Of a stretch of DNA of 64,000 nt, positions 1 through 64,000 are shown in pieces. Positions within the stretch are counted from its first letter, which is position 1; the number at the start of each line of letters is the position of its first letter. Location of the stretch: positions 248,001 to 312,000 of the forward strand of contig NC_015577.1 in assembly GCF_000214355.1 (NCBI RefSeq). The letters are read 5' to 3'. This stretch comes from Leadbettera azotonutricia ZAS-9 (GTDB lineage: Bacteria > Spirochaetota > Spirochaetia > Treponematales > Breznakiellaceae). The notes under the pieces were generated by a model. The model did not search any database. It was not told where the DNA came from and was given only the letters and a program-made list of their open reading frames with translations. A program made the translations under genes and the position numbers.

Positions 1-873
1 CTTGAACGGCTTCAAACCGGTTATATTGATTATTATTTGATGCATATGATAACCGACTTTGCCCAATGGGAGCAATTTTGCAGTTGGGGGATAGAGCAAT
101 GGATAGCAGAAAAGAAGCAGGCAGGGAAAATACGCCAGGCAGGTTTTTCATTCCATGGGGGTTATGGGGAATTTATAAAAGTACTCGATGCCTATAAATG
201 GGATTTTTGCCAAATACAATACAATTATTCCAATGACAATTTCCAGGCAGGCAAGGAAGGGCTAAAAGCCGCGTCGGCAAAAGGAATACCGGTTATAATC
301 ATGGAGCCCCTGCTTGGCGGGAAACTTGCCACAGGATTGCCCAAAGAAGCTGCCGCATTGTTTTCCAGGGCCGAGCCTTCCTGCTCCCCTGCAGCCTGGG
401 GTTTCCGCTGGCTTTGGAATCAAAGCGAGGTAACTTGTGTGCTAAGCGGGATGAATACTGCCGCGCAAATGGAAGAAAATCTCCGCACTGCCGAAAATGC
501 CCGGACTCTGACGAATGATGAATTGGCGGTTTTTGCAGAAGTAATCGGTTTATTCAACAGGGCCTACAAAATCCACTGCACGGGCTGCAATTACTGCATG
601 CCTTGCCCAAAAGGGATAAATATCCCCGGCTGTTTTGCCGCTTACAATTCAAGTTTTGCCCAGGGTTATACAATTGGAATGCAGCAATTTCTTACCAGTA
701 CTGCAGTGATGAGCAAAAAACCAGGCGGCCCAAGGCTTTGCATTGAATGCGGCAAATGCGAAAGCCATTGCCCCCAGCATCTGCCGATTCGTACAGCGCT
801 CAAACAAGTAGCAGGCCGTATGGAACCTCTGCCAATCCGCGCAATCATATCCATTGTCAAGCGATTTTTTTAA
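1..873 (+). CDS. Aldo/keto reductase with C-terminal 4Fe-4S ferredoxin domain (5' partial)
   Basis: The reading frame is open from base 1, so the N-terminal part, which would hold most of the NADPH-barrel catalytic residues, lies outside the window. The visible protein starts with LERLQTGYIDYYLMH, the typical mid-barrel strand of aldo/keto reductases, and continues with barrel segments such as IPVIIMEPLLGGKLA. The C-terminus carries two cysteine clusters, CTGCNYCMPCPKGINIP and CIECGKCESHCPQHLPI, as in the ferredoxin-like aldo/keto reductase subfamily. Such proteins are predicted cytosolic oxidoreductases in anaerobes; the substrate is unknown. The next gene begins 10 bases downstream with its own ribosome site, so the two may be cotranscribed. 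Family assignment is firm, function is not. Confidence 0.9.
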   Translation, partial: LERLQTGYIDYYLMHMITDFAQWEQFCSWGIEQWIAEKKQAGKIRQAGFSFHGGYGEFIKVLDAYKWDFCQIQYNYSNDNFQAGKEGLKAASAKGIPVIIMEPLLGGKLATGLPKEAAALFSRAEPSCSPAAWGFRWLWNQSEVTCVLSGMNTAAQMEENLRTAENARTLTNDELAVFAEVIGLFNRAYKIHCTGCNYCMPCPKGINIPGCFAAYNSSFAQGYTIGMQQFLTSTAVMSKKPGGPRLCIECGKCESHCPQHLPIRTALKQVAGRMEPLPIRAIISIVKRFF

Positions 874-883
874 GGTGGATTGT

Positions 884-1402
884 ATGAAAAGAATATTTTT
901 GGCCATTATTGCATTCCTCATTTCGGGCGCTGTTTATTCCCAGGCAAATATTGCAATTAATGCGTACCAATTCAGCAGCAACCAGATTGCTATACAAATA
1001 AAGGTTGCCAACAATAATAGGAACGATATTTTAATCCCCGGCTACGCATCCCAAAAATGCGAGGTCATTAATAACACCTTGCATATAACCTTTTCTTACG
1101 ATCCCCGCACCTTGCCCGGGGATCCCGGATCATCGGGGTTTTCTCCTGGCTATGTTGTGCGGGCGGGAGAAATACTTAATTATTCAATATTCCTGGAGAG
1201 CAAAGCCATTGATGGGCTGAAATATTCGGTTATAGATGGTTTTAGTATTTATATGGGGATAATTGAAAAGCCCAATGACACTATAAACAGCAATAAATAT
1301 TCATTTTCTTTCGGCAGGAGCGAATTAAGGATGGTTGCCCTGGAGTGCGTATTGGATAAAACCCAGGTGCTTAATTACAGAAATATCGAAATGGGGTATT
1401 AA
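884..1402 (+). CDS. Small secreted protein of unknown function
   Basis: 172 residues. I chose the ATG at 884 because it follows AAGGTGG at a good distance and gives a clean signal peptide (MKRIFLAIIAFLISGAVYSQ, cleavage near SQA). The frame could open 30 bases earlier but that would bury the signal sequence and overlap the reductase. The mature part is rich in Asn, Ile and Tyr with alternating hydrophobic residues, suggesting a small beta-sandwich domain (for example NIAINAYQFSSNQIAIQIKV). No family recognised. It faces pyrC tail to tail with only 15 bases between stops and no obvious terminator there. Confidence 0.7.
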   Translation: MKRIFLAIIAFLISGAVYSQANIAINAYQFSSNQIAIQIKVANNNRNDILIPGYASQKCEVINNTLHITFSYDPRTLPGDPGSSGFSPGYVVRAGEILNYSIFLESKAIDGLKYSVIDGFSIYMGIIEKPNDTINSNKYSFSFGRSELRMVALECVLDKTQVLNYRNIEMGY

Positions 1403-1417
1403 AACAAAAACCCGGAT

Positions 1418-2695
1418 TTACAAAGAGCTGAATACTATCCGGCCTTTATGCAGGGTCATCAAAATTTCCCCCGGAAGTATGCATCCATTAAAAGGAGAGT
1501 TCTTCCCCCGCGATTTTGCCCTATCAGGATCCGCTTTCCACCGGCTCTCGGGATCAATGAGCACCAGGTCGCCTCTAAAGCCCTGGGCAAGGCGCCCGCG
1601 TCCCTCGGGCCCTTCATTGCCAAAACCAATCAGACGGGCCGGTTTTGCGCTCATAAGGGAAGAAAGCCTTTGAAGGCCAATCTCCCGGGTCTTGCATAGT
1701 TTTGCATAGCACACTGAAAAGGCGGTCTCCAAACCAGTAAAGCCCGGCGCCCCTTTTTCTTTGTCTGTGTCGGAGTGGGGGGCATGATCCGTGGCAATGG
1801 CGTCTATAGTGCCGTCAAGAAGGCCCTCGATTATTGCCTGCCGGTCAGCTTCGGTTCTGAGGGGAGGGTTCACCCTGCCCCAGGACTCATCGCCTAATGC
1901 GCGGGCATCTTCTTCGGTGAGCGCTATATGGTGGGGCATGGCCTCGCAGCTTATTCTAAAGGGCGGCTGGGGATTTTTTTTCGCTTCCCTGATCGCTTGA
2001 ACCGCTTCTTTGGTAGATACATGGGCAATATGGATATGGCAGCCTGCTTTCCGTCCCAGTTCGATGGCACGGCTTGTGGCATTGTTTTCGCCTTCAAAGT
2101 CGCAGTGGCAGGATATGGGGATACCCAGGCGGCGGGCTTCGTTCATTGCCTTCAAAAAGAGTTCGGGATCAGCCACATCCTTGCCGTCTTCGGAAAGCAT
2201 TCGGACAAAAGGACTGGGAAAATCAGCTTCCCTTAGATCGGCAATGCCCGACAATTCTTTCCCTTCCATATTTTTGGTAAGGGACATGACGGGGTAGAGA
2301 TCGACAAGGCCAAGGGCATCGGAGCGTTTTTTGAGGGCTCCTGCCTTTTCAATAGTGTCGATGACCGGCTTGGTATTTGCCATGCAAACGACAGTTCCAT
2401 AACCTCCGGCTGCGGCAGCCATGCTTGCAGATTCCAGCACCTCTTTATCAGGAAAACCGGGATCGCGGAAATGCGCATGGAGATCCACAAAAGCCGGCAT
2501 GATCAGCGCACCGCCGGGCAGATGATCGCCGTCAATGACGAGGGCTGATTTTGGGAACAATGGGAATGGGGTATCCTGTTTGGCATTTTCGGGGATCAGC
2601 GCAGCAATTGTTCCGTTAATGATAACGAGGGAGCCCCGCATATCGATTTCTTCATCGACAAGGCGGAAATTTTTAAGCAGAATTATTTTTTCCAT
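1418..2695 (-). CDS. pyrC: Dihydroorotase
   Basis: 425 residues, the usual length for a class I dihydroorotase. It catalyses reversible cyclisation of N-carbamoyl-aspartate to dihydroorotate in pyrimidine synthesis, in the cytosol. Visible amidohydrolase signatures in order: the metal-binding DLHAHFRDPG near residue 70, a His in HCDFEGE, HIAHVSTKEAV, CEAMPHHIALTEED, and the metal-binding Asp in AIATDHAPHS near residue 305. It is the last gene of pyrB-pyrI-pyrC. Its ATG lies 6 bases after the pyrI stop with no clear ribosome site, so translation is probably coupled. Identity is very secure. Confidence 0.95.
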   Translation of the reverse strand: MEKIILLKNFRLVDEEIDMRGSLVIINGTIAALIPENAKQDTPFPLFPKSALVIDGDHLPGGALIMPAFVDLHAHFRDPGFPDKEVLESASMAAAAGGYGTVVCMANTKPVIDTIEKAGALKKRSDALGLVDLYPVMSLTKNMEGKELSGIADLREADFPSPFVRMLSEDGKDVADPELFLKAMNEARRLGIPISCHCDFEGENNATSRAIELGRKAGCHIHIAHVSTKEAVQAIREAKKNPQPPFRISCEAMPHHIALTEEDARALGDESWGRVNPPLRTEADRQAIIEGLLDGTIDAIATDHAPHSDTDKEKGAPGFTGLETAFSVCYAKLCKTREIGLQRLSSLMSAKPARLIGFGNEGPEGRGRLAQGFRGDLVLIDPESRWKADPDRAKSRGKNSPFNGCILPGEILMTLHKGRIVFSSL

Positions 2696-2701
2696 TTATG
2701 C

Positions 2702-3148
2702 CTACTGGCCGGCATTCCTGAAATCGCCGGCTGAACGTATCTCGTCGCAATATTCGCAGCGGTACGTGCGCTCCCTGGAGTTCTCCAGATGGAAAATGTG
2801 GGGTATGTATTTTTCCGTGGAGGTGATGCAGCGGGGATTCTTGCAGTGAATGATGTTCTCCACTTTTTCCGGGAGCTTGAGCTTTATTTTTTCGGTGATC
2901 TTTTCGTTTTCGATGATGTTCACCGTGATGTTGGGATCTATAAGGCCCAGCACATCGAAATTAATTGCAATGGTGTTATCAATTTTGATAATATCCTTGC
3001 GTTCCATGTTGCGCGAGCTGGCGTTAACCACAAAGGCCACGGTGTATGGCGCTTTATCCAGACCCAGCCAGTTGAAAATGTGTATGCCCTGGCCTGCCTT
3101 GATGTGGTCTATGACAATTCCGTTCCGTATCTTGTCTATGTTAAGCAT
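2702..3148 (-). CDS. pyrI: Aspartate carbamoyltransferase regulatory subunit
   Basis: 148 residues, matching the PyrI family length. The N-terminal allosteric nucleotide-binding half begins MLNIDKIRNGIVIDHI. The C-terminal zinc domain keeps four cysteines: C102 and C107 (HCKNPRC) and C131 and C134 (CEYC), which bind the zinc that holds regulatory to catalytic chains. PyrI lets CTP or ATP tune the catalytic trimer. It lies between pyrB (12-base gap) and pyrC (6-base gap), with AAGGAGGA 8 bases before the ATG. The presence of PyrI implies an allosteric, class B type ATCase holoenzyme. Confidence 0.95.
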   Translation of the reverse strand: MLNIDKIRNGIVIDHIKAGQGIHIFNWLGLDKAPYTVAFVVNASSRNMERKDIIKIDNTIAINFDVLGLIDPNITVNIIENEKITEKIKLKLPEKVENIIHCKNPRCITSTEKYIPHIFHLENSRERTYRCEYCDEIRSAGDFRNAGQ

Positions 3149-3160
3149 TTTTATTCCTCC

Positions 3161-4084
3161 TTACACTGCGCCTAAAATCGATGAGAGCAGGGCCATGCGC
3201 ACAAACATGCCGAATTTGGCCTGCTTAAAATACGCCGCCCTTGGATCGGCGTCAACTTCCAGGGCTATTTCGTTTACCCTGGGCAGGGGGTGGAGTATCA
3301 TCATGTCCTTTTTGGCTGGCTCCATTCTTTCGGGCGTTAGTATGTAACTGTCTTTGAGGCGTATGTAATCTTCCTCGTTGAAGAAGCGTTCACGCTGAAC
3401 ACGGGTCATGTAAAGTATATCGAGGCTTTCCATCACCTTGTCGAGGCTGTCGGTTTCGGTGAAGGGGATCTTCTTCTCTGCCAGTATTCCGGTTTTAAGG
3501 TAATTGGGGATAGTGAGTTCCGACGGGGACACGAAAACCATGCGTATGCCCGGATAGCGGGCCAGGGCTTTGACCAGGGAATGGACAGTGCGGCCGAATT
3601 TGAGATCCCCGCAGAAACCAACGGTAAGGTTTTTAATATCCCCCCTGAGGCGTTTAATGGTGAGGAGATCGGTGAGGGTCTGGGTAGGGTGATGATGCCC
3701 GCCGTCGCCTGCGTTTATCACAGGTACGTCGGAATACCGGGAAGCCAGGAGGGCTGCGCCTTCCTTGGGGTTGCGCATGACAATAGCATCGGCGTAGCAG
3801 GCCACGGTACGCACCGTGTCGGCCAGGCACTCGCCCTTGGAAGCCGAGGAGGAGCCGGGTTCGGCAAAACCCAGGCAGCTTCCGCCCAGCCTCAGCATAG
3901 CGGCCTCGAAGGAGAGCCGCGTCCTGGTGCTGGGTTCAAAAAAGAGGGTCGCCAGGATATTCCCCCTACAGCACTCTTTGTACTCGGCGGGCTTTGCCTC
4001 GATTCTTTCCGCCAGCTCGAAAAGCCCTTCCATCTCTTCCACTGAAAAATTCAGCGGCTCAATCAAACTTCGCCCTTTTACCAT
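3161..4084 (-). CDS. pyrB: Aspartate carbamoyltransferase catalytic subunit
   Basis: About 307 residues. It joins carbamoyl phosphate and aspartate, the committed step of pyrimidine synthesis. Diagnostic segments: the carbamoyl-phosphate loop [27 protein letters not shown], the aspartate-side loop and HPLPRVNEI near the C-terminus. I prefer the ATG at 4084 ([10 protein letters not shown]), which sits just after a purine-rich GGGGGAGGG. A GTG at 4105 is in frame, but would place the start inside the end of the terminator just upstream. First gene of pyrB-pyrI-pyrC, with a leader-peptide attenuator arrangement in front (see that entry). Confidence 0.95.
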
Positions 4085-4105
4085 ACCCTCCCCCTGAATT
4101 TGCAC

Positions 4106-4133
4106 AAAAAAAACCGCCCTAAAAGGCGGTTTT
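4106..4133 (-). terminator. Intrinsic terminator just before pyrB; probable attenuator
   Basis: Read on the minus strand: a perfect 9-bp stem (AAAACCGCC / GGCGGTTTT) with a 6-nt loop, running directly into an eight-T tract, ending about 20 bases before the pyrB start. As drawn it would stop transcription before pyrB unless relieved. It could instead simply end the upstream small gene, but the position of a short reading frame that stops exactly on its 5' stem favours attenuation. Confidence 0.8.
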
Positions 4134-4171
4134 CAGAAATCTATACTTTTAAAAAGGCAGTCATACTTCAT
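4133..4171 (-). CDS. Putative 12-residue pyrB leader peptide
   Basis: ATG at 4171 to TGA at 4135-4133 encodes MKYDCLFKSIDF. The stop codon overlaps the first base of the terminator stem, so a ribosome finishing this peptide would cover the stem and prevent the terminator from folding. A run of five U lies mid-frame (CTT TTT), where polymerase could pause when UTP is scarce. This is the architecture known for the enterobacterial pyrBI leader (longer there). No Shine-Dalgarno is evident; the ATG coincides with the predicted transcription start. Translation is an inference. Confidence 0.5.
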   Translation of the reverse strand: MKYDCLFKSIDF

Positions 4172-4177
4172 AAGTCC

Positions 4178-4206
4178 ATGCTATCATATTCCGGGCACAT
4201 GCGCAA
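4178..4206 (-). promoter_or_regulatory. Candidate pyrBIC promoter
   Basis: Minus strand: TTGCGC (4206-4201), a 17-base spacer, then TAGCAT (4183-4178) preceded by TGA, an extended -10 pattern. The expected start is at or within a base of the leader-peptide ATG at 4171. The -35 match is only fair. The same TGN plus -10 plus 6-9 bases plus ATG layout occurs at several other genes here. Confidence 0.4.
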
Positions 4207-4209
4207 GTG

Positions 4210-4494
4210 CTAAAGATCCTCTATATTGCCGCCCGCGATCTTTTTCACATAAAAATCCAGGGCTGTAAGCCGTATCCCCCCGCTTGAGGCGTTGGACTTG
4301 CCTTCCTTTATAGCGGCCATGACGGATTGGAGATTTTCGGTGAGACGCTTGCCTTCCTTCATACCCAATTCACCGGCGGAGGCGTTCAGTTTACTCAATT
4401 TGTCCAGAATTCCCTGATCTATTGTTTCAAAGCCCGATGAAGAAAGGCCCGATACTATGGTTTCCAGTTCCGTTCGTAACTCTTCTACAGTCAT
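4210..4494 (-). CDS. Small conserved-looking protein of unknown function
   Basis: 94 residues, largely helical and charged (MTVEELRTELETIVSGLSSSG; later LTENLQSVMAAIKEG), with no signal peptide or membrane segment, so probably cytosolic. Start is supported by a strong AGGAGGAG 5 bases before the ATG. I do not recognise a family. It lies on the same strand as the pyr operon, about 40 bases before its candidate promoter, and the pyr terminator could also serve this gene. Confidence 0.6.
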   Translation of the reverse strand: MTVEELRTELETIVSGLSSSGFETIDQGILDKLSKLNASAGELGMKEGKRLTENLQSVMAAIKEGKSNASSGGIRLTALDFYVKKIAGGNIEDL

Positions 4495-4626
4495 GAACTC
4501 CTCCTAACCGGAATATTCTACTTCTTTTTCATGGAAAAATGAATAGGGAACCGGTTGAAATTCATATAAATTTGAAAAATCTTCATATAACAGTTTCATA
4601 GCACCGAGTGAAAGGCTAATCCGGAA

Positions 4627-5481
4627 TTATTCTTTGATCGAACCAGCGGTGAGTCCTTCTACGAGATATCTTTGCAGGAAAACCAGAATGAGCACCACGG
4701 GCAGGGCCACCAGGACCGATGCGGCCATCATGCCCCCCCAGTCATGCTTGAATTCGCCGCCAAAGGCCATGATCATACCGGGAGGCAGGGTTTTCATGGA
4801 AATATCCGTGGTCAGGGTCATGGGGAAAAGCAGGTTGTTCCAGGCATCCAGAAAAGAAAACACCCCGGTTGCGATTATCCCCGGTACAAGCAGGGGTATC
4901 AGAATTTGCCGCAATATGCCCATCCGGGTACAGCCGTCGATAATGGCAGCCTCGTCCAGTTCCTGGGGGATGGTATCGGCAAAGCTTTTCAGCATCCAGA
5001 TACAAAAAGGCAGGGTAAAGGCGGTAAAGGCAAGCACCAGGCCCTGGTAGGTATTTATCAGATGTATCCTGAAATACAGGATATACAGGGGGGTCAGGAG
5101 GACAACCAGGGGAAACATCTGGGTAACAAGAACCCCAATCATGACCCCCTTGCGGAATGCGAATTTGAGCCGCGACAGGGCATAGCTTGCCAGGAGGGCG
5201 GCGATAATGGCGATTATGACCGTAGCAAGGGCGACAATCCCGCTGTTCAGAAAAAAGCGGCTGATGGGCGTATAGCCTACAGTCCCGGTGGCGATTCTCT
5301 GGTAGCCCGCCGCGGATGGTTCCTTTGGGATAATTTCCGGGGGGTTGGCGTATACTGCGGTGGGGTTTTTAAAGCTGGTGCTGAGCATCCAAAAAACCGG
5401 GAACAGGGTCCAGCCTATTATGACAAGGGACGCAGCTCCCAGAAGAATATTCCAGCCTATGCTTCTTTTTCTTCGTACCAT
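4627..5481 (-). CDS. Sugar ABC transporter permease, MalG/UgpE type
   Basis: 284 residues, six predicted membrane helices beginning NILLGAASLVIIGWTLFPVFW. It carries the EAA loop that docks to the ATPase: DEAAIIDGCTRMGILRQILIP near residue 190. The C-terminal tail LVEGLTAGSIKE is typical of inner-membrane components of carbohydrate importers (CUT1). Last gene of the operon that begins with the binding protein at 10661; 13 bases after the partner permease, with GGAAGG before its ATG. Substrate unknown. Confidence 0.9.
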   Translation of the reverse strand: MVRRKRSIGWNILLGAASLVIIGWTLFPVFWMLSTSFKNPTAVYANPPEIIPKEPSAAGYQRIATGTVGYTPISRFFLNSGIVALATVIIAIIAALLASYALSRLKFAFRKGVMIGVLVTQMFPLVVLLTPLYILYFRIHLINTYQGLVLAFTAFTLPFCIWMLKSFADTIPQELDEAAIIDGCTRMGILRQILIPLLVPGIIATGVFSFLDAWNNLLFPMTLTTDISMKTLPPGMIMAFGGEFKHDWGGMMAASVLVALPVVLILVFLQRYLVEGLTAGSIKE

Positions 5482-5494
5482 ACCGGCCTTCCTT

Positions 5495-6403
5495 TCAGTA
5501 ATCTTTGTTTAAGAGGCGTATATATATCACCGACAGGATCATCAATATGATGACCCAGAATATGCCGATGAGGGACGCATAGCCCATATCAAATTGATCA
5601 AAAGCGACCTTGTAAATATACAGCACCGATGTAGTGGTAGCATGGGCAGGGCCGCCTCCGGTCATGGTAAAGATAATGGGGAAATTATTGAAATTACGGA
5701 TAATCTGCAGCAGGGAAGTAATGACCACCACCCCTTTAATGTGGGGCAGTGTTACCTGGAAGAATTCATTCCAGCGGCTTGTGCCTTCTGCGTAGGCGGC
5801 CTCCCGTATGCTTTCGGGGATACCCTTCATTGCGGCGGTAAACATCAGCATATAAAAGGGCGCTTGGTTCCAGACATTGGCAATTATGACAGACGCCATG
5901 GCGAGGTTGTCCCGCATAAGCCAGGGCAGGCGTTTCTGGATAAGCCCAAGGCTGAGAAAAATATAATTCACAATTCCTACATTGGTGTCAAAGATATACA
6001 TAAAAAGATAGCCCACCACTATGCCGGGAATTACCCAGGGCATTATAAGAACCCCCCGGAGTTTGCTGAACCGTTTCGGCAATTCCTCCAGCACAAGGGC
6101 CATAACCATCCCCAGGATGAGCCCTGCGGCAACGGTAATTACCGTAAAGATCAGGGTGTTCAGCAGGGACCGGAAAAACAGTTCATCCTGCAGCAGTTTG
6201 CGGATATTATTCAGCGGGGCAAAGCGGATTTTATCGGGCCGGGTAAGCTGGTAGTTAAACAGGGAAAGATACACAGAATAGATCAGGGGATACAGTGAAA
6301 TAATTCCAACAAATAAAATCGAAGGCCCGAGCAGCGCGGCGGCGAGTTTATTGTTGGTATCAATTCTATAACTGTTATAAAGTTTTCTTTTGAACAGGAA
6401 CAT
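5495..6403 (-). CDS. Sugar ABC transporter permease, MalF/UgpA type
   Basis: 302 residues with six membrane helices; the EAA loop reads IREAAYAEGTSRWNEFFQVTLPHI. The conserved GGGPAHATTTSVLYIYKVAF segment near residue 255 is typical of MalF-like partners of CUT1 importers. AAAGAGGA precedes the ATG. It pairs with the MalG-type protein downstream and with the ATPase encoded 11 bases upstream. Confidence 0.9.
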   Translation of the reverse strand: MFLFKRKLYNSYRIDTNNKLAAALLGPSILFVGIISLYPLIYSVYLSLFNYQLTRPDKIRFAPLNNIRKLLQDELFFRSLLNTLIFTVITVAAGLILGMVMALVLEELPKRFSKLRGVLIMPWVIPGIVVGYLFMYIFDTNVGIVNYIFLSLGLIQKRLPWLMRDNLAMASVIIANVWNQAPFYMLMFTAAMKGIPESIREAAYAEGTSRWNEFFQVTLPHIKGVVVITSLLQIIRNFNNFPIIFTMTGGGPAHATTTSVLYIYKVAFDQFDMGYASLIGIFWVIILMILSVIYIRLLNKDY

Positions 6404-6414
6404 AAATCCTCTTT

Positions 6415-7557
6415 TTACAACAGTATGTTTTTTTCTGTATCCGGATCGAAGAGGAACAATCTGCTTATATCAGGCAAAAGTCCAATAGTTTTTTTCTCCC
6501 TGTATTGCAACGCCGAAGGGATCCGGGAAATAACATTTTTATCTTCGATTCTGGCATTGAGGTAGGTGTCGGCGCCCATCATTTCGGCCAATTCCAGTTC
6601 CGCTTGGAGCATTTCGGAGGGGAAAACCACAGGCGCCCCGGTATCAGGGTCCGCTTCGCCTTCAAGCATGAATTCAGGATGCAGATCTTCCGGCCGTATG
6701 CCGGCAATAACATTTTTTCCACTATATTTCTCCAGCACGCTGCGGGGAAATCTCGCTGTCGGGAGGGGATAAAAGACAGTGTAAATCTTTACCCCGTATT
6801 CTCCGTTTTTATCCGTAATGATCCCCGGAAGCATATTCATGGGCGGTGAACCGATGAATCCTGCAACGAACAGGTTGCAGGGGTTATTATACAGCTTCCG
6901 GGGAGTGTCAACCTGCTGTATGATTCCTGATTTCATGACCACTATACGGTCCCCCATGGTCATGGCTTCTATCTGATCATGGGTTACATAAATAAAAGTG
7001 GTTCCCAGTTTTTTATGCAGTTTGGAAATTTCAGAACGCATGGTTGTCCGCAATTTGGCGTCAAGATTGGAAAGGGGTTCATCCAGAAGAAATACTGCGG
7101 GGTCCCGGACTATGGCCCTGCCGAGGGCTACCCGCTGGCGTTCACCGCCGGAAAGGGCCTTGGGTTTCCTGTCCAGGAGCTGGGTAATCCCGAGGATACG
7201 GGCGGCATTTTCCACCTTTTGCTTTATTTCATCCTTGGGAACCTTCTGCTGTATCAAGCCAAAGGCAATATTCCTGTAAACCGTCATGTGGGGGAAAAGG
7301 GCATAATTCTGGAATACCATTGCGATATTCCTGTCCTTCGGTTCAAGTTGGTTAACCAGCTTGCCGCCGATGTATATTTCGCCCTGGTTTATTTCCTCCA
7401 GTCCGGCGATCATCCGTATGGTGGTTGATTTCCCGCAGCCTGAGGGTCCGACAAAAATAATAAATTCCTTATCCTGAATTTCAAGATTGAAATTGTTTAC
7501 CGCTATAATATCCCCAGGGTAAGTTTTGCCGACATTTTTCAGGGTAATTGCAGCCAT
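6415..7557 (-). CDS. ABC transporter ATPase, MsmK/UgpC type
   Basis: 380 residues. Walker A GPSGCGKST near residue 38, Q-loop VFQNYALFPHM, signature LSGGERQRVALGRA, Walker B VFLLDEPLSNLDAK and the switch His in YVTHDQ are all intact. A C-terminal regulatory OB-like domain follows (after residue 240), as in MalK/MsmK/UgpC. The ATG lies one base after the stop of the preceding gene (TGACATG), so translation is coupled. This is the only importer ATPase gene in the window; the two other importer clusters lack one, so it may energise several systems, as MsmK-like ATPases do elsewhere. Confidence 0.93.
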   Translation of the reverse strand: MAAITLKNVGKTYPGDIIAVNNFNLEIQDKEFIIFVGPSGCGKSTTIRMIAGLEEINQGEIYIGGKLVNQLEPKDRNIAMVFQNYALFPHMTVYRNIAFGLIQQKVPKDEIKQKVENAARILGITQLLDRKPKALSGGERQRVALGRAIVRDPAVFLLDEPLSNLDAKLRTTMRSEISKLHKKLGTTFIYVTHDQIEAMTMGDRIVVMKSGIIQQVDTPRKLYNNPCNLFVAGFIGSPPMNMLPGIITDKNGEYGVKIYTVFYPLPTARFPRSVLEKYSGKNVIAGIRPEDLHPEFMLEGEADPDTGAPVVFPSEMLQAELELAEMMGADTYLNARIEDKNVISRIPSALQYREKKTIGLLPDISRLFLFDPDTEKNILL

Positions 7558-7558
7558 G

Positions 7559-8035
7559 TCAGTTTGACTCTTTCAGGTATTTATCCAAATGCCCGATCAG
7601 GGGATAGTTTTCATTATGCTCATGCAGCCGTTTTTTAAAGGTGTTTTCCCTGATTTTTTCCGGGGCGATTATCCAAATAGCGGCCAAATCCCCCTCGTTC
7701 CCGAGACTTTCCAATACTTTGACATAGGCTTCTTCAAATTCGTCCCCGCATATCAGGGTACGGATCGGCTTTCCGATGATCTCAAAACTTGTTTTGTCTT
7801 CGCCGATTATATTGATCGACACAGGGCGGTTAAACCAAAGGCTGTAGGTGAGGTTTTTATAGCTAAGGGAGCTTTCTATTATTTCATTGAAGCGGATATT
7901 TCCATCCTGATCCACCGTCATGGAACCTTTAAAAACCGTGTGGGGCGTCCCGTCCTCGCCAACGGTGGAAAGGACTTTTCTGCTGGCCTGATCCGCAAAC
8001 AGGGATCTGACCTTATCGTCCAGTATTATCGGCAT
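7559..8035 (-). CDS. Pyridoxamine-phosphate-oxidase-like FMN-binding split-barrel protein
   Basis: 158 residues. The N-terminal pattern (KVLSTVGEDGTPHTVFKGSMTVDQDGNIRF, read as separate strands) fits the PNPOx-like split beta-barrel fold, whose members often bind FMN, F420 or haem. No membrane segment; cytosolic. Its ATG overlaps the end of the radical SAM gene by 10 bases with AGGGAGG inside that gene, and the ATPase follows after one base, so its expression is locked to the radical SAM enzyme and the importer. It may reduce or bind a cofactor or a product of the radical SAM step; that is inference. Confidence 0.7.
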   Translation of the reverse strand: MPIILDDKVRSLFADQASRKVLSTVGEDGTPHTVFKGSMTVDQDGNIRFNEIIESSLSYKNLTYSLWFNRPVSINIIGEDKTSFEIIGKPIRTLICGDEFEEAYVKVLESLGNEGDLAAIWIIAPEKIRENTFKKRLHEHNENYPLIGHLDKYLKESN

Positions 8036-9318
8036 TCTTTTCCTCCCTGCCAGATCCGGGCAAGATCCCCGCTTGGATGATTGCCGCAGGTACGGTAGTC
8101 ATCGCAGAGACATTCCAGATTATAACGCCGGGATATTTGATCTATCCCCTTTGCAAAGGCGGTTAAATAATCCAGTGTTGCGGTTTTTTTATGCTGGAAA
8201 ACAGAGCCCTGTTCCAGATGGTATATCTGCTGGGATACGGTTACCCCGTGCTTGGCCAAGTCTTCAGCTTCGGCCAGGCATTTTTCCAGGGCTTCTTCTT
8301 CGCTTTTGAAGCCCTGGGGTTCTACCATTTCTACCCCGGAAACAACCCCGGTACTGACACTGCCGGGGCCGAAAATTTCGGCAGCTTTAAAAAGCCGTTC
8401 CTTCCAACCCTGGTATCCGATATATTTGGCTTTTCCCGGACACACCCAGTTGAATACTTCTTCGTTCAATACTTCCAGATCCGCGGTGTAGCCGCAGAGC
8501 ATGGTTTCGTTGTGCAGGCGCCTCAATTGCTTTTCCGTGAATGCTGTAGCAACAATCTGGGACATGACTTTTTTATCCCTGAAATATTTCCCCACCCGCT
8601 GAAGCATTTCTATATAAAGATTGACCTCGTCATCCTGGGGCTCCGCGCCTCCGAGCATTGAACCGGAACAGAAAAATACCGACCTGTACCTGCCAGGCTG
8701 CTTGAGGGCCTCCACTACCGCTTCTTCAACATCGTCGAGGTTGACGATTTCGGCTTTCTCGCCTTTCGTTGAATTAAAGGTAGTCCCTGCCACGCAGTAT
8801 TTACAGTTCATCCCTGCCAGTTTCCAAAAATCGCAGGTCTGGTACAGGTTGATATCCATGCGCTGGGGACGTGACATGAGGACATGCCACATCGGCGTTC
8901 CCCTGGTGGTAACCTTGTTGGTAAAATGCGGATTAGGCAAATAGTAAATTTCGTCAATAAATTCGCCCTGATCCGTTAGTGCCGGACGGCCGTTTACTAG
9001 ATCAATGGTATAGGGTTCACGGAATCTTTTAAATGAAGTTTCCGCCTCGTCCTCAATGGTACAGAGGACGCTGGTACCGTCCCGGAGCAGAAAACCGTAG
9101 GGGATGACCCCTTTGCTTTCCAGGTTTATGCCTCGGTAAAAAGCAGCGTCCTTCTCAGGATTAATTGCATCCAATGCCCGCCGGGTTATCTTTGCCCCCC
9201 GGCGCTGGACATCAATTTTAAGAATGATAAAGGGAGACAAGTCCGAATACTTTTCCTTTACCGCCTGGAGGCTCAATTCCTGTTCCCGCCAGGGCGGGGA
9301 TATATTTTCTCCGGACAT
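8026..9318 (-). CDS. Radical SAM protein with C-x9-C-x2-C cluster motif
   Basis: 430 residues. The N-terminal 140 residues are a separate domain; then the radical SAM barrel begins with C162, C172 and C175, spaced C-x9-C-x2-C rather than the usual C-x3-C-x2-C, followed by barrel features FFCSGSMLGGAE and CGYTADLEVLNEEVF resembling the biotin-synthase/HydE-like branch. Four cysteines at the C-terminus (C403, C405, C411, C429) could bind an auxiliary cluster. Start supported by AAGGAGAC. It sits second in the importer operon, 32 bases after the binding protein, and overlaps the split-barrel gene. The reaction is unknown; an enzyme acting on the imported compound is the simplest reading. Confidence 0.75.
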   Translation of the reverse strand: MSGENISPPWREQELSLQAVKEKYSDLSPFIILKIDVQRRGAKITRRALDAINPEKDAAFYRGINLESKGVIPYGFLLRDGTSVLCTIEDEAETSFKRFREPYTIDLVNGRPALTDQGEFIDEIYYLPNPHFTNKVTTRGTPMWHVLMSRPQRMDINLYQTCDFWKLAGMNCKYCVAGTTFNSTKGEKAEIVNLDDVEEAVVEALKQPGRYRSVFFCSGSMLGGAEPQDDEVNLYIEMLQRVGKYFRDKKVMSQIVATAFTEKQLRRLHNETMLCGYTADLEVLNEEVFNWVCPGKAKYIGYQGWKERLFKAAEIFGPGSVSTGVVSGVEMVEPQGFKSEEEALEKCLAEAEDLAKHGVTVSQQIYHLEQGSVFQHKKTATLDYLTAFAKGIDQISRRYNLECLCDDYRTCGNHPSGDLARIWQGGKECR

Positions 9319-9331
9319 TTGTTCTGTCTCC

Positions 9332-9348
9332 TTTTTTGAAACTGGCTC
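9332..9348. repeat. Single arm of a dispersed inverted-repeat family
   Basis: TTTTTTGAAACTGGCTC matches the right arm of the perfect hairpin at 39257-39293 (16 of 17 bases in register, extra T). Here no opposite arm is present. It lies in the 32-base gap after a binding-protein gene, the same kind of site as the full copy. Confidence 0.55.
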
Positions 9349-9350
9349 AG

Positions 9351-10661
9351 TTATTTAAACAGGGCCTCAAGTTTTTTCTGCCCGTCGTCCAGGATCGGCT
9401 GTATTGCCGCATCGGTGGTTATTACCTGCTGCACTGCGGTCATGATGATTTCCGCATAGCTTGCATAATCAGGGCCTGTGGGCATTGGAACACTGGTCGG
9501 CACTACATCGCTGATAAATGATTTGATAAAGCCGCTTTCGGAGAAGGCAGGGGCCTTCGAAAAAGCGCTCTGGGTAGCGGGGGTAAAGCCCGAGGCAGCG
9601 ATATATTTGTTCAAAGAATCGGGGCTTGCCGCCAGGAATTCCAGGAAAGAGGCGGTCTCTTTTTGCACCTTCGAATTCCTGAAAATCACCAGGGCGTGGG
9701 CCTGCACCGGGGTACGGGCTTTACCGTCGCTTCCTGCGGGCAAAGCGGTTGCCCCCCAGGTCTCGTAAAGTATCGCCGGAGTAAGCTGGGGATTCAGGGA
9801 ACGGAGAATTCCGTCAAAGGTGGTCCAGTCGTTTCCGAAGAGGAGCTTGTCCTGGGCAGCATAAGGCCGGAATTCCCCATACTTCAGGCCGGGCAGGGTG
9901 TATTCTTCTTTAACCAGCCAGCGGAGCCATTCCAGGTAAGCTTTTATCCCGGGGGTATTGAAATGCACTTCACCTTTCAGGTTATAGGGTTCCACGCCAT
10001 TGTTAAAGGCAAGCAGGAAAGGCCATTGGTGAATGAGCCCCAGGGTGCGTACTGTGGTATCAACCTGAAGGAAGAGGGTACCCGCAGGCAGCTTCGGCTT
10101 TGCGGCTCTCAGGATGGCATTCAATTCATCGATTGTTTTGGGCGGCTTGTTGGGATCCAGCCCGGCCTGGGCCAATAGCTTTTTGTTGTAGAACAGCCCG
10201 TGGGTACTGTTCGCCCAAGGCGCCGCATAATGCTTCCCGTCGATAAGGCCGGTAGCATCGTACAGATCCGGGTAGAGATCCTTTTTGAAGTCGGCGCTCA
10301 ATAAATCGTCCAGAGGGATCAATAAATTTGCCGATTGGAGCTGGCGGACATTGTCGCTGGATAACTGTGCAATGTCAGGCGGATTGCCCGCAGTGGACCG
10401 GATGGTGATTTCCTTGACAATGTCCGAGACAGGGATGCCCTGGACATCTATCTTCAGATCCGGGTGGGCCTGCTCGAAGGCTGTTATAACCGCCGCAATA
10501 CGGGATTGGGTAGCTTCTTCCACCGACGCCCAGTTTGCGAAGGATATGGTTTTTACTCCCCCATCCGACGCCTTGGCCCCCCCTGCATGCAAAAAGCCGG
10601 GAAGAACCAGAAAAACCGCTAAAAACGCACTGAAAAACCAGATTGAACTGAGCTTTTTCAT
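9351..10661 (-). CDS. Extracellular solute-binding protein of a sugar-type ABC importer
   Basis: 436 residues with a signal peptide (MKKLSSIWFFSAFLAVFLVL, cleavage near HAGG) and family 1 binding-protein features: TISFANWASVEEAT at the mature N-terminus, FEQAHPDLKIDVQGIP, and APWANSTHGLFYNKKLLAQAGLDPNKPPKT. It captures the solute outside the inner membrane and delivers it to the two permeases. First gene of the six-gene operon; AGGAGG precedes the ATG. Ligand cannot be told from sequence. Confidence 0.92.
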   Translation of the reverse strand: MKKLSSIWFFSAFLAVFLVLPGFLHAGGAKASDGGVKTISFANWASVEEATQSRIAAVITAFEQAHPDLKIDVQGIPVSDIVKEITIRSTAGNPPDIAQLSSDNVRQLQSANLLIPLDDLLSADFKKDLYPDLYDATGLIDGKHYAAPWANSTHGLFYNKKLLAQAGLDPNKPPKTIDELNAILRAAKPKLPAGTLFLQVDTTVRTLGLIHQWPFLLAFNNGVEPYNLKGEVHFNTPGIKAYLEWLRWLVKEEYTLPGLKYGEFRPYAAQDKLLFGNDWTTFDGILRSLNPQLTPAILYETWGATALPAGSDGKARTPVQAHALVIFRNSKVQKETASFLEFLAASPDSLNKYIAASGFTPATQSAFSKAPAFSESGFIKSFISDVVPTSVPMPTGPDYASYAEIIMTAVQQVITTDAAIQPILDDGQKKLEALFK

Positions 10662-10685
10662 ACTAAAAACCTCCTATTTAATTCC

Positions 10686-10707
10686 TAGTATAGATATTGG
10701 TATACTA
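10686..10707. promoter_or_regulatory. Inverted repeat, candidate operator upstream of the importer operon
   Basis: TAGTATA, 8-base spacer, TATACTA: perfect 7-bp arms located 25-46 bases before the binding-protein ATG. The size fits a dimeric regulator, but none is encoded next door. It may also contain -10-like elements. Confidence 0.4.
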
Positions 10708-10786
10708 TGATAAAATAGACGCAATTTTTAATGTTGTCAAGCCCTTCGGTTTTTTTTGCACCATGCATTAGCAGGCAAGCCGATTT

Positions 10787-11077
10787 ATGGCAATGTCGGG
10801 GGAATCCCCCGGCAAAATGAAGTTTGTCGGTCACATTCCAGGGGATAATAGTTTGATGGTGGTTCTCCATGTGGAAATGGAGGATACGGATAGGGTCAGG
10901 ATTATCTCGGCTTCTTATTCAGATGAGGTCTACTATGTGAAAAAGTATACTTCCCATGTTAAGGTTACTCAAAAGCTGGATACCATAAGAAACCAGCGGC
11001 AGGGTGTTATTTATTCGGTTCGTCCGGTCTCGGAGCTGATTGCTTCAGTTCCTGACTTTGCTTTTACCTCTAAGTAA
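10787..11077 (+). CDS. Short protein resembling the C-terminal half of a BrnT-like toxin; possible remnant
   Basis: 96 residues, no recognisable ribosome site and a stop codon just upstream in frame. The segment NSLMVVLHVEMEDTDRVRIIS matches the look of the last strands of BrnT-type RelE-fold toxins (VVVxxxxDRIRIISAR), but the N-terminal half of that family is missing and the C-terminal 40 residues do not fit. No antitoxin follows. It could be a decayed toxin, a small relative, or a chance frame. Confidence 0.35.
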   Translation: MAMSGESPGKMKFVGHIPGDNSLMVVLHVEMEDTDRVRIISASYSDEVYYVKKYTSHVKVTQKLDTIRNQRQGVIYSVRPVSELIASVPDFAFTSK

Positions 11078-11096
11078 CTTCATGACACAGGGGTTA

Positions 11097-11130
11097 TAAA
11101 AGAAAAGCCCGGTCTATTGCTAAACCGGGC
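11097..11130 (-). terminator. Intrinsic terminator after the beta-helix lipoprotein
   Basis: On the minus strand GCCCGGT, 10-base loop, ACCGGGC, then TTTTCTTTT: a 7-bp GC-rich stem with a T-rich tail starting 28 bases after the stop of the lipoprotein gene. Confidence 0.75.
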
Positions 11131-11157
11131 CAATGTCAATCTATTGCGCCCGGCGTC

Positions 11158-13098
11158 TTAATGGGCGGGGCCTGTTGTTCCCCCGGTCAGGGTGTCATTA
11201 GTGTATAAGCTCCAGTCCTGGTCGCCTGCAATAATCGGGGAAGTACCATCGCCATACCATGCATATGTAAAAGCTTTATAGAGGGAAGCACCTCTAGCAG
11301 CGGTATTTTTGACCTTTTCTGCTTCGCCGGAACCGTAAATAGTTCCTCCCGCCATGATAAACGTACCGTAACTTATAAACACGCCGCCGCCGTCACCAGT
11401 AATAGCGGTGTTGCCGCTGATTGCACTATTACCGTTCATGGTAAACCTACCGGAAGCTGATCCATATACGATACCTCCACCAATGGTATGAGCAGTGTTG
11501 CCGCTGATGGCGCTATTGTCGTTCATGGTAATAGACGTACCGGAACCTGATCCAAGCACATACACGCCGCCGCCGCTACTGGTTTGGGTGGTATTGCCGG
11601 TAATGGCGCTATTGTCGTTCATGGTGAACGTGCTGGAACCTGACACATATACACCGCCGCCGCTGAAATAGGCAGTGTTACCGCTGATGACGCTATTGCC
11701 GCTCATGGTGAACGTACCGTTAGCTACATACACACCGCCGCCATAATTCGAGGCGGTGTTGCCGCTGATGATGCCACCATTCATGATGAACGTGCCCTGG
11801 GAATCAACATATACGCCGCCGCCACTGGCCCCGTAGACGCTGTTGATGACGGAATTGCCGCTAATGACGCCACCGTTCATGGTGAACGTGCCCCGGTCAA
11901 CATTCACACCACCGCCGTTGTTTTCGCTGCGGCAGCCGGTTATTTTCGATCCGGCGTTCATGGTAAACGCGGCGGTAGCAGAATTTATCATTACAACCGA
12001 ACCGTCAGTGCCATTATGGTTGAGTATAACATTGGTGTTCAGTGTAAGACTGCCCTCAGAAATAAAGAACATTTCGCCATTATCGAGAAAGGTAATGGTG
12101 CGTTCCATACCCACTCCTTCCAGGGTGATGTTATGCATGATACTGAATAGGCTCTGACCCCTATAAAGGCGGTAACTTTCATCGCTGTACAGGTAGATGG
12201 TGATGCCGGCAGGGGCGGTATAAATAAGATTGGCTGCGTTTATGCGGTGCAAAATATCAAATCCGCCGCTTATCGCTGCTGCCGCTTTTGCCCTTTCAAG
12301 GTCTGTTTTTGCTTTATTGATGCTCGCTATTGTTGCGCCTGGGGCTTCAAGAACAGCCTGGGCAGTAATGATGGCGCTGTCGTCGCCTGTGGTGAACAAG
12401 CCCACAGGTACGGTACCAGTATCCCCGACAAACTTAGCACCTACAGTATACCGCGTACCCTCTGTAAAGGTTGCCGCAGTTATAGCCGCTTGCAGTTCCG
12501 CTTTGGCGATGTCGAGGGTAGTGCCATTACCACCAGTGTCGCCATTACCGCCAGTGTTATCAGAATCATAGGCGGTAAGGTAATCATCCCAGATGCTGCT
12601 GCTCCAGGATTGGGGATCGCCGCTGGTAGGCAAATTCGCTCCATGGGCAGAGTTGTAATCTGTCACCAAGCTTTCCCAAAGTTCTTGCCCGTGGGCAGCG
12701 TTTCCGCTATAGGTAGTATATATACCTTCTAAAATATCTTTTTTTTCCGCATCTGTCGGCTCAGCGTTACCAGTGGGAAAATACGCATCAAAGTAGATGT
12801 CCCAGGTGGCGGCGCTCCATTCGTGGGGATTTGTTGTAGGTAAATTTATGCTATATAGCGAGTTCAAAGCAGCTACATAGCCGTTGGCCCATAGAGTCTC
12901 CCACAGGTTTCCAACTTCCGGAGCGGTTGACTTTAGCTGATCATACGTAGCTAATACGATGCCTTTTTTGCTTATTAGATCGTCGTCGAAGCCGCTTCCA
13001 CCAGCGATGCCTCCCCCCGCAGGGTTATCGCAAGACGCAAACGCTAAACTGAATGTCAGAACCAACGCCAGTATCCCTAAAAGTTTCGCCTTTTTCAT
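11158..13098 (-). CDS. Beta-helix repeat surface lipoprotein
   Basis: 646 residues. Lipoprotein signal MKKAKLLGILALVLTFSLAF followed by ASC, so C22-24 is the likely lipidated cysteine. Residues about 55-190 hold two copies of a WExLxxxY...W...WDxYxxAY unit. Residues about 195-270 are an Ala-rich helical FIVAR-like linker (AKAELQAAITAA). From about 300 to the end there are some ten degenerate repeats of GGGVYV-x(3-8)-GTFTMNG-x(4)-SGNT, the pattern of right-handed parallel beta-helix and polymorphic outer-membrane protein repeats. Probably displayed at the cell surface, for adhesion or glycan contact. AAGGAG precedes the ATG; the XRE regulator is divergent, so it may control this gene. Confidence 0.8.
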   Translation of the reverse strand: MKKAKLLGILALVLTFSLAFASCDNPAGGGIAGGSGFDDDLISKKGIVLATYDQLKSTAPEVGNLWETLWANGYVAALNSLYSINLPTTNPHEWSAATWDIYFDAYFPTGNAEPTDAEKKDILEGIYTTYSGNAAHGQELWESLVTDYNSAHGANLPTSGDPQSWSSSIWDDYLTAYDSDNTGGNGDTGGNGTTLDIAKAELQAAITAATFTEGTRYTVGAKFVGDTGTVPVGLFTTGDDSAIITAQAVLEAPGATIASINKAKTDLERAKAAAAISGGFDILHRINAANLIYTAPAGITIYLYSDESYRLYRGQSLFSIMHNITLEGVGMERTITFLDNGEMFFISEGSLTLNTNVILNHNGTDGSVVMINSATAAFTMNAGSKITGCRSENNGGGVNVDRGTFTMNGGVISGNSVINSVYGASGGGVYVDSQGTFIMNGGIISGNTASNYGGGVYVANGTFTMSGNSVISGNTAYFSGGGVYVSGSSTFTMNDNSAITGNTTQTSSGGGVYVLGSGSGTSITMNDNSAISGNTAHTIGGGIVYGSASGRFTMNGNSAISGNTAITGDGGGVFISYGTFIMAGGTIYGSGEAEKVKNTAARGASLYKAFTYAWYGDGTSPIIAGDQDWSLYTNDTLTGGTTGPAH

Positions 13099-13182
13099 AG
13101 AAGAGACTCCTTATTGATAGATCTATTAAATGGCCTATCTTTCATGCTAAAAGCAGATATTTAGATTAATATTACTAGATGT

Positions 13183-13211
13183 TTGTTAGACAGTCAAGCT
13201 AATAATATAAT
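13183..13211 (+). promoter_or_regulatory. Promoter of the XRE regulator
   Basis: TTGTTA, exactly 17 bases, TATAAT. The hexamer ends 9 bases before the ATG at 13221, so the mRNA would have almost no leader; no Shine-Dalgarno is present. Confidence 0.6.
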
Positions 13212-13220
13212 TTTCAATAT

Positions 13221-13583
13221 ATGCTACGAGATGGATCAGCGGTTGGGAATGAATTGCGTGCAATTTTAAGCTCGAATATAAAGCGGCATCGTAGCCGGCG
13301 GGGGTGGTCGCAGGCAAAACTAGCCGAAGAAGCCAATATTTCCACGAATTTTTTAAGCGATATAGAGACCGGCAAGAAGTGGCCTTATCCTGAAACCCTT
13401 ATGAACCTTGGCAAAGCGTTGAATGTCGAAGTGTATGAGCTTTTCAAGCCGGAAGAGGCTATACCAAACGATATCGGAGTAGTTCTGACCCGATATACCG
13501 AAGAAGCATCCCTAAAGTTGACTCAAATGGTCAGCAATTCCCTTGAAAGCCTTCGGAAAGAATACCTCACCGAAGGAGAATAA
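13221..13583 (+). CDS. XRE-family DNA-binding regulator
   Basis: 120 residues. A Cro/C1-type helix-turn-helix covers about residues 16-72: SSNIKRHRSRRGWSQAKLAEE, ISTNFLSDIETGKKWPYPET, LMNLGKALNVEVYELF. The C-terminal 45 residues are helical and may dimerise. It diverges from the beta-helix lipoprotein across a 122-base gap, suggesting autoregulation or control of that gene. The chosen ATG lies 9 bases after a good -10 hexamer. Confidence 0.85.
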   Translation: MLRDGSAVGNELRAILSSNIKRHRSRRGWSQAKLAEEANISTNFLSDIETGKKWPYPETLMNLGKALNVEVYELFKPEEAIPNDIGVVLTRYTEEASLKLTQMVSNSLESLRKEYLTEGE

Positions 13584-13621
13584 AGTTTAGCGGCAGCCTT
13601 TCATTATAAAATATGCAAATC

Positions 13622-14980
13622 CTATACAAAAGCATCGCCCTTCTGACCTGTGGGGAGCTTCGCCGAATTTTCCGCCGACTTTAGCTTGTCCATTAAGGCG
13701 GCGTTCCTGTCGTTGCCCCGGACGAGGCGTTTTGCCAGCAGCTTGGAAAGGAAGATGCCGTAATGGGGGAATTGGCGTATCACATTTACAAAAGCTTTAC
13801 GCGTAAGGAGTATGAGTTTCCCGGTGGTCTCGGCCCTGACGGTGGCGGAACGTTTTTGGTTCAGGAGGAAGGACATCTCGCCCATGAAGATGTCTTCGGG
13901 CGACAGGGTTCCTACCTGCTTGCGGTTGTGAAAAACCGTGTACCGGCCGGAGGAGATGTAGTAGAGGTAGTCCGAGGGCTCCCCCTCTTTAAGGATGATG
14001 TCGCCGGGTTTGACATTGACAATCTGCTCTTTGGAAAAGCCCAAGGGCACATCGTATTCCAGGGAAAGGTCGTGCTTGACGGTCAAGGTTACCTGGTTGC
14101 CTTTGGCGTTGTAGCTGAGTTCGTTGGAAAGTTTGGAGGCAAGCTTGATGCCCCTGCCATGAAGGCTCATAATGTCCTGGTTTTCGATTTTTTGGAGGTG
14201 GGCCTTCACGTCAAAGCCCTTGCCCTCGTCTTTGATGATGAAAATGCTCTTGTCGTTGAGGAGTTCCCACTGGAATTCGACTTTCTTGCCCCTGATGGCA
14301 GGGTCTTTGCATTTTTCCGCCACCAGATCCACTACCGAGAGGCCCTTCTCCATGCCTTCGGTTTTTTCATCGTAACCGATGCCGCAGTTTCCGTGCTCCA
14401 CCGCATTGACAATGAGTTCGCCCAGGGCAAGCTGGAGGTGCATCTTGTTGTCCGGGTCGATAAGGCCCCGCTGGGAGAGGAGGGTGGCGCCCATGCCGGC
14501 GTAAAGGGGCACTGCCAAAAGGTCGTTCTCTATGAGGAAACTGCCCGAAGCGCCGTCCATGAGGTTTTTGGTGAATTCCCGGGCAAAGATAATTTGATAG
14601 TTGCGCGCGATAATCTGCACATTTTTGACAATGTGGGAGCGTATGCGGCTATACTCCATCAGGGTAAGGATGTTTACGGCCTTGTACTTTTCGAGGAGCT
14701 TTTCTTCGTTGTTCTTTTCCTGGGAAAAGACGCCTATGATGCCGAAGTTCATGAGCCACTTGTCGTCTTTCATCCAGGAGATTATTTCGTCTATCTTTAT
14801 GGAAGGATCGGAAAAATTGATGATCACCACTTCCGGGAGGTCATAGCTCATAAATTCGAGGATTTCGATCTTTTCGGTGAGGTGCCTGAGCGAAAAATCC
14901 CCCTGGCCTTCGTTCCTGAACGCGAATTCCACGAGTTTCTTGACTGCCAAATCTGAATTGACCACCCCTAAAACGGCCAT
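13622..14980 (-). CDS. Signalling protein: receiver-like, HATPase and cyclic-nucleotide-binding domains
   Basis: 452 residues. Residues 1-125 look like a response-regulator receiver (MAVLGVVNSDLAVKKLVEFA; LPEVVIINFSD; GIIGVFSQ) but with degenerate phospho-site surroundings. Residues about 170-310 are a GHKL ATPase of the anti-sigma or serine-kinase type, with N-box LGELIVNAVEHGN, DEGKGFD and HGRGIKLASKLS. Residues about 315-430 are a cNMP-binding roll (VKPGDIILKEGEPSDYLYYI, GEMSFLLNQKRSATVRA). No membrane helix; cytosolic. It may read a cyclic nucleotide and control a sigma-factor pathway; partner not visible. GGAGTG precedes the ATG; divergent from the two-component genes. Confidence 0.8.
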   Translation of the reverse strand: MAVLGVVNSDLAVKKLVEFAFRNEGQGDFSLRHLTEKIEILEFMSYDLPEVVIINFSDPSIKIDEIISWMKDDKWLMNFGIIGVFSQEKNNEEKLLEKYKAVNILTLMEYSRIRSHIVKNVQIIARNYQIIFAREFTKNLMDGASGSFLIENDLLAVPLYAGMGATLLSQRGLIDPDNKMHLQLALGELIVNAVEHGNCGIGYDEKTEGMEKGLSVVDLVAEKCKDPAIRGKKVEFQWELLNDKSIFIIKDEGKGFDVKAHLQKIENQDIMSLHGRGIKLASKLSNELSYNAKGNQVTLTVKHDLSLEYDVPLGFSKEQIVNVKPGDIILKEGEPSDYLYYISSGRYTVFHNRKQVGTLSPEDIFMGEMSFLLNQKRSATVRAETTGKLILLTRKAFVNVIRQFPHYGIFLSKLLAKRLVRGNDRNAALMDKLKSAENSAKLPTGQKGDAFV

Positions 14981-15019
14981 AACACTCCTATCGCGATTAT
15001 ACTCCCTTTACAAAGCCCC

Positions 15020-15038
15020 CACAATTCCCTCACAATTC
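15020..15038 (+). promoter_or_regulatory. Direct repeat upstream of the response regulator, candidate autoregulatory box
   Basis: CACAATTC occurs at 15020-15027 and again at 15031-15038, an 11-base period. OmpR/PhoB-type regulators bind such 11-base direct repeats. The second repeat lies within CCTCACAAT, which recurs at 18046-18054 in front of the copper operon. Confidence 0.4.
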
Positions 15039-15049
15039 TTTCTGACTAT

Positions 15050-15754
15050 ATGGAAATGAACAGCAAGGTCTCTGTCCTTATTATCGACGATGAGGCGAAG
15101 ATCCGGGAACTTATTAAATCCTATCTCGAAATAAACGGCTATAGCGCCATTTGCGCCGCCGCAGGCCTTGAAGGACTGAATGCCTTCGAGAAATACAAGC
15201 CCTCCCTCATACTGCTGGATCTCATGCTGCCCGATATCACAGGCGAAGAATGCTGCCGCAGAATCAGGGAAGTTTCGGCAGTGCCTATCATCATGCTGAC
15301 TGCCAAAGTCGACGAGGAGAGCATAATCCGGGGTCTTAAAACCGGCGCCGATGATTATGTGTGCAAGCCCTTCAGCCCAAGGCAGCTTGTTGCCCGGGTT
15401 GAAGCGGCCCTGAGAAGGACTGCCAGGACCGGCTCTTCCGGCGCCCCCCTTGCCTGGGGCGATTTGGTTGTGGACCAGGCAAAACGCCAGGCGCTGTTCA
15501 AGGGGACGGAAATAGCATTGACCCGGGACGAGTACTTCATTTTGACCCTCCTTATGTCGAGGCCGGCAAAGATATTCACCAGGGAAGAAATTTTGCAGAA
15601 CGTAAAGGGCGATGAATACGAAGGTTTCGACAGGGCTGTGGATACGCACATCAAAAACCTCAGGGCAAAACTTGGGGATGATCCCCGGAGCCCAAAATAC
15701 ATAATCACAGTATACGGCATGGGGTACCGCTTCGGCGCGGGCGAGGCAGGATGA
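15050..15754 (+). CDS. OmpR-family response regulator
   Basis: 234 residues. Receiver domain with acidic pocket DDE (residues 13-15), phospho-acceptor D57 in LLDLMLPD, T84 and K106 (VCKPF). Winged-helix DNA-binding domain from about 135, ending HIKNLRAKLGDDPRSPKYII and YGMGYRF. The start may be M1 or M3 (15056); no strong ribosome site. The kinase gene overlaps its stop by four bases, so they are a cognate pair. Target genes are not certain. Confidence 0.93.
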   Translation: MEMNSKVSVLIIDDEAKIRELIKSYLEINGYSAICAAAGLEGLNAFEKYKPSLILLDLMLPDITGEECCRRIREVSAVPIIMLTAKVDEESIIRGLKTGADDYVCKPFSPRQLVARVEAALRRTARTGSSGAPLAWGDLVVDQAKRQALFKGTEIALTRDEYFILTLLMSRPAKIFTREEILQNVKGDEYEGFDRAVDTHIKNLRAKLGDDPRSPKYIITVYGMGYRFGAGEAG

Positions 15755-17010
15755 CAAACCTTAAAAACCGCCTCGCCCTGACCTACGCCATCCTCATCGT
15801 CCTTGCCCTTGCCCTTCTCACCCTGGCGGTGAACCGGCTTACCAAGTCGCTTTTTTCAAACCTGGTGCGCCAGACTATTTCCGAGCGGAGCGAAGAGATA
15901 GTCCGCACCATAGCCGAGCAGTACAACCCCATGACCGGGAGCTTTAACCAGATCACCATTGAGGCTGCGGGCATGTTCTTTGTCCATGAAGGCTACATCG
16001 TGGCAGTGGAGACCCTCCTGGGCGATTCGGTCTGGAATGCCCGTACCTGCGACATGGAACGGTGTTCCCTGGTAATCAGGGACATTACAGAAAGGATGGA
16101 AGGCCGTTTCGGCGTCAAGGGCTCCCTCCAAAGCAATCGCTACCCCATATTGTTTGACGCTGAAATTGTGGGCTATGTGGACATAGATACGTATGGACCT
16201 TTTTTCTACAGCGATGCTGAAACACGTTTCCTCTCGTTGATAAACCACTTTCTCATTATTGCGGGCCTGGCATTCATACTTATCAGCGTGGGGATTTCCG
16301 TACAGCTCTCCGGCGTTTTGGCAAAGCCGGTAACCCTGGAATTTGAAGAAGGGGAAAGGCGGAAAAAGCAGCTTACCCAGGATGTTGCCCATGAACTCCG
16401 CACCCCCCTGACCTGCCTGCAGGGCACTGTGGAAGCCATGATCGACGGAGTCTATGCCGCCGATAAAGAAAGGCTGGAAAGCTGCAAGGACGAAATTTTG
16501 CGGCTCACGAGCCTTGTGGAGGATCTCAACACCTTGAGCAACCTGGAATGGGAAGGTCTCAAGCTCAACAAGACCGATTTTGACCTTTCCCAGCTTTTGG
16601 AAGCCGCGGCCGGGCCTTTTATCCCCGCTGCCCGCGAAAAGGGCATAGAGGTGAAGCTCAATCTCCGCGAAAGCCCCATCAATGCCGACTATGACAGGCT
16701 TAAGCAGGTGTTCATCAACCTTCTTTCCAATGCGGTGAAGTACACCGAAAGGGGAAGCATTGTGGCAACCATCCAAAAAGGGGACAAGAACTGGGATGTT
16801 TTGGTGGCTGATACAGGCATAGGCATTGCGAAAGAGGATTTGCCCAGGATATTCGAGCGCCTCTACCGGACTGACAAATCACGGAACAGGGGTTTGGGGG
16901 GGTCGGGAATAGGACTTACCATTGCCACCGCCATAGCCAAAGCCCACGGCGGCAGCATCAGCGCGGAAAGCGAAGAAGGCAAGGGCAGCGTTTTTAAGCT
17001 TAGCCTTTAG
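15751..17010 (+). CDS. Membrane sensor histidine kinase
   Basis: 419 residues. TM1 about 8-28, an extracytoplasmic sensor of some 130 residues, TM2 about 162-186, then DHp with H214 in DVAHELRTPLT, and a HATPase with N-box NLLSNAVKYTERG, G1 DTGIGIA, F-box RIFERLYR and G2 GGSGIGLTIATAIAKAHGG. The sensor domain contains a lone cysteine pair, C100-x4-C105, which could bind metal or respond to redox. ATGA overlap with the regulator gene and GAGGCAGG before the ATG. With the copper operon 1 kb downstream, metal stress is a plausible but unproven signal. Confidence 0.93.
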   Translation: MTNLKNRLALTYAILIVLALALLTLAVNRLTKSLFSNLVRQTISERSEEIVRTIAEQYNPMTGSFNQITIEAAGMFFVHEGYIVAVETLLGDSVWNARTCDMERCSLVIRDITERMEGRFGVKGSLQSNRYPILFDAEIVGYVDIDTYGPFFYSDAETRFLSLINHFLIIAGLAFILISVGISVQLSGVLAKPVTLEFEEGERRKKQLTQDVAHELRTPLTCLQGTVEAMIDGVYAADKERLESCKDEILRLTSLVEDLNTLSNLEWEGLKLNKTDFDLSQLLEAAAGPFIPAAREKGIEVKLNLRESPINADYDRLKQVFINLLSNAVKYTERGSIVATIQKGDKNWDVLVADTGIGIAKEDLPRIFERLYRTDKSRNRGLGGSGIGLTIATAIAKAHGGSISAESEEGKGSVFKLSL

Positions 17011-17030
17011 CTGCCCTGCCTTTGTTCGGG

Positions 17031-17948
17031 TTACTTTACCAGGATGAATTCGACACGGCGGTTCTTCCACCAGTTGTCGCGATTGGGCTGCCCCTTGTCG
17101 TCCGCGTAAGACACTACAGGCTTGGTCCCGCCCATGCCGATAGCGGAAAGCCTGTCCTGTTTGACCCCCAGCCTTACCAAATAATCCACTACCGCTTTGG
17201 CGCGGGCCTGGCTTAGGGGCTGGAGTTCGGTAGTTTCTTCCCGCTGCTTTGCCGCCGCGGTTGTTGCCAGGGGGTTTGCATGGCCCTCGACCGTTATCTT
17301 GTAGGTGCTGAACTTGTTGAGCACCACGGCAATGCGCTTGAGGATATAGTCGTTGGCAGCGATAATATCCGGGCTCAGGCCGTCGAAACCGCCCGAATTG
17401 GAACCGAACACGATGGAAGGCACCTGCACCTTGAGGGTGTCGCCTACCCGGATGACCAGTATATCCACTCCAATCACGCCTTCAATCTGGGACGAGTTCC
17501 CTTCAAAATCGGTGGCACTGAAGGTAAAGGGATAATCAGAAGCCGACTGGACCAGTTCGCCCTTGTTACTGCGCCCATCCCATTTGAGGTTGGCGGGGGG
17601 GTTGCCTTCTCCGCCCCATTCGGAAAAGAGAAGATAGGGCGGCTCGGGTTCATGGATTTCGATCTTCCAGCCAACGATGGCCGATTCGTCTGTAGCCTTG
17701 AGTGTTACCGTCAGCACATCGTCCACCCCATCGCCATCGGGGCTGAAATACTCGGGCGCCAGGCTCATGCTCAAAACCGGGCCTGTGGTATCCTTCACTG
17801 GCGGGGGCGGGGGAGGCGGCGGGGGGGGAGGCGGCGGGGGCGCTTCCTCAAATATCGTGGGCGGGGGCGCGGGCGGGGGCGGGGTGGCACAGGAAAGGAC
17901 AAATCCTGTGACCAGCAAAAGTGCCAGAATCGGCAATAATTTCTTCAT
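17031..17948 (-). CDS. OmpA-like peptidoglycan-binding lipoprotein with proline-rich hinge
   Basis: 305 residues. Lipoprotein signal MKKLLPILALLLVTGFVLSC, lipidated C20. A hinge of PPPPAPPP and a run of about 14 prolines follows (residues 22-50). Then a FlgD-like or bacterial Ig-like region (FSPDGDGVDDVLTVTL; LKWDGRSNKGELV) and a C-terminal OmpA domain: YKITVEGHANPL, LSQARAKAVVDYLVRLGV, NRRVEFILVK. It would tether an outer membrane or surface layer to peptidoglycan. AAGGAGT precedes the ATG. The polyproline is encoded partly by a tract of eight C (17821-17828). Confidence 0.9.
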   Translation of the reverse strand: MKKLLPILALLLVTGFVLSCATPPPPAPPPTIFEEAPPPPPPPPPPPPPPVKDTTGPVLSMSLAPEYFSPDGDGVDDVLTVTLKATDESAIVGWKIEIHEPEPPYLLFSEWGGEGNPPANLKWDGRSNKGELVQSASDYPFTFSATDFEGNSSQIEGVIGVDILVIRVGDTLKVQVPSIVFGSNSGGFDGLSPDIIAANDYILKRIAVVLNKFSTYKITVEGHANPLATTAAAKQREETTELQPLSQARAKAVVDYLVRLGVKQDRLSAIGMGGTKPVVSYADDKGQPNRDNWWKNRRVEFILVK

Positions 17949-18045
17949 TATGATACTCCTTTGGTATTCAGCTTCTTGCTTGCAGTATACCCTAAAAACA
18001 CATTTTTTTCATAAAAACACCACAAAATATTTTTCCCCATGAAAT

Positions 18046-18062
18046 CCTCACAATGTTATAAT
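18046..18062 (+). promoter_or_regulatory. Copper-operon promoter core with CCTCACAAT motif
   Basis: TGT-TATAAT (extended -10, hexamer 18057-18062) lies 14 bases before the ATG at 18077. Directly upstream is CCTCACAAT (18046-18054), identical to nine bases in front of the response-regulator gene. No good -35 at 17 bases, consistent with an activator-dependent or extended -10 promoter. Confidence 0.5.
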
Positions 18063-18076
18063 AAAATTAAGAAGAA

Positions 18077-19864
18077 ATGACAACCAGGACAATAGCTATC
18101 GGCGGTATGACCTGCGTCAACTGCCAGAGCCGCATTGAAAAACAGCTCAAAAACAACCCCGGTGTGGAAAGCGCTTCAGCCAGCTTTGCCGCAGGAAACG
18201 CCACAGTGATCTATGATCCTGAAATTATCGCTTTTGACACGATAAAGGAAGGGATAGAAAAGCTGGGCTACAAGGTTCTTGAAGAGGGCAAGGCTGCAAA
18301 TAGCCCTGCCCAAATTGCAGGTTTTTTGGCCCTCATTTTGATACTCTACATGCTCATCCGGCATCTTGGGGTAGACAGCTTAAGCTCTGCCTTCCCCCTG
18401 GCTGGGGCTGGCATGGGCCTGGGCATGATCTTCGTTATTGGCCTCCTCACTTCGGTTCACTGCGCAGCCATGTGCGGGGGCATCAACCTTTCCCAAAGCC
18501 TTGGCGTCAGGACGGCCATGCCCCTTCTGCCCGGGCTGCTTTACAATGCCGGGCGCGTCATCTCCTACACGGCTGTGGGAACGATAGCCGGCGCCCTGGG
18601 CCAGGTTGTTACTGTGGGCGGCCATTTCCGGGGCGTGGTGCAGCTTGCGGCAGGGGTGTTCATGGTGATCATGGGCCTTAATATGCTGGGGCTCTTTCCT
18701 TTTTTAAGAAAGCTAAAACTTCATTTGCCCAAATTCTTTGGGGATAAAATTGATAGCGAAAAGGCGGCGGGCAGAAGCCCCTTTATCGTGGGCCTCCTCA
18801 ACGGGCTTATGCCCTGCGGGCCTCTTCAGGCCATGCAGCTTTACGCTTTATCCTCGGGCAGCCCCCTGAGGGGCGGGCTTTCCATGCTCGTCTTTAGCCT
18901 GGGGACTGTGCCGTTGATGTTCGGCATTGGGGCTTTAAGTTCCCTGCTTGGCAGAAAATACACGGCCCCGGTGCTGAAGGCAGGAGCAGTGCTCGTAACC
19001 GTATTGGGGCTCGCCATGTTTACCAATGGCTGGACTCTTGCGGCCCTGCCGGTGGCAGGAAGCAGTATTGGTGTTAAAAGCAGCAGCACTGCCGGCAGCA
19101 ACAGCTTTGAACCGACTATAGTGGATGGCTTCCAGATAGTGAATTCCACACTCCGCTCCGGCGCATATCCGCCTATAACAGTCCAGCAGGGCATACCGGT
19201 AAGATGGACTATCAATGCCCCCCAGGGCAGCATTACCGGGTGCAACAACCAGATGTACATAAGGGAATACGATATCAACTGGCGTTTTAAATCCGGAGAG
19301 AATGTGATAGAATTCGTACCGAAAAAGGCAGGGCGTTTTTCTTATTCCTGCTGGATGGGCATGATACGCAGTTCCATTACCGTAGTGGAGGCCGGGGCTT
19401 CAGCGGGGGCTGCGGACATTCCCGGCACAACAGCGCAGCCTGCGGCCCCGGTCCCCGCAGGGGTGAATATTTCCGCAGAGAGAATCGCCGTCGCGGAAAT
19501 ACAGGAAGAAGGCTGGCAGAAGGTAGGCATTAAACTTACAGACGAGGGCTTTGAGCCTTCGGTTCTGGTGGTGCAGATCGGCCTTCCAGTGCTCTGGATA
19601 ATTGATAACGATTCCCTTGATCCCGGCAACGGCAGCCTTTTGTTCCCCGCCTTCCGTGCGCGCCTTGAGGCAAGCCAGGGGGAGAATGGGATACAATTTG
19701 TCCCGGAAGGGGATTTTGAATTTTCCACAGGGGATAATATTTTTTACGGTTTTGTAAAAGCCGTTGATGATATTAACCGCATTGATAACGAGGGGATAAA
19801 ACAGGAACTCGCAGAGTTTGAAACGCTGATTTACCCCGATGGCTATTTTGAGGAAGCCGATTAA
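18077..19864 (+). CDS. Copper-handling fusion: HMA domain, UreH/DsbD-like membrane domain, two cupredoxin-like domains
   Basis: 595 residues. Residues 1-70 are a heavy-metal-associated domain with C13/C16 in GGMTCVNCQSR. A helix (about 76-92) and a six-helix membrane domain of the UreH_2/sulfite-exporter-like type follow (FVIGLLTSVHCAAMCGGINL; LLNGLMPCGPLQAMQLYAL), with paired Cys-containing helices like DsbD. Residues about 335-440 and 455-570 look like periplasmic cupredoxin-type domains; the first has GCNNQMYIRE and YSCWMGMI, which can supply Cys/Met ligands. First gene of a copper operon. It may bind, shuttle or export copper across the inner membrane. The domain order is the same general type as other HMA-UreH_2 proteins, with extra cupredoxins. 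Confidence 0.8.
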   Translation: MTTRTIAIGGMTCVNCQSRIEKQLKNNPGVESASASFAAGNATVIYDPEIIAFDTIKEGIEKLGYKVLEEGKAANSPAQIAGFLALILILYMLIRHLGVDSLSSAFPLAGAGMGLGMIFVIGLLTSVHCAAMCGGINLSQSLGVRTAMPLLPGLLYNAGRVISYTAVGTIAGALGQVVTVGGHFRGVVQLAAGVFMVIMGLNMLGLFPFLRKLKLHLPKFFGDKIDSEKAAGRSPFIVGLLNGLMPCGPLQAMQLYALSSGSPLRGGLSMLVFSLGTVPLMFGIGALSSLLGRKYTAPVLKAGAVLVTVLGLAMFTNGWTLAALPVAGSSIGVKSSSTAGSNSFEPTIVDGFQIVNSTLRSGAYPPITVQQGIPVRWTINAPQGSITGCNNQMYIREYDINWRFKSGENVIEFVPKKAGRFSYSCWMGMIRSSITVVEAGASAGAADIPGTTAQPAAPVPAGVNISAERIAVAEIQEEGWQKVGIKLTDEGFEPSVLVVQIGLPVLWIIDNDSLDPGNGSLLFPAFRARLEASQGENGIQFVPEGDFEFSTGDNIFYGFVKAVDDINRIDNEGIKQELAEFETLIYPDGYFEEAD

Positions 19865-19876
19865 GTGAAATGCACT

Positions 19877-19893
19877 CGGGGTATTAAACCCCG
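19877..19893 (+). other. Intercistronic hairpin in the copper operon
   Basis: CGGGGT, loop ATTAA, ACCCCG, 13 bases after the first stop and 30 before the next ATG. No T-tract directly behind it, so an mRNA stability or processing element is more likely than a terminator. Confidence 0.45.
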
Positions 19894-19922
19894 GTACGAA
19901 TAAATTTTTAAGGAAGGTTGAT

Positions 19923-20399
19923 ATGAAAAGCGCAAAAGTATTAGTGTTAGCAGCAATACTGTCAATGCTCGCAGTATTTGAATTAACTGCCCAGGCTGCG
20001 GCCCTCAATGTGGTAAAGCCTGCAATCGCGGACAAGGATCTTGTAATACCCCTGTCGGATATTTCAGAAAACGCCGTGTTCTACCCTGTGGATATAGACG
20101 GAACCCGCCTCGAAGTATTGGTGGTAAAAGCCCCTGACGGCACTATCAGGACCGCATTCAACACCTGCCAGGTATGCTATGGTTCGGGCAGGGGTTTTTA
20201 TAAACAGCAGGGTACGGTCCTGGTCTGCCAGAACTGCGGCAACCGCTTCAGGATGAGCCAGGTGGAACAAAAATCCGGCGGCTGCAACCCGGTTCCCATA
20301 CTCGCCGCAAATAAAACAGTAAGCGACACAAGCATCACCATTCCCAAAGAATATTTAATACAGGCAAAAGCTATTTTTGCCCGGTGGAGGCGCAGCTAG
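19923..20399 (+). CDS. DUF2318-type metal-binding periplasmic protein
   Basis: 158 residues. Signal peptide MKSAKVLVLAAILSMLAVFE. The conserved core contains NTCQVCYGSGRGFYKQQGTV, LVCQNCGNRF and GGCNPVPI, the cysteine arrangement of the DUF2318 family, which is usually linked to iron or copper uptake and membrane thiol-disulfide steps. AAGGAAGG precedes the ATG. Its TAG stop is immediately followed by the CopA ATG. Likely to handle copper or reduce it outside the inner membrane; exact role unknown. Confidence 0.8.
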   Translation: MKSAKVLVLAAILSMLAVFELTAQAAALNVVKPAIADKDLVIPLSDISENAVFYPVDIDGTRLEVLVVKAPDGTIRTAFNTCQVCYGSGRGFYKQQGTVLVCQNCGNRFRMSQVEQKSGGCNPVPILAANKTVSDTSITIPKEYLIQAKAIFARWRRS

Positions 20400-22736
20400 A
20401 TGGAAAGCCAGACTGTCACTATCCCTGTAGGCGGCATGACCTGCGCTGCCTGTTCATCCAGGGTCGAAAAAGCCATACGCAAGCTGGCAGGCATTGAGAA
20501 CGCGAACGTAAACCTCGCCACCGAGAAGGCCACAGTTGTCTATGACCCTGATGCCCTGCGGGTCTCCGCCATTAAGGATGCCATTGTCAAAGCAGGCTAC
20601 AAAGCCCTTGATTTGTCCAGTGCCGGGGCAGTGGATGCGGACAAGCTCCGCAAGCAGCGGGATATCAGGATACTCTGGACCAAATTCATTGTCGCCATAA
20701 GCCTTGCAATCCCGCTTTTGTATATTGCCATGGCCCCCATGATCACTTGGGTACATTTGCCTTTCCCCAGGGCCCTGGACCCGATGAATTTCCCCCTGGT
20801 GTACGCTCTTACCGAACTCCTCATGACAATCCCCATAGTCGCGGCAGGTTACCGCTTTTATACAGTCGGCTTCAAAGCCCTGGTACAGCGGAGCCCCAAT
20901 ATGGATTCCCTGATTGCCCTGGGAACCACTGCGGCGATTTTGTACAGCCTTTACAATGTCTGGCAAATAGCCTTAGGCCATTTTATGGCAGTCGAATCCC
21001 TTTACTTTGAATCAGCCGGGGTGATTATCGCATTGATACTGCTGGGGAAATCCCTGGAAGCTGTATCCAAAGGCAGGACCAGCGAGGCCATAAAAAAGCT
21101 GATGGGCCTGGCGCCAAAAACCGCTATTATTATCCAGAATGGAGTAGAAAAGGAAATAGCCATTGACGAGGTTTTGCCCGGCGATATTATCGTGGTAAAG
21201 CCGGGGGCAAAAATCCCTGTGGATGGTACAGTGGTGGAAGGCCACACGTCCATTGACGAATCCATGCTTACCGGGGAGAGCATGCCGGTGGATAAAGCCG
21301 CCGGGTCTGAAGTCTATGCGGCTACGATAAACACTACGGGCCTTATCCGTTTCAAGGCAACCAAGGTCGGCGGAGAAACCGCCCTGGCGCAGATCATCAA
21401 ACTGGTAGAGGATGCCCAGGGTTCAAAGGCTCCCATTGCCCAGCTGGCGGATATTGTGTCCGGGTATTTTGTCCCCATTGTCTGCCTGGTTGCGATACTC
21501 GCAGGGGGCGCGTGGTTTTTGGCCGCATCGGTTAACCCTGCGCTGCTCCCTGCAGGATATTTCCCCCTGAAATTTGCCCTTACCATTTTCATATCCGTTT
21601 TGGTGATCGCCTGCCCCTGCGCTCTTGGCCTTGCGACCCCCACTGCAATTATGGTAGGAACCGGCAAGGGCGCCGAGAATGGCATTCTTATCAAAGGCGG
21701 GGAAGCCCTGGAAACAGCCCACAAGATTAACACCATTGTGTTTGACAAGACCGGGACCATTACCGAAGGGAAGCCCAAAGTTACTGACGTAATTCCGGTT
21801 GGAATTGAAGCGGACTATCTGCTGCGTATCATCGCCTCTGCGGAGAAGGGCTCGGAGCATCCCCTGGGGCAGGCTATAGTCAACGGCGCTGGGGAAAAGG
21901 GGCTGGAGCTTTTCGCAGTGGAACATTTTGAATCCCTTACGGGCCGAGGGATCGAGGCGCTAATCAACGGAGCAAAAACTCTGGTAGGGAATAGAAAGCT
22001 TATGGATGAACGGGGCATATCCCTTGCGGAATTGGAAGAAGCCTCCGACCTTTTGGCAGAGGAAGGGAAAACCCCCATGTATGCCGCGCTTGACGGGAAA
22101 CTCGCGGGGATTATCGCTGTTGCCGATGTGGTAAAGCCTTCCAGCAAGTCGGCCATTGAGAGCCTTCACCGTATGGGCATAGAAGTTGCCATGATTACTG
22201 GGGACAATAAAAAGACCGCCAGCGCCATTGCCAAACAAGTCGGCATTGACAAGGTGCTTTCCGAAGTGCTGCCCCAGGACAAGTCCAATGAGGTGAAGAA
22301 ACTGCAGGACGAAGGCAGAAAGGTGGCTATGGTGGGGGATGGCATCAATGACGCCCCCGCCCTTGCCCAGGCGGATATTGGCATCGCCATAGGTTCCGGC
22401 ACGGATGTGGCCATGGAATCGGCGGATATTGTGCTGATGCGCTCCGATTTGATGGATGTCCCTACGGCTATCAATTTGAGCAAAAGGACGATCCGCAATA
22501 TCAAGCAGAATTTGTTTTGGGCCTTTGGCTATAATGTTGTGGGCATTCCCATTGCGGCGGGGCTGCTCCATATCTTCGGCGGCCCTTTGCTGAATCCGAT
22601 CTTTGCCGCTGCAGCCATGAGCATGAGTTCCGTGTCGGTGCTGACCAATGCGCTTAGGCTTAAACGTTTTAAGCCAGGGCAGCAGGAAAAAAAGCCCTTC
22701 TTTCCTCCCGGGATGGTCAAAGGGAGCTGCTGTTAA
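20400..22736 (+). CDS. copA: Copper-translocating P1B-type ATPase
   Basis: 778 residues. One N-terminal HMA domain with C15/C18 (GGMTCAACSSR), actuator TGES (MLTGESMPV), transmembrane metal site C405-P-C407 in VIACPCALGLATPT, phosphorylated D449 in DKTGTITEGKP, nucleotide-domain HP (GSEHPLGQAI), and hinge GDGINDAP. All motifs for Cu(I) transport are intact. The C-terminus ends KGSCC, an additional cysteine pair. It pumps Cu(I) out of the cytosol at ATP cost. The start codon abuts the preceding stop (TAGATG), so translation is coupled. Confidence 0.95.
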   Translation: MESQTVTIPVGGMTCAACSSRVEKAIRKLAGIENANVNLATEKATVVYDPDALRVSAIKDAIVKAGYKALDLSSAGAVDADKLRKQRDIRILWTKFIVAISLAIPLLYIAMAPMITWVHLPFPRALDPMNFPLVYALTELLMTIPIVAAGYRFYTVGFKALVQRSPNMDSLIALGTTAAILYSLYNVWQIALGHFMAVESLYFESAGVIIALILLGKSLEAVSKGRTSEAIKKLMGLAPKTAIIIQNGVEKEIAIDEVLPGDIIVVKPGAKIPVDGTVVEGHTSIDESMLTGESMPVDKAAGSEVYAATINTTGLIRFKATKVGGETALAQIIKLVEDAQGSKAPIAQLADIVSGYFVPIVCLVAILAGGAWFLAASVNPALLPAGYFPLKFALTIFISVLVIACPCALGLATPTAIMVGTGKGAENGILIKGGEALETAHKINTIVFDKTGTITEGKPKVTDVIPVGIEADYLLRIIASAEKGSEHPLGQAIVNGAGEKGLELFAVEHFESLTGRGIEALINGAKTLVGNRKLMDERGISLAELEEASDLLAEEGKTPMYAALDGKLAGIIAVADVVKPSSKSAIESLHRMGIEVAMITGDNKKTASAIAKQVGIDKVLSEVLPQDKSNEVKKLQDEGRKVAMVGDGINDAPALAQADIGIAIGSGTDVAMESADIVLMRSDLMDVPTAINLSKRTIRNIKQNLFWAFGYNVVGIPIAAGLLHIFGGPLLNPIFAAAAMSMSSVSVLTNALRLKRFKPGQQEKKPFFPPGMVKGSCC

Positions 22737-22766
22737 CGTTAAGATTGCACTACCAGGAGTTATAAA

Positions 22767-23438
22767 ATGAAAAGGATGATAAGCGTATTGGGCATGGTAT
22801 TATTGATCATGCTTTCATCGGCGTGTTCGCAGCTGGACGTAGTGGGGAAGGAATCAAAAACTTCCTTCAATGCAGTTCTGAATGCTATGCCGGCGCAAAT
22901 TAAAGCAGACGAAATGAATGCCGGCTGGTCCCTCTCCGCGCCTGACGGGACTGTGCGCTTTATTTGGAGCGAGGACTATAGCAGAAGCCCCCTCCACGAT
23001 GTGATGCTGGAAATAGAGGCCAGGCCCTTTATCGATGCCGGGTTGGACACGAACAGGCTGCCCGGGGATATTGCGTTTTATGACGGCAAGCTGATGGTGG
23101 GGACAAAACTCGGGGACAACAAATTGAAATACTCCGGAAGCGCCACGCCCTTTGCGTCCTATGAACAAATCGTCAATTTGTACCGCCGGAGCATAGGCTA
23201 CCATGCGGCCATGGATCATTACGGGGTTAGCATAGGGGACGGCAATTTGTTTGAATGGGCCAAGGACATGGGTACCAATGACAAGGATATTGTTTTTGTC
23301 CTCAATCCTGAACCCTTTATCAAGGCGGGGGTTAATCCCGGATCGGTTAAGGGCTGGGTCTTCGACAAAGTCCCGGTGGATGTAGACGGGAAGCCGGCGC
23401 AGGTTGACAAGTTTTTGAAACCTTTCAATTTGAGGTAA
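22767..23438 (+). CDS. Lipoprotein of the copper operon, function unknown
   Basis: 223 residues. Lipoprotein signal MKRMISVLGMVLLIMLSSAC, lipidated C20. The mature part contains two related halves, each with a D/E-rich segment ending in PFIDAGLDTNRLPG and PFIKAGVNPGSVKGW, suggesting an internal duplication. No Met/His-rich copper motif is obvious. AGGAGTT precedes the ATG, 30 bases after copA. Placement suggests a role in copper response; I do not recognise the family. Confidence 0.7.
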   Translation: MKRMISVLGMVLLIMLSSACSQLDVVGKESKTSFNAVLNAMPAQIKADEMNAGWSLSAPDGTVRFIWSEDYSRSPLHDVMLEIEARPFIDAGLDTNRLPGDIAFYDGKLMVGTKLGDNKLKYSGSATPFASYEQIVNLYRRSIGYHAAMDHYGVSIGDGNLFEWAKDMGTNDKDIVFVLNPEPFIKAGVNPGSVKGWVFDKVPVDVDGKPAQVDKFLKPFNLR

Positions 23439-23450
23439 TTTCCCTGGAAC

Positions 23451-24575
23451 CTAACGTTGTATCCTCGCCGAGCCGCCCTTTGCAAAAGCCTCGACTTGAT
23501 CCAGGCTGACCATGGAAGTATCCCCGGGGGTGGTGGTAATCATGGCGCCATGCGCCCAGCCCAGCCTCAGGGCTTCTTCGGGGTTTTTGCCCGAGAGGAG
23601 GCCGTAGAAGAGGCCCGAGGCAAAACCATCGCCTCCGCCTACGCGATCGTAAACGTCCAGTTCACAGGTGGGCGCCTGATAGGTCTTGCCATCCAGCCAG
23701 AGCACCGCCGACCATGAGTGGCGGTTCGTTGAATGGACCTCCCGCAAGGTGGTCGCTACCGCCTTGATGTTGGGGAAGTCTTTGGCAACCGATTCCATCA
23801 TGCCGAAGAAAGCCGAGGGGTCGAGTTTGCCTTTTGCCTCTACATCCTGGCCTTTGAGCCCCAGGCCCTTCTGGAGATCTTCCTCGTTGCCTACAAGCAC
23901 ATCCACATAGCTTGCGATTTTGCGCAGGGTCTTGGCAGCCCCTTCGCTGGCCCGGCTGGCTGAAAGCCCCTGTTCTGCCGCAGCCACTGCCCAAAGCTTT
24001 GCCCGGTAGTTGAGGTCAAAAGAAACAACAGCCCCGGCTTTTTTCGCGGCCTGCATGGCCTCGATGACCAATTCAGAAGTGGTGGGCGAAAGGGCTGCGA
24101 AGATGCCGCCCGAATGAAACCAGCGTATGCGGCTGTTTCCCGGTTTGCCGAACAGGGCATCCCAGTCAAAACTGCCGGGCTTGAGCCTCTGGGCGGCCTC
24201 GTTTGAGCGGTTGTAGAAGACAACCGGCGCCCTTACGCCCTGGCCCCTGTCGCTCCATACTATAGCCATATTGGGGCCCCTCACCCCGTCGAATTCAAAA
24301 CGCTCGTAATAGGGGCTAACCCCTGCCTTTCGCACTGCGGTCTCGATCCTTGCGCCTATGGGGTTGTCCACCATGGCAGAAGCCACCGCAGTCCTCATGC
24401 CGAAACAGGTTGAAAGGTTGGCCGCCACATTGTATTCCCCTCCCGAAACATGGAGGGAATACGCGTCAGCTTCTTTAAAAGGAATGATCCCGGGATCAAG
24501 GCGGGTTACCAAAGCCCCCAGGGCCAGCAAGTCGTGGGCTGTTCCCGCTGCGGGGGGTATAATTAATGACGGCAT
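23451..24575 (-). CDS. kdgK: PfkB-family sugar kinase, probably 2-dehydro-3-deoxygluconokinase
   Basis: 374 residues. Ribokinase/PfkB features: VSGGEYNVAANLSTCFGMRTA near the N-terminus, the anion hole and catalytic base in DRVGGGDGFASGLFYGLL, and a conserved C-terminal segment with TTTPGDTS. Overall layout resembles KDG kinases, which phosphorylate 2-keto-3-deoxygluconate to KDPG in sugar-acid breakdown, but PfkB specificity is hard to call by eye. GGAGG precedes the ATG. It faces the copper operon tail to tail with 12 bases between. Confidence 0.75.
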   Translation of the reverse strand: MPSLIIPPAAGTAHDLLALGALVTRLDPGIIPFKEADAYSLHVSGGEYNVAANLSTCFGMRTAVASAMVDNPIGARIETAVRKAGVSPYYERFEFDGVRGPNMAIVWSDRGQGVRAPVVFYNRSNEAAQRLKPGSFDWDALFGKPGNSRIRWFHSGGIFAALSPTTSELVIEAMQAAKKAGAVVSFDLNYRAKLWAVAAAEQGLSASRASEGAAKTLRKIASYVDVLVGNEEDLQKGLGLKGQDVEAKGKLDPSAFFGMMESVAKDFPNIKAVATTLREVHSTNRHSWSAVLWLDGKTYQAPTCELDVYDRVGGGDGFASGLFYGLLSGKNPEEALRLGWAHGAMITTTPGDTSMVSLDQVEAFAKGGSARIQR

Positions 24576-24590
24576 AGGGCCTCCAAAGAT

Positions 24591-25523
24591 TTAAGTCCTA
24601 ACAGGATAAACCTCATGCCGAATTTTTTCAACTGGATTCAATTCCAGCTGATTGATTTTCTCCGTTCCATTGACAATATCGCAAAGCAAAGGGGAATGCG
24701 GATCATGATGCAATAATTCAATTCCGCGTTTTGCATAACAATAAATACAATCATGCAAACAGGTATTATAAGCGCCAATGTCCCTGCTGACGCAGCATCC
24801 GCACTCCTTACGCTGGGAAGGATCTTTTTTTGATTTTACATTCACATTGAATAACCGTTCAATCAAATCATCGTCTATACATTTGTTATGGGATATTCCA
24901 TATTTATCCAAATTGATTTTTTCGCAGCAGGCGGAAAGTTGCAAATTATATTTTTTTGATATAGTTGCAAATTTATCCGCCAAATTATCCATTTCGTCAT
25001 TGGGCAATTCATGAATATTATTTTGCCTAAAATTTTCATTAAGGAACGAATATGTATCAATAAAACTAATAACGCATTTTTCAGTATGCCTGTATAATTT
25101 TTTGCATAAAGATTCAAAATTTTCAATATGATATTTTATGGTAAATTTATCATTTACCAAAATAGGATCATATCTCCAAATTATTTTTTCTTTGCCCAGA
25201 TATTCCGAAAGTTCAATGAAGTTCCCGAGGATATTTCTTTTATCGATGTTTTTTTCTATAGTCGAATCATAGGCATTAAGAGTGAATTGAAAATAATATC
25301 GATACCCCAATTTATCAATTATGGGAAGATGTTTAAAAAATTTTTCCGGGTTTTTTGACCAAAAAACAATGCATTCTATTAAATCCGGCTCAAGTGGTAT
25401 TTCTGTAATGCTGTTTGGGTTCATGGGGTTTCTTGCCAGCACTTTTTTTCCAGCAAGGCGGTTCATAAACCAATCCCCGAAAAAAGCCGGTATATCGGTT
25501 CTTCTGCTGGCGCTGATTATCAT
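24591..25523 (-). CDS. DUF1848 family protein with Fe-S type cysteines; AT-rich
   Basis: 310 residues. N-terminus MIISASRRTDIPAFFGDWFM and the FWSKNP segment are hallmarks of DUF1848. The C-terminus has GCCVSRDIGAYNTC and CLHDCIYCYA, a C-x3-C-x2-C arrangement like a radical SAM or Fe-S site placed at the wrong end of the chain. Base composition is strikingly AT-rich compared with the neighbours (many Lys, Asn, Ile codons ending in A/T), so recent transfer is likely. No clear ribosome site; it lies 13 bases after the PPC-repeat gene on the same strand. Function unknown. Confidence 0.75.
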   Translation of the reverse strand: MIISASRRTDIPAFFGDWFMNRLAGKKVLARNPMNPNSITEIPLEPDLIECIVFWSKNPEKFFKHLPIIDKLGYRYYFQFTLNAYDSTIEKNIDKRNILGNFIELSEYLGKEKIIWRYDPILVNDKFTIKYHIENFESLCKKLYRHTEKCVISFIDTYSFLNENFRQNNIHELPNDEMDNLADKFATISKKYNLQLSACCEKINLDKYGISHNKCIDDDLIERLFNVNVKSKKDPSQRKECGCCVSRDIGAYNTCLHDCIYCYAKRGIELLHHDPHSPLLCDIVNGTEKINQLELNPVEKIRHEVYPVRT

Positions 25524-25536
25524 TTAGGTTTCCATT

Positions 25537-27093
25537 TTAATTGCCGGTCCTGGTTACCCGCAGAGTATATCGGTTGTCTTCCAGAGGATCATCGCCGAGG
25601 CAGCTTATTTTCAGGTAATAGGTTCCCGGTTCAAGACGCTGGCGTATGCGGGCGTCGTAATTGTCTCCTGAATCATCATCTTCGGCTATTTTATCGTTAT
25701 CGCTATTGTAAAGTTCCATAAAACTATCCAATTCACTGTCGTTTGCCTTAGTACGGATTTCGTAAAGGCCGGCCCCGGTAATGACAATACGTACCCAATC
25801 TATGTCATTTGAATCAGAAAAAGTGCGCCCCTGAACCGGATCCCCGATGGTTATATCTTTTGCGGTTGACCTGCTGTTGTCGTTTTCATAAGCGTCAGGA
25901 ACTGGAACGGGCCGCAGAGCTGTTCTCAAGGTATAACGCCCCTGTCTTCCCCTTGCTTCGCTTGCCCTGATATAATAATCGCCCTGGCTCACTGTTATAT
26001 TTAGCCTGGCATTTTCATTGTCCCCGGAATCATCATCCTCGGCGATTATTTCATTTCTATGGTAAATGGCTATTGTTGTATCCATTCGGCCTTCTGTCCA
26101 TACTGAAAGCTGCCCGCCTTCCGGAAGGGAATTTGGGTCTATGATCACCTTATACCAGTCAATATCCCCGGCGGTGCCAAAAACCGCTTCTGTCCGGCTT
26201 CCGGAAGCAATAAGGGTTGCTCTTTCCCTGGTATCATTGGGCTCATTGGCGTCCACCGGTATGGCTTCGAGGGTTGTTTTAAAGCCGTAATGCCCTAAAC
26301 TGCCATCGAGGCCTTTCACCCTTGCGATATAGGTTTTGCCTTCCTCGGCAAACCACTCGATTTTGGCATTTGTATTTTGACCGCCGTCATCATTGCTGCC
26401 TAACTCCGATGAGGAATCGCCGTCGATTAGGTACATATAGGTATCCATGCTGCCTGTGGTTTCCAGTACCAGGACGCCTTGTCTGTCAGGGGTAATGCTG
26501 AACCAGTCGTTGTCATCACTGTCATGTATGGTACGGGCAATCTCTGATCCGCCCAATGTTACCGCAATGGGATTTTCCCTGCTGTCCGGTTCATAACGAT
26601 CACGGCGCACATTGGATGATGAAGAAATTTGAATCATGGTGTCAATAAAATCGGTGACACCCAGATCGGTATTCCATGAATGGATAAGAGTTTCATCGTC
26701 GGTTTTGACAAGCCGGGCATATATGCGGATTATATTTCCTGTTTCAAGCAGAGAACCCCGCAGTGTATATGCTGTTGCAGTCCGGAAATCCGTATCGGGG
26801 CTGACTATATTAAGGGGAGCGCCTGCAAGGAAAGCGGAAAGCTGCTGAGTCAAATAGGAACCGAGTGTAGTATCGCTATCATCCAAATAAAAAGCCCCCA
26901 CCCTGATTCTTGAATTCTGGGGGAGCTTCAACAGTTCGGGCCTGATGGACCGGGCAAGTTCTGCAGCAGCCAGGTCAAGTTGATCCAGAGAAGCTATCTC
27001 TTTTCCTGCGGAAACGCTCTGGGCAGAAAGCGGCAGGGCAATACAGAAGAGGGGCAAAAGGGCCATGGCAATATAGGGAATAATATGTTTCAT
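25537..27093 (-). CDS. Exported FlgO-like protein with three PPC domains
   Basis: 518 residues. Signal peptide MKHIIPYIAMALLPLFCIAL. Residues about 30-155 resemble the FlgO/CsgG-like outer-membrane assembly domain (ARSIRPELLKLPQNSRIRVG; LSAFLAGAPLNIVSP). Then three pre-peptidase C-terminal (PPC) beta-sandwich repeats at about 175-275, 283-385 and 400-515, each with a D-W core (NDWFSI, IDWYKV, IDWVRI) and an acidic D-D-S-G-D/DDGG loop that may bind calcium. No protease domain, so an envelope or surface binding role. TGT-TATAAT sits 6 bases before the ATG and there is no Shine-Dalgarno. Confidence 0.75.
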   Translation of the reverse strand: MKHIIPYIAMALLPLFCIALPLSAQSVSAGKEIASLDQLDLAAAELARSIRPELLKLPQNSRIRVGAFYLDDSDTTLGSYLTQQLSAFLAGAPLNIVSPDTDFRTATAYTLRGSLLETGNIIRIYARLVKTDDETLIHSWNTDLGVTDFIDTMIQISSSSNVRRDRYEPDSRENPIAVTLGGSEIARTIHDSDDNDWFSITPDRQGVLVLETTGSMDTYMYLIDGDSSSELGSNDDGGQNTNAKIEWFAEEGKTYIARVKGLDGSLGHYGFKTTLEAIPVDANEPNDTRERATLIASGSRTEAVFGTAGDIDWYKVIIDPNSLPEGGQLSVWTEGRMDTTIAIYHRNEIIAEDDDSGDNENARLNITVSQGDYYIRASEARGRQGRYTLRTALRPVPVPDAYENDNSRSTAKDITIGDPVQGRTFSDSNDIDWVRIVITGAGLYEIRTKANDSELDSFMELYNSDNDKIAEDDDSGDNYDARIRQRLEPGTYYLKISCLGDDPLEDNRYTLRVTRTGN

Positions 27094-27099
27094 AATTGC

Positions 27100-27108
27100 A
27101 TTATAACA
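27100..27108 (-). promoter_or_regulatory. Extended -10 of the PPC-repeat gene, predicted leaderless
   Basis: Minus strand TGT-TATAAT followed by six bases (GCAATT) and the ATG at 27093. Expected transcription start is at the start codon itself. Confidence 0.5.
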
Positions 27109-27153
27109 GGAAATCCGCTATAATGATACGGCTATGGCATAAAGGTGAGTTTA

Positions 27154-28266
27154 ATGATTATTAAGCGTATAAGGGTTTTGACAATAATTTCAGTTTTTTT
27201 GGCTCTTGCAGGGGCATCAGGGGGTTTTGCCCTTGAGGTCACTGGCATAGCGCCGCAGTTTGGCGGGGGCGACGTTGTATGGAATTCTGATTTTAGCAGT
27301 GCCTGGGATAGCGTATTAAATGATATTAATGATGAAATCGGGGATATAGACTCCAAGCCCGAAAAACTGATAAAAGCATGGGGGGATGCCTCCATATTTG
27401 CCAGCCAAGGGGCTACCCAGCGGGGTTATGGAGAGCCTAAGCTTTTTACTTTTACTGTAGGGTCCATGGTAGGCATCAAGACAGGAACGAGCCTTAGCAA
27501 TATAAGGAATTATATTGATTCTGTTGGCGACAAGATAGAGGATGAAGGGGATATTGTCTTAGGCGCCAATATCCAGGCTATAAGCGGGCAGTTTAATTTT
27601 AATACATCACGCTTCCTGTTGAATGGCCTGGATCTTGGGATACGGTTCGGTTATTTTAAAATGAATCATTTTAGTGACGATTTTGGTTTGAACACCTGGT
27701 CTTTCGGGCTTGTGGGCGGCTATCAGATGCTAAAAGAAAAAACCATTGTTCCGGTGGTGCTTAAGTGGCGGGGCCTTTCCCTGGGTACGGGATTTATATA
27801 TCAACATTCCAATATATATTATTCCGTAGCTTTGGACTCTATCAATCAGGATATAGAAGGGGTTTACTCCGGAACAATCATCAACATTGAGCCAAAACTT
27901 GTCTTTGATATGACCACAAATACCTTTACCATACCCCTGGAGCTTACTACCGCCATCCAATTGCTTTCGTTCCTGAATATCACTCTGGGACTGGGGGCGG
28001 ATCTTGGCTTTGGGAAAAACAAAATGACCCTCGACTTAAGCGGCGATATTAATTTGAGAAATCTGCCCACCGGTATTTCCCAGACAAGGTCCGGAAATGT
28101 CACTGTCTCCGGGGGCGGGACTATGGCGCCATCTTTTTTCAACCCAAAGATTATGACGGGCATAGGGTTTAAGATAGGGCCGGTTATTCTTGATGTTCCT
28201 GTCAGTCTGTATCTTATGGGCGGGGACGGCTTTAGCGTGGGAGTGACCTTTGGGGTAATTTTATAA
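27154..28266 (+). CDS. Outer-membrane beta-barrel-like protein of unknown function
   Basis: 370 residues. I use the ATG at 27154, preceded by AAAGGTGAG; a GTG at 27145 is in frame but lacks a ribosome site. Signal peptide MIIKRIRVLTIISVFLALAG with cleavage near FALE. The rest shows alternating hydrophobic strands and Gly/aromatic turns (FNTSRFLLNGLDLGIRFGYF; LGLGADLGFGKN) and ends in a strand with terminal hydrophobics (SVGVTFGVIL), the profile of a barrel protein. Divergent from the PPC-repeat gene; the + strand has a TATAAT at 27117-27122. Confidence 0.65.
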   Translation: MIIKRIRVLTIISVFLALAGASGGFALEVTGIAPQFGGGDVVWNSDFSSAWDSVLNDINDEIGDIDSKPEKLIKAWGDASIFASQGATQRGYGEPKLFTFTVGSMVGIKTGTSLSNIRNYIDSVGDKIEDEGDIVLGANIQAISGQFNFNTSRFLLNGLDLGIRFGYFKMNHFSDDFGLNTWSFGLVGGYQMLKEKTIVPVVLKWRGLSLGTGFIYQHSNIYYSVALDSINQDIEGVYSGTIINIEPKLVFDMTTNTFTIPLELTTAIQLLSFLNITLGLGADLGFGKNKMTLDLSGDINLRNLPTGISQTRSGNVTVSGGGTMAPSFFNPKIMTGIGFKIGPVILDVPVSLYLMGGDGFSVGVTFGVIL

Positions 28267-28282
28267 ATCGCAGGCTAATGAG

Positions 28283-29734
28283 CTACACCGTATACGTGCT
28301 TGCGCTCGTATTCCCCCCATGTCCTGTCCAGTTGGTGTGGAAGAATTCCCCCCGCTTTTTATCTGTCCTCTCGTAAGTGTGGGCGCCGAAATAATCCCGC
28401 TGGGCCTGCAGCAAATTGGCAGGGAGGCGCTCGCTGCGGTAACCGTCAAAGTAGGAGAGGGCTGCCGTAAGGGCGGGCGCGCTTATGCCGTTTGAAATAG
28501 CGGCTGCGGCAACCCTGCGCCATGACGCCTGGGCTTCGCCGATCGCTTTGGAGAAAAAAGGATCAAGGAGAAGGTTTTCGAGATCCGGCTTTTTATCAAA
28601 GGCTTCTTTTATTTTTCCAAGAAAGGCGGAGCGAATAATGCACCCGCCCCTCCACATAAGGGCTATGCCGCCGTAATTCAAATTCCACTTGTATTCTTTG
28701 GCAGCTTCACGCATGAGGAGATAACCCTGGGCATAGGAAACCACTTTGGCAGCGTAGAGGGCTTTTCTGATGTCGTCGATAAAAGCTTTCTTGTCAGCAG
28801 GAATGGTTTTGCCGGGACTTGCAAATATTTTGGAGGCCCGGACACGCTCGTCTTTGGCTGCTGAAAGGCAGCGGGCAAAAACCGCTTCCCCGATGAGGGT
28901 GAGGGGTACGCCGAATTCCAGAGCCGCGATGCCAGTCCATTTCCCGGTGCCTTTCTGGCCTGCGGTGTCCAGTATCTTTTCTGCCAGGGCTTTGCCGTCC
29001 TCATCCTTGAAGCGCAGAATATCCCTGGTGATTTCGACGAGGTAGCTGTTCAGCTCGGCTTTGTTCCATTCTTCAAATACATTTCCCATTTCTTCATAGG
29101 AGAGGCCCAAAAGATTTTTCATGATATCATAGGTTTCGCAGATTAACTGCATATCGCCGTACTCGATACCGTTGTGAACCATTTTGACAAAATGGCCTGC
29201 GCCGTTTTCGCCTACCCAATCGCAGCAGGGGATGTTCCCGTCGGCCTTGGCGGAAATTGCCTGCAGTATTGGTTTTACGAAAGGCCATGCGGCTTTTGAT
29301 CCGCCGGGCATGATGGAGGGGCCGGTGAGAGCGCCTTCTTCACCGCCTGAAACGCCGGTGCCTATGTAAAGGAGGCCTTTGGATTCCACATAGGCAGTGC
29401 GCCTAATGGTGTCCTGGTAATTGGAGTTACCCCCGTCGATGATGATGTCTCCGGGTTCAAAAGCTTCAAGGAGCTGTTCAATGGTATCGTCAACGGCTTG
29501 GCCTGCCTTGACCATGATCATGGCCTTGCGGGGCTTGCTCAAGGCAGAGGCAAACTCCTCCATGCTGTGGCAGCCGGAGATTTTTTTTCCGGCCCCCCGG
29601 CCTTTTACAAAGTCGTCCACCTTGGATACAGTGCGGTTAAAGACCGCCACGGAGAAACCCTTGCTCTCCATGTTGAGAACAAGGTTCTCGCCCATAACTG
29701 CGAGGCCGATGAGGCCGATGTCTGCATTGCTCAT
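28283..29734 (-). CDS. gnd: 6-phosphogluconate dehydrogenase, decarboxylating
   Basis: 483 residues, standard for the long form. Converts 6-phosphogluconate to ribulose 5-phosphate with NADP+. N-terminal Rossmann motif IGLAVMGENLVLNMESKGFS with NRT selecting NADP, substrate loop GVSGGEEGALTGPSIMPGG near 127-145, catalytic K in HFVKMVHNGIEYGDMQL, and C-terminal FHTNWTGHGGNTSAS. Its ATG overlaps the stop of the RCC1-repeat gene by four bases (ATGA), so it is cotranscribed and translationally coupled to that lipoprotein, an unusual partner. Confidence 0.97.
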   Translation of the reverse strand: MSNADIGLIGLAVMGENLVLNMESKGFSVAVFNRTVSKVDDFVKGRGAGKKISGCHSMEEFASALSKPRKAMIMVKAGQAVDDTIEQLLEAFEPGDIIIDGGNSNYQDTIRRTAYVESKGLLYIGTGVSGGEEGALTGPSIMPGGSKAAWPFVKPILQAISAKADGNIPCCDWVGENGAGHFVKMVHNGIEYGDMQLICETYDIMKNLLGLSYEEMGNVFEEWNKAELNSYLVEITRDILRFKDEDGKALAEKILDTAGQKGTGKWTGIAALEFGVPLTLIGEAVFARCLSAAKDERVRASKIFASPGKTIPADKKAFIDDIRKALYAAKVVSYAQGYLLMREAAKEYKWNLNYGGIALMWRGGCIIRSAFLGKIKEAFDKKPDLENLLLDPFFSKAIGEAQASWRRVAAAAISNGISAPALTAALSYFDGYRSERLPANLLQAQRDYFGAHTYERTDKKRGEFFHTNWTGHGGNTSASTYTV

Positions 29735-30993
29735 GGGAACACCTGCCGCAAAACAACGGAAAGGCTTGTGTCGTACCCCAGGTTAAGCTGGCCGTAACGG
29801 TTTGAGCCTGCCGCCCAGAGATGGCTGTCGCTGGTAACTATATAAATGCTTTGATAACCCAGGATGATCTTCTTAATATCCTTGAATGCGGAAGCAGCAG
29901 CCTGTTCCGGGACAAGGGGCGCAAAGGTGGGCTTCACAACTTTTTCCGCTGTGTACGGAGGAAGCTTGCTCTCGTCGCGGGGTTCAGGTTCAGTGGTATA
30001 GGTGCCTGCTATGAGGAGGGCATCTTTATCCCTGCGGATGAGGGTGAGATCCCCACGAGCGGCGATTTCTTTTGCATCGTTGATGATGGCGCCTTTGTCG
30101 TCCTGCACCTGGGTGAACTGTTTACGATCTTCAAGATCATCCCAGCCGAGCTGCCCGTAATAATTCTCCCCTGTCGTCCAGACCGTGCCGTCGCTTTTGA
30201 GAACCGTGGTGTGGTAATTGCCCGCCGCAGCCGAAGAGGCATTCATGTCCTGCACTTGGGTAAAGGTATTGGCGTCCACCGTATTGTTGAGCCCGAGTTG
30301 GCCATTGAAGTTGTAGCCCGTAACCCACACAGTGCCGTCGGTTTTGAGTATCACTGTGTGCCGGGCGCCTGCCGAGACTGTTTTGACATTATTGCCTGCG
30401 CTGCTTACCTGAGTAAAGGAAGTCTTGTTCTCCTTGTCTCCAAGGCCAAGTTCGCCGTAGTAGTTATAGCCTGCTGCCCAGAGGGTGCCATCATTTTTTA
30501 TATAGAAGGAATTATTATTCCCCGCCGCGATGTACTGCACATCGGCAATAGCATCGCCGCTTGTACCCTGGGTTTTAAGCTGGGTAAAGCTTGCAAGTTT
30601 TCCTGTGCCATCGCCCCCAAGGCCAAGTTCGCCGTAGAGGGATTCGCCCGATGCCCAGAGGCTGCCGTCATCCTTAAGGATGAGGGTGTGGCCTTCCCCG
30701 GCCGCAATGGATTTTACCCCCTGGAAGGCTGCCCCGCTTTCATCCAGTATCTGGACTATGCCGAAATGGGCCTGGGAATCCGCCGGGGCATTCACATCGG
30801 CCTGGGCCGAGCGATTGTACCCTGCGCTCCAAAGGTTGCCGTCTTCTGTCAGGAGAAATACATTGGCAACCCCGGCATTAAGATCCCTAACCATCCTCGA
30901 AGGATCATCCTTGGCCCTGGCCGAGCTTTTACAGCCAGCCATAAGCAAGCCTGCTAAGGCAATAAGCAAAATCAGGCATTTTATCTTTTTCAT
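29731..30993 (-). CDS. RCC1-repeat lipoprotein
   Basis: 420 residues from the ATG at 30993, which gives a lipoprotein signal MKKIKCLILLIALAGLLMAGC (lipidated C21). The mature protein holds about seven RCC1-type blades: repeating VKSIAAGEGHTLILKDDGSLWASG, YYGELGLG and similar units from residue 35 to the end, predicting a seven-bladed propeller. Known bacterial RCC1-like proteins are binding scaffolds; ligand unknown. No Shine-Dalgarno: TGC-TATACA lies 9 bases before the ATG. It overlaps gnd by four bases. Confidence 0.8.
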   Translation of the reverse strand: MKKIKCLILLIALAGLLMAGCKSSARAKDDPSRMVRDLNAGVANVFLLTEDGNLWSAGYNRSAQADVNAPADSQAHFGIVQILDESGAAFQGVKSIAAGEGHTLILKDDGSLWASGESLYGELGLGGDGTGKLASFTQLKTQGTSGDAIADVQYIAAGNNNSFYIKNDGTLWAAGYNYYGELGLGDKENKTSFTQVSSAGNNVKTVSAGARHTVILKTDGTVWVTGYNFNGQLGLNNTVDANTFTQVQDMNASSAAAGNYHTTVLKSDGTVWTTGENYYGQLGWDDLEDRKQFTQVQDDKGAIINDAKEIAARGDLTLIRRDKDALLIAGTYTTEPEPRDESKLPPYTAEKVVKPTFAPLVPEQAAASAFKDIKKIILGYQSIYIVTSDSHLWAAGSNRYGQLNLGYDTSLSVVLRQVFP

Positions 30994-31002
30994 GCTATAA
31001 AG

Positions 31003-31011
31003 TGTATAGCA
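31003..31011 (-). promoter_or_regulatory. Extended -10 of the RCC1/gnd operon
   Basis: Minus strand TGC-TATACA, 9 bases before the ATG at 30993, no ribosome site between. One member of a recurrent promoter layout in this window. Confidence 0.5.
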
Positions 31012-31043
31012 TTTCGGAAAAAAATGAAATATCATTTAAAAGG

Positions 31044-31622
31044 ATGAAAAACGACAACCTGATTCGGTGCCCCTGGTGCCTCGGCGATGATGTTTATACC
31101 AAATACCACGACAAGGAATGGGGCAAGCCCCTCAAAAACAGCCGGAAGCTTTTTGAATTCCTCATCCTGGATGGCGCCCAGGCAGGGCTTTCGTGGATTA
31201 CTATCCTCAAACGGCGCCAGGGCTACAGGGAAGCCTTCGATGGTTTTGACGCTGAAAAGATGGCCTCCTATACCCAGAAGGATATTGCCCGCCTTATGGG
31301 GGATGCCGGGATCATCAGGAATAAACGGAAGATACTTTCTGCAATTGAGAATGCCCAGGCCTATCTCAATTTAATGGAAGGAAAACAATCCTTTTCAAAA
31401 TGGCTCTGGAATTTTGTGGACGGCGAGCCTGTCATAAATCATTGGAAGACCCTCCGGGAAATACCGGTTTCAACGGATTTGTCCGAACGGATTTCCAAGG
31501 AGCTTAAAACCCTGGGTTTTACCTTTGTAGGGCCGACTATTGTGTATGCTTTTATCCAGGCTGCGGGGCTTGTGAATGATCATCTTGTGGATTGTTTTAG
31601 GTACAAGGGCGTGTATGAATAA
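31044..31622 (+). CDS. tag: DNA-3-methyladenine glycosylase I
   Basis: 192 residues from the ATG at 31044 (MKNDNLIRCPWC), which fits Tag proteins best; a GTG at 31002 is in frame but would overlap the divergent promoter. It excises 3-methyladenine from alkylated DNA. Visible: zinc-type ligands C9 and H22 near the N-terminus (RCPWC; KYHDKEWG), LFEFLILDGAQAGLSWITIL helix-hairpin region, and the C-terminal NDHLVDCFRY with the second His/Cys pair. TATCAT lies 8 bases before the ATG with only AAAAGG touching it, so the mRNA may be leaderless. Confidence 0.93.
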   Translation: MKNDNLIRCPWCLGDDVYTKYHDKEWGKPLKNSRKLFEFLILDGAQAGLSWITILKRRQGYREAFDGFDAEKMASYTQKDIARLMGDAGIIRNKRKILSAIENAQAYLNLMEGKQSFSKWLWNFVDGEPVINHWKTLREIPVSTDLSERISKELKTLGFTFVGPTIVYAFIQAAGLVNDHLVDCFRYKGVYE

Positions 31623-31625
31623 AGC

Positions 31626-32369
31626 TCAATATTCAAGATCCTCAAGAAAATCAAGGCAAATGTCCTTTATCATCGGAGGGAAAAGAGCCAGAAGTTCCTC
31701 TTCTGAATAAGCACCGCTTGTGACTTTAAATCTGTCCAGGCTCCGTATCTCGTAGGTTTTGTTCCAAAGATTTTTCCCCTGAATGTCTTTGATCGTCATG
31801 GTCATTGCCACATTGGCTAAACCTTTTCCATTCTTTCCAAATCCCGAGGCCATGGCCTTGGTCAGTTTTAAAGCAATATAAAAGGTTTTTTGTATTCCTG
31901 TTTCATTGGCGAATTTGGCACGAAAATCCTTGTCTCTTGAAACGACAAAACGGTAGCCTGAGGGCTTAACCATCTCCCGCGATTCACGAATGGGGGTTGT
32001 CTTTGCTTCATTATAGGCCTGAGAATTGAGGACATCTTCTTTAGGCGCAAGGCTTATGAGAGGAGAACCGTTCAGGGTGTTATAAATGGTTTGCTCTATT
32101 TCATCAATGATGCCTTCCGATTTAGTGATCACAGTCCAATCGGGATCTACCCGCATCATGCGCCGCAAGGTTTTGCCGGTTCCCGAAGCAACAGTTTTTT
32201 CTTCGTCTTTCCAATTGATATCGTAATTTGCCGTTATCAGCGCCAAGGCAATGGGGCTGTTTTCGGAAACAATCAGCTCCCGCCCTGCGGAGGCGCAGCC
32301 CGCCGTAATCAACATGAATGCAAATAATGAAACTGTCTTTAACAGGGAGAATTTTTTTGAAGCTTTCAT
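31626..32369 (-). CDS. Lipoprotein of unknown function
   Basis: 247 residues from the ATG at 32369. Signal MKASKKFSLLKTVSLFAFML then ITAGC, a good lipobox. The mature part has mixed alpha/beta segments with two ladders: RRMMRVDPDWTVITKSEGII and a later AMTMTIKDIQGKNLWNKTY strand pair, somewhat like proteins that mediate envelope assembly. I do not recognise a family. TATATT sits 6 bases before the ATG and there is no ribosome site. Convergent with tag, 3 bases apart. Confidence 0.65.
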   Translation of the reverse strand: MKASKKFSLLKTVSLFAFMLITAGCASAGRELIVSENSPIALALITANYDINWKDEEKTVASGTGKTLRRMMRVDPDWTVITKSEGIIDEIEQTIYNTLNGSPLISLAPKEDVLNSQAYNEAKTTPIRESREMVKPSGYRFVVSRDKDFRAKFANETGIQKTFYIALKLTKAMASGFGKNGKGLANVAMTMTIKDIQGKNLWNKTYEIRSLDRFKVTSGAYSEEELLALFPPMIKDICLDFLEDLEY

Positions 32370-32410
32370 GCTCTGAATATACATCATAGGATGCATTCTT
32401 ACAACAATAA

Positions 32411-32419
32411 TGCTATACT
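32411..32419 (+). promoter_or_regulatory. Extended -10 of the first MoxR operon
   Basis: TGC-TATACT, then six bases (CGCCCC) and the ATG at 32426. No Shine-Dalgarno; start of transcription predicted at the A of ATG. Confidence 0.55.
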
Positions 32420-32425
32420 CGCCCC

Positions 32426-33379
32426 ATGGAAACGCCCATTGCCGAATTTGTCCGGAAGGTAAGAAACAATATCGAAAAAGTTTTCCTCGGGAAGACCCCG
32501 GTCATCGATATGATCATGGCTGCCTTTTTGGCGCGGGGCCACGTGCTTTTGGAAGACGTGCCTGGCACCGGGAAGACTATACTTGCCAGGGCCTTCGCGG
32601 CCAGCCTCGACTTGAGCTTTGCCCGCATCCAGTGCACGCCGGATCTCCTGCCCGCCGACATACTCGGCGTCTCAATCTGGCATCAGGACGAGGGCAGGTT
32701 TGTGTTCCGCAAAGGGCCAATCGTGAATCAGTTCGTGCTGGTGGACGAGATCAACCGGGCGACCCCCCGTACCCAGTCTGCCCTGCTCGAAGCCATGGCA
32801 GAGGGCCAGATTTCTGTTGAAGGGAACCGCCTCCCCCTGCCCGAGCCTTTCTTCGTCCTGGCTACCGAAAACCCTGTTGAATATGAAGGCACCTTCCCTC
32901 TGCCGGAAGCCCAGAAGGACCGTTTTTTGCTTTCCCTCCCTATAGGCTATCCCGATGCTGCGTCCGAAGCCAGGATGCTCGAAGACCAGCGCCGCATTAC
33001 CCATCCGGTAACAGATTTGCGGGCTGTTGCAAATGCTGCCGAACTCGGCCCCCTGCAGGAGGCTGTCGCCAAAATCCATGTAGATCCGCTGGTGCGGAAT
33101 TATCTTTTGGCGCTTATAGAGGCCACCCGCCAGGACACTGGCCTTAGGGCTGGAATTTCGCCCAGGGGCAGCCTTGCCCTATACCGGGTATCCCAGGCCC
33201 TGGCGGCCCTCAGGGGCAGGGACTTTGTAACCCCCGAAGATGTCAAGGAAATGGCGCCTCCTGTTTTCCGCCAGCGCCTCATCCTTTCTTCCGAAGCCCT
33301 GGTAAGGGGCATAAAGCCCGACAGGATCATTGCTTCTGTCCTGGACAGGGTCCCGGTGCCCGAATACCGTTCCGCATGA
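32426..33379 (+). CDS. MoxR-family AAA+ ATPase (first copy)
   Basis: 317 residues. Walker A LEDVPGTGKTILARA, Walker B FVLVDEINRATPRTQSALLEAMAEGQ, sensor 1 FFVLATENPVEYEGTFPLPEAQKDRF and the C-terminal lid GISPRGSLALYRVSQALAALRGRDFVTPED. MoxR ATPases act as chaperone-like machines, often with DUF58 and von Willebrand or transglutaminase partners. Operon with the next two genes: the stop overlaps the DUF58 ATG by four bases. About half identical by eye to the second copy at 42076. Confidence 0.93.
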   Translation: METPIAEFVRKVRNNIEKVFLGKTPVIDMIMAAFLARGHVLLEDVPGTGKTILARAFAASLDLSFARIQCTPDLLPADILGVSIWHQDEGRFVFRKGPIVNQFVLVDEINRATPRTQSALLEAMAEGQISVEGNRLPLPEPFFVLATENPVEYEGTFPLPEAQKDRFLLSLPIGYPDAASEARMLEDQRRITHPVTDLRAVANAAELGPLQEAVAKIHVDPLVRNYLLALIEATRQDTGLRAGISPRGSLALYRVSQALAALRGRDFVTPEDVKEMAPPVFRQRLILSSEALVRGIKPDRIIASVLDRVPVPEYRSA

Positions 33380-34638
33380 CAGAGGAAAAAGGGAGATGGG
33401 CTTCCATTAAAACCGGGGGCAGCGGCTTCTTGATTGCCGGCATCCCCTTGCTTCTCCTCCTCTATATCTTTACCCCCCAGCGTTTGATCCAATTCGCGGC
33501 GCTTTTTCTCCTTGTCATCGTCCTCGGCTCGCGGATCTACAGCGAGTACCTCATACGCAGCATTTGCCTCTTTAGGCGTGACGGCGAACTCCGGGGCTTC
33601 AGGCATGAGTGGATCGAAGCGGAACTTTCTGTAGAGAACAGGGGGAGGCTTCCTGCCTTCATGCTGGCAGTGGGGGACAATCCGGGGAGGCTCGCGGTTT
33701 TTAGGGACAACAAGATACTCTGCACCCTGGGCGCCAGGAGGCGAAGGATTTTCAGGTGGCAGGGTTACGGTTCAAGCAGGGGCGAGTTCAGCCTTGGGCC
33801 CGCAATAGTCCGGGGCGCAGACCCCCTGGGGCTTTTTCCTTTCACTTTGATTTCGGCTGAGACGACCCATCTTTTTGTGTACCCTGCGCCGGGCTTTTTA
33901 AATCTTAGGCCGCCGGGCGGCATACCCCTGGGCGCATTGATTACCGCCAATCCTTTTGACGAAGATCTTACCCGCTGCCGTTCCCTCAGGGAGTATTACC
34001 CCGGCGACGAAATGAGGCGCATCAACTGGAAAGCCAGTGCCAGGATGATAGCCCAAAGCGGAGGCAATGGCTGGGGCGGCCTCATGGTAAATGAATACGA
34101 ATCCACCCTTTCGTACCCTTTGGTGGTTTTTCTTAACGCGGACCCCGCAGAATATCATTTAAAAACCAGGGAACTCTACCTTGAGCGTGCCATCGAAGCT
34201 GCTGCGGCTGTCTGCCTCATGGCCTCCCGGGAACGGCAGACCCTTGGCTTCATACTCCACACAAAACGAGGCCAGTTTGGCGAAGGCGTGATCAGCCCCG
34301 CTGCGTTCACCTTAATCCCCATACTGGAAAGATTGGCAGTATTTGCGCACAGGGATCTTGAAGAAAACGAAAAAAGCATTGATGATACTGAATTAAGCGT
34401 AACGCTGCGCGGCAGTACGGCGCGTATGCTGGATGAAGGGAAATTCCTTCCCTTCGGGACCAGGCTGGTTTATGCGGGCTCCGGCCTTGAGGAAAGCGAT
34501 TATCAGGCTCTGGGCAGTTTGAGGCGCTATCATCTTACCCTGGAGTACCTCTGCCTGGACGAAAAGGCCCTCCCGCCCCCAGGGGAAAGGGGTTTTAATC
34601 AATACCAGATGAAAGAGGCCGGCTATGAGATTCTCTAG
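33376..34638 (+). CDS. DUF58 protein (first copy)
   Basis: 420 residues. Two N-terminal helices (FLIAGIPLLLLLYIFTP; LIQFAALFLLVIVLG) anchor it in the membrane; the DUF58 signature YYPGDEMRRINWKASARM is at about residue 205, followed by the vWA-like C-terminal part (LVVFLNADPAEYHLKT). DUF58 proteins work with MoxR ATPases in envelope functions. Stop overlaps the next start by 14 bases. Confidence 0.9.
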   Translation: MTEEKGRWASIKTGGSGFLIAGIPLLLLLYIFTPQRLIQFAALFLLVIVLGSRIYSEYLIRSICLFRRDGELRGFRHEWIEAELSVENRGRLPAFMLAVGDNPGRLAVFRDNKILCTLGARRRRIFRWQGYGSSRGEFSLGPAIVRGADPLGLFPFTLISAETTHLFVYPAPGFLNLRPPGGIPLGALITANPFDEDLTRCRSLREYYPGDEMRRINWKASARMIAQSGGNGWGGLMVNEYESTLSYPLVVFLNADPAEYHLKTRELYLERAIEAAAAVCLMASRERQTLGFILHTKRGQFGEGVISPAAFTLIPILERLAVFAHRDLEENEKSIDDTELSVTLRGSTARMLDEGKFLPFGTRLVYAGSGLEESDYQALGSLRRYHLTLEYLCLDEKALPPPGERGFNQYQMKEAGYEIL

Positions 34639-36244
34639 CGAAGATTCTGCCCCGGCGGTTCCGGTTTTGGCAGAACCTGTTGCCGAAAAGCCCTTCTATG
34701 CGGTACTGGCTGTCTATATCCCCCTGTCGGCTATGCTCTGCCTCCTGCCCCTAACCGGGAGAATCATTGGGGCGCTCTATATGATGGCTGTTTCCGGAGA
34801 ATCCCCGGATGTTCGCCTTCCCTATGGGATCTGGTATCTCGCAGCATTGCTGTCGGGCCTTGCCGCATCGGGCTACAGCGCATTGATGAAAAGGGCCAAG
34901 GGGGATCATGGGGCTTCGGATTTCCGGGGGGGTGTCATTGTGCTGATACTGGCTTATGCCCTGGGTTCGATTCTTTATTTTAACCGTCCCTTTGGGATGC
35001 GCTTTTTCCCGTCAACTGCAAATGTACCCGCTTCCTTTGTTTCTCTTGTCTCCTGGTTCATGGTGCTTTCCATTAAGAAGGTATTTGCGGAACGCGGGCT
35101 TTTTGAATCCCATGCAGCAAAATACCATGGCGAAAAGCTCAGGGCCCTTATGCTGGAGGACTCTGTCTTGCTGAGCGACGCTGACAAAAGCCTTGGGAAG
35201 CTCATGGTTTTTTATGGTACAACCCTGGTGTTCACCTTATTGCTTGGCTTTGCGTGTGCAGGTCTTGGGGCAAGGCTGCCCCTTTCCCTGCTGGCTGCTT
35301 TAATCCTGCTCTTTATTGCGGGGATTTGCCTCCAGGGTTTTTTTGGGATACTGCGCCGTGAGTATGCTTTTGCAACCGAAGGGATAGTCCTGCCTTCAGA
35401 AGACCGCGCCCGCTCCCTGCCGGCGATAGGTTTTTTTGCCCTTGTCGCGGCAGGGCTGGGCATCCTTCTCTCTTCCGACACAAGCCTCCTCCCGCCGGGC
35501 ATCCTGGCTGCTTTCTTCCGCTGGTTTTTTTCACTCATAGCCCGGCTCTTTAAACCCGCTCCCCCTGGGGAATATCTCCCTCCCATGGCAGAATTTATGC
35601 CGGAAATGCCCGGACTGCCCCCGGAATTCCTTGAAGCAGCGGCGCAGAAAGAACCCTGGCCTTTTTGGGATTATGTAAAATACGGCTTGATTGCATTGGC
35701 GGCTTTTCTTTTCCTCTGGTTCATGGTGTACCCCCTCCTCTCCCGTCCCCGATCTTCCCTTGGAGGAGTGTCCCTGCTCGAAAAGTTTCGCCGTTTCCTT
35801 GTCCGCTGGTTTGCAAACTTCGGCAAGGGTTTGGCTTTTTTCTTCGCTTCGATAAGGGGAGGGGGAGTAAAAATGGGGAAGGCTTCGGAGTCGGAAATAC
35901 GCCGTTTTGCCGATGACTTCCTCGCGGGCTACAGCCCTGCCAAAAGACGGGAGATGCGCCGCAGCGTTACGCTTTTCGCCCGCCTCATACTGTGGGGATC
36001 TGAAACCCTCAAAGTGTCCTGGAAGGCTTCTTATGCGCCCGGAGAATTCTGCACCTTACTGGCGGGGAAATCTAGTGCTGCTAATCCCGGCGAAATGAAC
36101 TCCGCCGAAAAAGGCTCGGCAATAATCCGCTGCGGAGAGCTGTTTGAGAAGGCCCTTTATGCGGCGGCGCCTCTTTCTGCTGATGAGCAAGAGGAGTTTA
36201 AGGGGCTGGTGGAGGGGATTACCCGAACTCCCTCACCGCTCTAA
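34625..36244 (+). CDS. Polytopic membrane protein with DUF4129-like C-terminus
   Basis: 539 residues. About nine membrane helices in the first 400 residues (for example VLAVYIPLSAMLCLLPL; FALVAAGLGILLSS; LIALAAFLFLWFMVYPLL). The last 110 residues are soluble and end with FEKALYAAAPLSADEQEEFKGL, resembling the DUF4129 domain seen at the C-terminus of MoxR-linked transglutaminases. No transglutaminase triad here. It completes the MoxR-DUF58 operon. GAGG precedes the ATG. The last 26 bases overlap the convergent UroD-like gene. Confidence 0.7.
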   Translation: MRFSSEDSAPAVPVLAEPVAEKPFYAVLAVYIPLSAMLCLLPLTGRIIGALYMMAVSGESPDVRLPYGIWYLAALLSGLAASGYSALMKRAKGDHGASDFRGGVIVLILAYALGSILYFNRPFGMRFFPSTANVPASFVSLVSWFMVLSIKKVFAERGLFESHAAKYHGEKLRALMLEDSVLLSDADKSLGKLMVFYGTTLVFTLLLGFACAGLGARLPLSLLAALILLFIAGICLQGFFGILRREYAFATEGIVLPSEDRARSLPAIGFFALVAAGLGILLSSDTSLLPPGILAAFFRWFFSLIARLFKPAPPGEYLPPMAEFMPEMPGLPPEFLEAAAQKEPWPFWDYVKYGLIALAAFLFLWFMVYPLLSRPRSSLGGVSLLEKFRRFLVRWFANFGKGLAFFFASIRGGGVKMGKASESEIRRFADDFLAGYSPAKRREMRRSVTLFARLILWGSETLKVSWKASYAPGEFCTLLAGKSSAANPGEMNSAEKGSAIIRCGELFEKALYAAAPLSADEQEEFKGLVEGITRTPSPL

Positions 36245-37463
36245 ACATCTCCACGATATTTTCAGGCGGCACATCGGCCAGGATATTGTGAACCTGCTGG
36301 AACACGAATCCACCGTCTTTGTTGAGTGTTTCAAGGTTCTTCTGTACATGAGGGCCTATTTCAGCGGGTTTTCCGTGGGGCAGTACGGAGCGGGTATCGC
36401 AGCCGCCTCCCCAGAGGCTGAGTTTGCCGAGGAGTTCCTTTTTTAGTTCTGCTAGGTCCATGTCCTTGCAGGTAAACTGCACGGGGTTGATGGCGTCCAG
36501 GCCGGCGTCTGCAAGCAGGGGCATGAGGGGACGGACTCCGCCGCAGCAATGGAGGCATATCTTCATTTCCGGGAAACGGTCGTGGATGTATGACCACATG
36601 ATTTTTTCCCCGGGGTAGAAAAATTCATTGTAAAGCCCGGTGGAGAATTGGGGGCCTGTCTGGGTACCCATGTCGTCGCCGAAACCTATGATGTCAATGT
36701 AATCGCCTACGGAGTCGAGGTAGGCTTTGAGGTTCGCCATGTGCTTTTCCATCACTGTATCAAGGAATTTATGGATTCTTTCGGGGTTCGCCAAAAGATC
36801 CGCCAGCATATTGTCCATGCGGAAAATATACTGGGCGGTCTCCACAAGATTGCCGCCGAATATGCCGTAAATCGCCCTGTCAGTATTGCTGCGGGTTTTG
36901 GCCGCTAATTCGCGGAATTGTTTTGAGCCCGCCGGGCTTTTGTAATCCATGGGCATGGGAGGGCAGGGCACCATCATCCACATCACATCGTTTACAATCT
37001 CATCGTAATCGGAAAAATCATCTTTTTCAAAATCCTCCGCCAGGGGGAATACGGTCTGTTCGAAATAGTAGCCTGTCAGGGGCTGGCGGCCCACCATTTT
37101 TCCGTTTGAATTGTAAATGTAATTGCCGTCTTTTCCGTGGCGCACGTCAACCATGATGGGAACCTTGCAGGGGGTCCCGTCAAGAAGTTCGAAATCTTTC
37201 CAGTATTCAGGCTTCTTGTCAAAATCGCAGCCCAGCTGAAAAGTATCCACATCGAATTTGTCCAGTACATCCTGCTCGACTATGGCAAGCTGCTGGATGA
37301 GATCGTATACATAAAGGGGGCTTGGAGAAAGGCCGAGATATTCGCGCAAATTCCTGTAAGCCGCGACATTGATGCCGCTTGATCGGTGGGCGTTAAAATC
37401 AATAGGAACCCTGTCGGGCTGTTTGAAATTCAATGCTGCCATTACTCGCTGTCTGCCGGTCAT
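36219..37463 (-). CDS. Uroporphyrinogen-decarboxylase-like protein
   Basis: 414 residues with the URO-D/MtaA TIM-barrel pattern: VMAALNFKQPDRVPIDFNAH at the N-terminus, DYIDIIGFGDDMGTQTGPQFS, and CLHCCGGVRPLMPLLADAGLDAINPVQF, which carries a His-x-C metal-like site found in methyltransferase members. True HemE is unlikely because the haem-enzyme N-terminal Arg motif is absent. Members next to sugar importers are common in treponemes and clostridia but uncharacterised. Last gene of the ROK-importer operon, 11 bases after the permease; AAGGAGAG before the ATG. Confidence 0.8.
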   Translation of the reverse strand: MTGRQRVMAALNFKQPDRVPIDFNAHRSSGINVAAYRNLREYLGLSPSPLYVYDLIQQLAIVEQDVLDKFDVDTFQLGCDFDKKPEYWKDFELLDGTPCKVPIMVDVRHGKDGNYIYNSNGKMVGRQPLTGYYFEQTVFPLAEDFEKDDFSDYDEIVNDVMWMMVPCPPMPMDYKSPAGSKQFRELAAKTRSNTDRAIYGIFGGNLVETAQYIFRMDNMLADLLANPERIHKFLDTVMEKHMANLKAYLDSVGDYIDIIGFGDDMGTQTGPQFSTGLYNEFFYPGEKIMWSYIHDRFPEMKICLHCCGGVRPLMPLLADAGLDAINPVQFTCKDMDLAELKKELLGKLSLWGGGCDTRSVLPHGKPAEIGPHVQKNLETLNKDGGFVFQQVHNILADVPPENIVEMFRAVREFG

Positions 37464-37474
37464 AATCGCTCTCC

Positions 37475-38314
37475 TTATTCAAGTCCTGACTGCATGGAAA
37501 AACCTTTGATAAAGTATTTTCGCAGGGCAATAAAAAGCAAAATTGTGGGAATAGAAGTAAAAATAACACCCGCCATCATCACGGGGATTTTTCCTCCCCC
37601 TGTGCCTGTGGACTGGGCCACTGCAACCATGATGGGACGGACTTTTTCGCTGGACGAAAGGATCATCCCAAAGAGGAGATCGTTCCATATCCACATGCCC
37701 TGGAATAGGGCAACTACCGCAGTGGGCGCTTTAAGCTGGGGCTGGTATATGCGGAAGAAAATACCCACTGGCCCGCAGCCGTCTATCATGGCGGCCTGCA
37801 TAATTTGATCGTCAAGGTTGAGAAAATAGCCCCGGTACAGAAAGGTCGCAAAGGGGGTACAAATGGCGGAGTAGAGGAGTATCATACCGAATTTGGTGTT
37901 GTATATTCCGAGCCAGTTATAGGTGCGCAGCAGGGGAATAAGGTAAAGCTGGAAGGGGAATATGGTTCCGCTATAAATAAGGAGGAATATAAAAAAGCTG
38001 CCTCTGGGTTTAAGTTTTGTTACCGCGAAGGCTGCGGTTGATGAAAGGAGTATGCAGAAAATTACTCCGCTCACTGCATAAATAAACGAATTCAAAAAAT
38101 TGATGTGGAGATGATAATAAGAAAAAACTTCTTTCAGGTTATTGATGAATTCAAAGCCCTTGGGAGGCTGGTAAAATTTCGTATTTATGTATTCTGCGGG
38201 GGTCTTAAAGGCCACCATGAGGGTCGAAATAATCGGCAATAGCCATACCGCGCAGAGCACAATAAGGATAAGGTAAACAACAATAGTACCAATGGTGATT
38301 TTCTTTTTTGTCAT
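37475..38314 (-). CDS. Sugar ABC transporter permease, MalG type (second importer)
   Basis: 279 residues from the ATG at 38314 (MTKKKITIG), which follows GGGGAAGGAA; a start nine codons upstream is possible. Six membrane helices; EAA-loop QAAMIDGCGPVGIFFRIYQPQL near residue 185; C-terminal YFIKGFSMQSGLE. Partner of the MalF-type protein 10 bases upstream. No ATPase in this operon. Confidence 0.88.
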   Translation of the reverse strand: MTKKKITIGTIVVYLILIVLCAVWLLPIISTLMVAFKTPAEYINTKFYQPPKGFEFINNLKEVFSYYHLHINFLNSFIYAVSGVIFCILLSSTAAFAVTKLKPRGSFFIFLLIYSGTIFPFQLYLIPLLRTYNWLGIYNTKFGMILLYSAICTPFATFLYRGYFLNLDDQIMQAAMIDGCGPVGIFFRIYQPQLKAPTAVVALFQGMWIWNDLLFGMILSSSEKVRPIMVAVAQSTGTGGGKIPVMMAGVIFTSIPTILLFIALRKYFIKGFSMQSGLE

Positions 38315-38324
38315 TTCCTTCCCC

Positions 38325-39215
38325 TTATTTATTATCCGCATGATCCACCGTAGAGGTGGCCCGCATGTAGATTGCGGTTATGGGGAGGATCAGGAGGGTG
38401 AGGAATACGCCAATGGCGGCGCCGAAACCCTGATGATTGCGCTGGAAGCTTTCGACAAACATATTCACCGCCAGGGTTTCCGAAGACCGCACAGGCCCTC
38501 CCCTGGTCATGATATAAATGAGGTCAAAGGCCTTGAATGAATTGACTATTGCCATTCCTACTACCACTGTAGTAATGGGCTTGAGCATGGGAAAGGTAAT
38601 GTGGATAAACGTCTGCCACTTGTTGCAGCCGTCAATGCGGGATGCTTCAATCTGCTCGGAAGGAATCGATGTAAGCCCCATAAGGAACATCACAAGGTTG
38701 ACCCCAAGCTGCTGCCAACTCCAGGCAATGAGAAGGGATATATTATTAAGGGGCATTTTATAAAGCCAGTCGATTTTTGTTTTAAAACCCACCATAAGCA
38801 GAATTTGGTTTAGCACGCCGTATTCTTTGGAATACATATACCACCAGATTGCCCCGACAGACACAAAGGAAATAGTCAGGGGCATGAAAAAAACGGATTT
38901 GAAAAAGTTTTCGCCCTTGATGCCGTTGACGAATACGGCGATGAGAAGCCCTACGCCCACGGAGAATACAATGGTAAACACCACCCAGAGTACGGAATTG
39001 AAAATGGATCGGACAAAGTTGCTGTCCTTAAACATGTTGATATAATTCCCAAAACCCACAAAGCGCATTACCGAAAGGCCATCGCTCTCAAAAAGGCTGA
39101 GATAAATATTCCTGAACATGGGGACAATGAACATAAACGTTACCACCGCAACTGCGGGGAAAGCGAAAATGTAACCCCACTTCTGAAAAAGCTTATTCAA
39201 AACACACCTCTGCAT
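38325..39215 (-). CDS. Sugar ABC transporter permease, MalF type (second importer)
   Basis: 296 residues from the ATG at 39215; a TTG at 39200 preceded by AGAGGTG is an alternative start and better supported by a ribosome site. Six membrane helices (WGYIFAFPAVAVVTFMFIVPM onward) and EAA-type loop IEASRIDGCNKWQTFIHITFPML. The conserved TRGGPVRSSETLAVNM segment is typical of MalF partners. Separated from the binding-protein gene by a hairpin. Confidence 0.88.
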   Translation of the reverse strand: MQRCVLNKLFQKWGYIFAFPAVAVVTFMFIVPMFRNIYLSLFESDGLSVMRFVGFGNYINMFKDSNFVRSIFNSVLWVVFTIVFSVGVGLLIAVFVNGIKGENFFKSVFFMPLTISFVSVGAIWWYMYSKEYGVLNQILLMVGFKTKIDWLYKMPLNNISLLIAWSWQQLGVNLVMFLMGLTSIPSEQIEASRIDGCNKWQTFIHITFPMLKPITTVVVGMAIVNSFKAFDLIYIMTRGGPVRSSETLAVNMFVESFQRNHQGFGAAIGVFLTLLILPITAIYMRATSTVDHADNK

Positions 39216-39256
39216 TTAATGGCAGGCCAGCATTGCTGCACATAAGCCCGCATTGT

Positions 39257-39293
39257 GAGCCAGTTTCAAAATTGGTTATTTTGAAACTGGCTC
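39257..39293. repeat. Perfect 16-bp inverted repeat between binding protein and permease genes
   Basis: GAGCCAGTTTCAAAAT, 5-base loop TGGTT, then its exact reverse complement. Position, between binding-protein stop (39307) and permease start (39215), is where hairpins protect the upstream part of importer mRNAs so that binding protein is made in excess. One arm recurs at 9332-9348 and a diverged copy at 44294-44340. No T-tract on the coding strand. Confidence 0.8.
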
Positions 39294-39306
39294 TTGTTAA
39301 AAAATC

Positions 39307-40596
39307 TTACTTAAAATACGCGTCGCAGAGTTTCTGGATATCTGCCGTGATTGCCTGAGGGGTAGCGGAGTTCACAATGAATTCCTGGAATTTTCCGTTT
39401 ACCTGCAGCATCAGCTCTGTGGGCATGTTTTCCCAGAAGCGGGTAAGGGTAACATAGTTGCCGCCTACAATCTCTTTCTGGACAGCCTGTTTCATGGGCG
39501 AAAGGAAAGAAATGTCGGCTTTGGAATTTACCGGGAAGCTTTCAGTCTGTTTTGCGAGGAAGCTGTTGCCCACGGGGCTCATCCAATAATCAACAGCCTT
39601 CAGTGCGTCTGCGAGATGAGGGGCGTTCTTGGCGACCAATATGGGGGAAGGCTCGAGGATAGCGCGTTTCCTGCCGTCACGGGTCTTGAGGAAGAAGAAG
39701 CCTACCTTGCTTTCGGGAACACCAAGGTCGATGAGATTGGTCTTGTAGAACCAGGTGCCGCCTATAATCTGGATCAGCTGGTTGTCATTAAAGAGCCTGG
39801 GCACATCGCTGAAGTAGTTGACTGAAGGATCGGTAAAGTAGCCCTTGCTAATCATGTCTCTCCAAATCGTGAAGATTTCCACGGCCTGGGGATCGGTCCA
39901 CTTCTTTTTGCCTGTACAGAGATCGTTGTAGAGGTCGGGGTTAACAGATGAAGCGATTTCTTCAAAAGTGATGAAGGCGGGCCATTCGTCAACGATGGTC
40001 TGATTCAGCGGGATTTTCCCCGCAGCTTTGATCTTCGCGCAGTTGGAAAGGAATTCGTCCCAGCTTGCAGGTTCTTTTAAACCCAGCTGCGAATAGACTT
40101 CTTTGTTGTAATACACCAGCCAGTATTCAAGACCCCAGGGAAGGGCGTAGAGCTGGCCATCGATGGTGAACATGTCCCTGATGCCCTGGGAATAATCGGC
40201 TTTGTACTTGTCCCATACCGCGGTAGTGGGCGCCAAAAGCCCGCTCTTCTGCAGATCCTGTATCCATGCGCCGGCCCACCATGAAAAGAGATCCGGAGCC
40301 GAATTGGTGGGAAGGGCTGAACGGGTTGCCGCGGTGTACACATCCGTTGAAGGATAGCCTACGACTTCAAGGCCTACGCCGTTGACCGCCTTGAGTTCTT
40401 CCCCGGCTTTCAAAAAGTAGGGTTGATAATCAGGGGCGCCGGTTTTGTCGTGGGTGATCCTGACGGTAGCCGCAGCCGCTGAGCTTGAAGAGCCTGCCGA
40501 GGACGATGACTGCCCGCCCCCGCCTGCGGCGAGGGGTTGGGTCAGGACGATTGCCAACAGGGCAACCAGGGCTGACATGAGCACTGTCTTTTTCAT
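39307..40596 (-). CDS. Extracellular solute-binding protein (second importer)
   Basis: 429 residues from the ATG at 40596, preceded by GGAGG; an upstream ATG at 40608 has no ribosome site. Signal peptide MKKTVLMSALVALLAIVLTQ then a Gly/Ser-rich N-terminus (GGGGQSSSSAGSSSSAA) as a flexible tether. Family 1 features: YALPWGLEYWLVYYNKEVYS and FLKAGEELKAVNGVGL. Periplasmic or surface sugar capture; ligand unknown. It follows the ROK regulator gene by 48 bases. Confidence 0.92.
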   Translation of the reverse strand: MKKTVLMSALVALLAIVLTQPLAAGGGGQSSSSAGSSSSAAAATVRITHDKTGAPDYQPYFLKAGEELKAVNGVGLEVVGYPSTDVYTAATRSALPTNSAPDLFSWWAGAWIQDLQKSGLLAPTTAVWDKYKADYSQGIRDMFTIDGQLYALPWGLEYWLVYYNKEVYSQLGLKEPASWDEFLSNCAKIKAAGKIPLNQTIVDEWPAFITFEEIASSVNPDLYNDLCTGKKKWTDPQAVEIFTIWRDMISKGYFTDPSVNYFSDVPRLFNDNQLIQIIGGTWFYKTNLIDLGVPESKVGFFFLKTRDGRKRAILEPSPILVAKNAPHLADALKAVDYWMSPVGNSFLAKQTESFPVNSKADISFLSPMKQAVQKEIVGGNYVTLTRFWENMPTELMLQVNGKFQEFIVNSATPQAITADIQKLCDAYFK

Positions 40597-40644
40597 AATA
40601 ACCTCCAAAAAATATTTATAAGCACTTAGTGCCTATTAACACAC

Positions 40645-41799
40645 TCAACGCTCGAAATGGCGTTCCATTACTAACGCTGTAATCCCTATGAGCTCCGCAT
40701 TTATGGGATACCGCGCAGCCAGCACATTCACATACCTTGTGTCAGGGGCGAACATGAGGCGGTTAATCGACTCCTGCAGCCTCGGGATAATGAGATCCTC
40801 CCCCAAAAGGGCTGAGCCCGAAATATAAATGCACTGTATATCCAAAAGCGCAATGGCGCTGATAAGGCTCGTTTCAAGGTACCTCAAGAGCCGGTCTATA
40901 ACCGTGCAGGCGAAGCCATCTCCATGGCGCGCCTTGCTCACAATCTCGTTCCAGGTGATATCCGGATCGCCGCCGTTTTCCCTGGCATATTCGATGAGAG
41001 CACTGATGGAAGCGTATTCCTGGAGGCAGCCGCTCATGCTTTTTTTCCCCAGGGAATCCCTGTCGACCACCATGCCCCCCATGAGCCCTGCAAGGCCGCT
41101 CGCCCCCTGCCAGACTTTCTGATCGCTTACCACGCAGCCCCCTATCCATTCGTTCAATATCATATAGAGGAAATTGGTATAGCCCTGCTTGTTGCCGTAG
41201 TAAAGTTCGCTCAAAGCGCCCACATGGGTTCCCAATTCCAGATAGGTCGGGATACCGAAGGCCTTGTACAAAACCTCCCCTATGGGAATATTGACAAGGC
41301 CCTTAAACCCGCCTGGCGGTTCCAGGATTATCCCCCGTTCAGGGTCAAGGGGCCCGGGAGCTGAAATGCCTATGCCCCAGATTCTGTCCTTCCATTCATC
41401 GTTCACAAGCTTGGTGCATATATGGAGGATGGTGTCCATAAACTCGTCCGCCGCTTCTGTGGGGGAAATCTCGAAACGCTCGGATCTGAGAATGCTGCCG
41501 TTGAGGTTGACCATGCCGATCTCGGTAAAGCCCCGCTCCACAAAAACCCCCAGGGTCAGGAGGGAATCGGGCACTATGCGCAGAAGGCCGGCCCGCCGGC
41601 CGGCCGCAGTCTCGATTTTGCCGCTTTCCTCCACTACCCCCTGGCGTATGTATTCGTTCACCAGATTGGTGATGGTCATCTTGCTCAGCTGGGTGTGCTC
41701 GCAGAGCTGGGTTCTGGAACAGGGCCCGAACATGGAAATAGCCCTCAGCACCAGGTACTTGTTGCTCTCATTCATGGAATGATGATTAACGCCCTTCAA
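40645..41799 (-). CDS. ROK-family transcriptional regulator
   Basis: 384 residues. Winged-helix N-terminus (SRTQLCEHTQLSKMTITNLV), then the ROK sugar-kinase-like domain (WGIGISAPGPLDPERGII). Two hallmarks are degenerate: the kinase Asp motif NDAN is replaced (LELGTHVGALSELYYG), and the ROK zinc motif C-x-C-G-x2-G-C is reduced to SGCLQE, so it should be a regulator without kinase activity or zinc. Start is TTG at 41799 behind AGGGGGA; ATG at 41775 is an alternative. It heads the second importer operon and probably controls it in response to the imported sugar. Confidence 0.87.
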   Translation of the reverse strand: MKGVNHHSMNESNKYLVLRAISMFGPCSRTQLCEHTQLSKMTITNLVNEYIRQGVVEESGKIETAAGRRAGLLRIVPDSLLTLGVFVERGFTEIGMVNLNGSILRSERFEISPTEAADEFMDTILHICTKLVNDEWKDRIWGIGISAPGPLDPERGIILEPPGGFKGLVNIPIGEVLYKAFGIPTYLELGTHVGALSELYYGNKQGYTNFLYMILNEWIGGCVVSDQKVWQGASGLAGLMGGMVVDRDSLGKKSMSGCLQEYASISALIEYARENGGDPDITWNEIVSKARHGDGFACTVIDRLLRYLETSLISAIALLDIQCIYISGSALLGEDLIIPRLQESINRLMFAPDTRYVNVLAARYPINAELIGITALVMERHFER

Positions 41800-41897
41800 A
41801 CCTGTCCCCCTATTCGTAAAAAACCTTTACCCAGAACCTGGCCAATCTTGAATTCCCCAAATTTTTGCCAAAAAATCCGGAAATAGCAAAATCTTGC

Positions 41898-41918
41898 TAA
41901 AATATTCACAATATTTTA
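41898..41918. promoter_or_regulatory. Candidate operator at the ROK promoter
   Basis: TAAAATATT, three bases, AATATTTTA: perfect 9-bp inverted repeat located just downstream of the predicted -10. Half-site TAAAATATT recurs at both rhamnoside-locus promoters. Confidence 0.5.
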
Positions 41919-41926
41919 CTGATTTT

Positions 41927-41955
41927 AGTGTAACATGGGTATTTCCGGCTGTCAA
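41927..41955 (-). promoter_or_regulatory. Promoter of the ROK-importer operon
   Basis: Minus strand TTGACA (41955-41950), 17 bases, TACACT (41932-41927). The inverted repeat at 41898-41918 would overlap the start of transcription, a normal place for repression. Confidence 0.6.
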
Positions 41956-42057
41956 CGAATTTTTTCAATTAATATAAATTATTTACAATTGGAAAGAAAC
42001 CCGCAAAAGATGCCTCTTGCCGCATGAATTGCCCGCCTTGCCCAAGCCCTCCCTCCC

Positions 42058-42066
42058 TGCTATGCT
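42058..42066 (+). promoter_or_regulatory. Extended -10 of the second MoxR operon
   Basis: TGC-TATGCT followed by nine bases and the ATG at 42076, with no Shine-Dalgarno in between. Same layout as the first MoxR operon. Confidence 0.45.
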
Positions 42067-42075
42067 GAAAAAAGC

Positions 42076-43026
42076 ATGAATGGAAACGAAGCAGCCCAGG
42101 CGCTGATCGACGGTGTTTCCCGGGTGATACGGGGCAAGAGAGAATTTCTCGAACTTCTGACCGCCGGCATACTCGCCGGGGGCCATGTGCTGTTGGAAGA
42201 TAACCCCGGGCTGGGCAAGACCACGGTGGCCAAGGCCATTGCCCGCCTTATCACCGGGGACGAAGGCCGGCCCCTCCTCTTTAAGCGCATTCAGTTCACC
42301 CCCGACCTTTTGCCCTACGACATTACCGGGGTCGATGTATTTGACCCCGATAGCCGGAGTTTCCGCTTTGTGCCCGGGCCTGTGCTGGCCAACATCGTGC
42401 TGGCGGACGAGATCAACCGCACTACCCCCAAGGTGCAGTCGGCCCTCCTCGAGGTGATGGCTGAACGCCAGGTAACCATAGGCGCTTCCACCCACAAGCC
42501 GCCTGAGCCGTTTTTCGTCATTGCCACCCAGAACCCCATCGAGAGCGAGGGAACCTTCCCCCTGCCGGCCGCCCAGCTCGACCGTTTTATGCTGCGCCTT
42601 TCCCTGGGCTATCCTGACCGCGAATCCGAGCTTTCCATACTTGAAGATAACCCTTCGGAAAATGTCCTGAATGAACTCGAGCCGGTGTTGAGCGCCGCCG
42701 ATCTGCTTGCTGCCCATAAGGCCGCAGAGGCGATGTTCTGCCATCCATCCCTCAAGGAAGCAGTGGCGGACATAGTGCGGGACACAAGGATACACCGGGG
42801 CTTTACGCTGGGGGCTTCCCCTCGGGCGGCCCTTCATCTTCTTGAGGCGGTCAAGGCCCTGGCCCTGGTTAAGGGCAGGGACTTTGTTTCTGACGAGGAT
42901 CTTTCCGCACTGGCGGTTCCGGTTCTGGCCCACAGGGTCAAGCTGAGGGATCCCAGGGCCCAGGCCGAAAAATTTATCCGGGAGATATGCCTTGCACGGC
43001 TTGAGGGAATCAAAACCCCGGCCTAA
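42076..43026 (+). CDS. MoxR-family AAA+ ATPase (second copy)
   Basis: 316 residues. Walker A LEDNPGLGKTTVAKA, Walker B IVLADEINRTTPKVQSALLEVMAERQ, sensor 1 FFVIATQNPIESEGTFPLPAAQLDRF, lid GASPRAALHLLEAVKALALVKGRDFVSDED. Paralogue of the copy at 32426, diverged enough to serve a different partner. Operon with the DUF58 gene, which begins before this stop. Confidence 0.93.
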   Translation: MNGNEAAQALIDGVSRVIRGKREFLELLTAGILAGGHVLLEDNPGLGKTTVAKAIARLITGDEGRPLLFKRIQFTPDLLPYDITGVDVFDPDSRSFRFVPGPVLANIVLADEINRTTPKVQSALLEVMAERQVTIGASTHKPPEPFFVIATQNPIESEGTFPLPAAQLDRFMLRLSLGYPDRESELSILEDNPSENVLNELEPVLSAADLLAAHKAAEAMFCHPSLKEAVADIVRDTRIHRGFTLGASPRAALHLLEAVKALALVKGRDFVSDEDLSALAVPVLAHRVKLRDPRAQAEKFIREICLARLEGIKTPA

Positions 43027-44299
43027 GCCCGGCGCTGCGCCGGCAGGCATCTTGCGCTTCATTCCCAAGCCCAGCACTCTGGAGTTTTTTGTTATGCTTA
43101 TAACGGCTCTTGCCTTTACCGCAGGCCATCTCCGCAAGGAATTGGCCCTGAGCCTTTTGGGCGCAATTTTTCTCACTGTGCTGGTTTATACGTTTCTTAT
43201 TGTATTGGTGCTCAGCCTTGTCCACAAAAAGCAGGCTTTAAGCTTTTCTGCGGATGTGATAGCCAAGCTTGTTACTGCCGGCGGGAAGGCTGAGGCCCAT
43301 ATTGCCAAAGATACCGAAAAGCGGCGTTTTTTTCGTCTTCCCGGCTGCCTTATCAGGTATGAATTTGCCTTTGAAACAAAAGATCAGCGGCATATACGCC
43401 ATGTTTTTGATCCGGACATTCCGGCAGGGCGGACTTTTTTTCCTGTGAAGGAACGCGGCTGCTATTTCGGCGATTTTGATGTTTTCTCCATCAGCGATGC
43501 GCTTGGCCTTTTCAGCATTGCTTTTCATTTGCCCAGGGACAGAAGCCCCAGGCTTCTTGCAGCCCCCCGTGCAGCGGCAGAAATAATTTCCCTCCCCATA
43601 AGATCAGGCGGCGCTGAACAGAGGATAGAACCTCATTACCGCAAGACGGAAGATCTGACCGATCACAGGCCGTATGTGCCTGGCGATGATCCCCGGCGCA
43701 TCAACTGGAAACTGTACGGCCACGGCCCTTCAGGCGAGCTTTTTGTGCGGGAAGGGGAAAGCGAGCCGCCTCCTCGTGCGCGGATAATACTGCTTGTGGA
43801 CACCCAGGTTGATCCGGGGCTTTATACTGTTGAAGAAGGGCGAAGGGGTGTGGATAATCTCTGCGAAAATGCTTTGACGGCAGCGCTGGAATTTGCTTCA
43901 CGGGGCATGGATATGCTCATCGGCTATACAGGCGGAGCCATTCTTGGAGAAAATGAAGCGTCCGGCGGGATCGCCCCCCATGATCTGGCTGCTGCCCTTG
44001 CCTTGCCTGCCGCCCTGCCGCTTTCGTCAATGGAAAATTTGCCCGAAGTACCCCGCGACAGGGGCGTATTGCTGCTTGCCTTGCCCCGATCGTCTTCAGA
44101 GCCATCGGCTTTGGATCGTTTTTTAAAGGAAAGGGATTCCAAACAGGGGCTGGATTTGTTCTTCCTTTATGATCCCGCTAATTCCAGGGTTGCTGAATTG
44201 GAAGAGGCGGCTAAAATATGCGTGAATCTGTATGGAAGAAAACAATTTGCCGGGGCAGTTAAGGCCACCCCAGCAAAAAGCACTAATTCAAATAATTGA
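42992..44299 (+). CDS. DUF58 protein (second copy)
   Basis: Up to 435 residues if a TTG at 42992 is used, overlapping moxR by 35 bases; a start near 43094 (MLITALAFTAGH) would remove the overlap and still keep both N-terminal helices. DUF58 signature YVPGDDPRRINWKLYGHGP near residue 230, followed by the vWA-like part with ARIILLVDTQVDPG, a better metal-site candidate than in the first copy. The stop codon lies inside the left arm of the hairpin at 44294-44340. Confidence 0.87.
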   Translation: MHGLRESKPRPKPGAAPAGILRFIPKPSTLEFFVMLITALAFTAGHLRKELALSLLGAIFLTVLVYTFLIVLVLSLVHKKQALSFSADVIAKLVTAGGKAEAHIAKDTEKRRFFRLPGCLIRYEFAFETKDQRHIRHVFDPDIPAGRTFFPVKERGCYFGDFDVFSISDALGLFSIAFHLPRDRSPRLLAAPRAAAEIISLPIRSGGAEQRIEPHYRKTEDLTDHRPYVPGDDPRRINWKLYGHGPSGELFVREGESEPPPRARIILLVDTQVDPGLYTVEEGRRGVDNLCENALTAALEFASRGMDMLIGYTGGAILGENEASGGIAPHDLAAALALPAALPLSSMENLPEVPRDRGVLLLALPRSSSEPSALDRFLKERDSKQGLDLFFLYDPANSRVAELEEAAKICVNLYGRKQFAGAVKATPAKSTNSNN

Positions 44300-44340
44300 G
44301 CTGGTTCCAAAACTCGGTTAGTTTTGGAACTGCTTCAATT
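44294..44340. repeat. Diverged copy of the dispersed inverted repeat
   Basis: 20-base arms (16 of 20 paired) around TCGGTTA; core GGTTCCAAAAC / GTTTTGGAAC resembles the 39257 hairpin. It lies between convergent genes and could act as a two-way transcription barrier although neither strand has a T-tract. Confidence 0.6.
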
Positions 44341-44354
44341 GAAATCAGCTTAAA

Positions 44355-44777
44355 TTATTTTGCTTTCTTGGTACTGGGCTTGCGTCCGCGTCCGACAGCT
44401 TTTTTTGCACCAGCAGGCCTTCCGGCCTTTTTGGGAGCAGCGGCTTTTTTTGCGCTTTTGGGGGCAGCTTTTGCACCGGGGGCAGGCTTTTTAGCCTTTT
44501 CAATGCTCTTAAGGATGCTCTGAAGTTTGGAATCCTTGGCATTTTCAGCCAATTCGTACTTAGCCTGAAGGTCAATCCAGAAATCCGCTCCGTTCCCGAA
44601 GAGCTTCGCAAAACGAAGGGCGATAGGAATGGAAATCTTGATCTTGTTCAGGGTGATTTGCCGTATAGTGGACTGGCTTAACTTGACGGCAACTCCCACT
44701 TTCGAGGGGTTAAGCTGGTACTCTTCCAGGAACGCCTTAAGAACTGTTCCAGGATCTTTTGCAGTGATTTTCGGCAT
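44355..44777 (-). CDS. HigA-like HTH protein with histone-H1-like basic tail
   Basis: 140 residues from the ATG at 44777 (AAGGAGCA upstream). Residues about 8-75 are an XRE/HigA-type helix-turn-helix: TVLKAFLEEYQLNPSKVGVA, SQSTIRQITLNKIKISIPIA, LRFAKLFGNGADFWIDLQ. From about residue 95 the chain is Lys/Ala/Pro-rich (AKKPAPGAKAAPKSAKKAA; AGRPAGAKKAVGRGRKP), like H1 or chlamydial Hc1 tails and with an AT-hook-like GRGRKP. No toxin gene is adjacent. It may bind DNA broadly rather than act as an antitoxin. Confidence 0.8.
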   Translation of the reverse strand: MPKITAKDPGTVLKAFLEEYQLNPSKVGVAVKLSQSTIRQITLNKIKISIPIALRFAKLFGNGADFWIDLQAKYELAENAKDSKLQSILKSIEKAKKPAPGAKAAPKSAKKAAAPKKAGRPAGAKKAVGRGRKPSTKKAK

Positions 44778-44943
44778 GATTGCTCCTTGCATAAAAATAT
44801 TTTATTAACCAAATATACACTATTTGGTTTTTTTATTCTAGTACTTTTTGAATAATAATGATAAATTATTTAAAAATTTTTACTATTTTCTATGTTTTTG
44901 CACGATTTCGCGGATTTTTTGCGCATTATCAAGTTGTAAAGCC

Positions 44944-45966
44944 TTATATTTTCCTTACGCTGTTGCGAGGGATCAGTTTTCCTGCAATTAAAATATTTTC
45001 GGGCGGATCTTCGGTGATACCCGCCATCCGCAATGCCAATTTTTCCACCGCTCTGCTCCCTATATGATGAGCAGCAACACGTATGGTGGTTAAAGACGGA
45101 TCGGACAGCTTGCTTGAAGGAAGATCGTCAAAGCCAATGACGCTGATTTCCTGGGGTACCCGGTAATTAAGGGACTTCAGAGCCGCCATGCAGCCATAAG
45201 CTGCAATATCATTAAAACAGAAGAATGCAGTGGGCAGTTTTCTAAACCGTTTGAGGTATTTTGAAATATCCCTTGTCGAACCATCGGTGGTAGAATCAAC
45301 ACTTATGATGAATTTTTCCTGTACCGGCAGCGAGAAATAATCCATAGCCTCAAGAAAACCCAATTCGCGCATTTTGGTATTCCGGGTTTCGTAGGTGCTA
45401 TTGATAAAGCCAATACTGCGGTGGCCGTTATCGTAGAGGTATTGAATTGCGCTGAATACCCCGTCAAAATTATCAATATCAATACAATCGTAAACCGCCT
45501 TTGGGAAATAGGTGTCGATAAAAACCAGGGGCTTGTAAATTGCAGAAAAGTAATTCAATTCGTGGGCATTGAGTTCCGTTCCCAATACTATGAATCCGTC
45601 AACTTCCAGGTCTTTTTGGGCGTTCACCATGTCCTGAATCGGTACCTTGTTAGAAAAGGAGACCTCTACTTTATACCGCCGTTTTTCAGCTCCCGCCTCA
45701 ATGCCCTCCATATATTCGGCTATGAAGGCATTGTGCTGTTCATTAACGGTATGACCATGCTTCGCAACTTTTAAAAATTTGATCCTAATAGCGTCGTTTA
45801 TCAGGTAATTTTCAGTAAGGATGCGCTTGTACCCCATTTTTGCGGCAATGGTAAGTATTTTTTCCCGTACTTCAACACTAACCCCGGGTTTATTGTTGAG
45901 TGCGAACGATACAGTAGAAAGGGACACTCCCGCCTCTTTGGCGATGTCCGCAATACGCGGTGACAT
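44944..45966 (-). CDS. LacI-family transcriptional repressor
   Basis: 340 residues. Hinge-helix HTH at the N-terminus: RIADIAKEAGVSLSTVSFAL and NNKPGVSVEVREKILTIAAK. Periplasmic-binding-like effector domain follows (GFIVLGTELNAHEL; FCFNDIAAYGCMAALK; VIGFDDLPSSKLSDPSLTTI). Divergent from the rhamnoside locus, so its natural target is the 19-bp inverted repeat at 46102-46140. Its own promoter reads TTGACT, 18 bases, TAAGAT, 6 bases, ATG, with no ribosome site. Confidence 0.93.
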   Translation of the reverse strand: MSPRIADIAKEAGVSLSTVSFALNNKPGVSVEVREKILTIAAKMGYKRILTENYLINDAIRIKFLKVAKHGHTVNEQHNAFIAEYMEGIEAGAEKRRYKVEVSFSNKVPIQDMVNAQKDLEVDGFIVLGTELNAHELNYFSAIYKPLVFIDTYFPKAVYDCIDIDNFDGVFSAIQYLYDNGHRSIGFINSTYETRNTKMRELGFLEAMDYFSLPVQEKFIISVDSTTDGSTRDISKYLKRFRKLPTAFFCFNDIAAYGCMAALKSLNYRVPQEISVIGFDDLPSSKLSDPSLTTIRVAAHHIGSRAVEKLALRMAGITEDPPENILIAGKLIPRNSVRKI

Positions 45967-46067
45967 TATTGTATCTTAATAGGGATTGGTTTTTTTAGTC
46001 AATGTGAAAGGTTTGACCTGTCAAGCGCAAAAAACGCCAAAAATTCCTCGATCAGGAAAAAATTCGC

Positions 46068-46096
46068 TTGACAAATACTATTTCAGGGTTTACCAT
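46068..46096 (+). promoter_or_regulatory. Rhamnoside-locus promoter
   Basis: TTGACA, 17 bases, TACCAT. Predicted start near 46103, inside the left edge of the long inverted repeat, so a bound repressor would block initiation. Confidence 0.65.
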
Positions 46097-46101
46097 CTTA
46101 T

Positions 46102-46140
46102 ATGAAACAAAAATATTTTAGTAAAATATTTTTGTTTCAT
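46102..46140. promoter_or_regulatory. Long perfect operator palindrome
   Basis: ATGAAACAAAAATATTTTA, one base, then its exact reverse complement: 19-bp arms around a single G. It overlaps the predicted transcription start and is the probable LacI-family operator. TAAAATATTTTTGTT from its right arm is repeated in front of the binding-protein gene at 48996-49010. Confidence 0.7.
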
Positions 46141-46151
46141 GGAGAATATAT

Positions 46152-46171
46152 AGGCGTATGCCTGTAAAAAT
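46152..46171 (+). repeat. Leader block, copy 1
   Basis: AGGCGTATGCCTGTAAAAAT, identical to 49027-49046. Each copy follows an operator element by about 30 bases and precedes a Shine-Dalgarno and an ATG-AAG start. Can form a small AGGC/GCCT hairpin. Confidence 0.75.
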
Positions 46172-46190
46172 GTTCACGGAGGTATAAAGA

Positions 46191-46226
46191 ATGAAGCGAT
46201 TACTGATGATCTCCAGCGTTTTATAA
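46191..46226 (+). pseudogene. Eleven-codon frame resembling the head of a lost binding-protein gene
   Basis: GGAGG 8 bases before ATG, encoding MKRLLMISSVL then TAA. Sequence and setting look like the first residues of a signal peptide; the upstream leader is the same as that of the binding-protein gene at 49069. Either a remnant of a deleted gene or a functional leader peptide for GH78 expression. Confidence 0.4.
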
Positions 46227-46315
46227 TCAGCGGTATTACCGGAGGCGTGGTAAAAGGATGATCCGTACAAGGGAACCAGTAATTCTTGATAAATAAAGTA
46301 TAGGACAGTAGAACA

Positions 46316-48955
46316 ATGCATGAAATTATTTTAGACAGAAAAGACGAAACAGAAACTATCCTCTCCTGCCATGGTTCAGGCGCACCTGAAATGCTCTCTG
46401 AAAGGCCGGCCTTCTCCTGGAAGGTCTATGGCCTTAAGGGTAAACAGCGCTTTTACCATATCATTGTTTCTTCAAGCGAAGAAAATGTAAAATCTGCCAA
46501 GGGCGATATCTGGGATTCCGGCTGGGTTGAATCACCGGAGGATCAGAGAATTCCCTGTTTTGGGAAGACCCTGGAAAGCAATAAAGACTATTACTGCGCC
46601 GTGCAGATCAAAAATATGGAAGGTGTTCTGAGTCCTTTCGGTAAAACGCTCAAAATTTCAACCGGTTTCTTTGAAGAAAGCCAATGGGAGGCTTCATGGA
46701 TATGTGCCCCTTCAAGCGGTGAAAATCCTCTTCTCCGCAGGGAATTCAAGCTTACAGGAACTTTAAAGCGGGCCAGGCTTTTCATTTGCGGTCTCGGGTA
46801 TTACGAGGCTTATATAAATGGAAAGAAAGTTGGTCATAATCTCCTTGCCCCAAGCTGGACAGATTATACGAAACGGGTTTGCTATGTTGCCCACGATGTA
46901 ACCAAGATGATTGCATCTAAAAATGCTCTTGGGGTGATGCTTGGAAATGGTTGGTATGCCAGCATTTATAATACCCCCCGGCCTGCTTTTATAGCCCAGC
47001 TTATACTTGAGTATGAAGATGGAAGAACCGAAAAAGTGATTTCTGCTCCCAATAGCGGCTGGACTGCGCATGTGGACGGGCCTGTAAGGAAATCGAGCAT
47101 CTATATAGGCGAGGTATATGATGCCCGGAAAGAAAAAGACCGCTGGGCCGAATATGGTTTTGATATATATGCCAAGCCTTCTGGCGCCTGGCTGGAAGTG
47201 CTTGAAACGGAGCCCCCTTACGGGAAACTGGTTCCCATGGTGGAAGAGCCCATACAGGCAGTTGGCGAAGTGGCGGCAGTGTCGCTTAATCCGTTGGATG
47301 AAGATACAACTATCATCGACTTTGGACAAAATCTTGCAGGGCTGGTAAAGATTAAACTGAATGTTCCTGAAGGAACTCAGATAAAGCTGCGCTTCGCAGA
47401 AATTATCCATAAGGATGGAACCCTCAATACCGACAACCTCAGGGCTGCCCAGCAGACGGACGAGTACATTACCCGCGGCTTACCGGAAGAGGAATACATG
47501 CCCCGTTTTACCTATCATGGGTTCCGTTTTGCTGAGGTCAAAGGCGTACGCGGCTTAAAAGCCGGCGATGTCAAAGCAGTAGTCCTGCGGAATGCAGTCA
47601 ATCCAAGGGGCCGCTTTAGCTGCAGCAATGATCTTATAAATCGGATTCATAATATTTGCGTATGGACTGAGAGCAATAATCTCCATGGGGTGCCTACCGA
47701 TTGTCCCCAGCGGGATGAACGTTTGGGCTGGCTTAACGATTTAACCGTAAGGGCTGAAGAAGCGGTATACAACTTTGACATGAGCCGCTTTTACCGCAAA
47801 TTCCTCATGGACATTACAGACGAACAGGGACCAAGAACAGGGGCCATTACCGATGTAGCGCCTTATAAAAATTTTGGCGGCCAGCCTGCGGATGCAGTTT
47901 GTTCAAGTTATTTAATCTTGCCATGGCTGCTCTATATGCACCACGGTGACAGGCAGGTTCTGGAAAAACATTATGAGGGGCTCGCCGCCTGGACTAATTA
48001 TCTTAAAAACAACAGCAGCAATGGCATAGTGAATTACAGTTATTATGGCGATTGGGCTGCGGCAATTGGGGGCAATATTCAGGATAGTTTAGGCAATGGG
48101 GCTGTTTCAGCTATTACTCCCGGTAAGCTTATATCAACTGGTTTCCTTTTCCTTAACAGCAGGATGATGTCGAGGATAGCCAGAATTTTAGGTAAGGAAG
48201 CTGACGCACAGTCTTTTGATCATATTGCTGAAAGTTCAAGAGATGCTTTAAACCAGGAATTCCTTAATAAGGAAAAAGCTTATTATGGAACCAACAGCCA
48301 GGCCGCCAACACTTTTATGCTTTACCTTGGCATAGTTCCTAATGAGTACCGCGCCGGAGTAGTAAAGAACCTTATTCAAGATATCCGTGCCCACGATACC
48401 CACCTGACTACAGGCAATTTATGCTCCCGGTATATCTTTGATGTGCTTGCCGACAACGAGCAGATCGATCTTGCTTTTGAATTGGCGACACAAACCACCT
48501 ATCCCAGCTGGGGATATATGCTGGCAAACGGTGCCACCACTACCTGGGAACGCTGGGAATATGTAGACAGCGGCCCTTTGCTTGGTATGGCTTCCCATGA
48601 TCATCCCATGTATTCTACTATCAGCGGCTGGTTCTATTCATATCTCCTGGGTATCCGCCCTCTTGAACCGGGATTTAGCACTTTTACATTTAAGCCATTT
48701 ATTCCCAAAGCTCTTAAAAGTGCCGAGGGTGTAATCAAATCCGTTAAAGGCGATATAGAAGCACGATGGGAGCAGGATTCCGGTGAAGTGCGTATGGCCA
48801 TAACGGTTCCCTTTAATTCAAATTGCCGTGTGGTACTGCCTTATAAAGGTTCCGTCATGGTAAACAGGGAAAAAAGGGAAATCCAAAATGAGGCGGGTGA
48901 ATATTTTATACTGCTTGAACCGGGCAGTTATGATATAATCCTTGACAATTTATAG
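46316..48955 (+). CDS. GH78 alpha-L-rhamnosidase
   Basis: 879 residues. Modular bacterial rhamnosidase: N-terminal beta domains with PSWTDYTKRVCYVAHDVT and LGVMLGNGWYASI, then the (alpha/alpha)6 catalytic domain with VPTDCPQRDERLGWLNDLTV (D467/E468 region, general acid), TTTWERWEYVDSGPLLGMAS and the C-terminal beta domain (LEPGFSTFTFKPFIPKALKS). No signal peptide, so it acts in the cytosol on imported rhamnosides. No strong ribosome site directly before the ATG at 46316. First functional gene of the locus that continues with the importer. Confidence 0.92.
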   Translation: MHEIILDRKDETETILSCHGSGAPEMLSERPAFSWKVYGLKGKQRFYHIIVSSSEENVKSAKGDIWDSGWVESPEDQRIPCFGKTLESNKDYYCAVQIKNMEGVLSPFGKTLKISTGFFEESQWEASWICAPSSGENPLLRREFKLTGTLKRARLFICGLGYYEAYINGKKVGHNLLAPSWTDYTKRVCYVAHDVTKMIASKNALGVMLGNGWYASIYNTPRPAFIAQLILEYEDGRTEKVISAPNSGWTAHVDGPVRKSSIYIGEVYDARKEKDRWAEYGFDIYAKPSGAWLEVLETEPPYGKLVPMVEEPIQAVGEVAAVSLNPLDEDTTIIDFGQNLAGLVKIKLNVPEGTQIKLRFAEIIHKDGTLNTDNLRAAQQTDEYITRGLPEEEYMPRFTYHGFRFAEVKGVRGLKAGDVKAVVLRNAVNPRGRFSCSNDLINRIHNICVWTESNNLHGVPTDCPQRDERLGWLNDLTVRAEEAVYNFDMSRFYRKFLMDITDEQGPRTGAITDVAPYKNFGGQPADAVCSSYLILPWLLYMHHGDRQVLEKHYEGLAAWTNYLKNNSSNGIVNYSYYGDWAAAIGGNIQDSLGNGAVSAITPGKLISTGFLFLNSRMMSRIARILGKEADAQSFDHIAESSRDALNQEFLNKEKAYYGTNSQAANTFMLYLGIVPNEYRAGVVKNLIQDIRAHDTHLTTGNLCSRYIFDVLADNEQIDLAFELATQTTYPSWGYMLANGATTTWERWEYVDSGPLLGMASHDHPMYSTISGWFYSYLLGIRPLEPGFSTFTFKPFIPKALKSAEGVIKSVKGDIEARWEQDSGEVRMAITVPFNSNCRVVLPYKGSVMVNREKREIQNEAGEYFILLEPGSYDIILDNL

Positions 48956-48970
48956 TATTATGATTATCTT
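48942..48970 (+). promoter_or_regulatory. Candidate second promoter of the rhamnoside locus
   Basis: TTGACA, 17 bases, TATCTT, overlapping the last codons of the GH78 gene. The operator-like repeat at 48984-49005 lies just downstream of the predicted start, so the importer could be expressed separately under similar control. Confidence 0.45.
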
Positions 48971-48983
48971 TATATTAGGTAAT

Positions 48984-49010
48984 AAATATTTTTACTAAAA
49001 TATTTTTGTT
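48984..49010. promoter_or_regulatory. Second operator-like repeat
   Basis: AAATATTTT, four bases, AAAATATTT, continuing into TTGTT to give the 15-base match TAAAATATTTTTGTT with the 46122-46136 arm. Confidence 0.55.
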
Positions 49011-49026
49011 GTATCTTTATAAATAC

Positions 49027-49046
49027 AGGCGTATGCCTGTAAAAAT
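49027..49046 (+). repeat. Leader block, copy 2
   Basis: Identical 20 bases to 46152-46171; here flanked by AC and GT so that ACAGGC-GTAT-GCCTGT forms a six-pair hairpin. Lies 22 bases before the binding-protein ATG. Confidence 0.75.
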
Positions 49047-49068
49047 ATGTATTTTTGGAGGAATTATA

Positions 49069-50313
49069 ATGAAGAAGACTATGAAGGCAGGGCTTATCGC
49101 CCTGGTGCTGCTGGGAGTTTCGCTTTTGCCTGTGTTTGCGGGAGGCCAGAGTAGTGCGCCTGGAAAAACAAAAATCACCGTATGGGAACACGGAACCCAG
49201 TTTGAGGATAGCCTCAAACAAGTGATTGCGGGATTTAATAAAAAAAATCCCACTATTACTGTCGAGTATGAAATTAAGTCGACCGATTATTACAGCGTCC
49301 TGAATACGGCCATACAGTCCAGAGAAGCACCCGATCTTTTCTGGACCCATGGGAACAAAACCACGTATCTAGCGGATTATGTTAAGAACAACGCAGTGGT
49401 TGCGCTGGATGGGAAGGTAGACTTTTCCGTCATGCCACCCTCGGGTGTAGCAATTTCTGTCATTGATGGAAAGTTGTATTCTATCCCCTGGCTGACCATG
49501 GATACCCGGGCGGTTTACTACAACGTGGATATGTTTAAGCAGCATGGATGGACAGTACCCGCGACTTTTGCCGAATTTGAGGCACTGCTTGGCAAAATCA
49601 AAGACGCAGGGATTATCCCCATTTCGCTCTCCCCCAATGATTCTTGGGCATTACTTTTTGCTTTTGAGCCCATCCTGTCTGGCTTTGATCCTGTGTATAC
49701 AAGAGGTTTGGACAATTATTCTGTATCCGCAACGGGCAAACCGGTGGGCGATGTCCTTGCCAAGATGCTTGAGTGGGGGGACAAGGGGTATTATGGCGCG
49801 AACTGGCTCGGGGTAACCGACAATAATGCCCAAATATTGGCTTTTACAACCGGAAAGGCTGCCATGAATATTGCGGGTTCCTGGGAGGCTGCGACAATCA
49901 GTTCCAATAACCCCGCCCTGAATTACAGCGCCTTTTCTGTCCCTGCAGCAGATGGCACAACCGGCCTTGTAGGGACACCGGCAAGCGGTTTCTCTGTAAG
50001 CTCAAATTCAAAGAACATGGACGCAGCACTGCTTTTTGCTGACTATTGTGCATCCCTAGAGGCGCAGACAATATGGGTGAGGTCACAAGGTGGTTTATCC
50101 GCTATTCCCCAAATCCAAGCATCAACAGCAATCGCAGATGCGATTTCTAAGAGCAGTAAGGGCAATATCTATACATCTTGGCAGTCTGTTTTGAACAATT
50201 TTTCCAGGGGTGGCCAGGCGGCTAACATTTATGACCAGGATATTACCAGGGTCTTTTCAAAGGATCTAAGCGTTGCCGATTTTTTGAAAAGAATTGCGGC
50301 AGAAATGAACTAA
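49069..50313 (+). CDS. Extracellular solute-binding protein (rhamnoside-locus importer)
   Basis: 414 residues from the ATG at 49069, preceded by GGAGG; an upstream in-frame ATG has no ribosome site and would spoil the signal peptide. Signal MKKTMKAGLIALVLLGVSLL, cleavage near VFAGG. Family 1 pattern: KITVWEHGTQFEDSLKQVIA, KLYSIPWLTMDTRAVYYNVD. Probably binds a rhamnose-containing oligosaccharide given the GH78 gene just upstream; that is inference. Confidence 0.92.
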   Translation: MKKTMKAGLIALVLLGVSLLPVFAGGQSSAPGKTKITVWEHGTQFEDSLKQVIAGFNKKNPTITVEYEIKSTDYYSVLNTAIQSREAPDLFWTHGNKTTYLADYVKNNAVVALDGKVDFSVMPPSGVAISVIDGKLYSIPWLTMDTRAVYYNVDMFKQHGWTVPATFAEFEALLGKIKDAGIIPISLSPNDSWALLFAFEPILSGFDPVYTRGLDNYSVSATGKPVGDVLAKMLEWGDKGYYGANWLGVTDNNAQILAFTTGKAAMNIAGSWEAATISSNNPALNYSAFSVPAADGTTGLVGTPASGFSVSSNSKNMDAALLFADYCASLEAQTIWVRSQGGLSAIPQIQASTAIADAISKSSKGNIYTSWQSVLNNFSRGGQAANIYDQDITRVFSKDLSVADFLKRIAAEMN

Positions 50314-50344
50314 AATTGTCTTCCCGGAGTTTAATTAACTTATT

Positions 50345-51241
50345 ATGAAGAAACCAAAAACACATATTTTATTTATAACTCCGGGATTCGTTCTTTATAC
50401 GATTTTTGTGGTTTTTCCAATTTTCTATGTTTTGTATTTAAGCCTGTTTGAATGGTCAGGGCTGGGGCCAATGAATTTTATCGGTATAAATAATTTTATA
50501 ACCCTATTCACCAATGAGCGGGTAGCACCGACAGTTTTCCACGCCTTGCTGAACAATCTAAAATATTTATTGTGTATGTGGTTTATCATAACGCCTTTTC
50601 AATATATTGTCGCATATCTTCTGTTTATCAGGATCCCTGCGTACCGGTATATAAAGTTTATGATCTTTTTGCCCTATGTTGTCAGTTTGACAATTATCAG
50701 CTTCTTTGCTACCCTGATCTTTAACCCGAACATCGGAATATTAAACAGCATATTGGAATCCATGGGGTTCGCAGGTGGAGCGTGGTTCGGCGATACCCGC
50801 TGGTCATTCAAGTTATTGGTCTTCCTTATCCTTTGGCAGGGAGCAGGTTCGGGTATTATGATCTTTTATTCCAATATGCTGGATATTTCCCAGGATATAA
50901 TGGACGCATGCAGGATTGATGGTTGTAAAGAATGGCATCGCTTTTTCTATATTTTTCTGCCCCTATCATTGCCCGCCTGTGCGTCAATTATCACCATGAG
51001 TACCATTTGGGCTCTTGCGCTCTTTGACCTGCCCTTTATCTTAGGTGGCTCGAACGGCGGGGTATCAGGATCGCTGGACTTTGTGAATATTGTGTTTTAC
51101 CGGTATACATTTGGAACCGCCATGCAGGGAAGATCGGACCTTGGATTCGGAGCCTCCATTTGTGCGGCAATGTTTATTGTAATGATGCTGATAACATTTT
51201 TGCAGAATAAATTGTTGTCTATGTTTGAGTATGAAAACTGA
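50345..51241 (+). CDS. Sugar ABC transporter permease, MalF type (rhamnoside locus)
   Basis: 298 residues with six membrane helices starting HILFITPGFVLYTIFVVFPI; EAA-type loop MDACRIDGCKEWHRFFYIFLPL. No good ribosome site within 10 bases of the ATG, so translation may depend on the upstream gene 31 bases away. Confidence 0.9.
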   Translation: MKKPKTHILFITPGFVLYTIFVVFPIFYVLYLSLFEWSGLGPMNFIGINNFITLFTNERVAPTVFHALLNNLKYLLCMWFIITPFQYIVAYLLFIRIPAYRYIKFMIFLPYVVSLTIISFFATLIFNPNIGILNSILESMGFAGGAWFGDTRWSFKLLVFLILWQGAGSGIMIFYSNMLDISQDIMDACRIDGCKEWHRFFYIFLPLSLPACASIITMSTIWALALFDLPFILGGSNGGVSGSLDFVNIVFYRYTFGTAMQGRSDLGFGASICAAMFIVMMLITFLQNKLLSMFEYEN

Positions 51242-51256
51242 TGGGAGAAGATTGAT

Positions 51257-52126
51257 ATGAAAAGCCATATAAAGGTGCAGCAGAGTGGGATGGAGATTTT
51301 ATCCCCCTTTGCCAAAACCGTTAGAACTATCCTCTCCATCATATTAATAATTTATACCACCTTAATTCTCTTTGTAGTTGCAATGACTCTCCTTGATTCC
51401 TTTAAGACAAAAACGGATTTGGTCACAAATTTTACAGGATTTCCCAAGGTGTTTTCACTTGACAGTTACAAAGCGGTACTGTTTGATGATGATTTTCTGT
51501 CTTATTTCAGAAACAGCCTGATACTTACGCTGGTAGGAACAGGGGGCTGTATTTTTCTTTCCTCGTTAACGGCCTATGGTATTGCACGCTACGATTTTAA
51601 GGGGAAGGCATTTCTTACCAGTTATTTGTTTTTAGGTATGATGATACCGGTACAGGTAAGTATTCTGCCGGTATTCTTGATTTTGAAGAATCTGCATTTG
51701 CTCAATAATCTTTTGGGGCTGATACTTGTGTATATTTCTAGTATATCCATGAGCTGCCTGGTTTTTCAAAAATTCTTCCATACCGTCCCAAGGGCTCTGG
51801 AAGAGTCGGCCCGCCTGGACGGTGCAGGGGATTTTAAGATTTTCTTCAGGATTGTCATGCCCGTATCAAAGCCGGTACTACTCTCAATGGCGTTGATCAC
51901 TGGGGTAATACAGTGGAACGATTTTTATATGCCCATGGTTTTGCTCGGGAGCCGTGCGACAAAAACATTAACCCTTGCTATTTACCAGTATGTGGGGCAA
52001 TTTGCGAAATATATGAGTGAATCAATGGCGGCAGTCGTGATTACCCTGATACCTGTTATAATTCTTTACTTCCTGTTCTCAAACCAAATGGTCGCGGGTC
52101 TTACTAGCGGAGCCATAAAAGAATAA
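51257..52126 (+). CDS. Sugar ABC transporter permease, MalG type (rhamnoside locus)
   Basis: 289 residues; EAA loop EESARLDGAGDFKIFFRIVMPV near residue 185 and C-terminus QMVAGLTSGAIKE. GGGAGA precedes the ATG. No ATPase gene follows; the MsmK-like ATPase at 6415-7557 could supply energy. Confidence 0.9.
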   Translation: MKSHIKVQQSGMEILSPFAKTVRTILSIILIIYTTLILFVVAMTLLDSFKTKTDLVTNFTGFPKVFSLDSYKAVLFDDDFLSYFRNSLILTLVGTGGCIFLSSLTAYGIARYDFKGKAFLTSYLFLGMMIPVQVSILPVFLILKNLHLLNNLLGLILVYISSISMSCLVFQKFFHTVPRALEESARLDGAGDFKIFFRIVMPVSKPVLLSMALITGVIQWNDFYMPMVLLGSRATKTLTLAIYQYVGQFAKYMSESMAAVVITLIPVIILYFLFSNQMVAGLTSGAIKE

Positions 52127-52167
52127 ATTTGATTATTTTTCCCAATAAAGGACATGAAGGCAGCAAA

Positions 52168-52743
52168 GTGAAAACAGTAAAAGACAAACATGTTTTGGTT
52201 GGCGCGGATTTCGCGGGATTCCCACTCAAGGAAGCGGTCGTGAGTCATCTTAAAGCCAAGGGTTGGAATGTTACCGACATCGGGGTTAAAGCAAAAGACG
52301 AAAAAGATCCCGAGATGTTTCACCGCATAGGACTAAAAGTCGGCGCCAGAATTGCCGAAGGCGAATTCGAGCGGGCCTTGATTTTCTGCGGCACCGGCAT
52401 GGGTATCCATATCGCCGCAAGCAAATGCCCCCATGTGCATTGCGGGGTGGTAGAAAGCGTACCCGCAGCCCTGCGGGCAATTACAGGGAACGGTGTAAAT
52501 GTCCTGGCCATGGGCGCATTTTATGTGGCCCCCCAGATGGGCATGGATATTGCCGATGCCTTTCTTGAGCACAATTTGGGCAGTGGCTATGAAGACTGGG
52601 AGAATTTTTACGAATTCCACAAACTCGCCATTGATGAACTTGAAGCCTTTGACTACAACGAATTCAAAAAGAACGGCTTTGAGGTAAAAAAGCTGGGCGA
52701 AGTGGATCTGGCTTCGCCAAAATACGGAGTGCTGGCGAAGTAA
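52168..52743 (+). CDS. RpiB/LacAB-family sugar-phosphate isomerase
   Basis: 191 residues from the GTG at 52168, preceded by GAAGG at seven bases; an in-frame TTG at 52129 is possible. The RpiB fold is clear (HVLVGADFAGFPLKEAVVSH; ALIFCGTGMGIHIAASKCPH; NGVNVLAMGA). The nucleophile-side Cys in FCGTG is present, but the usual SDHAG His is replaced by Phe (ADFAG), so substrate or mechanism may differ from ribose-5-phosphate isomerase. It closes the rhamnoside operon, suggesting action on a pentose or deoxyhexose phosphate derived from the imported sugar. Confidence 0.85.
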   Translation: MKTVKDKHVLVGADFAGFPLKEAVVSHLKAKGWNVTDIGVKAKDEKDPEMFHRIGLKVGARIAEGEFERALIFCGTGMGIHIAASKCPHVHCGVVESVPAALRAITGNGVNVLAMGAFYVAPQMGMDIADAFLEHNLGSGYEDWENFYEFHKLAIDELEAFDYNEFKKNGFEVKKLGEVDLASPKYGVLAK

Positions 52744-52744
52744 A

Positions 52745-52770
52745 AGCCCGCCATGGGCTGATATTATTTT
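52745..52770 (+). terminator. Weak terminator-like hairpin after the isomerase
   Basis: AGCCC, 5-base loop, GGGCT, then GATATTATTTT. Only five pairs and an interrupted T-tract, but placed directly after the last gene of the locus and before a convergent gene. Confidence 0.35.
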
Positions 52771-52780
52771 CTCTAAAAGC

Positions 52781-53005
52781 CTACTTTCCGGGCTTGGACC
52801 CTATCAGCGTAAAGCTTAACCCGCACTGATAGCGCTCGCCGCTTTCGGGGTTGGTGGCTTTCCCTGAAGCGTAATAGCCTACCGAGCCTGTGGAAAATTC
52901 CTTGGAGCTGGCTATAATGGTAGTCCATTCCTTTCCATTTGAATCCTTGATGCTAATCTGGAGAGTTGTCGGGGCTTTGGGGTCCCTTTTTGCCGGTTCT
53001 GCCAT
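52781..53005 (-). CDS. Small conserved-looking protein, unknown function
   Basis: 74 residues with no signal or helix. Compact beta pattern (TLQISIKDSNGKEWTTIIAS; SVGYYASGKATNPESGERYQ; GLSFTLIGSKPG) suggests a small antiparallel barrel. AGGAGG precedes the ATG. Convergent with the rhamnoside operon and divergent from the transglutaminase gene. No family recognised. Confidence 0.65.
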   Translation of the reverse strand: MAEPAKRDPKAPTTLQISIKDSNGKEWTTIIASSKEFSTGSVGYYASGKATNPESGERYQCGLSFTLIGSKPGK

Positions 53006-53048
53006 AATGTGCCTCCTGGGCTGGTTATTGAAGATACTATAACCTTAA

Positions 53049-53057
53049 TGCTACTCT
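53049..53057 (+). promoter_or_regulatory. Extended -10 of the transglutaminase gene
   Basis: TGC-TACTCT, six bases (AAAGCA), ATG at 53064. No ribosome site. Same layout as the MoxR genes. Confidence 0.45.
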
Positions 53058-53063
53058 AAAGCA

Positions 53064-56000
53064 ATGGAGAATGCCGCTATCAGAAAAAATTGTCCCTGGG
53101 TGTTGGCTCTTGTCCCACGTACAGCGGCGCTTTTTATCCTGCTTTGGCAGCTCAGGTTTTTGGCTGCAGATCTTTCCGATACCCCGGTGTTTGCCGCCGC
53201 CTTAATTGGTGCTTTGGGGGCTGCGATCTTCCTTTATTGGAAGGGCGCACGGCCTGTTGCGGGCATACTTGCCATTGCCCTGGTTCCCTGGGCAGCGCGG
53301 CTTTTCATTGCCCTGCCCCGCTGGCTGGCCCCAAATTTTTCTTCAGCTTTGATCCTCGATTCCCTGCTTCTCAACCTCGACAGGAATTATTTCGCAGCCC
53401 TCCTTCCTTTTTACTGGATCGCTGTAACATCGTTCTTTTCTTTGCGAAGCCGGGCTTTTCTCCGGGCCGATATTATCGCCGCGGACACCCTTTTCCTGGT
53501 GCTTTTCAGCATAGCCCCCTCGGCTGCCATGGAGGCTTACCGGTGGCCTGTGCTGATGATTGCTGTTTTCGCAGGGGTCTTTTTTTTGCAGATTCTGGCT
53601 TTTATGCTTTCCTTGCCGCCGGAAATCAAGTTAAGCAAAAAAGAAGGTGTCCTGGCTGCAGGCGCAGTTTTGCTCCTTGTCATTTTGGGAGGGGCCCTCT
53701 TTATCAGGCCTTCGCAGGAAAAAGCTGCGGAACGGGGCGGAGGGCTTTTGGAGCCCAAGCTTTTCCGTTTTGATTTTTCCCAGGTGTTAAGGCTTGATAC
53801 AGAAATCAGCGTTAATGATGACCTGGTGCTCATCGTAAAAAAGGATGCTGAAGATACTCACATACTTTTAAGGCGCTATACCTTATCGGGCTATGATAAA
53901 AAGCAGGGCTTTTACAGGTTTGATGCTATTGATGAGAAGACCCACCCTCAGCGCCTGCCTGATCGCCCTACGATACTCGAAGAGAACGAGACAATTCAGG
54001 ATTACCGCGAGACGGATCAGGAATATTATCTGGTCAATTTTGATTCCTCCGCGTTTATCGGCATGAATAAGCCTGTGGAGGTAGTGCCCTTTGAAACCTG
54101 GGATGCCTCTTCTTTTAGTTCAGCCTATGCAGTGAAAAGCCATACCAGCGAAGCCCTGCCTTTTGAACTCATCGATGCAGTACCCCAGGCGCTCTTTTCC
54201 GCTTCAAGTTTAGGTCTCAGCGAAGAAGACTATAAGCTCTACACAGAATACGGCGATGATGGAGAGATTGAAGCCTATGCGCGCGAAATTACCCAGGGCC
54301 TGGATACTTATTGGGAGCAGGTACAGGCTCTTTACGACTGGCTTAAGTACGGGGATTACCGTTACAGTTTAAAGCCCGGCATTGCGCCTGATGGGGATCA
54401 GCTGAAGTATTTCCTTTTTGATGTCAAAAAAGGCTATTGTTCCTATTATGCCTTTGCTTTTACCCTGATGCTCCGTTCCCTGGGCATACCCAGCAGGGCA
54501 GCTGCGGGTTTTTTCATCGATCCTGACACCAATGCCTTTGATTATTACCCTGTGCGGGCTGATATGGCCCACGCCTGGGTAGAAGTCTGGTATCCCGGCT
54601 ATGGCTGGATAGAATACGACCCTACTGCGGAAGAATTGGCCGAGGGCGAGGAATTCCGTTTTTCTTCAGGCACTCCGCCAGAGATTTTCGAGCGTTTGAT
54701 GAAAGAAATCCTGGATAACCATTCGCGCCTCAAACCCAGGGAGGGGGAAGGCGAAGAAAATCGGAAGAACGGTCTTGCCAATTTGGGCAGGGAAACGCTT
54801 AAATTTGTCAAAACCACCGGCCCTTTCCTGCTTTTGTTCGCAGTAATACTGTTATTTGCAATGCTGCGCACAGGTTTTCTTTTGCTTTCGCTCTTGGCTT
54901 CCGGACCCCGCCGTAAAGCCCTCTTTCTCTGGGCTCACTGCAAAAGGCGTCTTAGCCTTGGAGGGTTCAGGAAGCCTCCTTCCCGGGCTGAAGCGGAATG
55001 GGCAAAGTCCAGTGACAGCCGTTTTGCAGGGTTTTATGCCCTATACCAAAGCTACGCTGCTGCCCGCTTTGCCCAGGACTATATGCCTGAAGACTGGAAA
55101 CTCATGGAGGAAAATTACCACCTCTTTGCAGGGGCTTATCATAATACGGTATCTCCCGGAAGGCGGGTTTTGGCCTGGCTGCTGCCGCCCCTGGCATTGA
55201 CCCTGCGCAATTCAAAGGCCGGTACGGGCAATGGTTTCGCAGTATTACTGTTAATTGTCCTTTTTTCCCTGGCAGGGGATAGGGCAAGGGCTCAGGATGT
55301 TGCTGCAAACCCGGATGATATTTACAGTTTTGCGCTTGATGCCCAGAATGCCGAGAATTGGGAACGGGCTGTCGAGCTTTATAGCATGGGCTCCAAATAT
55401 TACCCCGGGGATCTCCGCTTCCCCTGGGCCTTGGGCAACCTTTATTACCAGAGGCGGCTTTTCCGCCTAGCCTGGGAAGAATACACCAGAGCCGATAAAC
55501 TCGCCCCCTGGGATCCTGACATCTTGTTCCAACTTTCAAGGACAGCGGCTTACCTCAACGAGGATACCAGTTCTGCCGCTTGTCTGGAACAGCTCCTCAT
55601 GCTCGAACCGGACAACAGGGAGGCCATCGGCAACCTGGGATGGATGTACTACAAGATACACCGCCTAGAGGAAGGGGAGGCGCTTCTCATTTCAGCTATG
55701 GAGCGCATGGGCGTTGACGCTGATTTTTCCATGACCCTGGGGACTATCTATTCGGATATGTTCAATTATCCTGAAGCAAAATACTGGTACCAGGAGGCCA
55801 TTGCGGGCGCCGAGAACATTGGCGACCGGCTCTTTGCGGCGGTAGCCCATTATAACCTCTCCATTTTGGAGAGCCGCTTCTATCATTTTGATCTGGCCTA
55901 TGACAGAACCAATGCGTCATTGGAAGCCCTTAACCGCGCTTCGGGCCGCCTTGCCAAGGGTGAGCTCTACCTCCGCCGTATGGCACTGCCAAGAGCCCTT

Positions 56001-56993
56001 GAGGAATACCAGGAAGCCTACGAGATGGATAGTTCCCCCCTCTCTAAAGTGAACCTTGCCCAGGTGTACCAGATCGGGGGCCGCCTGGAAGAAGCCAGGC
56101 TCTATGCCGAGGATTGCCTCAGGGCAGGGGATCTTTCGTGGATGCTCAATTATGGCATTGATCCGGTACGCTATAGAAAAGACATCCATGAGATACTCAG
56201 GAATACGTATCAGGGCCTTGAAAAAGCCGAGGCCTTTGTGGTTCCGGCCAATTTCAAAGAATGGTTCCGCAAAATTTTCAGGGTAGTTTCGTATAAGTTC
56301 AAAGCCGAAGTTCACCGCCACCTCTTCCAAAAGTACAGCCTCCTTTCGGGCAAAGCCTATGGCGAGTACACCGAAGCAGCCGAAACCCATCTCGACGCCC
56401 TTACCCAATACTACGATGCCTTTGAACACTATCCCCGCCGTGCCCTGGCGTACCTCCGTCTGGCAGGGGATTATGAGAAAGCCCTGATACCCGAATCCGC
56501 CGCAGCCTACGATTTGGAAGAAGGCGAGCTTCTTAAAAACCGGGATCTCATGTACGAAACCATCAGCCTGTTTGATCCCCAATGGGAACGGGACATGATT
56601 ACCGAGGCTTATACAGAGCTTGCCTTACGGGGCCCCCGGTTTGAAAAGCAGGATGCCGCCGAGCGGGCCTTTGCCCTGAACCGGGGCAGTCTGCGCCAAA
56701 AGGGGTTGAGGCTGCCAGTGGAAATTCAGATTGAAGGGGCGTCCCAAAAAACCGCAGGGGCATTGAAAAAGGCCGCAAAGGCAGCAGGCATGGATGACAG
56801 CCCAGGCTCCCGTTATGTGCTGACCATGAGGGCAGGCGAAAGCGGAATTGAAGGTGTCGTATTCTGTGAGCTCTATGATGGGGGCAGGGGCACTTCTGTA
56901 TACCGTGGGAATATAAACCTTCCATCCCTTTCGGGCAGTGACAGGGCTGTTTTTTCCAGGGCATTAAGCGACAGGGTATTCAACGGGTTTTAA
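53064..56993 (+). CDS. Membrane transglutaminase-like protein fused to TPR domain
   Basis: 1309 residues. Residues 1-215 hold about seven membrane helices (DUF3488-like). A soluble region follows with the transglutaminase triad C459 (KKGYCSYY), H503 (MAHAWVEVW) and D519 (WIEYDP). Another helix lies near residue 590 (FLLLFAVILLFAMLRTGFLLL). A helix near residue 735 (FAVLLLIVLFSLAG) precedes a long TPR array from about 755 to 1100 (WERAVELYSMGSKYYPGDLR; FRLAWEEYTRADKLAPWDPD) and a mixed C-terminal domain. Similar proteins partner MoxR-DUF58 systems for envelope crosslinking or proteolysis. Here the gene stands alone between loci with MoxR-DUF58 operons. Confidence 0.85.
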   Translation: MENAAIRKNCPWVLALVPRTAALFILLWQLRFLAADLSDTPVFAAALIGALGAAIFLYWKGARPVAGILAIALVPWAARLFIALPRWLAPNFSSALILDSLLLNLDRNYFAALLPFYWIAVTSFFSLRSRAFLRADIIAADTLFLVLFSIAPSAAMEAYRWPVLMIAVFAGVFFLQILAFMLSLPPEIKLSKKEGVLAAGAVLLLVILGGALFIRPSQEKAAERGGGLLEPKLFRFDFSQVLRLDTEISVNDDLVLIVKKDAEDTHILLRRYTLSGYDKKQGFYRFDAIDEKTHPQRLPDRPTILEENETIQDYRETDQEYYLVNFDSSAFIGMNKPVEVVPFETWDASSFSSAYAVKSHTSEALPFELIDAVPQALFSASSLGLSEEDYKLYTEYGDDGEIEAYAREITQGLDTYWEQVQALYDWLKYGDYRYSLKPGIAPDGDQLKYFLFDVKKGYCSYYAFAFTLMLRSLGIPSRAAAGFFIDPDTNAFDYYPVRADMAHAWVEVWYPGYGWIEYDPTAEELAEGEEFRFSSGTPPEIFERLMKEILDNHSRLKPREGEGEENRKNGLANLGRETLKFVKTTGPFLLLFAVILLFAMLRTGFLLLSLLASGPRRKALFLWAHCKRRLSLGGFRKPPSRAEAEWAKSSDSRFAGFYALYQSYAAARFAQDYMPEDWKLMEENYHLFAGAYHNTVSPGRRVLAWLLPPLALTLRNSKAGTGNGFAVLLLIVLFSLAGDRARAQDVAANPDDIYSFALDAQNAENWERAVELYSMGSKYYPGDLRFPWALGNLYYQRRLFRLAWEEYTRADKLAPWDPDILFQLSRTAAYLNEDTSSAACLEQLLMLEPDNREAIGNLGWMYYKIHRLEEGEALLISAMERMGVDADFSMTLGTIYSDMFNYPEAKYWYQEAIAGAENIGDRLFAAVAHYNLSILESRFYHFDLAYDRTNASLEALNRASGRLAKGELYLRRMALPRALEEYQEAYEMDSSPLSKVNLAQVYQIGGRLEEARLYAEDCLRAGDLSWMLNYGIDPVRYRKDIHEILRNTYQGLEKAEAFVVPANFKEWFRKIFRVVSYKFKAEVHRHLFQKYSLLSGKAYGEYTEAAETHLDALTQYYDAFEHYPRRALAYLRLAGDYEKALIPESAAAYDLEEGELLKNRDLMYETISLFDPQWERDMITEAYTELALRGPRFEKQDAAERAFALNRGSLRQKGLRLPVEIQIEGASQKTAGALKKAAKAAGMDDSPGSRYVLTMRAGESGIEGVVFCELYDGGRGTSVYRGNINLPSLSGSDRAVFSRALSDRVFNGF

Positions 56994-57023
56994 TTATCAT
57001 CTTTGGATCGTGCATATACGTAA

Positions 57024-57080
57024 TGCCTCAAAATAAAATCTAACCGAAAGGAACGGCTGCCTCACAATAAAAATCTAACC
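57024..57080. repeat. Left doubled terminal repeat of the insertion sequence
   Basis: Outer copy 57024-57045 and inner copy 57058-57080, both of the form TGCCTCA-x-AATAAA-x-TCTAACC, separated by 12 bases. Confidence 0.85.
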
Positions 57081-57084
57081 GTGG

Positions 57085-58320
57085 CTAAACATCTTCAAGA
57101 GCCGAAGCAGCAAGGGACTTCTGGCTCTGAAGCTCGAAGAGAGCCATCAGTGCATGGTTGACCAGGCGTTTCTGTTTGACCGGATTGAGACGGGCAGCCC
57201 TGCGTCGAAGCTCGTCCTTGAATGTATCAGGAAGGTCAGGGGATTCCAAGAGGCGCCTGTAGGGCGACTTGGGTTTGTCGTACACCTTCTTGACCCTGGC
57301 CCCTATCCGCTCCTTGGCGATTATTTTTTCTGAAGGGTAAAAATAGTTGAGCAGGGGACAGAGATGGCGGTAGACCTCGGCCAGGGCGTCTCTGGCCTGG
57401 AGGGTGTCATAGCGATAGTACCCCACGGTCCTGCGGACGGTCATGTCGTTTTTCTGCTCCACGAAGCAGTTGTCGTTCTTGTGGTAGGAACGGCTGCGGG
57501 TGAACTGGACGCGGTGTTCGTCACACCATGCCTTGAGCTGGTAATTAATGAACTCCCCGCCGTTATCGCTGTCGATGCCCAAAAGGGGGAAGGGAAACTG
57601 GGAGGGGAAGAGAGACACCTCCTCTTTAACCCAGCGATGGGCCTTGTTGAGGAGGGCGCGGAGCTCCACCCAGCCTGAATAGACATCGGTGGCATTGAGG
57701 GTACAGCAGAACTCGCCTGAGGCGTTTCCGCCGTCATGAACCACCGTATCCAGCTCAAAAAAGCCCGGTTTCCTCTCATCCCAGGCATAAAAGACACGGA
57801 TGGGGATCTGGTGCTTGAGGAGGCCGCCGGGCCGTGTGGCGCTCCGTCCTTTTAATTCCAGCTTCTTCCGTTCAGGCTTGAGCTTCCGGTCGATGGTGGC
57901 GGGGCTTATGGCAAGCAGCTGCGCCTTTACCTCCTTGGTGATGCCAAACTCCTTGCAGGGATTGAGGAAAGGCATCTGTTCCCGGAGGAAGGGGGAAAGC
58001 CTTTTCCCGCACATGTAATCAAAGAACTCCCAAATCAGTTTGAGGGCTTTTATCGTTGCCGCCTGGTAGACCGGCTTCCGCCCTCCCCCTGCTTTTCGTT
58101 TTTTAAACGCATCGGCCTTGAGCTTAACAACCCTTCCGGCCAGTCTGACCAGTTCCGTTCTCCCCCAATTCGCCAAAAGGTGCAGGGCGTATTTCCGGTT
58201 GTACCCTGTGTTCTGGACAAACTCGTCCAGGATAGCGGTCTTGCCCTTTTTCCCGGCTTTGCGATACCGCTTGCTGATTTCTCTGGCAAGCGCCTGTTTC
58301 TCTTTCATCGTTAACCCCAT
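57085..58320 (-). CDS. DDE (rve-type) transposase
   Basis: 411 residues. N-terminal helical DNA-binding part (LAREISKRYRKAGKKGKTAI; NTGYNRKYALHLLANWG), then an integrase core with the three acidic residues in FELDTVVHD, GIDSDNGGEFINYQ and NCFVEQKND, and a basic C-terminus. Full length and uninterrupted, so probably active. Belongs to the retroviral-integrase-like transposases (IS481/IS3-like core). Start ATG at 58320 or, more likely, the second Met (MKEKQALA), no strong ribosome site. Confidence 0.88.
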   Translation of the reverse strand: MGLTMKEKQALAREISKRYRKAGKKGKTAILDEFVQNTGYNRKYALHLLANWGRTELVRLAGRVVKLKADAFKKRKAGGGRKPVYQAATIKALKLIWEFFDYMCGKRLSPFLREQMPFLNPCKEFGITKEVKAQLLAISPATIDRKLKPERKKLELKGRSATRPGGLLKHQIPIRVFYAWDERKPGFFELDTVVHDGGNASGEFCCTLNATDVYSGWVELRALLNKAHRWVKEEVSLFPSQFPFPLLGIDSDNGGEFINYQLKAWCDEHRVQFTRSRSYHKNDNCFVEQKNDMTVRRTVGYYRYDTLQARDALAEVYRHLCPLLNYFYPSEKIIAKERIGARVKKVYDKPKSPYRRLLESPDLPDTFKDELRRRAARLNPVKQKRLVNHALMALFELQSQKSLAASALEDV

Positions 58321-58366
58321 TGAGCCCTCCGGTACCCTTGTTACCGGATATAGGCTACATAATTTG

Positions 58367-58422
58367 GGTTAGAATTTTATTATGAGGCATTCCCTGTTTT
58401 GGGTTAGATTATTTATGAGGCA
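58367..58422. repeat. Right doubled terminal repeat of the insertion sequence
   Basis: Inner copy 58367-58389 and outer copy 58402-58422, both of the form GGTTAGA-x-TTATGAGGCA, inverted relative to the left end. Confidence 0.85.
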
Positions 58423-58432
58423 ACGCGATATA

Positions 58433-58483
58433 TTGACAAATTCCCTGACTTTAACTATACTTAAGTCATTGCATTATACTTAA
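58433..58483 (+). promoter_or_regulatory. Strong promoter with tandem operator repeats for the XRE-cupin gene
   Basis: Perfect TTGACA (58433-58438), 17 bases, TATACT (58456-58461). TATACTTAA occurs at 58456-58464 and again at 58475-58483, a 19-base period, likely binding sites for the XRE regulator itself. The -35 lies 11 bases outside the insertion-sequence end. Confidence 0.75.
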
Positions 58484-58492
58484 AGAGAATAT

Positions 58493-59059
58493 ATGAAGTA
58501 CCAATTTGGCGAAAAGATACGGGCTGTCCGGGAAAGGCGGAAAATAACCCTTAAGGAAGTGGCCGAGAAGGCGGGGGTCAGCGAGAGCCTGGTTTCGCAA
58601 ATCGAGAGGAACCGGGTTTCCCCGGCCATAGATACCCTTTTGGCGCTGGCAGATGCTCTGGATATCGATTTGGAGTACCTTTTTGCGGATTTCAGGCGGG
58701 ACAGGGACGTTAAAGTGGTGCTAAAGAAGGAAAGGACCTCATTCACCAAACCAGGGGTGCTCTACGAAAGGATGGCCCAGGTTGAAGGCCAGAATCGTGA
58801 TGGCATCGAAGCCTATTCCATTGCTGTGGCTGTGGGGGCAAAGACGGGCAGCACTGAATACGGCCACAAGGGCTGGGAACTGGGCATAGTCGAATCCGGC
58901 AGGGCCGAGCTGACTGTGGGGAATAAAACCTACAGCCTTAAGCCGGGGGATTCTGCCAGTTTCAGGGCTGACGCCCCCCATGTGCTGGCCAATGGGGGAA
59001 AGGAAACGCTTAAGCTGATTTGGATTATCACGCCTCCAAAGGGCGAGATTGGCAGTTGA
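58493..59059 (+). CDS. XRE regulator with C-terminal cupin domain
   Basis: 188 residues. HTH at residues 1-65 (FGEKIRAVRERRKITLKEVA; SESLVSQIERNRVSPAIDTL). Cupin ligand-sensing barrel at about 105-185 (GHKGWELGIVESGRAELTVG; SLKPGDSASFRADAPHVLAN), with a His in DAPHVL. Typical of small-molecule or amino-acid responsive repressors. Its gene is followed 42 bases later by the LeuC/LeuD-type genes, so it probably controls them. Confidence 0.9.
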   Translation: MKYQFGEKIRAVRERRKITLKEVAEKAGVSESLVSQIERNRVSPAIDTLLALADALDIDLEYLFADFRRDRDVKVVLKKERTSFTKPGVLYERMAQVEGQNRDGIEAYSIAVAVGAKTGSTEYGHKGWELGIVESGRAELTVGNKTYSLKPGDSASFRADAPHVLANGGKETLKLIWIITPPKGEIGS

Positions 59060-59101
59060 ATTTAAAAGAGGACCTCCACCGAAGGTTCAAGGAGCGGAAG
59101 T

Positions 59102-60385
59102 ATGGGAAAGACCTTAGCTGAAAAAATTTTTGAAGCCCATGTGACGGACAAGCCTTTTGGAGATACCTGGGTGCTTAAGCTTGACCGGGTTTTTTGCCAT
59201 GAGATCACCACACCGATAGCCATTAATGATCTTGTTTCCAAGAAAATGGACAAGGTTTTTGATCCTGGCAAAATCAAAGCGGTGATTGATCATGTCACGC
59301 CCGCGAAAGATTCCAAAACTGCGGAGCAGGGGAAGATACTGCGGGACTGGGCAAGACGCCACAAGATCAAGGACTTTTTCGATATAGGCCGCAATGGGGT
59401 CTGCCATGCTATCTTCCCCGAAAAAGGTTTTGTAAGGCCCGGCTTTACGGTGATCATGGGTGATAGCCATACCTGCACCCACGGTGCTTTCGGCGCATTT
59501 GCGGCAGGGGTGGGCACTACGGATTTGGAAGTGGGCATACTCAAAGGGGTCTGCGCCTTCCGCAAACCTGAAACTTTCAAAGTCAATCTTACAGGGAAGC
59601 TTAAAAAGGGTGTCTATGCAAAAGACATCATACTTGCAGTAATCGGGAGAATCGGTGTCGCGGGCGCTACAGATAAAGTGATGGAATTCAGGGGACCGGC
59701 AGCAGAAGCCCTCACCATGGAAGGGCGGCTCACTATTTGCAATATGGCAGTTGAAGCAGGTGCCACAAGCGGTGTCTGCATGCCCGACATGGTTACGGTC
59801 GATTATCTCTGGCCTTTCGTTGGCCCTGATGGGGATAAAACGTATGCGGCCAAAGAAGCCGCCCTGGCGGATTTTTCAAAATGGCGCAGCGATGATGACG
59901 CTGTTTATGCAGGGTCTGTCGATATTGACTGCTCAAGCTTGGATCCCCTTGCAACGGTGGATTACAAACCTGACCAGATTAGAACAATACGGCAGCTTAA
60001 GGGTACCAAAATTGATCAGGTTTACATTGGCTCCTGCACCAACGGCCGCATCGAAGATCTCAGGGAAGCGGCTGCTATAGTCAGAGGCAAAAAAATCGCG
60101 GATACCGTAAGGGGCATTGTTTCCCCGGCCACTACCGAAGTTTATAATCAGGCTTTAAGGGAAGGGCTCGTCCAGATTTTCATGGACGCAGGTTTTTGTG
60201 TTACCAATGCCACATGCGGCGCTTGCTTGGGCATGTCCAATGGCGTTCTTGCCGAAGGGGAGGTCTGCGCTTCCACAACGAACCGCAACTTTTTCGGCCG
60301 CATGGGCAAGGGCGGCATGGTTCATCTCATGAGCCCCGCATCGGCAGCGGCGGCAGCCATTGCCGGGGTTATCACTGTTTTATAA
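59102..60385 (+). CDS. 3-isopropylmalate dehydratase family, large subunit
   Basis: 427 residues, the short LeuC/HacA type. 4Fe-4S cluster cysteines in IGSCTNGRIEDL, and NATCGACLGMSNGVLAEGE (C-x2-C). Substrate-side GDSHTCTHGAFGAFAAGVGT and the swivel-side DMVTVDYLWPFVG are present. Probably leuC, isomerising 2- to 3-isopropylmalate, but homoaconitase or dimethylmalate dehydratase variants share this length, and other leucine genes are not in view. AAGGAGCGG precedes the ATG. Confidence 0.85.
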   Translation: MGKTLAEKIFEAHVTDKPFGDTWVLKLDRVFCHEITTPIAINDLVSKKMDKVFDPGKIKAVIDHVTPAKDSKTAEQGKILRDWARRHKIKDFFDIGRNGVCHAIFPEKGFVRPGFTVIMGDSHTCTHGAFGAFAAGVGTTDLEVGILKGVCAFRKPETFKVNLTGKLKKGVYAKDIILAVIGRIGVAGATDKVMEFRGPAAEALTMEGRLTICNMAVEAGATSGVCMPDMVTVDYLWPFVGPDGDKTYAAKEAALADFSKWRSDDDAVYAGSVDIDCSSLDPLATVDYKPDQIRTIRQLKGTKIDQVYIGSCTNGRIEDLREAAAIVRGKKIADTVRGIVSPATTEVYNQALREGLVQIFMDAGFCVTNATCGACLGMSNGVLAEGEVCASTTNRNFFGRMGKGGMVHLMSPASAAAAAIAGVITVL

Positions 60386-60397
60386 AAGGAGCCGTAT

Positions 60398-60922
60398 ATG
60401 AAACATTTTGGCGGGCAAGTATTATTCCTGGATCGCAGCGACATCAACACTGATGAAATTATCCCTGCAAAATACCTCAATGAAAATTCCCGGGAAGCCC
60501 TTAAGCCGAATCTGCTTGAAGATTTAAAACTTCCTGGTTTTGATCTTAAAAAGGATATAGAGGGAAAAGGCGCGATCCTTACCAGGGCTAATTTCGGCTG
60601 CGGAAGCTCCCGTGAACATGCGCCCTGGGCCCTGGAAGCGAATGGCATCAATATTGTTATTGGCGAAAGTTTTGCAAGGATATTCAGACAGAATATGTAC
60701 AATTGCGGCATGATAGCTGCCGAGCTGCCAAAATCTGTGATTGACGAAATCTTCAGGGAATTCGGCACAGTCGGCGCATCTCTCTCGCTCGATATGGAAA
60801 AAGGGATTTTGAGCTTTGTAAACGGGGGCAAGGGAAAAAACATTCCTTTTATGCTCCAGGGTTTTGAGAAAGCCCTGGTAGAGGCGGGCGGGTGGGTTGA
60901 ATTTGCCGCCGCCCGGTACTAA
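60398..60922 (+). CDS. 3-isopropylmalate dehydratase family, small subunit
   Basis: 174 residues, normal for the short LeuD. NTDEIIPAKYLNE at the N-terminus and GCGSSREHAPWALEANGINI, the conserved swivel-domain loop for substrate binding, are intact. Starts 12 bases after the large subunit with AAAGGAGCC. Acts as a heterodimer with it. Confidence 0.88.
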   Translation: MKHFGGQVLFLDRSDINTDEIIPAKYLNENSREALKPNLLEDLKLPGFDLKKDIEGKGAILTRANFGCGSSREHAPWALEANGINIVIGESFARIFRQNMYNCGMIAAELPKSVIDEIFREFGTVGASLSLDMEKGILSFVNGGKGKNIPFMLQGFEKALVEAGGWVEFAAARY

Positions 60923-60934
60923 AATAGAAGTATT

Positions 60935-61345
60935 ATGTTTAGCATTACAGTTCAGCCCAGGTTTGGGGATATGGATATTTTGGGGCACATCAACAACACA
61001 GTCCCCGCAGCCTGGTGTGAACTTGCCGGAACTTCGGTATTAAAAATTTTTAGCCCTGATCTGAATATATCCCTGGATACCTTGTCTCTCATTGTAGCCC
61101 ATACGGACTTTGATTTTCTTGTGGAAATGGGCATTAAGTCCGCAATAGAAATCAAAACATGGATAAGCAAAATCGGCACTTCTTCTTTTACGATTTACCA
61201 TGAGATCTGGCAGGACAGCCGCTGCTGTGTGAAAAGCCATGCAGTATTGGTGTGTTTTAATTTTATTACCAAAAAAAGCTTTCCCATACCGGAAGATAAA
61301 AGAAAAATACTGGAAGAGCATTTTATCCGCATTGAGGAAGTTTAA
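60935..61345 (+). CDS. 4HBT-type acyl-CoA thioesterase
   Basis: 136 residues. Hotdog-fold pattern: PRFGDMDILGHINNTVPAAW with the catalytic Asp/His-Asn segment, then KSAIEIKTWISKIGTSSFTI and HAVLVCFNFITKKSFPIP. Cytosolic hydrolysis of an acyl-CoA; substrate unknown. It follows the small subunit by 12 bases, suggesting a link to branched-chain or 2-oxoacid metabolism. Confidence 0.85.
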   Translation: MFSITVQPRFGDMDILGHINNTVPAAWCELAGTSVLKIFSPDLNISLDTLSLIVAHTDFDFLVEMGIKSAIEIKTWISKIGTSSFTIYHEIWQDSRCCVKSHAVLVCFNFITKKSFPIPEDKRKILEEHFIRIEEV

Positions 61346-61371
61346 TACCCGGAATTGCTGATGAAAGAGAT

Positions 61372-61923
61372 CTAAAGCCCTAACACTATTCCTGCGATTC
61401 CTGCGGCAATAATGTAAATAATGGGATGCTTTTTGAATTTATAAATTAGCACAAAAAGTACTAAAAAGAGGCAGGATTCCTTCCATCGTATTATTTGATG
61501 CCAAAGCTCTGCCGCAGGGTGATAGAGGGACAATGCTATTGCCCCAAAGCCCGCAGCGGAAAGAAGCCCCGCAGCGGCAGGCCTGAAACCTGAAAAAACG
61601 GCTTTCACTATTGCGCTTTCCTTAAAAGCCTGCAAAGTTCTCGCCACAATAATGATAATAACAATAGACGGAATAGTGAGGCCCAGGGCCGCAATATAAC
61701 TCCCCGCAATGCCGGCATAGGTAAAGCCCGTGTAGGCTGCAAGGTTTACCCCGATTGCCCCCGGCAGGGATTGGGCCACCGCCAGCATATTCCCGACCTT
61801 TTCGCGGGTAAGCCAGTCATAGCGGTCTGCCATTTCAAAGAGGAAGGGCACTGTGGCAAGGCCGCCGCCTATGGCAAACAGTCCAATCCTGCTAAAATTT
61901 GCCAAGAGAAAGAGCAGTTTCAC
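61372..61923 (-). CDS. Chromate transporter, second half-size subunit
   Basis: 183 residues, five to six membrane helices. CHR signature GGGLATVPFLFEMADRYDWLT and AQSLPGAIGVNLAAYTG. GTG start at 61923 with AAGGAGA. Overlaps the first subunit's stop by four bases (GTGA). Paired half-size CHR proteins act together to export chromate or, more generally in anaerobes, an unidentified anion. Confidence 0.9.
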   Translation of the reverse strand: MKLLFLLANFSRIGLFAIGGGLATVPFLFEMADRYDWLTREKVGNMLAVAQSLPGAIGVNLAAYTGFTYAGIAGSYIAALGLTIPSIVIIIIVARTLQAFKESAIVKAVFSGFRPAAAGLLSAAGFGAIALSLYHPAAELWHQIIRWKESCLFLVLFVLIYKFKKHPIIYIIAAGIAGIVLGL

Positions 61924-62498
61924 CGGGAGTCTCCTTTGCCGGCAGGCGTATTTTCAGGAGGCTCGGTCTTTTTAGGCCGATATGCCGCAAGCCCCACAAG
62001 GCCGGCGCCCAGCACTATCAGCATGGGAGAAGCATTCCATACTGCGGAGAGGGCAAAGGCAATGGCATAGATGAGAATAGCCTTAATATCCTTAAAGACC
62101 CCTTTCACCATTTTGATTACCGTATCCAGGATGAGAGCACCCACGGCAATGCGTATGCCCGTAAAGGCATGCTGCACCGCCGGAATATCGGCGAAATTAC
62201 TGATAAAGAGGGCCAATGCCGTGATAAGGGTCACTCCCGGAATAATAAAGCCAAGGGTGGCCAGAATGCCGCCAAGAGGCCCCTTCTGCTTGTATCCTAC
62301 AAAGGTCGAGAGATTTACGGCGATAATCCCCGGGGTGATTTGGGCGATGGTATAATAATCCATCACCTCGTCCATGGTGACCCAGCCCTTTTTTTTGATA
62401 AGCTCCCGGTCAACCACGGGGATCATGGCATAGCCGCCCCCAAAGGTTATGCAGCCCAATTTTAAAAATGCCAGGAATACGCTTAAATATCCTTTCAA
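61920..62498 (-). CDS. Chromate transporter, first half-size subunit
   Basis: 192 residues. CHR signature FGGGYAMIPVVDRELIKKKG and AQITPGIIAVNLSTFVG. TTG start at 62498, two bases after the aspS stop, no clear ribosome site, so coupled to aspS translation. Paired with the following subunit. Confidence 0.9.
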   Translation of the reverse strand: MKGYLSVFLAFLKLGCITFGGGYAMIPVVDRELIKKKGWVTMDEVMDYYTIAQITPGIIAVNLSTFVGYKQKGPLGGILATLGFIIPGVTLITALALFISNFADIPAVQHAFTGIRIAVGALILDTVIKMVKGVFKDIKAILIYAIAFALSAVWNASPMLIVLGAGLVGLAAYRPKKTEPPENTPAGKGDSR

Positions 62499-62500
62499 CG

Positions 62501-64000
62501 TTATACCGAAGGGGAACCTTCGCTCCTGTGGAGATCGGCGGGGGTTCCAGCCTTCGGTTGCACTATGGAAAGGTGGAGCTCGTTAAGCTGCTCCTGGCTC
62601 ACCGTATTGGGGCTGTCGTCCAGGGGACTTTGGGCAAAGGAATTCTTCGGGAAGGCGATTACCTCCCTGATGGAAGTTTCCCCGGCCATGAGCATCACCA
62701 GGCGGTCAAGTCCGGGGGCAATGCCTCCGTGGGGAGGCGCGCCGTATTTGAAAGCTTCGGTGAGGAAGCCGAACTTGGACTCAGCCTCGGCAGGATCAAA
62801 GCCCACGATTTTGAAGATTTTCTTCTGGAGATCAGGATCGTGGATCCTTATGGAACCCGAGGCAAGCTCAAACCCGTTAAGCACCAGGTCGTAAAGGTCG
62901 CCCTTTACTGCACCAGGGTCCTGTTCCAATGTCGCGTGGTACTTACCCTGGGGATAGGAGAACATGTGGTGAGCCGCTTCCCAGCGGTTTTCATCTTCGT
63001 TGAATTCAAAGAGGGGGAAGTCCACGATCCAGGCGAATTCAAATTTGGCGGGATCGCAGAGTCCCAGATCCCTTCCCAGTTTTGAGCGCACTGCGCCCAG
63101 GGCGGTGTTTGCAATACGGCGCTTACTGTCCGCCACGATGAGGATAAGATCCCCCTGCTTTGCACCAAGGCCTTTGATAATATCGGCGGCCTGGGAAGCG
63201 AAGAATTTTGAAACTCCCCCTTCAAGTATGCCTGCGCCTACCTTCATCCAGGCCATGCCCTTGGCCTTGTAGATCTTGGCCTGGGCTTCGAGTTCTTCAA
63301 TCTGCTTGCGGGAATAGTCCCCCTTACCGGGGACTACCAGGGCCTTAACACCGCCGCCTGAAATAGTAATGCCTTTGGCAGCGGCGGCAGCCTTGTCGGC
63401 TTCGCCCGCTGCAAGGGCATCCTTAAAAGCCTGGAACTCGCCGCCCGCCACATAGGGGCTAAAATCCTGCATTTTCATATCAAAGCGAAGGTCGGGCTTG
63501 TCGGTGCCGAAAAGCTCCATGGCCTCGTCATAACTGTAACGCTTGAATTGAGCGGGGAGGCTGGTGTTCAGGGTCTTTTTGAATATATGCCCCATAAGGC
63601 CCTCGACCATACTCAGAATATCTTCGCGGCCCACAAAGGACATTTCAATATCAATCTGGGTGAATTCAGGCTGCCTGTCGCCCCGTGCGTCCTCGTCGCG
63701 GTAACAGCGGGCGATCTGAAAATATTTGTCAAAGCCCGCCACCATGAGGATCTGCTTGTAGAGCTGGGGCGACTGGGGCAGAGCGTAAAACTGCCCCGCA
63801 TAGAGCCGCGAAGGCACAAGGTAATCCCTGGCCCCTTCGGGGGTGGAACGTATAAACGTGGGGGTCTCGATTTCGTAGAAGCCCCCGGCAGTAAGGTATT
63901 CCCTGACCGCAAAGGCGACATCGCTCCGCAGTTTGATTTTGCGCTGCATGGAAGCAGTGCGGAGATCCAGATAGCGGTACTTGAGGCGCAGTTCTTCCTT
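62501..64000 (-). CDS. aspS: Aspartyl-tRNA synthetase (5' partial)
   Basis: Minus-strand gene running off the window end; the visible 499 codons begin KEELRLKYRYLDLRTAS. Charges tRNA-Asp with aspartate. Motif 2 FQIARCYRDEDARGDRQPEF and motif 3 GGIAPGLDRLVMLM are intact, with the bacterial insertion domain between. N-terminal anticodon-binding OB domain lies outside. Cotranscribed with the chromate transporter genes. Confidence 0.95.
   Translation of the reverse strand, partial: KEELRLKYRYLDLRTASMQRKIKLRSDVAFAVREYLTAGGFYEIETPTFIRSTPEGARDYLVPSRLYAGQFYALPQSPQLYKQILMVAGFDKYFQIARCYRDEDARGDRQPEFTQIDIEMSFVGREDILSMVEGLMGHIFKKTLNTSLPAQFKRYSYDEAMELFGTDKPDLRFDMKMQDFSPYVAGGEFQAFKDALAAGEADKAAAAAKGITISGGGVKALVVPGKGDYSRKQIEELEAQAKIYKAKGMAWMKVGAGILEGGVSKFFASQAADIIKGLGAKQGDLILIVADSKRRIANTALGAVRSKLGRDLGLCDPAKFEFAWIVDFPLFEFNEDENRWEAAHHMFSYPQGKYHATLEQDPGAVKGDLYDLVLNGFELASGSIRIHDPDLQKKIFKIVGFDPAEAESKFGFLTEAFKYGAPPHGGIAPGLDRLVMLMAGETSIREVIAFPKNSFAQSPLDDSPNTVSQEQLNELHLSIVQPKAGTPADLHRSEGSPSV

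Follow-up and report, generated by a model that had tools for sequence, protein, structure and literature searches.

A conserved pair of radical SAM and split-barrel proteins in solute-importer operons: a candidate oxygen-independent module for sulfur release from organosulfur compounds

Introduction

The genome of Leadbettera azotonutricia ZAS-9 (3,855,671 bases) carries, inside an operon for a solute importer, the genes for a radical SAM enzyme and a small split-barrel protein, raising the question of what two such enzymes might do for an uptake system. The window, meaning the whole 64,000-nucleotide stretch that was analyzed, spans contig positions 248001 to 312000. A first-pass annotation of its sequence coupled import to a radical reaction that would act on the solute, and held that the substrate of neither enzyme could be told. 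Here, we examine the operon, its two enzymes, and the neighborhoods of their orthologues.

Results

Operon layout

The operon comprises six genes, all on the minus strand between 4627 and 10661, and thus extends past the interval first singled out (7559 to 10661). It begins with the solute-binding lipoprotein of a CUT1 (carbohydrate-type) ABC importer (9351 to 10661; PF01547, 108.8 bits; PF13416, 107.5 bits), followed by a variant radical SAM enzyme of 430 amino acids (8026 to 9318) and a PNPOx-like, probably flavin-binding split-barrel partner of 158 amino acids (7559 to 8035). The remaining genes encode the UgpC/MalK-type ATPase of the importer (6415 to 7557; NCBIfam NF008653, 460.9 bits against a cut-off of 432) and its permeases A (5495 to 6403; PF00528, 69.6 bits) and B (4627 to 5481; PF00528, 62.8 bits). 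Successive gaps of 32, -10, 1, 11, and 13 bases, exactly as first reported, separate these genes, the negative value being the 10-base overlap of the split-barrel and radical SAM genes.

The region upstream (10686 to 10745) contains a promoter-like pair, TTGACA-N17-TATTTT, with a perfect palindrome, TAGTATA-N8-TATACTA (10686 to 10707), just downstream of it; GGAATTAA is also present, between these elements and the operon. The palindrome is a possible operator and may be a repressor site. It occurs as a single exact copy in the whole genome, and its near-matches are not enriched there (14, versus 23 in a reversed control), leading us to reject a shared regulator site. No Rfam elements were found in the window, and no sulfur genes lie near the operon. 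Elsewhere in the window, positions 18077 to 19864 encode a protein that has a multi-span membrane region and what looks like a metal-binding domain, and a similar gene fragment lies near the orthologous pair at another locus (L069, 18985 to 19998).

The radical SAM protein

NCBIfam NF045502 (variant_rSAM) is the sole family model that the radical SAM protein passes, with 127.3 bits against a cut-off of 125, while two orthologues score 216.5 and 169.6; the model names a domain without a function and also covers paralogues that have no split-barrel partner. The protein falls below the cut-off of PF04055 (24.1 versus 29.5 bits; a paralogue in the same genome scores 33.8), which is why a Pfam radical SAM scan of its own genome listed 27 other places and missed it. 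Sequence searches gave no solved relatives. An AlphaFold2 model of moderate confidence (pLDDT 67.8, pTM 0.74, weakest at the cysteine loop and toward the C-terminus) has the TIM-barrel fold, partial or full, of the radical SAM superfamily, matching lipoyl synthase (Z 17.2 over 238 residues), biotin synthase (Z 15.4), HydE (Z 15.2), and NifB (Z 14.3).

Cysteines are found at residues 86, 162, 172, 175, 217, 275, 293, 347, 403, 405, 411, and 429, and C162, C172, C175, C293, and C411 are invariant in all 38 orthologues. The first three are predicted to hold a [4Fe-4S] cluster, and a GVVSGVE stretch near residue 330 matches the superfamily's SAM-binding motif, GxIxGxxE. The four cysteines noted earlier as a C-terminal group (C403, C405, C411, and C429) are all present, but C403, C405, and C429 vary, and with C411 alone conserved we rejected a functional C-terminal cluster.

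The C162-x9-C172-x2-C175 arrangement had been read correctly, and its departure from the canonical C-x3-C-x2-C spacing is real but is not peculiar to this gene. In 35 of the 38 orthologues the spacing is C-x8-C-x2-C, with C-x9-C-x2-C confined to the three proteins of the window clade, and x8 or x9 also appears in some 45 more distant relatives. Judged from these alignments, the widened spacing is a trait of the whole superfamily of relatives, a known variant rather than a novelty of the window gene. The same distribution rules out a sequencing error, which had been raised as a possible origin of the spacing. A separate and widespread family of variant radical SAM proteins of about 440 amino acids, with the motif CQYFGKxEECxxC, is encoded at loci L010 to L037 of the same phylum, and no split-barrel partner was seen in the loci read.

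The split-barrel protein

The model of the partner protein (pLDDT 77.3) adopts a split-barrel fold, and among solved structures it comes nearest to split barrels that bind FMN, F420, or haem, including HupZ (Z 14.0), an FMN-binding protein (Z 11.6), and an F420 reductase (Z 11.3). By sequence, the window protein lies below the PF01243 cut-off (15.1 versus 28.1 bits), which an orthologue (L091) passes with 29.9. In some operons one split-barrel copy serves two or three radical SAM copies, suggesting a general partner of several radical SAM enzymes. This arrangement and the flavin/F420/haem-type fold matches make a redox or cofactor role plausible.

Pairing and gene neighborhoods of the orthologues

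Scanning one genome collection gave three loci, and orthologues were then collected by profile searches at E below 1e-130. At this threshold, orthologues were present in 3 of 395 genomes of a phylum with a Geobacteraceae bacterium, 19 of 141 genomes of that bacterium's order, and 5 of 398 genomes of the phylum of a Clostridiales homologue. More remote paralogues, at E of about 1e-40 to 1e-80, are common, and we excluded them from the orthologue set; the search for plasmid-borne relatives gave one weak match. As a background for the gene content of 33 orthologous loci, each no longer than 20 kb, we took 40 stretches of 19.9 kb picked at random from five of these genomes.

All 33 orthologous loci, but none of the 40 random stretches, contain a split-barrel gene. 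This gene is directly adjacent to the radical SAM gene, on the same strand and in either order, for 35 of the 38 radical SAM copies; the remaining three are tandem copies within the same operon. The bacteria that carry the pair are unrelated anaerobes. Such near-invariable pairing rules out chance adjacency. The two genes form a real conserved module that is apparently undescribed, as we found no published account of the pair in the openly licensed full-text literature. An importer is encoded in 32 of the 33 loci, the exception being a 3.9-kb contig, so that the proposed link between the enzymes and import holds and the pair does not occur mainly away from transport genes.

The types of importer and the neighboring genes in these loci indicate what may be imported. 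A NitT/TauT-type importer (the sulfonate/taurine SsuABC/TauABC type) occurs in 29 of the 33 loci versus 1 of 40 random stretches (Fisher p 6e-15), and at least one core sulfur gene lies within about 10 kb in 20 of 33 versus 4 of 40 (p 5e-6), both p-values being overstated because about 20 of the 33 loci come from one order and are not independent. The other three complete loci have CUT1 importers. Of 11 binding proteins from relatives, 7 pass the cut-off of the "aliphatic sulfonate" SsuA model TIGR01728; the window binding protein is of the CUT1 type and does not pass it. Among individual genes, metK is found in 11 of 33 loci versus 1 of 40 random stretches, metY in 7 of 33 versus 0 of 40, and nitrogenase-like genes in 11 of 33 versus 1 of 40. 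The identities of metK, cysK, cysE, OAH sulfhydrylase, and sulfite reductase were checked against NCBIfam and Pfam, and one sulfur-gene cluster with the module carries an S-box SAM riboswitch. Clustering of all neighbors without preset queries placed importer parts, the split barrel, NflH, metK, metY, and cysK among the commonest families, although the proximity of metK could reflect mere SAM supply.

Beyond the main order, the module has sulfur genes next to it in G1101, G926/G1134, G881, and G367, and no adjoining sulfur genes were found in G908, G602, G259, G010, or the three CUT1 loci. Locus by locus, there is no sulfur gene in those of the two closest relatives of the window protein (L006 and L007), of the Treponema-family orthologues L075 and L076, or of L070. 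Taken together, the orthologue context points to organosulfur compounds as the substrate, and the earlier statement that it could not be told was too weak. For the window copy, a sulfur role would follow by homology.

Other genes accompany the module at some loci. A B12-binding radical SAM protein recurs beside it in several genomes (L067, 12135 to 13499; L071; L083 to L087). At L074 (G339, 9235 to 14032), genes for an AAT-type acyltransferase, an AMP ligase, and 2-oxoacid oxidoreductase subunits lie between two module copies, which suggests the breakdown of an acylated or aromatic organosulfur compound.

Joint duplication of enzymes and binding proteins

Loci L068 and L099 each have two or three copies of the radical SAM gene, interspersed with genes for binding proteins and served by one permease/ATPase set and one split barrel; L068 has a further separate set. 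Within the paralogue family, NMT1-type binding proteins alternate with three variant radical SAM genes, with one ATPase and one permease (L078 of G259, 8038 to 17622), and two arylsulfotransferase-like genes follow the array. Because binding-protein and radical SAM genes have been duplicated together, each enzyme seems to act on the solute that its binding protein delivers, as this arrangement suggests.

The ZAS-9 genome itself encodes a radical SAM paralogue in a sulfur cluster (L079, G000:C1:634000-653999), with sulfate importer genes, cysD, cysN, a sulfite-reductase-like gene, metK, the variant radical SAM gene, an SsuA-like binding protein, a permease, and nitrogenase-like H, D, and K. Near-identical promoter regions (TTAAATACCTATGTAT...GATCGGAATTAT...) precede sulfur and peptide-importer genes at this locus and at L077, in two Treponema-family genomes, and are perhaps a shared sulfur regulator site.

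An importer swap in the window clade

In the tree, the window protein forms one fully supported clade with proteins from a Treponema MAG (L006) and a Clostridiales Family XIII MAG (L007), both inferred from isolate names to be termite-gut bacteria. The clade is nested among proteins from operons with sulfonate-type importers; on the evidence of this tree, a sulfonate importer has been swapped for a carbohydrate-type one. All six window genes have counterparts in L007, which are 43-70% identical and arranged in a different order; the two binding proteins are 69% identical. The radical SAM protein of L006 is 83% identical to that of the window; its CUT1 importer is different, with permeases 26-30% identical and no ATPase in the locus, and a GH42 beta-galactosidase lies downstream. 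The comparison with L006 and L007 therefore makes the enzyme pair the constant element, around which the importer changes. The window binding protein has no match at E<=1e-60 in 200 same-family genomes except its own. Its nearest solved structures are generic sugar binders, and inferring the solute from these matches was rejected.

Discussion

We favor, with modest confidence, the reading that the pair makes up a previously undescribed module which frees sulfur from imported organosulfur solutes without the need for oxygen. The importer would bring in the organosulfur solute, and the radical SAM enzyme, with a [4Fe-4S] cluster on C162, C172, and C175 and with SAM, would generate a 5'-deoxyadenosyl radical. 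This radical may activate the solute so that a C-S bond breaks, and the split-barrel protein, probably with FMN, would supply electrons or handle the released product. Sulfite or sulfide would then enter cysteine or methionine synthesis, the presumed purpose in L. azotonutricia. The importer is of the sulfonate type in most relatives and of the carbohydrate type in the window clade. Because the pair stays constant while the importer changes, we propose a sugar-like organosulfur solute for the window operon, which, as the weakest step of this scheme, may be a sulfo- or thio-sugar.

The carbohydrate-family importer may also be taken at face value, with the pair modifying a carbohydrate in the window, or other imported solutes elsewhere, for carbon or nitrogen use or for cofactor making. 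The beta-galactosidase gene downstream in L006 fits this alternative, as does a remote similarity to the radical SAM family MSMEG_0568, a component of nitrilase (Nit1C) clusters. That similarity is, however, far below the cut-off of the family model TIGR04043 (24.7 versus 303.7 bits), and the unbiased neighbor clustering was dominated by sulfur genes and sulfonate-type importers, with no recurring nitrogen-assimilation family. We regard a non-sulfur purpose as fairly unlikely. The nitrogenase-like genes raise another question, as the pair might mature or support a nitrogenase-like enzyme, in the manner of NifB and MarB, rather than act on an imported solute. Such genes are near 11 of the 33 loci, and in the ZAS-9 genome the paralogue belongs to a cluster of metK, radical SAM, binding protein, permease, and NflHDK genes. 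Against this, 22 of the 33 loci have no nitrogenase-like gene nearby, among them the window, where none was found next to the radical SAM gene in positions 1 to 20000; the ever-present companion is the split barrel and not NflHDK; and binding proteins are co-duplicated with the enzyme. A maturation role thus seems decidedly unlikely.

The trio of radical SAM enzyme, split barrel, and importer is also that of anaerobic haem breakdown by HutW/ChuW radical SAM and HutZ split-barrel systems, and HupZ is among the best fold matches of the split-barrel model. Its sequence similarity to HupZ is marginal, however (E 0.0099), and the operons contain no haem-type importer or other haem gene, their importers being of the sulfonate or carbohydrate type; haem breakdown is very improbable. 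Sulfur release from organosulfur solutes, the preferred reading, might extend further, to a new class of oxygen-independent C-S-cleaving enzymes that combine a widened-motif radical SAM protein with an obligatory flavin split barrel across Spirochaetota, Bacillota, and the phylum that contains Geobacteraceae, and in which the choice of importer would set the organosulfur compound used. We put this forward tentatively, as somewhat less likely than not.

Sulfur uptake from sulfonates by strict anaerobes is only partly known, through IslAB, Xsc, and, since 2024, IsrBHDK (PMC11423573). If the proposal is true, a conserved radical SAM and split-barrel module linked to sulfonate importers would add another anaerobic sulfur route, and many genes annotated as "radical SAM protein" and "pyridoxamine oxidase family" would gain a testable function. 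It would also predict competition for sulfo-compounds among gut and subsurface bacteria through the exchange of importers around one catalytic core.

Among known systems, SsuEADCB for alkanesulfonates and Smo for sulfoquinovose carry out aerobic desulfonation with an FMNH2-dependent monooxygenase and O2. As is proposed for the present operon, they combine an importer, which in Smo is also of the CUT1 type, with a two-protein C-S-cleaving system that includes a flavin protein, but here a radical SAM enzyme takes the place of the monooxygenase, and none of the six operon proteins has an FMN-dependent monooxygenase domain of the SsuED/SmoAC kind. Oxygen-free, radical-based C-S cleavage of a sulfonate, as proposed here, is found in the isethionate lyase IslAB, in which a radical SAM activase serves the glycyl radical enzyme IslA (PMC6453916, PMC6386719); none of the six operon proteins is a glycyl radical enzyme. 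The methylthio-alkane reductase MarBHDK, too, acquires sulfur anaerobically by reducing C-S bonds and includes a radical SAM protein. That protein, MarB, is a different one, a NifB-like maturase with NifB motifs that is thought to build the MarDK metal cluster, and no split-barrel partner is reported (PMC12552129).

The closest functional precedent is anaerobic isethionate-sulfur assimilation by isrBHDK and ssuCAB in Rhodobacter capsulatus. Its radical SAM protein, IsrB, whose role was left open there, is reported to be closest to BciD and to work with nitrogenase-like HDK subunits (PMC11423573). IsrBHDK is reported without a split-barrel partner, whereas the constant partner here is the split barrel, HDK is optional, and the window importer is of the CUT1 type; the window operon is not a member of that system. 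Shared by the two, across the relatives of the window operon, are a radical SAM protein with an SsuABC-type importer, an anaerobic setting, and a known or, here, proposed role in sulfur assimilation, with neighbors such as serine acetyltransferase and rhodanese.
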